From: an uncultured Methanomicrobiales archaeon
GTDB taxonomy: Archaea > Halobacteriota > Methanomicrobia > Methanomicrobiales > Methanospirillaceae
Length of the DNA: 37,302 nt
Reading direction: 5' to 3'
NCBI GenBank assembly: GCA_903828975.1
Contig: CAIKOD010000132.1
Coordinates: 1 to 37,302 of the forward strand
The notes beneath the pieces are model-generated. The model ran no database searches. It saw only the letters and a program-made list of their open reading frames with translations, and was not told the origin of the DNA. The stretch's first letter is position 1. Each line of letters opens with the position of its first letter. This document shows positions 1 to 37,302 of the stretch, in pieces. Position numbers and translations under genes: made by a program.

Positions 1-504
1 ACCAAGAAGTTTCGGGATCTGTGAAGCGATGATTACTATCCCGGCCCCGGCAAGGAATCCCTTCAGTACCGGCCCGGATATCAGGTTTACTAAAAATCCC
101 ATCCGGAGCGCCCAGGCGATAATCGCGATGATCCCGACGAGGATTGCCGTCAGGCCGGCAAGTGCTGCATACTGCGTGAAACTCGTGATTGCAAGGACAC
201 CGAGGAAAGACCCGACCATTAATGCTTCGGATGAACTGGGCCCTACTGAGGCCTGGCGGGAGGAGGCAAATATAAAATATCCCAGCGGGGCCATGATCCC
301 TGCGTAGAGGCCGTATTCCGGGGGCAGGCCGGCAAGCGTTGCATATGCCATGTTGTCCGGGATAGCGAACATGGCAAGGGTAAGACCGGCAACCAGGTCA
401 AATTTCAGCCACCTGCGGTTATATAAGGGAAGCCATTTCAGGATCGGAATCGCCCGGGTAAGCTTTGATTCGGGAACGGGGGAAGGTCGGTCAGGGTCGG
501 CCAT
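1..504 (-). CDS. SulP-family anion transporter, N-terminal part (runs off the left edge)
   Basis: An open frame on the minus strand starts at ATG 504 and continues to base 1 without a stop (168 residues visible). The N-terminus has the SulP pattern: a short cytoplasmic tail, a WLPLYNRRWLKFDLVAG segment, then TLAMFAIPDNMAYATLAGLP and YGLYAG, followed by hydrophobic helices. SulP/SLC26 proteins move sulfate, bicarbonate or related anions across the cytoplasmic membrane; the substrate cannot be told here. The C-terminal transport core and any STAS domain lie outside the window. A GGTG-type ribosome binding site is just upstream of the ATG, and a TATA-like GGTATATCC (548-557, minus strand) sits at a suitable distance. 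The plus-strand frames in the same place are shadows. Confidence 0.88.
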   Translation of the reverse strand, partial: MADPDRPSPVPESKLTRAIPILKWLPLYNRRWLKFDLVAGLTLAMFAIPDNMAYATLAGLPPEYGLYAGIMAPLGYFIFASSRQASVGPSSSEALMVGSFLGVLAITSFTQYAALAGLTAILVGIIAIIAWALRMGFLVNLISGPVLKGFLAGAGIVIIASQIPKLLG

Positions 505-840
505 GTCACACCGGGGTCTAATATCTAGTGTAGTATTCAGATGACGTTGGATATACCTTTCGCAGGTTTCCTGCCGATTCTCAACTGACAGAGGTTTTCA
601 TTGACGAAAAAGGATCTTCTTCCTCCTGGCAGGATGAAAGGAAACGAAACGAAATAGCGATCTATCAATAAAAAACAGTACCATACTGATTAATTTCACA
701 CAATTAAGCCGGTTTTCGCAAAAATACTTCCTCTTTCAGAACGGCTACCAGTGGTAGATACTATCTGCGAATCAAAAACCTGTTCTGCTATAAAGGTTAA
801 AACCCAAAAAAAATCCGGGTGTGAGTGGATACCACACCAG
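505..840. other. Intergenic stretch without a gene
   Basis: No convincing coding frame is seen. The left part probably carries the promoter of the SulP gene (TATA-like element at 548-557, minus strand). The right end holds the terminator of the gene at 841-1371. The middle is AT-rich with nothing recognisable. Confidence 0.5.
803..838 (-). terminator. Hairpin plus T-tract terminator
   Basis: Immediately after the stop codon of the gene at 841-1371, reading on the minus strand, GGTGTG (833-838) pairs with CACACC (818-823) around a 9-base loop. A run of eight T follows at about 805-813. Hairpin plus U-tract fits an intrinsic-type terminator; in archaea the U-tract alone may be enough. Confidence 0.6.
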
Positions 841-1371
841 TTACTTTAATTTTGCTGCGGTCTTTTTCCCTTCAGCAAGTTCTGCACCGAGCGCAATGAA
901 TGCCTGCGGGGATACGAAACCGTTGGCGAGAACAACCCCGTGCTTTTCCATGGCGATCTCCTTGAATTTCTTGGCCCACAGGTGCTCGATGAGCAGGAAG
1001 CCGGCAGCAGTACCTTTCGGCATATCCTTTGCAATGTCCTTAATCTGTTCGTGGCTCAGTCCGAATTCCTTGTAATACGCAGCCTCAGCACCGGCATTTG
1101 CACCCGCTATTGCACCTTTTTCACCAGCGGCACCAAAGCCGATGAGTGCTCCGATTGCAGCTCCCAGGCGTATCCTGTCTTCATCAGAATATTCGGTAAG
1201 CTGGACAGATGCAATTTTTCCTTTCTCATCCTTTACAATTGCCATAAGCCCGATGATACTAATTATCCTTGCATCACTCAGTGCGAGTAACTCCTTGATT
1301 AGTGCACCATCCAGGTTCTTGATTTCCGGGAATCCAATCGCTAACAGTGATATCGGTCCAAATTCTACCAT
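841..1371 (-). CDS. DUF6325/DUF1269-like protein, 176 aa
   Basis: The start at ATG 1371 is fixed by a perfect GGAGG (1379-1383) seven bases upstream. The N-terminus (FGPISLLAIGFPE, then a DARIISIIGLMAIVKDEKGKI segment at about residues 33-54) has the same layout as the protein at 2741-3205: strand, proline/glycine turn, then a hydrophobic strand ending in a charged KD-x-x-G hairpin. A Gly/Ala-rich segment follows (about residues 71-95) and then an amphipathic C-terminal half. This is the pattern of DUF6325/DUF1269 proteins, whose biochemical role is unknown and which often sit beside SHOCT proteins in stress-related clusters. No membrane helix is certain; the Gly/Ala segment could pack against a membrane. 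The gene is apparently monocistronic, with its own TATA box and terminator. The family call rests on residue patterns and the similarity to its neighbour. Confidence 0.8.
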   Translation of the reverse strand: MVEFGPISLLAIGFPEIKNLDGALIKELLALSDARIISIIGLMAIVKDEKGKIASVQLTEYSDEDRIRLGAAIGALIGFGAAGEKGAIAGANAGAEAAYYKEFGLSHEQIKDIAKDMPKGTAAGFLLIEHLWAKKFKEIAMEKHGVVLANGFVSPQAFIALGAELAEGKKTAAKLK

Positions 1372-1416
1372 GTTAATTCCTCCAAATAATACGTTCGCCT
1401 AGTAACCCCTGCGAGG

Positions 1417-1424
1417 ATTTATAG
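1417..1424 (-). promoter_or_regulatory. TATA box for the gene at 841-1371
   Basis: CTATAAAT on the minus strand, centred about 49 bases before the ATG. With the usual ~25-base spacing, transcription would start near 1395, leaving a ~24-base leader that contains the GGAGG site. Confidence 0.5.
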
Positions 1425-1571
1425 TTTTGTGAACCTGCAGTTACGGAAAAACATGACCGCTATCCCTGTTTCAGGAGGCACATTGTTGTTCCCGGGTTCA
1501 CAGCAATTATAACATGAGGCTATTAATAGAGGGCAAATCTCAATCATTATTACGAACAGGAGACAGAGATC

Positions 1572-2453
1572 GTGACAACATTAGATGAATTCCTGGGTCC
1601 GCTGAATGACGGGGTATGGGAGGTGATCGTCCCGAAAGAATCGGTCACCGAACCGCTCGATGCCGGCTGGGTCAAATCCCCGATAAATGTCCCCACCCCG
1701 GGGACCATCGCAAGTTACCGGAAGGGGCAGTACCATGTCCATGAACAGCAGGCAGAATGGCACGTTCACCTCGACAACCATGACCCGAAGGTACACCCCT
1801 ACCTCCATCTTATTGACGATGCCCCGCTTCTCCTGATGATCGGGGATACCGTGATAACCCTGATTGCCGGGACCAGGAAAAAGACGGGTAACGAAAAGGA
1901 AATCCTGGAAGACCAGAAAAGGTCCTGGAAGGAACAGGTCCTTATTGGTATCCTTCTCATGCTCGTCGGGATATTCATTGTTGTCAACCCGATGCTGTCG
2001 TTCAAAGGCCTCATGAATCTCCTGGTCCCCCTGGCAATTATTTCCCTCGGCATCATTACCGCAGGCCAGGGGATAGCATTCAGTCCTTTCAGGGTGCTTC
2101 CCGGCAGTCTCCTGTATCACGGGATCGGGATCATGGTAGCGGGAATTTTCGCATTTTACCTGCCCCTGGCCCTGTGGATTGTTGTACTCCTCGGGATACT
2201 TGCGCTATGGATGTTTGCGAGCGCCATTATCCTGCTGATCAGGGCGGGAAAAGGTCGTGCTGCAATTCCTGAGGGCTTTACCAGCAGGGTCCTCATCGCA
2301 GTCCTCTCACTGGGGATCGGGGTCCTGATATTCATAGACCCGGTGAGCGTATTGCTGACGCTCATGGCAATTGTCGGTGTCATCGCCCTTTTACTGGGGC
2401 TTATGCTCTCGGTTAACGGGTTCAGGCTAAGAACCAGGATGGTCAGGGCCTAA
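1572..2453 (+). CDS. HdeD-family (DUF308) membrane protein with His-rich N-terminal domain
   Basis: The frame begins with GTG at 1572, preceded by CAGGAGA, and encodes 293 residues. Residues 1-115 form a soluble domain of unknown type with seven histidines between H55 and H79 (two HVH motifs, then NHDPKVHPYLHL), which suggests metal binding. From about residue 122 there are six hydrophobic helices in three pairs with short loops, the layout of HdeD proteins (E. coli HdeD is linked to acid-stress protection; the molecular role in archaea is unknown). The usual HdeD length is about 180-190 residues, as in the two other copies here (10838-11404 and 13269-13826), so the extra domain accounts for the length. 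The gene is followed by a T-rich stretch at 2455-2462 that could end transcription. The metal-binding idea is inference. Confidence 0.82.
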   Translation: MTTLDEFLGPLNDGVWEVIVPKESVTEPLDAGWVKSPINVPTPGTIASYRKGQYHVHEQQAEWHVHLDNHDPKVHPYLHLIDDAPLLLMIGDTVITLIAGTRKKTGNEKEILEDQKRSWKEQVLIGILLMLVGIFIVVNPMLSFKGLMNLLVPLAIISLGIITAGQGIAFSPFRVLPGSLLYHGIGIMVAGIFAFYLPLALWIVVLLGILALWMFASAIILLIRAGKGRAAIPEGFTSRVLIAVLSLGIGVLIFIDPVSVLLTLMAIVGVIALLLGLMLSVNGFRLRTRMVRA

Positions 2454-2740
2454 CCTTTTTTTAATTGGAAAATGTGTAATTTTTTGATTCATGGGCTTTT
2501 TTAATGACACACAAGGTTATGATGCAGGATTTTTTATTACTGGTCCAAAAAACCCGTTTTGCATACCAAGGGAAGATTGAACACTCCCTTGATTTCAAGA
2601 TGTGGACCGCCAAGCAGAGGTGGTAACTTCCGCAATAATTCAGAATATTGCTTCAATCCGGATCCATCATAGAAAATTTTATACGAGAAGTGCTCTCTCC
2701 AATAACTACACTCAACATTGAGGATAGTAGAGGTTTGATT

Positions 2741-3205
2741 ATGACACAAATGGATACCAAAAAACCGGGGCGGGTTAACGGTCCGGTAGACTACCTGATG
2801 GTCAGGTTTCCGGGCAATAAATTTACCGGAAAGATTGCCCCGGAACTCCTGCGACTGGAAAAAGCAGGAATCGTCCGCGTGATTGATCTCGTCTTTCTTA
2901 TAAGGGACGCAAATGGAAAACTCGGAACGGTTGAGCCAAAGAACCTCGAAGGAGAGGTTGGCAACGCGTTTCGTGAACTTGTAAAGAATACGAGCGAATG
3001 GTTCACGGAGCCGGATATCGAAGTAATCGCGGAGTCATTACCAAAGAACAGCGCTGCGGCGCTCCTGTTGTTTGAAAACGTCTGGGCTATCGGGTTTAAA
3101 AAGGCATTACTTGAGGCAGATGCAGAGCTTGTCGACATGGGACGCATTCCACCCGAAATTGTTACGTACGCAGAAAAAGTATTGTTTGGACAGGGAGGTG
3201 CATGA
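2741..3205 (+). CDS. DUF6325 family protein, 154 aa
   Basis: The start at ATG 2741 is chosen over the longer frame beginning at 2648 because it follows AGAGGT and because family proteins begin shortly before the GPVDYLMVRFPGNKF segment seen at residues 14-28. Further marks are ELLRLEKAGIVRVIDLVFLI and RDANGKLG, then a Glu-rich middle and a C-terminal helix pair. DUF6325 proteins have no known biochemical activity. The next gene starts one base after this stop codon and encodes a SHOCT protein, a frequent pairing for this family, so the two likely act together. A TATA-like TTTTATAC (2677-2684) lies about 60 bases upstream. It is a paralogue of the gene at 841-1371 by layout. Confidence 0.85.
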   Translation: MTQMDTKKPGRVNGPVDYLMVRFPGNKFTGKIAPELLRLEKAGIVRVIDLVFLIRDANGKLGTVEPKNLEGEVGNAFRELVKNTSEWFTEPDIEVIAESLPKNSAAALLLFENVWAIGFKKALLEADAELVDMGRIPPEIVTYAEKVLFGQGGA

Positions 3206-3206
3206 A

Positions 3207-3479
3207 ATGAGAGGAAGGATGTTAATGATGGCAGCCGGGATGAAGATGGGCGAGCAGAAGGCTCAGCAGCAGATGCAGGCGCAGGCCAACCAGCAGGCAG
3301 CGGTAGAACAGGCAAGACAGGATGGGGCAGCCCAGGCACAGGCTGCGGCTCCCGCACCTGCAGCTGGGGGTATGAGCGATGCTACTATTGCCCAGTTGAA
3401 ACAACTGGCAGACCTTCATACATCGGGTGTCTTATCCGACGAAGAGTTCGCAGCTGCCAAGAAAAAGATCCTGGGTTAA
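3207..3479 (+). CDS. SHOCT-domain protein, 90 aa
   Basis: ATG 3207 follows GGGAGGTG (3193-3200) with six bases of spacing and lies one base after the TGA of the DUF6325 gene, so the two are translated from one message. The N-terminal part is Met-rich, then Gln/Ala-rich (about residues 17-55), probably a flexible or helical linker. The C-terminal ~30 residues (IAQLKQLADLHTSGVLSDEE then AAKKKILG) are the SHOCT motif, a short helical hairpin found at the end of many prokaryotic proteins and thought to mediate oligomerisation. No enzyme domain is present. A role as a structural partner of the DUF6325 protein is an inference. Confidence 0.88.
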   Translation: MRGRMLMMAAGMKMGEQKAQQQMQAQANQQAAVEQARQDGAAQAQAAAPAPAAGGMSDATIAQLKQLADLHTSGVLSDEEFAAAKKKILG

Positions 3480-3731
3480 TACACCCGGGGAAATTCTTTT
3501 CCTGGAATTTGAAATCATTCCGGGCTGGAAGGCAAAGCATTTATCTGATTATTCCCCGATCAAAGGGTTCATTTTTCAAAACCCCCAGGAACTTTTTTCC
3601 CATATTTCGGATCCGGCAGGAATAATACCGGCCCCATGTGGGCCTGGTGGGAAGACCCGGTCCCCGCATCCAGGAGCTTCAGGAGTATTCGAATCCATTA
3701 TTAAGATCTGGAATCACAATGACTACATATC

Positions 3732-5111
3732 ATGGATGAGAAAGGGCCCCGTACCGGAAGACTTGTTTTAAAAAAGTTATCAAAGGCGCTACTGCTGTTT
3801 ATTGGGATTGGGGTAGTACTCCCCCTGCTGATTGGTGCCGTGATTGGGGTGAGCAGTGCAGAAATCCTGGCAATGGTCACCTCGACATTACTGCTCCAGG
3901 CTGCTGCACCCCCTGTCGGGATGGCCATGGGGTTATCCCCCGCTGTAATCCTTGTCATAATGGGCTGTTTCGCTGTTGGGATGGTAATGGCAATTTTTGA
4001 GATCTGCGACGGGTTGTCAGCCTCATCCGAAAAGGTCAGGAACTGGATCGACAAGGTATCAAAAATTTCTGACAAACACCCGGTAATAAAGAAATACGGG
4101 GCCATTTCCTGCTGTTTCATTGCCTGGATACCGGGTATCGGCCTCTACGGGACACCCGTCATCGCATGGGTGTTCAAATGGAAGCGGTTGCCATCACTCA
4201 TCTTCACCGTTTCCGGGTTCCTGATTGCAGCGTTCTTTGTGCTGTTCTTTGCATCGAAAATTAACGAGATACTCCTGTTCGCATCGTATACCGGGATCAT
4301 TATCTTTGCCATTACCGGGATGCTCGCACTGGGTTTCTCGATTCCAAAAAAAGTTCTCCCCGGCCCGCTGACGGACAAAAAGCTTGTAATCCTCGTCCTG
4401 GTCATCAACTTTATCGTGCTACCACTTGTGGCATACCTCCTGGCAACCACTCTCAGTCTTCCGCCTGGGATCTCTGTTGGCCTTATCCTCATGGCTGCCG
4501 CTGCGGGTGTACCGTTCCTTCCCCGGATTGTGCAGGTGGGTGGGGATAATTATTCCATTGCAGGCGTCATCGCCCTGTTCCTTACGGTCCTCAGTGTGGT
4601 ATATATCCCGTTCATCCTCTACGCACTCGTTCCCGCCGGGAACTTGAATCTCCCGGTCATCATCCTCGTCCTGCTCCTGCTCCTGGTTGTTCCCCTGGCG
4701 GCCGGCCTCATGGTACGGTCAAAGAAGGAACATGCTGCGGTAAAATTCGGCCCGTGGTTATCAAAAATATCCTATGCCGCCATTATTGTCAGTTTCGGGG
4801 CAGTCTTCTGGGTTTATTTCGATGAATTGCAGCAGATGATCGGCACGAAGGGGTTGTTCGCGGCGATTATCCTTCTTCTCCTGGCCTTCGGTATCGGCTG
4901 GCTGTTCGGAGGCAGCCCCGGGATGAAAAAAGTCCTCGCATTCGGAACAGCCCAGAGAAATCTGGCCATAGCCGGGGTAATTGCAGTTCTTGGGTTCACG
5001 GACCATTCGATACTTGTTATGGTAATGGTAACCGGGGTAATCGGTATGATCATGCTGATCTTTTTCGGCAAACAGATCCGCAAGAGTGAAGCCCCGAAGG
5101 CTCCTGAATGA
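3732..5111 (+). CDS. Membrane protein: small-multidrug-export-like domain fused to a BASS/SBF-like transporter domain
   Basis: The 459-residue protein is almost entirely membrane helices. Residues 15-180 resemble COG2426 (Sm_multidrug_ex): a helix, then AAAPPVGMAMGLSPAVILVI, a charged cytoplasmic loop (about 95-121), then KYGAISCCFIAWIPGIGLYG with its proline/glycine helix break. Residues 185-445 resemble the bile acid:sodium symporter (BASS/SBF) family: a GMLALGF segment, a loop, then FIVLPLVAYLLA, AAAAGVPFLP and later paired helices. The substrate is unknown. ATG 3732 is the only reasonable start (the frame of the ATG at 3720 closes at once); no clear ribosome binding site is seen, so it may be leaderless. 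The C-terminus is Lys/Glu-rich and cytoplasmic. Both halves are recognised from pattern only; the fusion is odd. Confidence 0.7.
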   Translation: MDEKGPRTGRLVLKKLSKALLLFIGIGVVLPLLIGAVIGVSSAEILAMVTSTLLLQAAAPPVGMAMGLSPAVILVIMGCFAVGMVMAIFEICDGLSASSEKVRNWIDKVSKISDKHPVIKKYGAISCCFIAWIPGIGLYGTPVIAWVFKWKRLPSLIFTVSGFLIAAFFVLFFASKINEILLFASYTGIIIFAITGMLALGFSIPKKVLPGPLTDKKLVILVLVINFIVLPLVAYLLATTLSLPPGISVGLILMAAAAGVPFLPRIVQVGGDNYSIAGVIALFLTVLSVVYIPFILYALVPAGNLNLPVIILVLLLLLVVPLAAGLMVRSKKEHAAVKFGPWLSKISYAAIIVSFGAVFWVYFDELQQMIGTKGLFAAIILLLLAFGIGWLFGGSPGMKKVLAFGTAQRNLAIAGVIAVLGFTDHSILVMVMVTGVIGMIMLIFFGKQIRKSEAPKAPE

Positions 5112-5352
5112 GGATATATTGATAGTCTGGCAGGTGGACCGTTTATGCCCGCCTCATCTCCGGGATAAACCGTATTCCCGGGTTGATATTCCCACGAACT
5201 CTTTTTTTACCTGTTTGGTGAACCTGTTCAATTGATATCCGGGCTTTGAATTGATCAGTTCCCCCCGAATAGACTATCTGTTCCATGTAAATACGGGCAT
5301 TGTCATCCTTGTTTATCTGGGTAATTATTACGGAGAATTGTTTTCAGGCTTA

Positions 5353-5399
5353 TTTAACGATTTCATTACTATTTTACCTGTTTAAGACGATTTCTTACT
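5353..5399 (+). repeat. Imperfect direct repeat upstream of a promoter
   Basis: TTTAACGATTTCATTACT (5353-5370) recurs as TTTAAGACGATTTCTTACT (5381-5399), start to start 28 bases, ending about 30 bases before the TATA box. The position would suit an activator site; this is inference. Confidence 0.35.
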
Positions 5400-5430
5400 G
5401 ACAGTCTGGCTGAAAACTCAGTACGATACT

Positions 5431-5438
5431 CTTATAGG
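5431..5438 (+). promoter_or_regulatory. TATA box for the lipoprotein gene
   Basis: CTTATAGG is centred about 28 bases before ATG 5462, so the transcript is probably leaderless or nearly so. Confidence 0.45.
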
Positions 5439-5461
5439 TATGTTCACACGATAACACCGTT

Positions 5462-5971
5462 ATGAAATTTTCAATGATTGTAGTATGCCTGGTACTCGCT
5501 GTTGCTTTCGTAGTAACAGCAGGATGTACCCAGAATGCAACCCCCCCGGTAGTAACACCAACTCCCGCTGCGAGTCCCGTTGCAACACCAGTCCCACCCC
5601 AGACAACGGCACCGGCAGCAACCGTTACGAAGGATGGAATGGGTATTCCGGGGCCAACAGAGACACTCCCCGCCAGTTACCAACTTGATTTCATGGTGCA
5701 GGGTAACGGTAATACCGCAAACCCCTACATGGGCGTATCAATCAGGGGAGGAAATGGTATGAATACCGATTCCCGCGTTGATGTGACCTTCACAAAACCG
5801 GACGGGACATCACAGCAGAGCTACATGTTACCGCCGTTCTATGTCGGACAAAATGTAACATTCCCGTCCAGCGAGTATCAGAACAGGGTAGAGATATGGG
5901 TGACTGCTCCGACGGTAGGAAAAGTCAAGACATACGACCAGATAGTCGCGTTCAAGGGGATTAACCCGTAA
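5462..5971 (+). CDS. Predicted lipoprotein, 169 aa
   Basis: The first 22 residues are a signal peptide ending in the lipobox VTAGC, so the cysteine at residue 22 is the likely lipid anchor. A Pro/Thr/Ala-rich linker follows (about residues 24-55), typical of exported archaeal lipoproteins and probably glycosylated. The rest (about 68-169) is a small beta-rich domain beginning SYQLDFMVQGNG, with no Cys. It is not recognised as a named family; binding or structural roles on the outer face of the membrane are possible. The gene appears monocistronic, with its own TATA box and a strong hairpin after the stop. Confidence 0.85.
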   Translation: MKFSMIVVCLVLAVAFVVTAGCTQNATPPVVTPTPAASPVATPVPPQTTAPAATVTKDGMGIPGPTETLPASYQLDFMVQGNGNTANPYMGVSIRGGNGMNTDSRVDVTFTKPDGTSQQSYMLPPFYVGQNVTFPSSEYQNRVEIWVTAPTVGKVKTYDQIVAFKGINP

Positions 5972-5998
5972 ACTGGAAAAACGAGAGTTTTCCCATAC

Positions 5999-6027
5999 TT
6001 TTTTAGCTATGAGCCTCTGGCTCATAG
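5999..6027 (+). terminator. T-tract and 9-bp perfect hairpin after the lipoprotein gene
   Basis: A T-run (5999-6004) is followed by CTATGAGCC (6007-6015) pairing perfectly with GGCTCATAG (6019-6027) around a 3-base loop. An outer CCCAT/ATGGG pair could extend it. The order (T-tract first) suggests archaeal U-tract termination with a protective 3' hairpin, or a site read in both directions. Confidence 0.5.
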
Positions 6028-6253
6028 ATGGGTATGAAAAAGGTGGCCTTTCAGATTGTTTTGCCGGAGTTTTTCATACCAGCCTGTTTTTTTAAATTTA
6101 TACTAGTGATTCATCCCGGGAACAGTTTCAGGTCATTATCGATGAAACGTTCAGCCGGGTTAAATAACTGATATCGGGGCTCTGATTACCTTTGCAGGCA
6201 TTCATAACCTCGTATCCGGTAGGAATCAGTTACGCTGATACTGCAGTTACAAC

Positions 6254-6352
6254 CTAAAAAAGCCCAGTCCAGAATTCCCACCGCAGGTATGCACCACCGA
6301 TTATCACCACTCCAAGGAGCACGAGTAATATGATCCACCAGATCTTTTTCAT
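6254..6352 (-). CDS. Candidate 32-residue single-span membrane peptide
   Basis: The frame runs from ATG 6352 to TAG 6254. A GAGGG ribosome binding site (6360-6364) lies seven bases upstream, and a TATA-like GAATTATATTG (6394-6404) lies a further ~30 bases up, the same geometry as the promoter at 1417-1424. The product starts MKKIWW, continues with a strongly hydrophobic span (about residues 7-22) and ends in an aromatic tail (YLRWEFWTGLF). A Lys-positive N-terminus, one span and a Trp-rich boundary fit a small integral membrane protein. No family is recognised. The flanking stretches 5972-6253 and 6353-6593 hold no other gene. Support comes from the signals, not from homology. Confidence 0.5.
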   Translation of the reverse strand: MKKIWWIILLVLLGVVIIGGAYLRWEFWTGLF

Positions 6353-6393
6353 GATTTTTCCCTCATTTTGACCCTTTTCCAATTGGATTGGTA

Positions 6394-6404
6394 CAATATA
6401 ATTC
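6394..6404 (-). promoter_or_regulatory. TATA-like element for the small membrane peptide
   Basis: GAATTATATTG on the minus strand, centred about 47 bases before ATG 6352; transcription would start near 6373, leaving a ~20-base leader that includes the GAGGG site. Confidence 0.4.
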
Positions 6405-6593
6405 TATCCTGTTTCACCGTCCGGATAGTGCCTCGAAAAATAAAATAGGATCCGTCCCTTTATTCTCTTTCAGGGTATAGAGCCGGCTCCGGTAAGATCT
6501 GCTCAGGCAGGATGATGAATCCATACCAATTTATCGGATGCCGCAATCAATCTTAACTGGACTATTGAAGTATCTAAACGGGGGTGAGATTGC

Positions 6594-7940
6594 ATGATCA
6601 TTCGATTGAAGCGCAGGATAGCAGGTCGTCAGACCTGGGACAGGATATCGGTAAACTTCCTGTTTATTCCGGGAGTCATGGCACTTGGTGCGGTATTGCT
6701 GGCGTGGTTAATGTTCTGGGTGGATGGTCAGGTCCCCAATGAATTCCTGAATAACAGCAGTTTCGTCATTTCAGGGAGCGTGAACGAATCACGTGGCTAT
6801 TTGTTCAGCATGGCCACGGTTGTGCTGACGACCGCCGGGGTTGTCTTCACACTCCTCACCCTGCCTCTTTCAACCGTAGCCGCCCAGTATGGATCACGCC
6901 TGTTGCGCATATTTCTCGGTGATCGCACGACCCAGCTCGTGCTGGGCATATTCGTCGCTACTTTTACCTATTGCGTGATTGGTGCAATGGCCATTCCGTC
7001 TGTCGAAGTTCAACCTGATGCGCCTCAAATCACTGTTACCGTTGGACTGTACCTTTTAATTGCCTCTTTCGCATCGATAATACTGATGATCCAGCATATC
7101 AGCATCATGCTGCAGGCACCCAACATCGCGGCTGCGGCGGGGGCAGAATTGCAGGAGGTAGTCAGCGAAGAGAACCGTGCGGAATTATCCGGTGGGGAAA
7201 ATACACCTCAAACTGAAAAAAATCTGCCGGATTCATCAATGGAGGGAGATCCCCACCTCGTTGTTGCTGGTAGGACGGGGTATATTAAATACATTGACCA
7301 GAAATCCCTCCTCCTCCTGGCCGAAAAACATGATATTGTGATCCGCATCGTGAACAAACCAGGCAACTTTGTACGGGGCGGCATGGTTATTGCACGTGTC
7401 TGGCCCGGAGAACGGATCGATAAAGAACTGGATGACATAATCAGGATAACATTCCATCTCGGAAACCAGCGGACACCCACGCAGGATGTTGAATATGCCG
7501 TTAACCAGCTTACCGAAATGGCAGTCCGTGCCATGTCCCCGGCGATCAACGACCCCTTCACTGCCATGACATGCCTGGACCATATTGGTAACGGCCTCGC
7601 GTTATTTGCCAGGCAGGGACCTGTCAGCCCGGATGTGTATGACAGCCAGGGCCGGTTGCGCCTTCTTTTCGATCCGGTTACGTTCGACGAATTACTCGGC
7701 GCCGCCTTCGACATGCTCCGGCATGCCAGTTCCGACAACGCAAATGTACTCATGCATATGCTGAAGATAATCGATGTGATAAGCCACGATGCGAAATCCG
7801 ACAGTGCACGCCAGAGCCTGCTTCGTCATGTAAACCTCATCCAGCTGGAGAGCGGGGCTGGTTCCCTGATCGAAGAGGACCGGATGTCGATACACCGTAC
7901 TGCTGAGGCCCTGGTCCTGAAATTGAAAGGCCATTCATAA
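6594..7940 (+). CDS. DUF2254 family membrane protein, 448 aa
   Basis: ATG 6594 is preceded by GGGGGTGAG. The layout is that of DUF2254 (COG4325): two N-terminal helices (about 22-42 and 68-92) flanking an extracytoplasmic loop, the TLPLSTVAAQYGSRLLRIFLGD segment between helices (about 88-110), two more helices (about 113-133 and 147-168), then a long soluble C-terminal domain. That domain contains GRTGYIKYID and ALSPAINDPFTA-like motifs (here AMSPAINDPFTAMTCLD at about 314-330), the family's most conserved region. Its function is unknown. It is followed after 27 bases by two alpha/beta hydrolase genes in the same direction, which suggests one transcription unit acting at the membrane. Confidence 0.9.
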   Translation: MIIRLKRRIAGRQTWDRISVNFLFIPGVMALGAVLLAWLMFWVDGQVPNEFLNNSSFVISGSVNESRGYLFSMATVVLTTAGVVFTLLTLPLSTVAAQYGSRLLRIFLGDRTTQLVLGIFVATFTYCVIGAMAIPSVEVQPDAPQITVTVGLYLLIASFASIILMIQHISIMLQAPNIAAAAGAELQEVVSEENRAELSGGENTPQTEKNLPDSSMEGDPHLVVAGRTGYIKYIDQKSLLLLAEKHDIVIRIVNKPGNFVRGGMVIARVWPGERIDKELDDIIRITFHLGNQRTPTQDVEYAVNQLTEMAVRAMSPAINDPFTAMTCLDHIGNGLALFARQGPVSPDVYDSQGRLRLLFDPVTFDELLGAAFDMLRHASSDNANVLMHMLKIIDVISHDAKSDSARQSLLRHVNLIQLESGAGSLIEEDRMSIHRTAEALVLKLKGHS

Positions 7941-7967
7941 GTACAGGAGTTCTGGCATGGGGATTAC

Positions 7968-8717
7968 ATGAATAACGTCCTGAAAAACGCCCTACTGGTG
8001 CTGGCAGGCGCATTACTCTTTGGCGCCGTCGTTTTTATCGCCTGGGGGATGACCCCTCTCGGTCCAACCGACCAGGCCCTGGCAGCGATGGAGCCGGGGG
8101 GAGTTGTCAGTGTTGTGGATAATGGTAATTTCGTGGTATTTACCCCGGTCACAAATCAGCCCATAACAGCCCTCATTATCTACCCCGGCGGGCATGTCGA
8201 TTATCGTTCGTATGCCCCGATGGCACGCCGGATTGCCAGCCGTGGTTACATGGTTTCCATTGTAAGGATGCCGTTATCCCTGCCGGTTTTTGGCGTGAAT
8301 AAGGCGGATGAGGTGATTGCTGCATTTCCGGGTATCCGGTACTGGGTTATCGGGGGGCACTCCCTGGGGGGGTCAATGGCTGCTTCGTATGCCAGAAGCC
8401 ACCCCTACAGGGTGCAGGGGTTGTTTTTATGGGCGTCATACCCACCGGAGAGCGATGACCTGTCAGCAACAGACCTGAAGGGTCTTTCAACATACGGGTC
8501 GGAAGATATGGTTCTAAACATAGACCATTTCAATTCGACGCTCTTTTTACTCCCGCCAGGGACTATACGGCAGGTGATCCAAGGTGGAAACCATTCCCAG
8601 TTCGGCAATTATGGTCCTCAACCAGGAGATGGCATCGCGACAATCTCTGCTGAAGACCAGCAGGCGCAGGCGACAAACCTTACCGTGCGATTGATACGGG
8701 CTGTGGAGGGAGAATAA
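7968..8717 (+). CDS. Membrane-anchored alpha/beta hydrolase, 249 aa
   Basis: An N-terminal hydrophobic segment (residues 8-27) anchors or exports the protein. The alpha/beta hydrolase core follows with IYPGGHVDYRSYAPMA (about 71-86, oxyanion-side loop), the nucleophile elbow GGHSLGGS with Ser132, Asp180 in YGSED, and His209 in GGNHSQFG, giving a full Ser-Asp-His triad. The best match in mind is the Abhydrolase_5 / dienelactone-hydrolase-like group; the substrate is unknown. The upstream ATG at 7957 closes after four codons, so 7968 is the start, with GGGGAT as a weak ribosome binding site. It is second in a DUF2254-hydrolase-hydrolase operon and ends one base before the next gene. Confidence 0.88.
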   Translation: MNNVLKNALLVLAGALLFGAVVFIAWGMTPLGPTDQALAAMEPGGVVSVVDNGNFVVFTPVTNQPITALIIYPGGHVDYRSYAPMARRIASRGYMVSIVRMPLSLPVFGVNKADEVIAAFPGIRYWVIGGHSLGGSMAASYARSHPYRVQGLFLWASYPPESDDLSATDLKGLSTYGSEDMVLNIDHFNSTLFLLPPGTIRQVIQGGNHSQFGNYGPQPGDGIATISAEDQQAQATNLTVRLIRAVEGE

Positions 8718-8718
8718 G

Positions 8719-9696
8719 ATGAAACGCCTCTGGAAAATCCTCGGCATCGTTATTCTTGTCATTACCGTAACCCTGCTCATTGTTCCACTCCTTTACCCAG
8801 TCCAACCCATGGCCGGGACCGTCACTGAACGCGAACTTGCCGACCCGGACAGCCATTTTGTGGATGTGAACGGAACGACCGTTCATTACAAAGAAATGGG
8901 ACAGGGGGGACCGGTGATTATCCTCCTGCATGGTTTTGGTGCCAGTGAATATTCATGGCGTGAAGTGATGGGACCCCTCTCGGAGTCCGGTCGTGTCATA
9001 GCATATGACCGTCCTGGATTTGGTCTGACTGAACGCCCCATGGATGGGAACTGGACAGATACAAACCCCTACAGCGTCCAGGGAAACGTGGAACTGCTGG
9101 ATGGGCTGATGGACGAACTCCGTATTGAGAAAGCCATCCTTGTGGGGAATTCCGCAGGGGGAGAGGTCGCAGCTGCGTACGCCATTGAACATCCGGAGCG
9201 GGTACAGGAGTTGGTGCTCGTGGATCCAGCCGTGGGAAACGGGACTAAAGGTCCATTACCGCAATGGGCATATCCTCTCATGAAGTTACCGCAAACACGG
9301 AATATGGCTCCTTTGCTGGTGCGTACTATCGCAGGAGATTTAGGAAATGACACAATCCGGATGGCATGGCATGATCCAACCAGGATCAAACCCGAGGTGT
9401 ATGAGGGTTATCGCAGACCACTCAAGGCTGATAACTGGGATAAAGCGCTCTACGAGTTCACCATCGCAGGTAATCCAGTCAATTATTCCGAACATCTGAA
9501 GGATCTGACGATGCCGGTGCTTATTGTCACCGGTGATGACGACCGGATTGTGCCCACCGCCCGGAGTATTCAACTATCCAGGGAAATACCCGGATCTGAG
9601 CTGGTGGTACTGAACGACTGCGGGCATGTCCCCCAGGAGGAATGCCCGGACCAATTCGTAACTTCAATCAAGGCTTTTAAGGGAGGTGCGAAGTAA
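8719..9696 (+). CDS. Membrane-anchored alpha/beta hydrolase, 325 aa
   Basis: ATG 8719 begins one base after the previous stop and follows GGAGGGAG, so translation is likely coupled. A membrane segment spans residues 8-27. The core shows the classic order: LLHGFGASEYSW (oxyanion HG at 71-72), YDRPGFGLTERP (96-107), nucleophile elbow GNSAGG with Ser145, Asp275 in TGDDDRIVP, and His303 in NDCGHVPQ. This is a standard alpha/beta hydrolase fold (Abhydrolase_1) with a helical cap around 175-250. Esterase, lipase-like or C-C hydrolase activity cannot be told apart. The two neighbouring hydrolases differ strongly in sequence, so this is not a recent duplication. The gene converges on the PEGA gene, with 70 bases between stops. 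Confidence 0.9.
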   Translation: MKRLWKILGIVILVITVTLLIVPLLYPVQPMAGTVTERELADPDSHFVDVNGTTVHYKEMGQGGPVIILLHGFGASEYSWREVMGPLSESGRVIAYDRPGFGLTERPMDGNWTDTNPYSVQGNVELLDGLMDELRIEKAILVGNSAGGEVAAAYAIEHPERVQELVLVDPAVGNGTKGPLPQWAYPLMKLPQTRNMAPLLVRTIAGDLGNDTIRMAWHDPTRIKPEVYEGYRRPLKADNWDKALYEFTIAGNPVNYSEHLKDLTMPVLIVTGDDDRIVPTARSIQLSREIPGSELVVLNDCGHVPQEECPDQFVTSIKAFKGGAK

Positions 9697-9766
9697 AAGA
9701 CAATCGTGAATAGGGATAAACGAGTATAAGGGTCATTCCCGGAAAAAGTTGGTGCAATTGCTATAA

Positions 9767-10225
9767 TCAATCCAGCTCAATCTTCGCTGGTTCTTTTGGT
9801 TTCCTGCGGTGCCTGATATACAGGACAAGGAACCCGACTAGTATCAGGACAACTATTACTACCAGTACACCCGTCATCACGGAGTTTCCGGGGTTTTCCT
9901 GGGGGGTCACATCAGCGGGCTTAAGGGTCGCAGAGACTTTCACGGTCTGCCCGGAAACGATATTCACCGTCGAAATATAATCAAGGTAAACGGGTTTCTT
10001 AAGAACAAGTCTGTATTCCCGGGGGTTCAGGATAGTAATATTGATAAAACCATTCGATTCAGGGGTGATCCCCTGGTACACCTCATCCAGGTAAACTGAT
10101 GCACCGGAAGGTGTGGATGAGACCTGGAGGTATCCTGCGGTACTGACGGGGGTTTCCGCTCCCGCACAACCCCATATAACAGCTCCAATGAAAAGTATGA
10201 GTAATAACCAACGTATTGCCTTCAT
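9767..10225 (-). CDS. PEGA-domain surface protein, 152 aa
   Basis: A signal peptide (residues 1-19) ends at WGC, a lipobox-like site with Cys20, although position -3 is not ideal. Residues 31-104 form a PEGA domain: GYLQVSSTPSGASVYLDEVY, a glycine turn, then a strand-rich segment ending VKVSATLKP. The domain is an extracellular Ig-like beta sandwich common in archaeal S-layer and surface proteins. A linker (about 105-115) leads to a second hydrophobic helix (about 117-136) and a basic stop-transfer tail (RHRRKPKEP). The protein would thus be tethered at its C-terminus and perhaps lipidated. It has no clear operon partner. Confidence 0.85.
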   Translation of the reverse strand: MKAIRWLLLILFIGAVIWGCAGAETPVSTAGYLQVSSTPSGASVYLDEVYQGITPESNGFINITILNPREYRLVLKKPVYLDYISTVNIVSGQTVKVSATLKPADVTPQENPGNSVMTGVLVVIVVLILVGFLVLYIRHRRKPKEPAKIELD

Positions 10226-10837
10226 GATATTCCTGTTACAGCAATCATAACTTATTGGTTATAAGACCATTGATCTCCCCGGTTTTTCCCCTGGTATTAT
10301 CCAATGGATTATCGGGTTGTATGGTCTTTAAAGGGCATTTTGTATGAGGTACGACGTACATGACCACCTTTGGAGGTATTATCGCCCGGATCCCTCTTTC
10401 CCATCACCATGCGGCTCATTCCAAGGTAATCGTTGCAGCGTTACGGACCCCCACCCCGGGTGATTGACATCCCCCTAAATTCTGAGCACCCGGGCCATAT
10501 GAAGACTCTGATGGCCCCGGAAAAAAGTTACCGGTGCAGCTGAACGTGAAAAATGCAACCGGCACAATGAAAAGCGCAATAATCTGAAAACATCTGCCTG
10601 TTATAAAATAATGAATTAATCACAACGGGAATGCCCGGGAAGGCCAGAATTGTAATACCAATGGGGGGATGTTTTTCTACAATCACACCTCATGAGTGGT
10701 TCATACCGGAATTAAGAAGTAGTATGGTTGCCTCTGTTTCGGCCGGGAGCGGATAGTACCGGTAACATCCGATATTCGGCTATTTTGATGACCCACTGAT
10801 ATTTTTTTTAAAATAAAAAGGGAAGTCTAAAAGAACT
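10226..10837. other. Intergenic stretch without a supported gene
   Basis: About 600 bases with no frame longer than ~35 codons that carries a ribosome binding site. The left end is the promoter side of the PEGA gene and the right end is the T-rich terminator of the HdeD gene. Nothing else is recognised. Confidence 0.5.
10800..10820 (-). terminator. T-rich terminator after the HdeD gene
   Basis: On the minus strand, CCCTTTTTATTTT follows the stop of the gene at 10838-11404 within ~20 bases. U-rich tracts of this kind terminate archaeal transcription. Confidence 0.45.
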
Positions 10838-11404
10838 TCAGGCTGGCGTTGCAGCCTGGCCTTTCAGCATAAATGAGCCAATAATTGCAATAATTCCCCC
10901 AATAATACCGAAACCCCCGAGGATAAACGGCAGCATTAAGGTGCTTACAAGCGGGTTGGCAAGGATTAAACAGCCGAAGATAATAAGGAGGAAACCGATA
11001 ATACCGGCACCCCATCCGCCGCCCTTAAAGGCTGCGAAAAGGGCCATGAATCCCATAATAAGGCCCCAAACACCCACGAGGATGATAAAGATGTAGGGGA
11101 CGACAAACGTACTGTACAAGGGGTACGTCAGAATAGCGATACCGGCAATAATACCGAGGATACCGAAGAGGACCTTCCAACCCGCATTCGTGCGATCGAC
11201 AAACAGACTTATAAGCCCAAACAGGCCGCTGATAAACCAGTAGGCACCGAGGAAGGTGACCAGTAGCAGGAGTGTCCTGTACGGGTAGTATATCAGGAAT
11301 ATCCCGAGGATCAGGGTGACGATCCCCATGATGAGGACAAGCCACCAGGGGAACACATGGGTCCCGGGCTTAACATCTAACGAAGGGGTCATTGTTTCAG
11401 ACAT
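10838..11404 (-). CDS. HdeD-family (DUF308) membrane protein, 188 aa
   Basis: Six hydrophobic helices in three pairs, with a short hydrophilic head (MSETMTPSLDVKPG) and tail, fit the DUF308/HdeD family. Typical features are the first helix pair around a GIFLIYYPYRTL turn, FGLISLFVDR after helix 2, then Gly-rich helices (WGLIMGF, GGGWGAG, GGFGIIGGIIAIIG). It is a cytoplasmic membrane protein whose biochemical role is unknown and is linked to stress in bacteria. Either of the two nearby Met codons (residues 1 and 5) could be the start; neither has a strong ribosome binding site. A TTAATTAA element (about 11437-11444) may be the TATA box. Confidence 0.88.
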   Translation of the reverse strand: MSETMTPSLDVKPGTHVFPWWLVLIMGIVTLILGIFLIYYPYRTLLLLVTFLGAYWFISGLFGLISLFVDRTNAGWKVLFGILGIIAGIAILTYPLYSTFVVPYIFIILVGVWGLIMGFMALFAAFKGGGWGAGIIGFLLIIFGCLILANPLVSTLMLPFILGGFGIIGGIIAIIGSFMLKGQAATPA

Positions 11405-11697
11405 GGTAATACGGTGAGTACTTCATTTACACCGTTAATTAAGATTTCTAATTTTCCGGGTCAGTTATGTATTCCCTGATTACCCAGGTTCGCAAAAAAA
11501 AAATACCCGGTCCTATTCTCAAGCCCTGTTCTGGAACGAGTCTGATACTTCTGAACCGTGTTATAATGACTGCAACAATTAATTCCTGGAGGTTAACAGG
11601 GCCGCGTAAGCCATATGCCCAACGAATTAGAAATCAGCATATGATTTTTTTTCCCATTTTCAGTAAAAAAATACTTATTTTTATTGTAAAAAAATCA

Positions 11698-12969
11698 TCA
11701 GGTTGCTTTATAGTTCAGCAGGACTGTCCCTGTCGAATCATATAATGTCATGGAATCATTGAAGATAGCAAATTTCCCTGCCTTCGAGAGGAGTGTGAGG
11801 TATGCCGTCTCTTGTGCCATCACAGCCGGTTCACAGGCCATTCGTGTTGTAGCTGCCTGGCTGATACTGATGCTTTGACCACTTGTTGAATAGGTGGTGG
11901 AGTACGTATTGCATCCCGAAGACCCGGAAAGACTCCCGTCTGCCATGAATTTTGCCGTGACCGGGGTGGCCGCAATGACAGGGACATAGCCGCCTTTCCC
12001 GTCAGTGTATGATTTCAGGGCCCATGAACCGACCAATGTACCAGGGGATGCAGAGGGTGTTGATTTTGTGGGAACGGAAATTGAGCTGGCCTGTCCCTTT
12101 TTGTACTGGAGGATTTTTTGTCCCAGCACCGTATACAGGACCATCTGGTCACCATTCATTTCGTAGGTATTAACTTTTTCCAGCAGTGCCAGGTACTGGT
12201 TTTCCTGCTGCATAATTTCGGGGTCGCATGCCATCTTTGTACTTTTAACCTGGCTGATCCCCAGGGTCTGGCCGTTCAGCGAATAAAAGGCAGAATATCC
12301 GTTACATCCCGAAGATCCGTTAATTCTTCCATCAGGAGTGAAAACTGCCGTAATATTACTACCCAACAGCACCGAAACCATTGCATTATTCCCGTTATAG
12401 TAGGTTAACAGGTCCCATGAACCAACCACGGGTGCCTGGGCTGAAAGGGTTACAGGGATATCCAGTGGCCGCTTGTACGCGAGGATTGCCTTCCCTGAAC
12501 TGTCGAAGAACAACATAGTGTCCCGGTTTACCGAGTATGTGGTTGTAGCAGCCATTAATGAGAAATACAGTGATTCCTGGTTCATAACTGCCGGTGCACA
12601 GGCCATCAGCGTGGAAATACCCGGGGTGATGGTAATCGAAGACCCGCTCGTTGTGTAACCCGCAGTGTACTGGTTACAGCCCGAAGAGCCGGTCACAGTC
12701 CCGTCTGTCCTGAAGAGGGCTGTAACGGGCTGTTCTCCAATTACATTGGCCATCCCGCCTTTTCCATCAGTATATGAAAACAGCCGCCAGTTCACTCCGG
12801 TGGGAAACGATGATGAGCCCGTGGTCCCTGTCGCTGCTGATATCCCGGTCGGAATTTCTGTTGGTCCCGCGGTTGTTGCCGGTGCCGGTGTCACCGGCTG
12901 ACTGGTACAGCCCGAGAGCAGAATTGCAAGCATGAGCACGGCGCTTACCAGCGCAAGTATTTTCTTCAT
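11698..12969 (-). CDS. Lipoprotein with three META domains, 423 aa
   Basis: Signal peptide with lipobox LLSGC (Cys21), then a Thr/Pro/Ala-rich linker to about residue 55. Three copies of a ~110-residue META (HslJ-like) domain follow, each with a W-x-L opening (NWRLFSYTDGKGG, SWDLLTYYNGN, SWALKSYTDGKGG), a conserved GSSGCN motif and a K/T-x-MAC motif (L-MACAP, KMACDP, RMACEP). The paired Cys residues of GSSGCN and MAC could form a disulfide in each repeat. A Ser/Pro linker separates repeats 2 and 3. HslJ in E. coli is an outer-membrane stress protein; in archaea META lipoproteins face the outside. A TATA box ~30 bases upstream of ATG 12969 makes a leaderless transcript likely. The gene is divergent from the HdeD gene at 13269. 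Confidence 0.9.
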   Translation of the reverse strand: MKKILALVSAVLMLAILLSGCTSQPVTPAPATTAGPTEIPTGISAATGTTGSSSFPTGVNWRLFSYTDGKGGMANVIGEQPVTALFRTDGTVTGSSGCNQYTAGYTTSGSSITITPGISTLMACAPAVMNQESLYFSLMAATTTYSVNRDTMLFFDSSGKAILAYKRPLDIPVTLSAQAPVVGSWDLLTYYNGNNAMVSVLLGSNITAVFTPDGRINGSSGCNGYSAFYSLNGQTLGISQVKSTKMACDPEIMQQENQYLALLEKVNTYEMNGDQMVLYTVLGQKILQYKKGQASSISVPTKSTPSASPGTLVGSWALKSYTDGKGGYVPVIAATPVTAKFMADGSLSGSSGCNTYSTTYSTSGQSISISQAATTRMACEPAVMAQETAYLTLLSKAGKFAIFNDSMTLYDSTGTVLLNYKAT

Positions 12970-12992
12970 ATATTAATGTGATCTTTTTTTGC

Positions 12993-13004
12993 TATTATAT
13001 AATT
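12993..13004 (-). promoter_or_regulatory. TATA box for the triple-META lipoprotein gene
   Basis: ATTATATAATAG (minus strand) is centred about 29 bases before ATG 12969, placing the transcription start within a few bases of the start codon (leaderless). Confidence 0.5.
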
Positions 13005-13227
13005 GCCTATCAATGGGAGGGACAATAACAACAGGAATCAAGGGAATTTATCGATATGGAAACCTATATTCGGTTTGAAACGTTCGAGGTTTCCTGACCG
13101 TCATAGCAACGGGGGGGCAGGCTCCTTTTCTTTATTCCGGGTTTTCATCCTGAAAAAAACTGATAGAAACCATTATTTTTCAAGCCAATAAGAAGATTCG
13201 AGCGTAAATAACAAAAACAGGCGAAAT

Positions 13228-13239
13228 ATTTATATATCG
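13228..13239 (+). promoter_or_regulatory. TATA box for the HdeD gene at 13269
   Basis: ATTTATATATCG is centred ~35 bases before ATG 13269. The predicted leader is ~11 bases. Together with the element at 12993-13004 it forms a divergent promoter region of about 300 bases (12970-13268) with no other gene. Confidence 0.55.
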
Positions 13240-13268
13240 ATGTTTATGAAAATTAAGCTGGTAATATT

Positions 13269-13826
13269 ATGGCAAACGATGTTGTTATGGAAGGTCAGGT
13301 CACAGACCTCAGGTGGGGATCATTCGTCCTCCTCGGATTAGTGGCAATTGTTTTCGGTCTCGTTATCGCAATGTTTCCACAGCTCTCGGCAACAGTGCTG
13401 ATTGAGCTGATTGGCATATTCATTATCCTCCTCTCGTTCGGGGCAATAATGATGTCCGCCGTTGCACCCGGGGGACTAAAAGGATCGATCCTCCTGGCAG
13501 TCCTTGGGATTATCGGATTCTTCTTCGGGATAGCGACCATCCTGTCACCATATGTAATGGGTAGGGTAATCTTCATCCTCGTGGGTATTGCCCTGTTGAT
13601 CGGGGGTATTATAGGCCTTATCCTCGCAATTTCAGAGAAAAATATGACCCATCGCGGGCTTTTTGCATTACAGGGTATCCTGTCATTGATTATTGGTATC
13701 ATAATCATTGCCGGACCCATCATCGGCGTCGCCCTTGCAGTAATCTTCATAGGGGTCTACTTCGTGGTATGGGGCATCCTCAGCGTGATTATGGGTGCGA
13801 TGATCCGGGCCGCGAAAAAAGCGTGA
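13269..13826 (+). CDS. HdeD-family (DUF308) membrane protein, 185 aa
   Basis: Third HdeD-type protein in the window. It has a 15-residue hydrophilic head, then six helices in three pairs with short turns (WGSFVLLGLVAIVFGLVIAM; LIELIGIFIILLSFGAIM; a Gly-rich third pair ending WGILSVIMGAMI) and a basic tail. It is an integral membrane protein of unknown molecular role. The three copies are diverged and have different contexts, so they are not tandem duplicates. ATG 13269 follows GGTAATATT with no strong ribosome binding site; the upstream TATA box is clear. A T-run at 13850-13856 probably ends the message before the convergent giant kinase gene. Confidence 0.9.
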   Translation: MANDVVMEGQVTDLRWGSFVLLGLVAIVFGLVIAMFPQLSATVLIELIGIFIILLSFGAIMMSAVAPGGLKGSILLAVLGIIGFFFGIATILSPYVMGRVIFILVGIALLIGGIIGLILAISEKNMTHRGLFALQGILSLIIGIIIIAGPIIGVALAVIFIGVYFVVWGILSVIMGAMIRAAKKA

Positions 13827-13849
13827 ACCAGATCAAAATCCCAGTTATA

Positions 13850-13856
13850 TTTTTTT
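13850..13856 (+). terminator. T-tract terminator after the HdeD gene
   Basis: Seven consecutive T residues lie 24 bases after the HdeD stop codon, in the gap before the convergent kinase gene. There is no strong hairpin. Confidence 0.4.
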
Positions 13857-14015
13857 AACTTTCCAGATTTTTCACGCCATCTGGCAGATAACAACCAGTC
13901 ATCCCGGGTAGCCCTGTTATCTGAGGGTGCCCGTGCATCCAGTACGGTTCCTATTCTTACCGTGAGCTCCCCCCATACCCTGGGCCCCCGGATTCCGCGG
14001 TTTCTCCCGGTATTG

Positions 14016-17000
14016 CTACCTGGTAGTATTGTCGTTCGTAAACCGGTATACCCCATCAGGCACCGCAATCTCAAACCGTGCCCCTTTGCCCGGAACCCCG
14101 GTCTCACAGATAGTGATGCCGGTGATGGCAAGGATCTCCCGTGCCAGGAAGAGGCCCAGTCCGGTGTTCTTCCCGTACCCTCTCCCAAAGATCTTCTCTT
14201 TCTCGTCTGCCGGGATACCGACCCCGTTGTCCTCAACGATGATGACAAGCCTTTCCTGGACAGGTTCACAGCGAATGGTAACCTCAGTCACCCGTTCACC
14301 GTGACGGTCTGCATTGTCGAAGAGGTTGAAAAAAACACGCTCGAGCAAGGGGTCGGCAAAAATTTCGACCTGGTTGCATGTACCCGAGAGCAGGACCACA
14401 GTTTTCCCTGTTGTTGCAATGATCTCATCAAGCCTGAACCATGCGGGGGTATGGATACCCAGCTCCTGGTATGTCCTGGTAAACTCGACCAGGCGGGCAA
14501 TTGCCAGGGATGAGTCATTGATCCTGGCTAATAAGCCAGCAATGACCGGGCCAGGGTTTTCCATTTCTGCTATCTGGGTGTACCCCTGCAGAACCATCAG
14601 CTGGTTTATGACGTCGTGGCGGGTGACGCTGTTTAAGAGGTTGAGTTTCCGGTTGACCTCCCGGACCGCGTTCTCCATGTTCCTGCGTTCGGTGATATCC
14701 CGTGCTGCTGCATATATCCGGATCCCCTTGGGAAAGGAACGCCACTCAAACCACCGGTAGGTGCCGTCCTTGTGGCGGTACCGGTTGGTGAAGTTGAGCA
14801 CCGCATTCTGGCTGGCAAGTTTGGCTACCGCATCCAGTGTTGAGGGCAGGTCATCGGGGTGTACAAAGTCGAGGAATTTGTGGCCCTCCATCTCGGCAAG
14901 CCTATAACCGAGCACCTTTTCCCATTCGGGATTCATACGCCGGAAATATCCGTCAGTATCGGCGATGCAGAAGAGGTCAAGACTGGTCGTGAAATACTGG
15001 TCCAGTTCCTCCCTTTTTTCCCGCAGCGACGCTTCGGCACGTTTCTGATCACTGATATCACGCAGGTGCTCAATGATAAACCGGATTTCACCCGTATCAT
15101 CAAGGACAGGATAACTCCTTACATCCAGCCATATATCTAATTCCGGTACATATTTCTGTACCACCGCTGGTTTTTTTGTCTGGTATGATTCGGATGTTGC
15201 ACAGATCTCGCAGGGGGCATCATGACCGATCAGTTCATAGCATCTCTTTCCCGCCACTTCACCGGGGTTTTTCCCTACCATCGCATACCCTGCGGCATTG
15301 TACCTGATGATCCCGTGGTGAAGATCCTGTACCCCGATCACATCCGGAATTGCATTGAACAATGCCTCCAGCATCGCGCTCTTCTCCAGGAGCGCTGCTT
15401 CACTGTTCCGTATCGCCTCTTCAACGTGCTTGCGCATGGTGATGTCACGGTCAATACCGCGGTACCCGGCAAAAGATCTGTCTTTTGCCAGCCGGGGCAC
15501 GCCGCTTGTCTCAAGGACAACGATCGACCCGTTCTTGTGGATACAGCTGTTCTCAAGGGATGATATCGGCAGCCGGGAATCGACAAGCCTGGTGAACTCC
15601 GCGGCCACCCGTAGCGCCTCGTCCGGGTGCATGAAGTCAAAGGGGGTCTTGCCGATAAGCTCTTCAGGTTCGTACCCCAGCAGCTCCCGCACCTGAGGGC
15701 TGACATATGAGTAGGTGCCATTTTCATCTACCTCCCAGATGAAGTCGCTCGTTGTCTCTACAAGCATCCGGAACTTCTCCTCACTTACCCGGAGCTTTTC
15801 TTCGTTCTGGCCAAGTTCCTCATACTGCTGCCGGAGCTCTTCTTCTGTGGCAGTGAGGTTCTGATATGTCGACAATAGCTCCGCCTCTGCCTTCTTCCGG
15901 CCGCTGATATCACGGAAGACCACCTGGACTGCCGGTTGTCCTTCGTGCTGCGTGACAGTTGCCATGACTTCCACGTCAACAAAGGTCCCATCGGAGCGGA
16001 CGAATTTTTCCTCGATCGGGGGTGCTGTCCCTTCCGGGGATTGCAGCATCAATTGTACCCTCTCTGCCACATTTGCCCGGAATTCAGGATGGACAAGATC
16101 AAGTACAGGCCTCCCAACCAATTCGGCAGTCGATACAACCCCCATGATCCGGGTTGCCGCATCATTGGCGAGTACAACCCTGCCTTCCCGGTGGACGACA
16201 ACCGCATCAAAGGAGCTGGATATGAGCCTGCGGAACCGTTCCTTGCTCTCCCGCAGGGCCTCCACTGTCTTCTTCCGTTCGGTGATGTCCCGGGAGATCC
16301 CGAGCACCCCGATGACGGTGTCATCAGGGTTGAGTACCGGCGTAAGCCTCGCCTCAATCCATATCCTGCCGGATGGCAGGTCGTCCGGGATCTCGTGGCT
16401 CACGGTCTGGCGGGTCGTTATAACCCTGCGAATGCTGTCAAGGTGGTGGCTGGCAACATCCGGGGGGAATATCTCCGTCAGGTGTTTCCCGATCAGCTCA
16501 CTAGGCGCAGCATGGAATGCCTCTGCCGAGCGCGAGTTGACATACCTCACGAAACCGTCCGGGTCGATAAAATAGATCATGTCAGGAGATGTCTCTGCAA
16601 GCAGCCGGTATTTCTCCTCGCTCCGGCGTACTGCTTCTTCTGCCCTTTTTCGCTCGGTAATATCGCGAGTAATTGCCCAATAACCGATCCGCTGGTGATC
16701 CTGATCCCTTATGATGTAGGTCTGTATTTCGATCGGGATTACCTTCCCGTCTTTGTTCCTGTACTCTTTCTCGTACAAATCGGAATACCCGCGTATGTCA
16801 ACCTGTTCTTTGAGAATTCTGTTTTCAGATTCATGCCATTTGGCAGGGGTTATATCATCATAGCTCAGGTTCTTTAATTCGTCAGCAGAATATCCAAGTA
16901 TCGCAGAAAAGGCGGCATTGCACTGGATTATTTTTCCCTCTAAGTCCACGGCTGCCGATCCATCCCTCAGATTATCATACAGGGTACGGTAACGCCACTC

Positions 17001-20000
17001 ACTTTCGTCCAGCGCACCTTCGGCCTGCTTGCGTTCAGTGATATCCCGGCCTTCCGGGATTAAGTACAGGATTCTGCCGGTTGAATCTACCATCGGTTTA
17101 ATCGAGAAATCAATATAGGCAAGATGCCCGTCAGCAGCAGGATGGGTTGCCTCGAACCTGACGGTTTCACCGGATGCAGCTCGTTGTATGGAATCCTTCA
17201 GCACCTCCTGCAGATCTGCGGAATGAGACCACCACGGCGTCTCCCAGAAAGGCCGGTTAATAACCGCGGATTCTGAAATACCGGCAAATTTCAGGGCGGC
17301 CTGGTTGGCTTCAATTAATATGCCATCAATTGTCATCAGGCCGATGAACTGGAAGGACTGGTCGATGATAGCCCGGAATTTTGCCTCGCTTTCGCGGATT
17401 CGCTGTTCGCTGTTTGCCAGCTCCTCGTACTGTCCCCTGAGTTCCTCTTCGGTTGCAGCGATCTGTTCGTAGGCAATCCTGAGTTCCGATTCCGCCCGTT
17501 TCCGGTCGGTGATATCCAGTGCGGTAAATGTCACGCCGGCAATGTGGTTCTCCGGGTCCAGAGGTGTCGAGCTGAGCAGGACATCGCGTATCTCCCCGTC
17601 TTTCCGCCGCCAGCGGGTCTCAATGGCCCCGGTACCGAATTTTCGGATAAGTTCATATTTTTCCCGCCCCACGCGTTCAAACTCCTCATCGTCGGGATAG
17701 ATGATCCGTGCGCTTTTTCCGACCAGTTCCTCTGCTGAATACCCGGTCATCTCGCAGAGCCGGTCATTCACCCTCATGAGGACCCGGTTTGAGACCATCC
17801 CGATGCCGACAGGCGCTGCCCGGAAGATGCTGGAAAGTGTTGCCTCACGCTCGCGGAGTTCACCCTCTGCATTTTTCTGGTCAGTAACATCCCGTATGCT
17901 GGTGTGGATCATAGGTTGCCCGGCGATCTGGATCAGCGTGCAGATCACGTCAGTCAGGATCAGGGTTCGTGCAGGGTCATGCTTCAGGTGTGCCCATTCA
18001 TACCGCACCATCCCATCCTTCATCACCGCAGCCAGAATCTCATCGCCACGCTCTGACGAACGGATGCCATCGGGCTGGAACTCCGGTGCAAAATCGTCAG
18101 GGGAATGCCCGAGGATTTCCTGGTTATCCTGTAATGCAAAGAGCGTCAGGAAGGCAGCGTTGCATTCAGAGACCCTCCCCGTGCTATCAAGGAGTAACTG
18201 CGCTTCAGAAGATTTCTCGAACAGGGTTTTGAACCGCTCCTCGCTCTCCCGCAGTGCATCCTCCATCAATTTTCGTCCGGTGATATCCTGAAGCGTACCA
18301 ATGGCATAAGAACGGATCCCCTCAATTACCGGTGCCAGACCCCGCAATTCTGTCCAGACCTGTTTACCGGTCTCGGTGATTATCCGGGCTTCCATAGCAA
18401 AGGGTTCACCTGTCGAAAGGCAGACAGCCACTTTTTCACGGATAACCGGAATATCCCCCGATGCATAGTACTTCATCCCTTCTGTAAGTCCCGGCCGGTA
18501 ACTGCGAGGTGCTTCAATGATATCGTATATCCCATCTGTCCATTCAAGGTAGTCCGTATGGGGATTGGCCTTCCAGCCACCAAGGCGGGCTATCTTCTGG
18601 GTTTCCTTTAAGAATCGCTCGCTTTCGCGTAATGCGTTTTCTGTTCGTTTCTGGTCAGTGATATCGATCAAGATCCCGCGGAAACCGGCGGGTTTTCCAA
18701 AACGAGAGAAGTGAGCGGCATAGATCATGACTGGGAACGTGCTGCCGTCCCTGCGGACTGCAGTATATTCATGGTTCGCGACCGTTTCCCCGCAGAATAT
18801 TTTTTCGATATTCTGCCTGACACGCTCATGATCTGAAGGATCGATAAAAGATAATGCACTGACTCCTGCCTCAAGATCCTTATCAGTCTGACCCATGGTT
18901 GTAAGTGCTATCTGGTTCGCGTACGTGACCTTGAAATCGAGGTCCATCTCAAAGACCATCTGGGGCAGGAGCTCGGCAAGCTCACGGTACTTGGCTTCAC
19001 TCTCCTTGAGGTTCTTCTCAGCATTCCTCTGTTCAGTCACTTCCCGCACAATACAACCGATGCGTTTCCCGACCGAGGTCTGGATAGGGAAGAGAGCCTG
19101 CTGGATAGTCATCCGGCGTCCGCGTGCATTCATGACCTCTACTTCAAGAAACAGAGGGGAATTTCTTGAGAAGATCTCCGGAAAAGAAGTGGTAAACTGC
19201 GACCGTAAACCTTCGATATATGCCGGATTTTGATGCTCAGGGACAATCAGCCGGACCTGAAGGTCAACAATATTGCTCTTCAGTGCCTCTGATGCAGGAA
19301 TCCCGAAGATTTGTTCTGCAGACGGGTTCCATGCAAGGAGTGTACCATCGGCCTCGATCAGCAGTACGCCATCGATAGAAGCTTCCATGAAGGTCCGGAA
19401 TTTCTCCTCGCTCTCCTGGATCTTCTTCCCGCTCAGGAGAATCTCTTCAAACTGGCCCTGCAGTTCTTCCTGGGATGCCGAAAGCTGCTCGTATGCTGCC
19501 CTCAGTTCATCGTCCACCCGTTTCTTTTCGGTGATATCACGGTTACTTGCACGCCTGCCCTGGTGAAGCCCCGCGGAATCAAAGACCGGGTGGCAGGTAT
19601 GGTTGATCCAGCGTACCTCGCCGTCCTTTCTCACGATACGGAAATCTAAGCTGAGTAACGTTTTTGTTTCATCAGCTTCCTTCCGGTGGTTCTCCCACAC
19701 CTCCCTGTCACGGGGGTCAACGATGGAGTCCAGGAGAGAGGATTTCTGCTGGAATTCTTCCCTGGTGTAACCGGATATCCTTTCGCAGGATGGGTTCATA
19801 TAAATAATACTGTGATCCGGTGCCTCCCAGTATTCCCAGCCAAAGGTAAAATCAGCAACGGTACGGAATTTTTCTTCGCCTTCATGCAGTTTTTCCTCTG
19901 CAGAGCGCCTGCGCAGGGATACTGCAACCATGTGCGAGAAGGATTCGAGGAGCCCGACAGAAGGGGCCGGCTTACCTTTTCCAATCGCGAGGACCGACGT

Positions 20001-21239
20001 GGCAAAGAGCTCCCCTTCAATAACATACACAAGACCGAAGAAATGGTCAATGCCAAGGACTTTCTGGATTGCAAAACTCATTGCAGGCGGGATTTGTCCA
20101 AAACTGACGTCAGTAAGAGTCGGGAGCTTTTTAACAGCAGTACCGACAATTTCCGTGAACTCATCCGCACTGATAACCGTCTTTATCTCGCGGGGATCTT
20201 TTCCCAGCATCTTTACCGCTTTTTCCAGTAGGCCATGCCCGGACTCGAGGTGGCTGATAATAAGGGCGTGGTCAGCAGGATGATAATCCGAGTACCAGGC
20301 CGCCACCCCCCCGGTTAACTCCATCAGCTTCCGGACAATGAATGTTCCGATGCTTTCACCGGCCGGCAGCAATGCAAGTTCCAGGGAGAACTGGTTCATT
20401 GCTGCGAGGAACTGGTTTTGTTCCTGCAACGATTGTTCCGTTTCTTTCATCCGGGTGATATCCCGGATTGATTCTATTGCACCGCTGATTTGGCCTTTCT
20501 GGTTAAAAAGCGGGCTAGCCTTGCCAATGAGTGTCCGTTGCACCCCTTTCGGTTTCGGGAGGTCCGTTTCAGCAATGAGGACGTCTTTTTCGCGAGAAAT
20601 GCCTTTATAATGTTTGCTGATATCTTCTTCCGGCTTAAAAATCAGGTCAATAAGAATGGGGCGTCGTTTTCCATAGAAGGGGATCGCATACTCGTACTCC
20701 CCCTTCCCCAGAATATCAACCGCAGGGACACCGGTCATCTCTTCGATGGCGCGGTTCCATGCAATGACCTGGCCTGAACGGTCGATTGCAAACGTGGCAT
20801 CGGGCAGGAAGTTGATGATATCGGCGAGTCGCTTTTCAGATTCATTTAGCGAATTTTCGGCCTGCCGACGGGCTATCGCCTGCCGGATCTTATGTTCCAG
20901 CTCGGCAAACTGGGCTTTCGGGTCTCCGCCTTTCTGGAGATAGAAGTCCACACCGTTGTTGATCGCCTCGATCACCACCTCCTCACGGCCCCGCCCGGTG
21001 AAAAGGATAAACGGGATATTCCCGTGACTGCCGCGAACGGCTTTTAAAAGGTCAATGCCGTCCATATCCGGCATCTGGAAGTCAGAGACGATGGCATGGT
21101 ACGACTGTGTACCGATCGTGTGGAGTGCGTGCTCTGCGGAAGTATCGATATCGACGGAAAAATCGTTTGAACGTTCCAGAAAAAGTTTTGCTATCTCTAA
21201 CAGGCTCGGCTCATCGTCGATATAAAGTATCCGGTACAT
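14016..21239 (-). CDS. Giant soluble receiver / multi-PAS / GAF / histidine kinase, 2407 aa
   Basis: Residues 1-120 are a receiver domain with acidic D9/D10, phosphoacceptor D53 (VSDFQMPDMDG), T81 (FTGRGREEVV) and K103. A first PAS domain (about 140-260) is followed by a GAF-like domain (about 280-450). Thirteen further PAS units of about 130 residues follow, each ending in a D-I-T-x-x-K/R-x-A-E type motif and an ALRESEERF-like coiled linker. PAS 13 has a Cys cluster (CYELIGHDAPCEIC). Three linkers are longer coiled coils (EELRGQYEEL type). The transmitter has His2208 in TRHDVINQL, N-box NLFDN, G1 box VEDNGVGIP and G2 box TGLGLFLA. There is no membrane segment, so sensing is cytoplasmic (redox, light, gas or small ligands through PAS). 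A receiver at the N-terminus suggests it both receives and passes on phosphate. AGGT before ATG 21239 is a weak ribosome binding site. The length is extreme for the family; the gene is uninterrupted. Confidence 0.93.
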   Translation of the reverse strand: MYRILYIDDEPSLLEIAKLFLERSNDFSVDIDTSAEHALHTIGTQSYHAIVSDFQMPDMDGIDLLKAVRGSHGNIPFILFTGRGREEVVIEAINNGVDFYLQKGGDPKAQFAELEHKIRQAIARRQAENSLNESEKRLADIINFLPDATFAIDRSGQVIAWNRAIEEMTGVPAVDILGKGEYEYAIPFYGKRRPILIDLIFKPEEDISKHYKGISREKDVLIAETDLPKPKGVQRTLIGKASPLFNQKGQISGAIESIRDITRMKETEQSLQEQNQFLAAMNQFSLELALLPAGESIGTFIVRKLMELTGGVAAWYSDYHPADHALIISHLESGHGLLEKAVKMLGKDPREIKTVISADEFTEIVGTAVKKLPTLTDVSFGQIPPAMSFAIQKVLGIDHFFGLVYVIEGELFATSVLAIGKGKPAPSVGLLESFSHMVAVSLRRRSAEEKLHEGEEKFRTVADFTFGWEYWEAPDHSIIYMNPSCERISGYTREEFQQKSSLLDSIVDPRDREVWENHRKEADETKTLLSLDFRIVRKDGEVRWINHTCHPVFDSAGLHQGRRASNRDITEKKRVDDELRAAYEQLSASQEELQGQFEEILLSGKKIQESEEKFRTFMEASIDGVLLIEADGTLLAWNPSAEQIFGIPASEALKSNIVDLQVRLIVPEHQNPAYIEGLRSQFTTSFPEIFSRNSPLFLEVEVMNARGRRMTIQQALFPIQTSVGKRIGCIVREVTEQRNAEKNLKESEAKYRELAELLPQMVFEMDLDFKVTYANQIALTTMGQTDKDLEAGVSALSFIDPSDHERVRQNIEKIFCGETVANHEYTAVRRDGSTFPVMIYAAHFSRFGKPAGFRGILIDITDQKRTENALRESERFLKETQKIARLGGWKANPHTDYLEWTDGIYDIIEAPRSYRPGLTEGMKYYASGDIPVIREKVAVCLSTGEPFAMEARIITETGKQVWTELRGLAPVIEGIRSYAIGTLQDITGRKLMEDALRESEERFKTLFEKSSEAQLLLDSTGRVSECNAAFLTLFALQDNQEILGHSPDDFAPEFQPDGIRSSERGDEILAAVMKDGMVRYEWAHLKHDPARTLILTDVICTLIQIAGQPMIHTSIRDVTDQKNAEGELREREATLSSIFRAAPVGIGMVSNRVLMRVNDRLCEMTGYSAEELVGKSARIIYPDDEEFERVGREKYELIRKFGTGAIETRWRRKDGEIRDVLLSSTPLDPENHIAGVTFTALDITDRKRAESELRIAYEQIAATEEELRGQYEELANSEQRIRESEAKFRAIIDQSFQFIGLMTIDGILIEANQAALKFAGISESAVINRPFWETPWWSHSADLQEVLKDSIQRAASGETVRFEATHPAADGHLAYIDFSIKPMVDSTGRILYLIPEGRDITERKQAEGALDESEWRYRTLYDNLRDGSAAVDLEGKIIQCNAAFSAILGYSADELKNLSYDDITPAKWHESENRILKEQVDIRGYSDLYEKEYRNKDGKVIPIEIQTYIIRDQDHQRIGYWAITRDITERKRAEEAVRRSEEKYRLLAETSPDMIYFIDPDGFVRYVNSRSAEAFHAAPSELIGKHLTEIFPPDVASHHLDSIRRVITTRQTVSHEIPDDLPSGRIWIEARLTPVLNPDDTVIGVLGISRDITERKKTVEALRESKERFRRLISSSFDAVVVHREGRVVLANDAATRIMGVVSTAELVGRPVLDLVHPEFRANVAERVQLMLQSPEGTAPPIEEKFVRSDGTFVDVEVMATVTQHEGQPAVQVVFRDISGRKKAEAELLSTYQNLTATEEELRQQYEELGQNEEKLRVSEEKFRMLVETTSDFIWEVDENGTYSYVSPQVRELLGYEPEELIGKTPFDFMHPDEALRVAAEFTRLVDSRLPISSLENSCIHKNGSIVVLETSGVPRLAKDRSFAGYRGIDRDITMRKHVEEAIRNSEAALLEKSAMLEALFNAIPDVIGVQDLHHGIIRYNAAGYAMVGKNPGEVAGKRCYELIGHDAPCEICATSESYQTKKPAVVQKYVPELDIWLDVRSYPVLDDTGEIRFIIEHLRDISDQKRAEASLREKREELDQYFTTSLDLFCIADTDGYFRRMNPEWEKVLGYRLAEMEGHKFLDFVHPDDLPSTLDAVAKLASQNAVLNFTNRYRHKDGTYRWFEWRSFPKGIRIYAAARDITERRNMENAVREVNRKLNLLNSVTRHDVINQLMVLQGYTQIAEMENPGPVIAGLLARINDSSLAIARLVEFTRTYQELGIHTPAWFRLDEIIATTGKTVVLLSGTCNQVEIFADPLLERVFFNLFDNADRHGERVTEVTIRCEPVQERLVIIVEDNGVGIPADEKEKIFGRGYGKNTGLGLFLAREILAITGITICETGVPGKGARFEIAVPDGVYRFTNDNTTR

Positions 21240-21341
21240 GACCTGATCCCTGTAGTACTTTTCAATGTGGAATACACTCTACTATAGGATAAGGGTTATG
21301 AAATAAAAAAAATCCCGGGATTCGGCAAAAAAGAACAGGGA

Positions 21342-24300
21342 TTATACGGGTGCAGTGATCCGGTAGGAGCCTTTTGGTACCGTAATTGTAAAAACTGCCC
21401 CTTTTCCCGGCTCACCGGTCTCGCGGATAGTGATGCTGGTAATGGCGAGAATCTCACGTGCCAAAAAGAGGCCAAAACCGGTGTTCTTCCCGTAGCCTTT
21501 CAGAAAGATCTTTTCTTTGCAGTCGGACGGAACCCCGGTCCCGTCATCCTCCACGGTGATAGAGAGCCCGCCCATGTCCTGTTCACAGCGTATCCTGATC
21601 ACCGTCACCCGCTCGCCATGACGCATGGAATTGTCGATCAGATTAAAGAAGACCTTCTCGAGCATGGGATCGGCAAAGACCTCGGCATCACAGGTACAGG
21701 ATATCTGTATATTCTCCGGTTTGTGCCGGGAAACCATTTCACTGACACGATACCAGCCAGGAGCATTCATCCCGAGCTCCTGGTATAACCTTGTAAACTC
21801 AATCACCCGCGAGATCGTAGAGCCGGCCGCTTCAATTTTCGATAAGAGATCAGCAACGACCGGGTCAGGCCGCTCCATCAGTGCGATCTGGGCATATCCT
21901 TTCAGGATAGTGACCTGGTTGGCCACATCGTGCCGGGTGATGCTGGCTAAGAGATTGATCTTCCTGTTTGTCTCCCGGATAACCTGTTCTGTCCGCTTAC
22001 GATCGGTGATGTCAAGAAAACTGACAAGGCTTGCGACAATGCGGTCCTGGTTGTCAAAGATTGGGGCCCCGAATATCTCAAGCCGGACCCGTGTGCCATC
22101 TGGTCTCACGACAACCATGTCATCAACATGGCTGAGCTCCCCGTGCATCCCCCGGATAATCGGCATATCCTTCGCAGGATACGGGACGGAGGTCCCCACC
22201 CTGCTTGCTTCATAGATGTCTGCAAGGTTCTCTTCTGTTGCATCGGGCATGATTCCACGCCCGAGAAGCCTTGTTGCTTCCCGGTTGGCGATGATCGGTC
22301 TTCCTGACGGGGCCTCGACCATGAAAATTCCCATCGGCACCGTATCGAGGAGCGTGCTGATGAGCCGGTTCCGGTAACCGAGTTCATCTGTCCTCTGCCG
22401 CAGGGCGTCTTCTGCACGCTTCTGGTCAGTGATATCCCGGAAGATTCCGATAATTGAGGTTCTTCCAGTGAGATCAACACGGCTCGCATTGATCGAGACC
22501 GGCACCCTTCTGTTATCCTTTGTTATAATAACCGACTCAACGCTGGTATCCATGCCGAGAGCATATTTATGGAAATGTTCCATCGTCTGTTCCAGAACAT
22601 CCTCCGGGTGGAGCTGGTCTGCACGCATCGAGATGATCTCCTGCCGTGGATACCCGGTAAGGACCTCGGCACGCCTATTGCAGTCAATGAGCATCCGGGT
22701 TTTCGGGTCCGCAATAAATATGGCATCGTTACTCTGCTCGAACAGGAGCCGGTACTTCTCCTCGCTCACCCTGAGTGCCCCGGCTATCTTTTGCTGTTCC
22801 GAAATATCACTCAGCGACTCGACCAGTACCTTTTTCCCGCTGATTATTGCCGGGATGACGGTTTTTAAGACCGGGATGTGCTTACCCTGGTTCGTGACAA
22901 GGATACGCTCCGAGGCATCGATCTTCTGCCCGAGGTCAGTCATGGGACACTGGCCCAGTTCGCAGGGGCAGATGAACTGGTGACACACGGAACCGATCAC
23001 TTCATCCTCCTTTCCTGCACCTATCATGGCCAGTGCCTTTGGATTGGCATCAAGGATTATATGAGTCGCAGCATCGATGATTACAATACCGGTCTGGACG
23101 GACTGCATGATCGTATGCAGCCTTCCCTCGCTCTCACGAAGCGCATCTTCGGTCCCCTTCCTCCTTCCAATGTCGATTACGGTAGCTATCCCGCCGGCAA
23201 AGGACCCGTCAGTGTTGTGGAGTGGTGCGGTACTCATGAGCGTCGTAATATAGGACCCGTCTTTTTTCTGGAACCGGAATTCATGCTGTTCGGAGGCCCC
23301 TTCCTTCCGCTCGGAGAATTTCCCGGCAGCCACTGCCCGCCATGCCTCATCCATGAACATGAAGAGACCTTTACCCACCATTTCGTCGATCGTGTACCCG
23401 AGCATACCGGCCATAATCGGATTGACATAGGTCGTTACAGCATCCGTATCAATGACCCAGATCCCTTCGTTCACCGAGGTTAACAGCGTCCGGTACCGCG
23501 CCTCGCTTGCCTGCAGCGCAATTTCTGCTTCCTTCGTATGGGTTATATCACGGCCTACCGACTGGTATTCGGTGACCGTTCCAAAAGGATCGAAGTTTGC
23601 ACGGTCGCTCCACCGCTGCCACCGTATTCCACCGTCCGGCATGATAATCCGGTGTACGATGGTGTCGACAGGATTGCCCGGGGTCAGGGATTCAAAAAAC
23701 TGCCTCACGCGTTTCTGGTCTTCAACGGGGATCTCCGGACGGAACCGGTGCCCGAGTATCGCTTCACGTTTCAGCCCGAAATACCGGCAGTAGGCTTCAT
23801 TGACAAAGATGTGGGTGCCGTCAGGTAAGAAACGGGATATAAACTCGGTCTGGTCCTCGACCACGTCCCTGTACCGCTGCTCACTCTCCATAAGGGCTTC
23901 GTCTGCCCGGATCCGCTCAATGGCAGACCCGATCTGTGTTGCAATCATTTCAAGGGCGACACGGGCAATTGCCGGGATCTCATTCATGGTATGCGAGGTG
24001 ATGTTTAAGCTGGCAATGACCCTGCTGTTGTGGAGGATCGGTATGATGGCTGCAACCTTCAGGCCCTCCTGTTCCTGGACAGGGCTATGAATAATACCTG
24101 TTTCACTGTATTGCACATAGATCGGTTTTCCTGCCATTATCATCCGGGCATTTTCTGAACCGGAAGGATAACGGGATACGCTTTGTACGAACTCGTACCC
24201 GAGGTTCTGTGAGACGATGAGATCAATAGAGCCACTTACACCATCGATGAGATAGATCCCTCCGGCGTCCATCCCTGAGATCTCGATCGCTGCATTCAGG

Positions 24301-25184
24301 CAGGTCATCATGGTAGTATTGAGTCCACGGACTGACTGGAGCTCTGTCCCAAGATCAAGCTGGGTGCGGAGGATGTGATCCCGCTGTTTCCGCTCGGTAA
24401 TGTCCCGGATTGACTCGATAGCCCCGATGATGCAGCCCTGCGTGTCATACAACGGGGAGGCGGTGAACCAGAGGGCGGCCCCTTTTCCATCGTTCATGTG
24501 AGGGATCGTGATTTCTGAGAACAATTTTTCCCCTGATCGTGTGATGTACGGATACTTTGCTTCCGTTACCGGGTCATCTTTGAGGACGAGGTCGATGAGG
24601 ATCTGGCGTCGTTCCCCATAAAACGGGATCCCATATTCGTAATTACCTTTTCCGAGGATATCCAATGATGGTATTCCGGTCATTTTCTCCATCGCCCGGT
24701 TCCATGCAATCACAACTCCCCTGTTGTCAATCGCAAAGGTCGCATCCGGCAGGAAGTTAATGATATCAGATTCCCTGCGCTCATGGTCCCGGATGCTGGC
24801 CTCAGCCCTCCTCTGCAACACGGCTTTCTGGATTTTATGTGCAAGTTCGGCGAACTGTGAGACAGGTTCCCCGCCTTTCTGGAGGTAGAAATCAGCCCCC
24901 TCGTTCAGGGCCTCGATAACGACCTCTTCCCGGCCGCGGCCGGTGAAGATAATGAACGGAACGTTGTTGCCCGAAGCCCTGACCTTTTTTAAAAATTCGA
25001 TGCCATCCATCCCAGGCATCTGGTAATCGGAGATAATGGCATCGTACCCTTTTTCGGTAATATATAGGAGCGCTTCTGAGGCAGATTCAACCGTATCAAC
25101 AGAAAAAAGGCCTCCACGCTCAAGGAAACGTTTGCCAATTTCGAGCAGGGCGGTTTCATCGTCAACGTAGAGAACAGATATCAT
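21342..25184 (-). CDS. Soluble receiver / PAS / GAF / histidine kinase, 1280 aa
   Basis: The start is taken at ATG 25184, not at the ATG 27 bases upstream, because CCAGGA lies at proper spacing and because MISVLYVDDE matches the receiver start of the neighbour (MYRILYIDDE). Order: receiver 1-120 (D53, T81, K103), PAS (about 135-265), GAF (about 275-430), five more PAS (about 440-1070), then the transmitter with His1085 in TRHDVANQ, N-box NLIDN, G1 VEDDGTGVP and G2 TGFGLFLA. One PAS (fourth) has a Cys cluster (CHQFICPCELGQCP). The N- and C-terminal ends closely resemble those of the 2407-residue protein just downstream, with a ~100-base gap, so the pair arose by duplication plus gain of PAS units. 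It may be co-transcribed with it and act in the same circuit. No dedicated output regulator is seen nearby. Confidence 0.93.
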   Translation of the reverse strand: MISVLYVDDETALLEIGKRFLERGGLFSVDTVESASEALLYITEKGYDAIISDYQMPGMDGIEFLKKVRASGNNVPFIIFTGRGREEVVIEALNEGADFYLQKGGEPVSQFAELAHKIQKAVLQRRAEASIRDHERRESDIINFLPDATFAIDNRGVVIAWNRAMEKMTGIPSLDILGKGNYEYGIPFYGERRQILIDLVLKDDPVTEAKYPYITRSGEKLFSEITIPHMNDGKGAALWFTASPLYDTQGCIIGAIESIRDITERKQRDHILRTQLDLGTELQSVRGLNTTMMTCLNAAIEISGMDAGGIYLIDGVSGSIDLIVSQNLGYEFVQSVSRYPSGSENARMIMAGKPIYVQYSETGIIHSPVQEQEGLKVAAIIPILHNSRVIASLNITSHTMNEIPAIARVALEMIATQIGSAIERIRADEALMESEQRYRDVVEDQTEFISRFLPDGTHIFVNEAYCRYFGLKREAILGHRFRPEIPVEDQKRVRQFFESLTPGNPVDTIVHRIIMPDGGIRWQRWSDRANFDPFGTVTEYQSVGRDITHTKEAEIALQASEARYRTLLTSVNEGIWVIDTDAVTTYVNPIMAGMLGYTIDEMVGKGLFMFMDEAWRAVAAGKFSERKEGASEQHEFRFQKKDGSYITTLMSTAPLHNTDGSFAGGIATVIDIGRRKGTEDALRESEGRLHTIMQSVQTGIVIIDAATHIILDANPKALAMIGAGKEDEVIGSVCHQFICPCELGQCPMTDLGQKIDASERILVTNQGKHIPVLKTVIPAIISGKKVLVESLSDISEQQKIAGALRVSEEKYRLLFEQSNDAIFIADPKTRMLIDCNRRAEVLTGYPRQEIISMRADQLHPEDVLEQTMEHFHKYALGMDTSVESVIITKDNRRVPVSINASRVDLTGRTSIIGIFRDITDQKRAEDALRQRTDELGYRNRLISTLLDTVPMGIFMVEAPSGRPIIANREATRLLGRGIMPDATEENLADIYEASRVGTSVPYPAKDMPIIRGMHGELSHVDDMVVVRPDGTRVRLEIFGAPIFDNQDRIVASLVSFLDITDRKRTEQVIRETNRKINLLASITRHDVANQVTILKGYAQIALMERPDPVVADLLSKIEAAGSTISRVIEFTRLYQELGMNAPGWYRVSEMVSRHKPENIQISCTCDAEVFADPMLEKVFFNLIDNSMRHGERVTVIRIRCEQDMGGLSITVEDDGTGVPSDCKEKIFLKGYGKNTGFGLFLAREILAITSITIRETGEPGKGAVFTITVPKGSYRITAPV

Positions 25185-25380
25185 AACATTCCTGGCAGGA
25201 TGCGTAAACAATTGTAGATATCAATCATCGATACATAATCATTTCCTTAAGGATGTATGGTATCGCCGAGTGAATTTCACTGCCGCCGTGGACAGGTAGG
25301 AGAGTTGGGCCTGGTTTTATATGGTGTCCCTTAAGGTGGCCGGGAATAATTCGGGAGGATAAGAACGGATAGGGACCGCA

Positions 25381-25388
25381 TATTTAAA
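25381..25388 (+). promoter_or_regulatory. TATA-like element before a possible structured RNA
   Basis: TATTTAAA on the plus strand in an otherwise gene-free stretch. Transcription would start near 25410, just before a series of nested hairpins. Confidence 0.3.
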
Positions 25389-25409
25389 CAGTCTATCGGA
25401 AAAAAAAAG

Positions 25410-25660
25410 ATTATTCCGGCTCTGTAGAAATCCTCCCAAATCTATCTTTCAGATAGGTAATTCCAAAATTTCGTCACGCTCCCGGGGCTCATGGCCCGCC
25501 GCTTTGGCGACCCCGGTTCGGATAAGGAATGATCTCAAATCTCTGAAATTTCCTTGAATGTCCCAATTGAACCCTGCCAATGAATATCTTATCGGGGGTG
25601 GGGCGGGGAGGGGTGAAACCCCCTCCTGGTCTTACGTATCTGCTCTTTTTTTAATATGCA
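25410..25660 (+). ncRNA. Candidate structured RNA, not assigned to a family
   Basis: Nested pairings are visible: CTATCT/AGATAG (25442-25447 with 25451-25456); AAATTTC/GAAATTT (25466-25472 with 25545-25551) enclosing CCGGGG/CCCCGG (25482-25487 with 25511-25516) and inside it CGCC/GGCG (25497-25500 with 25506-25509); then GGAGGGG/CCCCTCC (25607-25613 with 25620-25626) and a T-run at 25645-25652. A TATA-like element lies at the right distance upstream. I do not recognise a known RNA. The open frame at 25558-25746 in the same place has no ribosome binding site and an unlikely composition. Confidence 0.3.
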
Positions 25661-25675
25661 GGGTTTCTACAGGGC
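25632..25675 (+). repeat. Dispersed repeat R, copy 1
   Basis: TTACGTA, a spacer, a seven-T tract, AATATGC, then AGGGTTTCTACAGGGC. The same order of blocks occurs at 26972-27020 with small changes. Copy 1 precedes the immunity-type gene. Confidence 0.45.
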
Positions 25676-25799
25676 ATTATTTCTTAAACTTCGTTTCGGG
25701 GCATATAAGGAGCCGGGATGTTTTGCCCCCTCCTTTTATTTTATAATGAAATTATAAAGCTAATCACTTTCAACAATCCGACTGGGAACAAAAAACAAC

Positions 25800-26264
25800 A
25801 TGAAGAAACCAAAAATGGCAGTTACGAGCCTGGACAAGTCAATTGAAGAGCTTGCGGCCGGAACTGACCACAGAAAATTAGCGATCTGGGCGGCTGACTG
25901 TGCCGGGCGTGTACTACCATATTTTGAGGAAAGATCTCCAGGAGATAATCGTCCCCGGGAAGCTATCGATGCGTTACGTGCGTGGGTACTAACGGGCGTG
26001 TTTAAGATGGCTGATATACGCAGGGCAGCACTTGCAGCTCATGCGGCTGCACGTGAAGTCGAAGAAGATAATGCAGCCCGTTCTGCCGCACGTGCTGCAG
26101 GCCAGGCGGTGGCAGCTGCACATGTTCCCCGTCATGCGATCGCCGCGGCTCTCTATGCAGCCACCGCTGTTCGTGACGCCACAAATGTATCCGATGCCGG
26201 AGCTGCCATGGCCAGGGAACGTAACTGGCAATACCAGCATTTGCTTGAATTGGAACTGTGCTGA
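25800..26264 (+). CDS. Immunity-type (Imm5-like) protein, 154 aa
   Basis: The sequence has the layout of the 'putative immunity protein' / Imm5-like family: an N-terminal helix, then LAIWAADCAGRVLPYFEE (about 27-44), a RPREAIDALRAW segment (51-62), and an Ala-rich helical array (AALAAHAAAREV, AARAAGQAVAAAHVPRHA, ALYAATAVRDAT; about 75-130) ending WQYQHLLELEL. The helical, Ala/His-rich middle is characteristic. Such proteins are thought to neutralise polymorphic toxins, but no toxin gene is next to it. An ATG five codons later is a possible alternative start. TATA-like AATTATAAAG (25750-25759) lies upstream. Base use is close to that of the core genome. Confidence 0.75.
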   Translation: MKKPKMAVTSLDKSIEELAAGTDHRKLAIWAADCAGRVLPYFEERSPGDNRPREAIDALRAWVLTGVFKMADIRRAALAAHAAAREVEEDNAARSAARAAGQAVAAAHVPRHAIAAALYAATAVRDATNVSDAGAAMARERNWQYQHLLELELC

Positions 26265-26434
26265 CTTCCGGGGTCCGGTCTTCCTCCAAAAAACCTGGGT
26301 CCCGGAAGAGCGATCCCTGGACCATGCCATTTGATTCTATCAGGCAACGCAATCGCCCCTGCGACCAACCCTCCCACCTTCAGATTAGGATATGTCTTTA
26401 CCGGTGAATTGACCTTGGGCGGATAGGAGCAACC

Positions 26435-26524
26435 ATGAGATGGTTCCCTGTTCCTTCCTGCAACGAAGAACTGCAAACCATTAAAAGCCTTGATTGGAGT
26501 AGTTATCTAAAGAGGAGAATCTGA
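26435..26524 (+). CDS. Possible 29-residue small ORF upstream of the flavoprotein gene
   Basis: ATG 26435 follows AGGAG (26425-26429) with five bases of spacing, and the frame stops two bases before the ATG of the next gene, which would allow translational coupling. The peptide (MRWFPVPSCNEELQTIK..., ending SYLKRRI) is not recognised. Only the signals support it. The rest of 26265-26526 holds no gene. Confidence 0.2.
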   Translation: MRWFPVPSCNEELQTIKSLDWSSYLKRRI

Positions 26525-26526
26525 AA

Positions 26527-26925
26527 ATGGTTAAATTGACCGATGAGATCAAGGAATCGCTGACAGGGACCAAGATCGTGTTCCTGGCAACAGCTTCGAA
26601 AGAGGGTACCCCCAATGTCGTCCCGATTGGAGCGTTTAAGCTTCTGGATGACGAAACGCTTCTTATTTCGGACCAGTTTTTCAACAAGACGCTGAAGAAC
26701 ATGAAAGAAAACCCAAAGATTGCCATATCCTACTGGGGTGAGAAAGGCGGCTTCCAGATCAAGGGCTCGATAACACTCCATACCAATGACGAGGTCTTTA
26801 AACAGGACGTGGCGTGGATGAAAGAGCTCAGGCCCAACCTGGTACCCAAGTCCGCGGTGATCATGAAGATCACTGAGGTCTTTATCGTCAAGGCCGGCCC
26901 CGACGCAGGGAAGAAGATATTGTAA
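26527..26925 (+). CDS. PNPOx-like FMN-binding split-barrel protein, 132 aa
   Basis: ATG 26527 follows AGAGGAG. The sequence fits the pyridoxamine 5'-phosphate oxidase-like split barrel: an N-terminal helix, then KIVFLATASKEGTPNVVPIG (residues 16-35), LLISDQFFNKTLKNMKENPK (45-64) and AISYW, followed by GFQIKGSITLH (75-85). Archaeal members are usually small FMN- or F420-binding oxidoreductases of unknown substrate; the KTLKNMKENPK block is a typical cofactor-phosphate region. It is likely a cytoplasmic homodimer. It stands alone between accessory genes. The exact cofactor (FMN or F420) cannot be decided from the sequence alone. Confidence 0.88.
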   Translation: MVKLTDEIKESLTGTKIVFLATASKEGTPNVVPIGAFKLLDDETLLISDQFFNKTLKNMKENPKIAISYWGEKGGFQIKGSITLHTNDEVFKQDVAWMKELRPNLVPKSAVIMKITEVFIVKAGPDAGKKIL

Positions 26926-26971
26926 CATCCTGGGTTAATCCCGGAGACCCAAAGATTCAACAAACCTTTTA

Positions 26972-27020
26972 TTACGTAATCGTGATTCTTTTTTTTAAAT
27001 ATGCTGGGGTTCAACAGAGC
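26972..27020 (+). repeat. Dispersed repeat R, copy 2
   Basis: TTACGTAATCGTGATTC, an eight-T tract, AAATATGC, then TGGGGTTCAACAGAGC. It matches copy 1 at 25632-25675 block by block and lies just after the flavoprotein gene. Both copies are on the plus strand. Confidence 0.45.
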
Positions 27021-27134
27021 CGAATTTATAGCATTTTAAGATCTCTTATACGGCAGTGATTGATGAGATTGCCGAACTTGATCAATTAGAATAAGACTGC
27101 CAGTCTGCCAAAGAGAGAATAAAAAAAGAAAGAT

Positions 27135-27377
27135 TCAGCACGGAGCTGCCATTCCCGGCATATATTTCCTGATATCAACCTGCGAACCATTCTTTGCCAT
27201 CCGCTCTGCCAATTGAAGTAACTCTCTTACTACGATTGAATCGACGTAATCTTCTCCGCAGTTTGTGCAGATCTGGGCCGGAACTTCCTTAACAACAAGG
27301 GTGAAATCATCCCGGTTGAGGGTGACAGTAGTAGTTCCCTGTTCCGTCTCGCCAGTTTTACAGATAGTGCACTTCAT
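27135..27377 (-). CDS. YgiT-type zinc-finger antitoxin, 80 aa
   Basis: The start at ATG 27377 is chosen over the upstream ATG at 27407 because GGAGG (27383-27387) lies just before it and because the protein then begins MKCTICKTGE, the usual family start. Two CxxC pairs (CTIC near residue 3, CTNC near 37) bind zinc, with the TTVTLNRDDFTLVVKEVPAQICTNCGE segment between, as in MqsA/YgiT N-terminal domains. The C-terminal helix (VVRELLQLAERMA) ends in a VDIRKY motif. It lacks the HTH half of full MqsA. Its ATG overlaps the TGA that the neighbouring DUF4258 toxin would have if not frameshifted (ATGA), so the pair was one toxin-first operon. Confidence 0.88.
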   Translation of the reverse strand: MKCTICKTGETEQGTTTVTLNRDDFTLVVKEVPAQICTNCGEDYVDSIVVRELLQLAERMAKNGSQVDIRKYMPGMAAPC

Positions 27378-27690
27378 TTTTTCCTCCTTACAAAACCCGA
27401 TTCCCATTTGGATACATCAGGTTCGTACGCTGTGATAACAATTACCTCATTATCTACATTATTGTAGCCATAACGACATGGAGCGGTCGGTCATTACCTT
27501 CACCAAGAAGGAGATAACTTGGGTATGGAGTATCGTCCTGATATTCTTCGATTACTTTTCCATGAGTTATGATTTCTGTAACTTCATGCTCCGATATCTT
27601 CCGGTCAAATATCTGCTTCACGGCATGCACCCGGTACAGAATTCCCGCTGACCCAATATTGTTTTGGAAGTCCCGACGTCCAGGTTTCAT
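27374..27690 (-). pseudogene. DUF4258 toxin, broken by a -1 frameshift near its C-terminus
   Basis: ATG 27690 follows GGGATGAT. The first frame encodes a DUF4258 domain (VHAVKQIFDRKISEHEVTEI, THGKVIEEY, YPSYLLLGE, RPLHVVMA) but stops at TAG 27454-27456. Reading on in the next frame from about 27468 gives YNNVDNEVIVITAYEPDVS, then KWESGFVRRKK and TGA at 27374-27376, which is the normal end of the family. One lost base near 27466-27471 explains this. DUF4258 proteins are toxin-like partners of YgiT-type antitoxins. The truncated 78-residue form lacks the last conserved strand and helix, so the toxin is probably inactive, while the antitoxin is intact. A sequencing error would look the same. TATA-like AAATATAGATATT lies upstream (about 27735-27747). 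Confidence 0.8.
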
Positions 27691-27705
27691 GAGATCATCC
27701 CACAA

Positions 27706-28046
27706 TTATTCGTTTTTAATTGTAGCACCTTCAAATATCTATATTTCCCGTAGGTGCACTTGTGGTAAGTCGGGGAGCCGAAGCCATAGTCTAGCGTGCG
27801 CAGGATCTTCTTAAAAAACAGGAGGGTAAATGAAAAGAGCATCGTACCCTGTAAGGTGATGCTGCGGACGGGAGCCCGGAAGCAGGGTACAATGCTATAT
27901 AAAATTCTAAACGATTTGCAAAGAGATAATTTTGCGGAATATTGGAACTTAGCATTGTGAACGTTGCTTTCCGCGCATAAAAAATTATAGTAATTTCATT
28001 CCGAATTTCTCACACAATTTTGAGGAGCTTAAATTCTCTATTAATC
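27706..28046. other. Intergenic stretch with a long imperfect hairpin
   Basis: No protein gene is supported. Besides the toxin promoter it holds the stem-loop at 27839-27895 and a 9-codon frame (ATG 27830, preceded by GGAGGG) that runs into that stem. Otherwise it is AT-rich. Confidence 0.5.
27839..27895. repeat. Long imperfect stem-loop
   Basis: GCAT, one mismatch, GTACCCTG (27839-27851) pairs with CAGGGTAC, one mismatch, ATGC (27883-27895), around a 31-base loop that holds a further GGG/CCC pairing. It could be a terminator, the remnant of a mobile element, or part of an RNA. Confidence 0.45.
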
Positions 28047-28649
28047 TTATTCAGAATATTTTCGTATCAATGCCTGCCCCTTTTCACTGGATAAAATGTG
28101 AAAGACAACACCTTCGAGAACATGGGCCTCTATTTCAATAGAGATTTTATTGTTCTTTTCCGTTCTTTCCAATTTACCCCCATCAGCATTATCTGATTTT
28201 GATTCGCGGGTTAGAAATTTTGAAATATTGAATGATATTGAAGGGATATCGGTTTCAAGTGATTTGATTACTACTTCCCTACTTGAAGGTTTCAATTTCT
28301 TTTTTCCTTCGAGATTCTCTATTTGTGCATAAAATTCCCTATATCCTGCCATACAAACATGACAGTCACAGAATCCGAGATCCTGTTTTCCTTCAGCAAA
28401 AAGAATATTCAACAATAAAAACATGGGAAATGTCATCCGGAACGAACGCATCATCTGAACAATCTCACACCAGGTAATTTTATCCTTGGTGGATCCAGGC
28501 TTCTCTTTACGTTTGTTCTTCGAGGATCTTTTTTTCCTGGGTTGGTAAGGAGTTTCTGTTTTATCCTCTTTCAAATCAACCCCGCAAGACCCACAATAGT
28601 TCGACCTCGGAATGTTCTTGTTTCCGCAGATATCACAAACATCTTCCAT
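28047..28649 (-). CDS. Zinc-ribbon protein of unknown function, 200 aa
   Basis: An N-terminal zinc ribbon is clear: CDIC (C5, C8) and CGSC (C19, C22). It is followed by a strongly basic linker (about residues 37-55, PRKKRSSKNKRKEK). The middle (about 58-100) is hydrophobic and ends in a second Cys group (C94, C96, C99). The C-terminal half is mixed and charged, ending with a helix. I do not recognise a family. A zinc ribbon plus basic linker suggests nucleic-acid or protein binding, but this is inference. The gene is AT-richer than the core genome and lies among other orphan genes, which fits horizontal gain. The start is ATG 28649; no strong ribosome binding site is seen. Confidence 0.7.
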   Translation of the reverse strand: MEDVCDICGNKNIPRSNYCGSCGVDLKEDKTETPYQPRKKRSSKNKRKEKPGSTKDKITWCEIVQMMRSFRMTFPMFLLLNILFAEGKQDLGFCDCHVCMAGYREFYAQIENLEGKKKLKPSSREVVIKSLETDIPSISFNISKFLTRESKSDNADGGKLERTEKNNKISIEIEAHVLEGVVFHILSSEKGQALIRKYSE

Positions 28650-28734
28650 AATGACTCAATGAATGAATTGGGCATTAAATTATCAAAATGTGATGAAAAT
28701 GCCTTGTCTTATTTGAGATAGCACGTCGCACCAT

Positions 28735-28877
28735 TCGCCCCTGCGACCGACCCACCCCCACTCCCCGCCCTACCAAGCCTAAAGGGCGGGGCCACACCAC
28801 CGGTGCCTCCTGTCCGCTCCCTTTCGGCTTCGCGAAAGAATTTCGCCCGGCGAAATTATGGAGCGGAGGGCAGGAGG
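28735..28877. repeat. Hairpin-rich GC-rich non-coding block
   Basis: CCCCGCCC (28763-28770) pairs with GGGCGGGG (28784-28791). Then an outer stem, CCTCCTG and TCCGCTCC (28806-28820) with GGAGCGGA and CAGGAGG (28860-28877, 3-base bulge), encloses two hairpins: CTTTCG/CGAAAG (28821-28838) and AATTTCG/CGAAATT (28839-28857). It sits between AT-rich genes just after the stop of the gene at 28882. It could be a bidirectional terminator or a small palindromic mobile repeat. The left end shares TCGCCCCTGCGACC with 26353-26366. Confidence 0.55.
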
Positions 28878-28881
28878 ACCA

Positions 28882-29484
28882 TTAATCCTCTGTTACTACG
28901 AGATCGGCTAGTCCACTTTCAAGATCCCTCTGTGATACTTCGGGTCTATTAACTTGATCAAGTCGGACCTGCCTGGATACAATTCTCCGGGGTGGCCCGT
29001 CCCGTCTTTGCTGTTTCTTTAACTGGCTATTCCTGATTACATTTGCCCAGTCTGCATAGAGGTATGCCCTGCCTGATGCCCGGAGAAGAGATCGCATAAA
29101 TCTATCGAGATACCGGGAATACACAACCACCGTACCTTCGTTACGAGCAAACGTTTTCAACCGGTTAATGACACTCGGAATCAATTTCGTATCAGCTTCA
29201 TAGAGCGAAGGATCGTGCTCGATAATGAGGTAGGTTGCGTCACATTCGTTGATGATCGTGGCAATCTGATCAGATGTGAATCCTCTCCGGACAGAAAACT
29301 CAAACGTGGTTCTATGAAGGTTCGGGAGCACTCCCGAATAATTGCTGCAAACATAGAGGAAGGGATAACGTCGCATTGTGCCGCTACTACTGTTTAGACC
29401 CTCTTCGAGGATACGGGAGGGACCAATGATTACGGTTATTGTCCGTTCGGGTATGCAGATATCACCTGGCCATTCGAGGTCCAT
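28882..29484 (-). CDS. Unrecognised protein, possibly a degenerate RecA-like fold, 200 aa
   Basis: Not assigned to a named family. The first ~145 residues alternate hydrophobic strands and helices: TITVIIGPSRILEEG (15-29), RRYPFLYVCSNYS (38-50), GFTSDQIATIINECDA (68-83), YLIIEHDPSLYE (85-96), SVINRLKTFARNEGTVVVYSRYLDRFMRSL (strand and helix, 104-133), GRAYLYADW (138-146). The pattern strand-IIEHD followed by a helix and VVVYS resembles the late strands of RecA/KaiC-like ATPases, but there is no Walker A motif, so ATP binding is unlikely. The tail (150-200) is basic, then acidic. It is divergent from the META lipoprotein gene, sharing a TATA region. Start ATG 29484 has no strong ribosome binding site and may differ. 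Confidence 0.6.
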   Translation of the reverse strand: MDLEWPGDICIPERTITVIIGPSRILEEGLNSSSGTMRRYPFLYVCSNYSGVLPNLHRTTFEFSVRRGFTSDQIATIINECDATYLIIEHDPSLYEADTKLIPSVINRLKTFARNEGTVVVYSRYLDRFMRSLLRASGRAYLYADWANVIRNSQLKKQQRRDGPPRRIVSRQVRLDQVNRPEVSQRDLESGLADLVVTED

Positions 29485-29562
29485 GATAGGTGCTATGGGT
29501 TACCGGTCCAGGTTGATAAGGTCAGGGGGCGTGCGGGATGAAAGTGTGCAGATATCGATAAG

Positions 29563-29574
29563 CTATAATTTATC
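29563..29574 (+). promoter_or_regulatory. TATA box for the single-META lipoprotein gene
   Basis: CTATAATTTATC lies about 31 bases before ATG 29600, so the predicted leader is short. The same AT-rich run read backwards (AAATTATAG) could serve the divergent gene, whose ATG is about 80 bases away. Confidence 0.45.
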
Positions 29575-29599
29575 ATTTGAAGGATCAGTGACAATTAAT

Positions 29600-30175
29600 A
29601 TGAAACAATACTTCGTCTTTTTTTTGATTGTGGGCGTTCTCATTGTAATTAGCGGGTGTATAGATACGGCGACTCCAAAAATCAATACAATCGTTCCAGT
29701 TACAGGTTCACCGACAAATTACAGCGCAAATTCAGAGAAGACCGTTGCGTATGATACCAATTTGCTTGGAACGTGGTATCTGGATGACATTGAATTGAAC
29801 AGGCCATCGAACGGCGGGGGGAATGCCCCTGGTTTTTTATGGAACACGCACTACACCTTGACATTTGACAACCAAGGAACTATTTCTGGTTTTTCAGGAT
29901 GTAATAATTTTACCGGACACTACACCCTAACCGGAGAAAATATGACGTTTGGCAGAAAAGGAATTGTGATTGGCCCTCTTTCTTCAACCCAGAAGGATTG
30001 TTCTGATATTTCAGGTGATGAAACGGTTTATCTAAATGTACTGCAAAACGCATCACTTTACGAAACATTTGATCTTTCTCCATATCCGGGTCATGATATG
30101 CCGACCTTAAATCTCATAAACAAAAATAATTTCATATATTATGGGAGAACTACTGAAAATTGGACTTCTGGTTAA
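29600..30175 (+). CDS. Lipoprotein with one META domain, 191 aa
   Basis: The start is set at ATG 29600, not at the longer frame beginning at 29378, because only this gives a signal peptide (MKQYFVFFLIVGVLIVISGC) with lipobox ISGC and Cys20. After a Thr/Pro linker a META (HslJ-like) domain begins at LLGTWYLDDIEL (about 55) and includes YTLTFDNQGTISGFSGCNNF and a later STQKDC segment. This is the same GCN...C pairing as in the three-META protein at 11698-12969, with D in place of MA. Several N-x-T/S sequons (NFT, NMT, NAS) suit a glycosylated surface protein. The gene sits in AT-rich accessory DNA and its base use is lower in GC than its larger relative. Confidence 0.85.
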   Translation: MKQYFVFFLIVGVLIVISGCIDTATPKINTIVPVTGSPTNYSANSEKTVAYDTNLLGTWYLDDIELNRPSNGGGNAPGFLWNTHYTLTFDNQGTISGFSGCNNFTGHYTLTGENMTFGRKGIVIGPLSSTQKDCSDISGDETVYLNVLQNASLYETFDLSPYPGHDMPTLNLINKNNFIYYGRTTENWTSG

Positions 30176-31012
30176 TTCGGTACCTTAATTTTTGGCACAA
30201 ATTTTTCGATTTCATGAGAAAATAGATTAAAAGTAATCTCCTCCGCTATTCATCTGTCACAGGATTTTAACGGGGGTGACGGGCATCATGTTCGCTCCGT
30301 CGTTTCCTCACTCCCCTTCGTTTCGTTCCGGGCCTCCTCCGCTCACTTCATGCCCTGGTTTTTCCGACGGTCCCAGGGTGATACTTACGGCCAAGACTTC
30401 GTCGCGGTGCTCCTCGTCATCGCCTGATCCTTCCCGCTCCGGGACTCATGGCTGATGCCATAGGTCCCTTCGCTGAGTACCGTACAAGTGCAGACGCTCT
30501 GTGACTCGTTCACGCGACGCATGTGGGGCTCGGACGATCCGCCTGATAGCGTCTCGTTACCTTCGCACCCCATAGCGGCGTTCACTCGGGCCGCTTGGCC
30601 CTTAATAATCAAGAATAATTACCGGTCGCTTTCCGTTCCACTTGCGACCTGGCCACTCATGAGGGGTGCAGACCCGGCTGAGGCCGTGTCACCTGCGAGC
30701 ACCCCGCCGCCCCTTTGATTTGGGATAGGCCTTCCTCGATGAACAGACCCTGGGCGGGAAAGCACCCTGGTTACGACCGGTCGCTGCCGGTCGTCGGAGG
30801 TGCTGGGTGGGCGTGGCAAGCTGGGAAAATTCCGGTACACAATAAGAGCAGGCCGGTTACGGGACGCCTGGCGGACCGTCGTGCCTGCTGGGGCCCCAAT
30901 TTTACCAGGAAGCGTTATCAAAACAGAAATAAAGTCAGCGGGTTACATATTAACCGACCGGGCCGGCCGGCTGCGACAATATGCGACACGTTCAAAGCCG
31001 GAGATCTCCCGG
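30176..31012. other. Long non-coding stretch containing inverted-repeat copy A
   Basis: After the lipoprotein stop there is ~100 bases of AT-rich DNA, then repeat copy A (30281-30700), then ~300 bases of GC-rich DNA with short palindromes (for example ACGACCGG/CCGGTCGT, 30773-30794, and GGAGATCTCC, 31000-31009, just after the HTH stop). No protein gene is supported. Confidence 0.55.
30281..30700 (+). repeat. ~420 bp inverted repeat, copy A
   Basis: The reverse complement of this segment matches 34043-34456 along nearly its whole length, by eye about 80-85 percent. The core is almost identical: 31 bases (30469-30499), one mismatch, then 37 bases (30501-30537). A conserved hairpin AGCGGC/GCCGCT lies in both. 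The opposing 75-codon frame (30385-30612) resembles the frames in copy B, but substitutions do not favour third positions and copy B has a frameshift, so coding is doubtful. Confidence 0.75.
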
Positions 31013-31201
31013 TCACCTTGTCGAACTCTCTTTTACGAACTGGTCAAATTGTTCCTGGCTTATTCTCCATTCGGCACCTACACGCAATGCCCCGAGTTTA
31101 CGTTTCGAAATGAGGCCCCTCACGGTCTGATCATGCACCTTAAGCATCGCAGCTATTTCCGAGACCGTATAAAATTGAGGGATAGTGGGAGCCTTGGCCA
31201 T
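31013..31201 (-). CDS. Excisionase-like helix-turn-helix protein, 62 aa
   Basis: The whole protein is one MerR/excisionase-type winged HTH: FYTVSEIAAMLKVHDQTVRG (residues 10-29), then LISKRKLGALRVGAEWRISQ (30-49) and a short C-terminal helix. This is the HTH_17 pattern used by phage and plasmid excisionases and by small regulators. It is the last gene of a seven-gene operon, nine bases after the DUF6573 stop. GGAGG lies 14 bases before ATG 31201, rather far, so expression may be low or coupled. A candidate operator (33129-33141) lies at the operon promoter; autoregulation is possible but not shown. No integrase is in the window. Confidence 0.88.
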   Translation of the reverse strand: MAKAPTIPQFYTVSEIAAMLKVHDQTVRGLISKRKLGALRVGAEWRISQEQFDQFVKESSTR

Positions 31202-31210
31202 GGATAGTAC

Positions 31211-31651
31211 TTAGTCCTCCCCGGGGAGCATAATAGTAATCACCGGCTCGCCCTCATCACCTGGTCCACAGACCGCTTTGAGTTCTACGGTTTCACCACC
31301 CCTGACATATACAATTCCGGTCGCCCTGGCTTTTTCCTGCAGGAGTTCAAAGGCCACCCGGAATATGATAACGCTGCTTCCGCGGGATTTCGTCGCAGCC
31401 ATCCGGAACATCCAGAGCAGGTCCCACAGGCGTCCGGTCACGTCCTGGTCGGGCATCCTATCGAGATAGTGGGGTTCGATATAGCGCTCCCAGGCCGCCC
31501 GGGTCATTGCGACCGGGACCGAGATCCCCGCCTGCCGGGTGAGGTCCTCGGGTGCTGCGACCAGTTCTCCGTCCTGCAAACCGTCGGCCCGGGTGTACCG
31601 GCTGATGATATCCTCCTCGGTCCAGAATGGATGTGGGGTTGAGGTGGTCAT
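31211..31651 (-). CDS. DUF6573 family protein, 146 aa
   Basis: ATG 31651 is preferred to the ATG 81 bases upstream: it overlaps the TGA of the previous gene (ATGA), and family members begin near this point. Features: IISRYTRADGLQDGELV (about 18-34), QAGISVPVAMTRAAWERYI (about 41-59), GRLWDLLWMFRMAA (about 72-85) and the very conserved end LKAVCGPGDEGEPVITIMLP (about 124-143). DUF6573 proteins are of unknown function and are common on phages, plasmids and integrative elements, so the gene is a marker of mobile DNA. It is probably cytoplasmic. It precedes the HTH gene and follows five small unknown genes in the same operon. Confidence 0.88.
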   Translation of the reverse strand: MTTSTPHPFWTEEDIISRYTRADGLQDGELVAAPEDLTRQAGISVPVAMTRAAWERYIEPHYLDRMPDQDVTGRLWDLLWMFRMAATKSRGSSVIIFRVAFELLQEKARATGIVYVRGGETVELKAVCGPGDEGEPVITIMLPGED

Positions 31652-31854
31652 ACCCGGCCACCCCGGAGACGTGGTTTTCCATTCGTGAAGCCAGGCCGGA
31701 TGACAATCTGGTTGGATGCCACTTTCGACCACATCCAGCCCATATTATGATTATGTGCATATACTGCGGCGAAATCCACCGCAGCACTATGATCGATACA
31801 CTCGGCGATGAGCTGGGGCCCTATTCCTCTATTAACAAAAATTTTGTATTCCAT
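31648..31854 (-). CDS. Small unknown protein, 68 aa
   Basis: Two adjacent ATG codons exist (31857 and 31854); the second is chosen because GAGGTG (31860-31865) is then five bases away. The frame overlaps the next gene by four bases (ATGA). The product starts MEYKIFVNRGIGPQLIAECI, has a short Ala/His segment (DHSAAVDFAAVYAHNHNMGW) and ends basic (GKPRLRGGRV). No family is recognised. The tight coupling on both sides supports a real gene. The 352-codon frame covering it (to 32706) is not real: it crosses four other well-signalled genes. Confidence 0.65.
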   Translation of the reverse strand: MEYKIFVNRGIGPQLIAECIDHSAAVDFAAVYAHNHNMGWMWSKVASNQIVIRPGFTNGKPRLRGGRV

Positions 31855-31856
31855 CA

Positions 31857-32189
31857 TTACACCTCGGCATGATGGCCGCAGGCCGGACAATTGTATCCTG
31901 CGAAGTAGTTCACGGACCCGGCCCGCTCTGGCACTCCCTGGTCTTCTGTCCCGGTTATATGGTCCTCGATTGGGACGACCGCACCGCAGTTCTCGCACAC
32001 TTCTGCGCCTGCAGGGAAATCGCACCCATCGATCGCATACCTGGCATCGCCGTTGTATCGCTCGCAATGGTGACAGGGAAGTTTTCCACTTTCGCGTATG
32101 CAGGTGTATTGTGAACAATCTGAACACCGGGAAGAAAGGATTGGATGATGCATGGGTCGGAATGGCCGCCATGCTGGATGTGAACCCAT
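31857..32189 (-). CDS. Cys-rich zinc-ribbon-like protein, 110 aa
   Basis: Ten cysteines: C22/C25, C30, C39/C42, C56, C65/C68 and C101/C104, i.e. four CxxC pairs, which suggests two zinc sites. ATG 32189 follows GGGAGGTG at good spacing and directly follows the TGA of the previous gene, so the start is firm. The spacing of pairs (CSDC, CHHC, CENCG, CPACGHH) is of rubredoxin/zinc-ribbon type. No family is recognised. Zinc ribbons of this sort often bind nucleic acids or partner proteins; the role here is unknown. It overlaps the next start (TAATG). A second Met (residue 13) is a less likely start. Confidence 0.75.
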   Translation of the reverse strand: MGSHPAWRPFRPMHHPILSSRCSDCSQYTCIRESGKLPCHHCERYNGDARYAIDGCDFPAGAEVCENCGAVVPIEDHITGTEDQGVPERAGSVNYFAGYNCPACGHHAEV

Positions 32190-32408
32190 TCACGCCACCT
32201 CCCGAAGAATTAATGCACCGAAATCGAGCGGACCGGATGCGGTCATAACGGAGTAGATGTTTCCTGTAATTACTATCCGGTCTGTTCCTTCGCGCCACCC
32301 TTCGACCATATCGGAAGCGTGATTCCTCGCCTCTTCTTCGGTCGAAAAAGTGTTGGGGTTTTCTATTTTCCCCGTGACCAGGTCGATCTCGTAGACAACG
32401 AACGGCAT
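32190..32408 (-). CDS. Small unknown protein, 72 aa
   Basis: The start is set at ATG 32408, not the ATG at 32531, because GGAGGT lies seven bases before it and the TAA of the upstream gene overlaps it (TAATG). The product starts MPFVVYEIDLVTGKIENPNT, followed by an acidic helix (FSTEEEARNHASDMVEGWREG) and a strand pair (DRIVITGNIYSVMTA). This is an alpha/beta mini-domain with no Cys. No family is recognised. It is certain only as part of the operon. Confidence 0.7.
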   Translation of the reverse strand: MPFVVYEIDLVTGKIENPNTFSTEEEARNHASDMVEGWREGTDRIVITGNIYSVMTASGPLDFGALILREVA

Positions 32409-32722
32409 TATGATACCTCCGCCCGCTCGGGTCCGTGGCATTGATGCATCGAGATACACCGTTTGACGGTGACATACTTTCCGCATGCCCCTGACCAGTC
32501 GATCGTATCTTTTGTGTGCAGCCACCGACAAGATGAACAGCGGTCCCCGATCTCGTTCGACGCTTCATCACAGGTCGTTTCTTGTTCATATTGATCTTCG
32601 ATCTCTCTCGCCTGGTATGCAAGATCCTGTGCATCGAACTCAATCGCTGTTGCCTGTTTCTGTAACCGGGCAGATTCGCCCCGTAGTGCTGCGATGAGTG
32701 CTGCATCTTCGGCGGTTATCAT
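32408..32722 (-). CDS. Coiled-coil / Cys-rich protein, 104 aa
   Basis: ATG 32722 overlaps the previous stop (ATGA) and follows GGGGGT. Residues 1-49 are a long amphipathic helix (MITAEDAALIAALRGESARL, then QKQATAIEFDAQDLAYQARE), likely a coiled coil. The C-terminal half has six cysteines (C51, C62, C65, C80, C89, C95) with a CxxC at 62-65, consistent with one zinc site. No family is recognised. A helix plus zinc module suggests a small binding or adaptor protein; this is inference. Confidence 0.72.
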   Translation of the reverse strand: MITAEDAALIAALRGESARLQKQATAIEFDAQDLAYQAREIEDQYEQETTCDEASNEIGDRCSSCRWLHTKDTIDWSGACGKYVTVKRCISMHQCHGPERAEVS

Positions 32723-33108
32723 GCCGGGACCCCCTGGGGTGTTGCAGGTCCTTTCACCATTGCTGCAGGCACCCATTCAATCGTGGAGATGTTCGCGAAT
32801 TTCCTTGAACCTGCGACGGTTGCCCGCATATGAGAGAGTGGGGAGATGTATCGCCGGCCCTTGATCTGATACATTACTGCCCGGCCGGACCCGTTGATCC
32901 ATGCCTGGCCTGCGTCGATTGGTTCGCCGGTATTGTTCCAGACCGGGCCCATGTCCCACACGGTCACACGTGACCGGTCCTCTACCAGGCGTGATACATC
33001 AGAGCGGGCGATTGCGGCCTGGACTATTTTCACATCGATTCTCAACATGCCGCCGGAGAGTTTCACGGTTCCGACGTGCTCAATATTGGGAAATACGGTT
33101 TGCGACAC
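32719..33108 (-). CDS. Unknown protein, first gene of the seven-gene operon, 129 aa
   Basis: The start is GTG 33108, with GGTGA (33115-33119) six bases upstream; a TATA box and palindromic operator candidate lie just beyond. The product is mainly beta: MSQTVFPNIEHVGTVKLSGG, IDVKIVQAAIARSDVSRLVED, SRVTVWDMGPVWNNTGEPID, AWINGSGRAVMYQIKGRRYI, and a tail ending WVPAAMVKGPA. No Cys and no recognised family. It overlaps the next gene by four bases. As the first and best-expressed gene it may be the key product of the operon, but its role is unknown. Confidence 0.75.
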   Translation of the reverse strand: MSQTVFPNIEHVGTVKLSGGMLRIDVKIVQAAIARSDVSRLVEDRSRVTVWDMGPVWNNTGEPIDAGQAWINGSGRAVMYQIKGRRYISPLSHMRATVAGSRKFANISTIEWVPAAMVKGPATPQGVPA

Positions 33109-33128
33109 GTTCTTTCACCACATACTAT

Positions 33129-33141
33129 GTCAACGTTTGAC
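33129..33141 (-). promoter_or_regulatory. Palindromic operator candidate between TATA box and start
   Basis: GTCAA-CGT-TTGAC is a perfect inverted repeat with a 3-base centre. It lies directly downstream of the TATA box (33142-33150) and upstream of the predicted transcription start (~33122), where a bound repressor would block polymerase. Confidence 0.5.
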
Positions 33142-33150
33142 GTTATATAT
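33142..33150 (-). promoter_or_regulatory. TATA box for the seven-gene operon
   Basis: TATATAACG on the minus strand. Predicted transcription start about 33122, leaving a ~14-base leader with GGTGA before the GTG start at 33108. Confidence 0.5.
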
Positions 33151-33452
33151 CGTCTCCATGTGCGGTGTGAAAGTGAATATAGTATTATATCGTCATATAA
33201 TGCAATAATAAAATTAGAAATTTTGCCCTGCGGGTCAGCCCACTGCCGGCCTCCGGCCGTCTCCGAGGGCTGCCCCTTCGGGTTCTCGTTCGTTGGTGCG
33301 CTGTCGCTCCTCGACGCCGCGACGGCCTGGCCGGCCGTAACCGGGCGTCTTCGTCGCTGGTTGTGTGGTTGACCAGACCATCCTATTTCAACCTGTCATT
33401 CAATCCGCCTCTATTGGTTTGATTTTTATTCGTATCGCACATTCATCCTACT

Positions 33453-33962
33453 ATGGACCCGGCCAAGATCCAAGCCCTCGAAGATAGGTTAGGACACAAT
33501 TTCACTGATCGAAAAAAATTGTATCAGGCCCTTACACACTCAACGTTCTCTAACGTGGAAAAAAAGAAGCAGGTTGGAGCAAGAGATTGCCCGCATCAGG
33601 AAGCTTATGCAGTCCTGGGGGATGCAATTTTAAAAACAGTATTTGTATGGATGCTCATGGATAGGGGACATACAACCAAAGGGGACATAACTAAATTAAA
33701 AGAGGATTTGGAAAATAACTTGAAATTGGCGGAAGTAGGGAAACGTCTCCGTCTTCTTGAGGACGAATTATTTATCCACAATGTAGGTTCAGAAGAAAAG
33801 TTGAGAGAAGGAGCAGACACATATTATTCCGATACCGTTGAGGCGTTGATCGGTGCAATTTTTATCGATAGTAAATTCAATTTTTCAATGACTCGGAACA
33901 GCATATCCAAGATATTTGCGCAAGAATTGGCAAATTTAGAGAGAGATGTTAGCAATTGTTAA
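33453..33962 (+). CDS. RNase III-domain protein without dsRNA-binding domain, 169 aa
   Basis: The protein is a single RNase III endonuclease-like domain. ALTHSTFSN (26-34) and HQEAYAVLGDAILK (48-61) match the signature region; D127 and E130 lie in YYSDTVEALIGAIFID (124-139). Compared with the E. coli motif NERLEFLGD, the first Glu (E50) and Asp (D57) are kept but the metal-ligand Glu is Ala53. There is no C-terminal dsRBD (E. coli RNase III is ~226 residues). Similar short proteins occur in archaea; role unknown. The start ATG 33453 is close to a TATA-like TTTTTATT, so a near-leaderless transcript is likely. It is divergent from the seven-gene operon and ends ~80 bases before inverted-repeat copy B. 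Confidence 0.85.
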   Translation: MDPAKIQALEDRLGHNFTDRKKLYQALTHSTFSNVEKKKQVGARDCPHQEAYAVLGDAILKTVFVWMLMDRGHTTKGDITKLKEDLENNLKLAEVGKRLRLLEDELFIHNVGSEEKLREGADTYYSDTVEALIGAIFIDSKFNFSMTRNSISKIFAQELANLERDVSNC

Positions 33963-34504
33963 TCTGTTGTCGTCTATAATAACTTGTTCCCTCGTTGCCG
34001 AGTCCGGTGCTCTCTCCCAACCCAATCCTGTTCACCCGGGCCGTCGCAGGTGGCATGGTCTCAGCCAGGCCTCGGCCACCACAAGTAGCTCGCAAGCGGT
34101 AGCGGAAAGCGAGCGATTTTTTATTCAATTTGGGGCCAAGCGGCCCGAGTGAACGCCGCTATGGGGAGCGAAGGTAACGAGACGTTCTCAAACGGCTCGT
34201 CCGAGCCCCACATGCGTCGCGTGAACGAGTCACTGAGCGTCTGCACTTGTACGGTACTCAGCGAACGGGACCGATGGTATCAGCCATGTGTCCCAGAGCG
34301 TGATGAATCAGGCGATGACGAGGAGCATCGCGACGATGTCATGGCCGTCAGTAGCACCCCGGAATAATCTGAAAAAACAAGGGCATGATGTGAGCGGAGG
34401 AGGTCCGGAACGGAAACGAAGTGAAGTGAGGAACCGAGGGAGCGAACATGATGGCCGAGGGAAATATTACAGAAAGCAGTTGGCCGATAAATTAATTGAA
34501 GGCT
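33963..34504. other. Long non-coding stretch containing inverted-repeat copy B
   Basis: Repeat copy B (34043-34456) fills most of it. Left of it is a short GC-rich stretch after the RNase III stop, right of it the end of the HEPN-like gene. Open frames at 34149-34367 and 34288-34515 lie in the repeat and are not supported. Confidence 0.55.
34043..34456 (-). repeat. ~415 bp inverted repeat, copy B
   Basis: Matches the reverse complement of copy A (30281-30700). The core runs 34197-34233 and 34235-34265 with one mismatch. The two copies flank 3.3 kb that holds the seven-gene operon and the RNase III-domain gene. No target duplication is visible at the outer edges, and no transposase lies between the copies. 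Confidence 0.75.
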
Positions 34505-34876
34505 TTATGGTTTAAGACTTGACACAATTCGTTCCGCCTTGCCAATTGAGGCTCGCGAATTATTATCCGTAGCCACATAACAGGGCAAATCGTAATCACA
34601 ATCGTTTCTCCATTGTCGTAATCTATCCAATTCAGAGGAAATCGGTCGTAAATTGTGATCCGAGAAGCAGACTCGTAGGGTTTTATGATCCTCCTCGTTA
34701 CCTTCAGGTGTGTACCCTAAGTAGTCAACCGCATAAGTCCTGGCGTGACAAAATGCAGCATAATAGGACCTACCGATTGCAGATCTATAGGCTCCCTCTT
34801 GGGGGATATTATTAGATATACCATTTGAATGGAGAAATTTCGCAATATCGAGAAAGTGTGTCCACTCAAATTGCAT
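34505..34876 (-). CDS. HEPN-like protein, 123 aa
   Basis: All-helical protein with the layout of HEPN domains: a first helix (FEWTHFLDIAKFLH region), then AYRSAIGRSYYAAFCHARTY (29-48), a loop, and a last helix with RLRQWRNDCDYDLP (85-98). The RSAIGRSYYAAF helix and the R-x-x-x-D-Y variant of the HEPN catalytic motif (R90...Y95) are typical of HEPN proteins from toxin-antitoxin and defence loci, many of which are RNases; the canonical R-x4-6-H is not seen, so nuclease activity is uncertain. ATG 34876 lies three bases after the previous stop. It is last in a TIGR04255-unknown-HEPN operon beside hsdM. Confidence 0.75.
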   Translation of the reverse strand: MQFEWTHFLDIAKFLHSNGISNNIPQEGAYRSAIGRSYYAAFCHARTYAVDYLGYTPEGNEEDHKTLRVCFSDHNLRPISSELDRLRQWRNDCDYDLPCYVATDNNSRASIGKAERIVSSLKP

Positions 34877-34879
34877 GTA

Positions 34880-35434
34880 TTATCCTCTTGGGGGACGAAA
34901 ATCTGAAGTCACAAGGAGCCAGCCATTTTGACCCTCCAGAGCAGGTTCGTATTCTCTGCAGATGGAGTCGATCTTGTCGAGAATATCTGAATCGTACTTA
35001 TTCTGCCGGACATAAATCGTAATGTATTCATCGGAAATTTCCGGATCATGGTACATTTCGATACTAACTTCAGCATTTCGTCCAAAAGTCTCTGCCGTGA
35101 CAATGCATGCAAAGAGTGTTGCATCATATATTCCACGATATCGCAGAAGATAATCCACAACTTCGTCAGAATTATGAATTCTTAACCCGAGATACTGAAT
35201 TAGTCGGAGAAGGGAATATTCGACGGTTGCAGCATTGCGAGTAAAATCTTCTTTGTACAGGTTTTGATTTATTGCGTCAGAATATGAGGATTCAACAAAT
35301 GTTTCCATCAAAATTTTATCGAGCCATTCATTTAATTTTTGTATCCATGGAACCTCGGAGCTGTCGTAAGGATGTTTTTCTATCCAATATTTCCTCTGAT
35401 AACCCAGTGAACCGGCACTCGAATATTCTGACAA
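34880..35434 (-). CDS. Unknown protein between TIGR04255 and HEPN genes, 184 aa
   Basis: The start is TTG 35434, fixed by GGAGG (35443-35447) eight bases upstream; no ATG is nearby, and the upstream stop is three bases away. The product is helical and charged: MSEYSSAGSLGYQRKYWIEK, a W-rich helix (WIQKLNEWLDKIL), AATVEYSLLRLIQYLGLRIH (about 69-88), DYLLRYRGIYDATLFACIVT (about 94-113), then a strand-rich C-terminus (YITIYVRQNKYDS) ending QNGWLLVTSDFRPPRG. I do not recognise the family. Its place between two genes of a likely defence or toxin unit suggests it is part of the same system. AT-rich base use fits horizontal gain. Confidence 0.75.
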   Translation of the reverse strand: MSEYSSAGSLGYQRKYWIEKHPYDSSEVPWIQKLNEWLDKILMETFVESSYSDAINQNLYKEDFTRNAATVEYSLLRLIQYLGLRIHNSDEVVDYLLRYRGIYDATLFACIVTAETFGRNAEVSIEMYHDPEISDEYITIYVRQNKYDSDILDKIDSICREYEPALEGQNGWLLVTSDFRPPRG

Positions 35435-35437
35435 TTT

Positions 35438-36178
35438 TTAAACCTCCTTATTAAACAAATCTTCCAGTTTTGGTGTTATGCACCCTTTGAATTGATCACG
35501 AACGATGTTATGTGCTTCCTCGACCCAATCCAAAGCTGCGTCCGGGGATACAGTATTTTTTTGAGCAAGATAATACTCCGTTGTTAAAATGAATGCCGAA
35601 TTATTAGGATTGTCCGGAATTGCCGAGGTAAGTTGTAATTTACATATATCTCGTTTGTTACTATATGGAAATTCGCACCCAATTAGGAAATTAATAAAAT
35701 TCTGAGGAAGGCTCGACCCCAAAGAGGGGCTAAACTGAAAATATTCTTCCATAACAACCGTACTTCCGGGAATCTCAATTTTGTCAATATACAAAAGTGC
35801 AGCCCTGTCAATTCCTTCAATATCTGTAAATTCTTTTATGGTATTGAATGCTTGATGAATTTTAGGTTTAAAACTCTCCCATCCGGGGTATGGTTTTAAA
35901 TGATTTACGGAGAGTATTCGATCTCCAATTTGCAGGAGTGATTTTCGATCATTTGTCAATATTACGGCTTTCTTTGAGGGCGTTTTAATCCGGTGTCTCA
36001 CACCGGTATCATCCACCTGCATTTCTATTTCTTGTTCAAGTTTACTCTCTCGTATCGGGAATTCGGATTTTAATTTCCCATATACAAGACCAGGGATAGT
36101 TGGATCCCATTTTGTTTCAGGAGAGAAACGGAATTCACATACAGCTTCAATGATCGGGGGATTACGATATTGCGTCAT
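35438..36178 (-). CDS. TIGR04255 family protein, 246 aa
   Basis: The N-terminus QYRNPPIIEAVCEFRFSPET is the hallmark of this sporadically distributed family, followed by a strand-rich middle (LLQIGDRILSVNHLKPYPGWESF at about 81-103; RAALLYIDKIEIPG at about 125-138) and a C-terminal half ending in a helix (DAALDWVEEAHNIVRDQFKG). Typical length is 230-280 residues. Function is unknown; members often stand upstream of toxin-like or defence genes. It is the first gene of a three-gene operon with three-base gaps. ATG 36178 follows AGGAAAT; the promoter is somewhere in 36179-36330. The unit directly follows hsdM, where hsdS would be expected. Confidence 0.85.
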   Translation of the reverse strand: MTQYRNPPIIEAVCEFRFSPETKWDPTIPGLVYGKLKSEFPIRESKLEQEIEMQVDDTGVRHRIKTPSKKAVILTNDRKSLLQIGDRILSVNHLKPYPGWESFKPKIHQAFNTIKEFTDIEGIDRAALLYIDKIEIPGSTVVMEEYFQFSPSLGSSLPQNFINFLIGCEFPYSNKRDICKLQLTSAIPDNPNNSAFILTTEYYLAQKNTVSPDAALDWVEEAHNIVRDQFKGCITPKLEDLFNKEV

Positions 36179-36331
36179 TCGGCGATTTCCTATTCCGATG
36201 ATTAGCCACTATTACATTCCAATTGTGACATATTACAGAAATGATACTATAATAGGTTATTCCTTTTAATCAGGAGAAAAAATCCGAATTTAGTTATTAT
36301 TTATCGCCTTAACTTTGTATTAATTTTACGG

Positions 36332-36350
36332 ATCCATCTGGGTGATGGAT
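36332..36350 (-). terminator. Hairpin after hsdM
   Basis: ATCCATC (36332-36338) pairs perfectly with GATGGAT (36344-36350) around a 5-base loop, 18 bases after the hsdM stop. A T-poor but AT-rich tail follows on the minus strand. It would separate hsdM from the next operon. Confidence 0.45.
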
Positions 36351-36367
36351 TAAGAGTATAAATAATG

Positions 36368-37302
36368 TTATTTCGGCAACAACGCCCTTAATTCCTTAAT
36401 ATTCTCTTTAATCTGGTCTTCCAGGTTCTCTATTTTCTGGAGGATTACTTCCGGTTTTTCGTATGAAATATCCTCATACACGATCTCCTTGTACCGTGAA
36501 AGCGAAAGGTCGTACCCGTTTTCCTTAATTTCACTGATTGGAACATAGAAGCACTTTTGAGTCCGGTCAGCCGGGTTTTCCTCTTTTCTCCTTCTGAACT
36601 GTTCAATGATATCAGGAATATCCCCCTTGCGATCGATCGGTGTCCGCTTGTCATCGAGGGAATATCCATCTGACTCCATATCGTAGAACCAGACTTTTTC
36701 CGTGCTGCCGCCCTTGGTGAAAACCAGGACTGCGGTTGACACTCCCGCATAGGGTTTGAATACACCTGATGGCATCGAGACTATGCCTTCCAGCTGGCAT
36801 TTGGTGAGGAGGAGTTCCCGGAGTTTTTTATGGGCATTTGAACTCCCGAACAGGACCCCGTCCGGGACAATTACTCCGCATTTCCCGCCTGTCTGGAGGA
36901 GGAGGAGCATCCTCTCGACGAAGAGGAGCTCGGTCTTGGTAGTCGGCAGGGAGAGGAGATCATTGATATCAGTTTTATCGATGCTGCCCTTGAACGGAGG
37001 ATTTGCGAGGACAATGGTGTAACGCTCCTTCTCCTGGAAACCCTTCGAGAGCGTGTCCGTCAGTTGGACCTGTGGCGCCCGGATCCCGTGAAGGACCATG
37101 TTCATGAGGGAGATCCGCACCATGGTCGAATCAAAATCGTAGCCGTAGAAGGTATCTGTCCAGAGCTTCTCCCAATGTTTTGGATCCGTAATCCTGTCGC
37201 CTATCAGGTTATATGCTTCTCCGTCCTCGTCAACCTCGACCATTTCCGGGCTTGTGTACCGGCGGATGATGTACTCGTACGCATTGACAAGGAACCCAGC
37301 AG
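36368..37302 (-). CDS. hsdM: Type I restriction-modification DNA methyltransferase subunit, C-terminal part
   Basis: The frame enters at the right edge (311 codons visible) and stops at 36368. The first residues, AGFLVNAYEYII, are the end of the SAM-binding motif I region (GTAGF). Catalytic motif IV is NPPF (in VLANPPFKGS, about residue 100 of the visible part), preceded by FYGYDFDSTMVRISLMNMVLHGI, a standard HsdM block. Later segments GKCGVIVPDGVLFGS, LEGIVSMPSGVFKPYAGVSTAVLVF and the tail SRYKEI, then a coiled coil (VILQKIENLEDQIKENIKEL), complete it. HsdM methylates adenine N6 as part of HsdM2S. The start and the N-terminal helical domain lie outside. No hsdS follows; three unrelated genes do. 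Confidence 0.93.
   Translation of the reverse strand, partial: AGFLVNAYEYIIRRYTSPEMVEVDEDGEAYNLIGDRITDPKHWEKLWTDTFYGYDFDSTMVRISLMNMVLHGIRAPQVQLTDTLSKGFQEKERYTIVLANPPFKGSIDKTDINDLLSLPTTKTELLFVERMLLLLQTGGKCGVIVPDGVLFGSSNAHKKLRELLLTKCQLEGIVSMPSGVFKPYAGVSTAVLVFTKGGSTEKVWFYDMESDGYSLDDKRTPIDRKGDIPDIIEQFRRRKEENPADRTQKCFYVPISEIKENGYDLSLSRYKEIVYEDISYEKPEVILQKIENLEDQIKENIKELRALLPK

Follow-up and report, generated by a model that had tools for sequence, protein, structure and literature searches.

The closest described relatives of the locus examined here belong to four kinds of system. Mobile insertion cassettes of the MIC231 type place passenger genes between the ends of an insertion sequence (IS), whereas MITEs are short, non-autonomous and without coding capacity. 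Casposons encode Cas1 (the casposase) and a protein-primed PolB between terminal inverted repeats (TIRs) that measure 25-602 nt in archaea (PMC4046053), and the same authors drew attention to a Cas1-solo group found in Methanomicrobiales alone (PMC4046053). Finally, in the ardC regions of pLS20 and p576, ArdC and small genes follow GC-rich, inverted-repeat-rich stretches of 400-600 bp (PMC8708921).

Here we compare with these systems a locus in 37,302 nucleotides of DNA from an uncultured Methanomicrobiales archaeon (contig CAIKOD010000132.1, positions 1 to 37,302; hereafter the window). With a probability of roughly three in four, positions 30280-34457 are a single member of a Methanoregulaceae family of non-autonomous mobile gene cassettes. 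For such elements in Methanoregula the open literature yielded no report, and subscription papers could differ.

Two long inverted arms enclose a seven-gene operon

Self-BLAST aligned positions 30280-30698 with 34457-34044 as inverted arms of 84.2% identity over 423 columns (E 2.4e-123), and repeat finding in the window recovered the same two arms as four ungapped blocks. The ~420 bp inverted repeats that an initial annotation had placed around the operon are thus real. It had described their identical core as 31 + 37 bases; both runs are correct, but a third was overlooked, the longest exact runs being 37, 34 and 31 bases. Seven genes on the minus strand (33108 to 31013) and a single RNase III-like gene on the plus strand occupy the interval between the arms:

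30280..30698, plus strand: 3'-side arm, SP-distal; outer limit of the homology at 30280 (CGGGCATCATG...)
31013..31201, minus strand: HTH_17 / excisionase-family DNA-binding protein, last operon gene (Pfam 1.2e-12, TIGR01764 3.7e-14)
31211..31651, minus strand: DUF6573 (PF20213), second recurrent core gene (1.7e-26)
31648..31857, minus strand: p69, small protein, strongly conserved in sister elements (dN/dS 0.04-0.11)
31857..32189, minus strand: p110, small Cys-rich protein, recurrent
32190..32408, minus strand: p72, small protein, recurrent
32408..32722, minus strand: p104, Cys-containing small protein, recurs in sister elements
32719..33108, minus strand: SP, 129 aa, first operon gene, common to all element types, no known family
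33453..33962, plus strand: RNase III-like gene, 169 aa, 40% GC as in the host flanks (Pfam 3.9e-16)
34044..34457, minus strand: SP-proximal 5'-side arm, an inverted copy at 84% identity with its outer limit at 34457

GC content is 60% in the arms and 55% in the operon, against 39-41% in the immediate flanks and 40% in the RNase III gene. Family matches inside the element were limited to HTH_17/excisionase, DUF6573 and RNase III, which agrees with the earlier reading of an excisionase-like gene accompanied by five small genes without assignment. That reading also saw no transposase or integrase, and we likewise detected no such domain among the scanned window ORFs of at least ~90-120 aa. No Rfam family reached the gathering threshold in the window or in four further loci. 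The idea of an arm as an individually structured strand was rejected (z -1.2; 12 of 100 shuffles folded equally well).

The surroundings of the element have features of their own. An ~820 bp unit at 28735-29553 comprises a 200-aa gene without a Pfam match and a GC-rich hairpin repeat of ~150 bp; the unit is found at 90% identity beside another element of the same genome (L037 3102-3926) and at 80% in G003 (L047), and the hairpin repeat recurs alone beside other elements. Directly beside the element, at 34505-37302, are genes for a HEPN-like protein and for a type I restriction-like N6 DNA methylase, possibly a defence island. Farther away are an MqsA-like antitoxin and DUF4258 gene pair resembling a toxin-antitoxin system (27135-27705) and two multi-PAS response-regulator/histidine-kinase ORFs of 2407 and 1289 aa (14016-21239 and 21342-25211), with DNA repeats both within and between them.

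The element belongs to a family within Methanoregulaceae

Searching with a single arm as DNA retrieved more arms in the same genome and its relatives, mainly in convergent pairs separated by a few kb. An SP profile searched against 232 genomes of the order gave 51 strong matches (counted by hand from the result table) in 38 genomes, confined to seven genera of Methanoregulaceae, with weak matches elsewhere; a scan of 84,980 species genomes returned only records titled Methanoregula, Methanoregulaceae or Methanomicrobiales. SP can serve as a marker gene for finding the cassette family. Long inverted arms stand on either side of SP at 31 non-redundant loci of 2.4-4.5 kb, hand-counted from self-comparisons of the fetched loci, in which arm length ranges from ~70 to 550 bp. 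Several of the remaining SP loci are cut by contig ends, and L127, L129 and L137 had no arm pair at the sensitivity used.

Carrier genomes, most of which are drafts, hold 1-7 copies at many unrelated and often intergenic sites. The operon runs SP, small genes, DUF6573, HTH_17 in genera g1, g9, g14 and g16, and SP, ArdC mainly in genera g5 and g12; ArdC is carried by about half of the family. Element GC exceeded flank GC in all 23 of 23 cases. Within the window's own genus the arms of most copies reach their outer limit at the same base (CGGGCAT), to which position 30280 corresponds, and arm ends in g5 read AGCCGGTC. The outermost ends vary and some copies have additional shared modules outside the arms, which makes the ends used here provisional; at these ends no consistent target-site duplication was seen.

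The initial annotation had also considered two insertions of one repeat family and had proposed a count of repeat copies in related genomes. On this view two independent insertions would flank unrelated genes by chance. A few solo arm fragments do exist (G028 2393801, G210:C2, L040), but the arms are low-copy and mostly paired, converging on one shared gene set; at 31 loci both stand in inverted orientation on either side of that gene family. We therefore reject chance insertion, whose probability we consider negligible. Nor is the segment peculiar to this strain, a prospect that the annotation had raised, given the 31 two-armed SP loci. As a separate observation, a ~250 bp repeat in the right flank of L123 (query 5401-5675) lies outside the elements and, in one Methanoregulaceae genus, is present many times per genome.

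Evidence for past mobility

That the arms and the SP operon recur at many unrelated loci in seven genera favours the non-autonomous mobile unit suggested by the initial annotation, and two further results back it, besides the GC excess over the flanks given above. The first is a pair of elements from two species, G000:C113 (a 3.7 kb contig of the window's own draft MAG) and G003:C276, which are 99.8% identical over 3490 bp at unrelated loci and whose flanks diverge 265 bp beyond the arm. One adjoins a tyrosine integrase gene on C89 and the other another gene, which in G000 has a counterpart free of any element. The second is a site between a gene that we take from our own reading of the sequences to be a cupin gene, beside a presumed sulfite-reductase-like gene, and tRNA-Gln(TTG). 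This site is occupied in five cases (L044, L045, L046, L112, L138), is reduced in G205 to a gene-less remnant with both termini at the tRNA (L151) where G210 has a full element (L117), and is empty in G035 and G209 (L165, L166), with ~0.45 kb between cupin and tRNA-Gln and no arm. Of the proposed search for empty sites and inverted orientations, the first part yielded this site and the second one flipped case (L114, below). The flanks of the window copy itself were found in none of 10 relatives searched, so that no empty site is available for it.

No active movement was observed. Low copy number and the use of the same site in several species count against frequent movement; with several copies at one old site, the distribution may owe much to vertical descent.

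Possible inversion and exchange between copies

The element would be an invertible cassette used for phase variation if flipping of the operon, by homologous or site-specific recombination, were the main role of the arms. The arms are long enough for a crossover, and one case has the expected appearance: L114 (G191) shares its tRNA-Gln junction with L117 (G210) and L138 (G017), at 81-84% over ~260 bp including the arm end and the tRNA, yet its interior is flipped. Its arm is a mosaic: as far as ~2024 it matches the 5' arm of L115, the nearest relative of L114, and beyond that point it includes sequence that L115 has solely in its other arm. Both features would be expected from a crossover between arms; alternatively, L114 may have inserted at the same hotspot in the opposite orientation, and the comparison is between related sites in different species. 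Against flipping as the main role, all five copies at the cupin site, from four genera, orient SP towards the cupin gene, orientation also agrees within L041/L118, L038/L045 and L124/L126, and most g5 elements keep distinct 5' and 3' arm identities. Moreover, the operon has an upstream region of its own, and it is therefore not obvious that a flip would act as a switch. We thus regard phase variation as quite unlikely to be the main function. The segment's ability to invert, proposed earlier, has the one flipped case in its favour, but with orientation nearly constant at other comparable sites inversion between arms is probably occasional or rare.

Copies may also exchange segments. The window copy is 90% identical to L033 over 31205-32429 and 76% over the SP part, and synonymous divergence can differ about tenfold between genes within one pair of copies. 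The best match of an arm is its partner in 25 of 58 cases and otherwise an arm of another element. Such arm and gene identities fit mosaic evolution with some homogenisation.

Operon genes, their selection and possible origin

Values of dN/dS between copies are ~0.03-0.25 in most comparisons, the maximum being 0.45 for one small gene. They indicate that the operon is under purifying selection, so the element proteins are used.

SP matched nothing in Pfam, PHROG, NCBIfam or PDB, and its predicted fold (pLDDT 85) resembled nothing convincingly in the PDB or among viral structures. DUF6573, which the initial annotation had called a mobile-DNA marker, does coincide with SP loci for most hits in Methanoregulaceae, but in another family of the order (f5) it is a single-copy protein of ~200 aa; we found no paper on it in the open literature, and subscription papers could differ. 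A search for defence systems gave just a weak HTH match to mad1, under the NCBIfam cut-off. Because ArdC occurs in about half of the family and distant SP relatives lie in proviruses, we infer an accessory role for the cargo, of the plasmid-establishment or anti-defence type.

The same genes raise the possibility of a satellite or a decayed integrated replicon, that is, a virus or plasmid with TIRs whose replication and integration were supplied by a helper. ArdC, an excisionase-like HTH protein and SP-like genes are what such elements typically carry, the distant SP relatives in proviruses of another Methanomicrobiales family (L140, L141) stand beside tape-measure and head-protease genes, and archaeal elements can have TIRs as long as those of the casposons cited above. 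However, no copy contains a replication, packaging or capsid gene, the SP alignment matched none of 2.9 million viral contigs, and SP had no match in plasmids. We consider such an origin unlikely, if the most plausible of the alternatives to a mobile cassette.

The RNase III gene needs separate treatment. The initial annotation was right that it lies between the repeats (Pfam 3.9e-16), but it is no part of the shared unit. It is housed in an extra ~626 bp (33365-33989) that sister elements lack, their SP upstream region joining the arm directly, and its homologues in seven other genomes (53-62% identical) have no arm within 1.5 kb. RNase III was accordingly rejected as family cargo, and judged from these comparisons the gene is a private insertion or passenger of the window copy.

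Candidates for the mobiliser

No copy carries a recognisable transposase, integrase or recombinase, a family-based check that an unfamiliar recombinase might escape. None of the solo arms inspected bounds a transposase; in G210 a single terminal module is accompanied by one IS-like transposase ORF. A tyrosine integrase was rejected as mobiliser; it lies near only a few loci (L146, L131, L129, L045).

Stand-alone Cas1 lies beside conserved host genes in the four genomes checked. As an observation in its own right, it adjoins a pair of paralogous genes of 430-450 aa in four genera (L247, L248-L250); the sole Cas1 of the window's genome is on another contig (C172; L247 4489-5415). Of the family's 108 genomes, 97 have Cas1 matches, and because Cas1 is so nearly universal its co-occurrence with the cassettes is uninformative and was dropped as evidence. 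That a host-encoded enzyme, with stand-alone Cas1 as the obvious candidate, moves the cassettes in trans, or that SP is itself a recombination protein, so far unrecognised, with the arms as its substrate, is a speculation to which we assign little probability. If true, Cas1-driven insertion would constitute a host-served, casposon-like system, and the cassettes give the stand-alone Cas1 of Methanomicrobiales, so far unexplained, a concrete context.

Discussion

The best reading of these results is a family of transposase-less, trans-mobilised cassettes that mostly stay put and swap genes. The arms would be the ends on which a recombinase encoded elsewhere acts in trans; insertions would be rare and then persistent, with the cargo presumably retained by selection. 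Copies would exchange genes and arm segments through recombination, and a crossover between the two arms may now and then flip the interior. In the window copy, the RNase III gene would have inserted later, between operon and arm. A mobile-looking family of this kind, in an important methanogen group, is without counterpart in the open literature that we searched. What mobilises a conserved, selected, recombinase-free operon becomes a testable question, for which occupied, reduced, flipped and empty sites are now defined.

Among known systems, plasmid establishment modules (pLS20/p576) are alike in having ArdC and small genes behind GC-rich, inverted-repeat-rich regions, whereas the present loci are chromosomal and archaeal and have one repeat per side, a single arm of which is not unusually structured. 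Casposons are similar in the long TIRs of variable length that they have in methanogens, in inserting downstream of genes and tRNAs, and in hosts with stand-alone Cas1. Unlike them, the cassettes contain neither Cas1 nor PolB, having no ORF of the latter's size, and the casposon target duplication of 1-27 nt was not identified. MITEs are likewise non-autonomous with inverted ends, and the gene-less remnant L151 is MITE-like, but full copies here extend over 2.4-4.5 kb, carry selected genes (seven in the window operon) and remain at low copy number (1-7). Mobile insertion cassettes are alike in their inverted ends, lack of a transposase and presumed mobilisation in trans; here too inverted terminal repeats surround passenger genes, with no transposase inside as judged by recognisable families. 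The differences are arms of ~70-550 bp in place of the short IS ends of MIC231, no related autonomous IS found and no target duplication seen, and a gene set conserved across genera. Overall, this is a new cassette family, built on the plan of a mobile insertion cassette and distinguished by its conserved operon and long arms and presumably served by a mobiliser encoded elsewhere.
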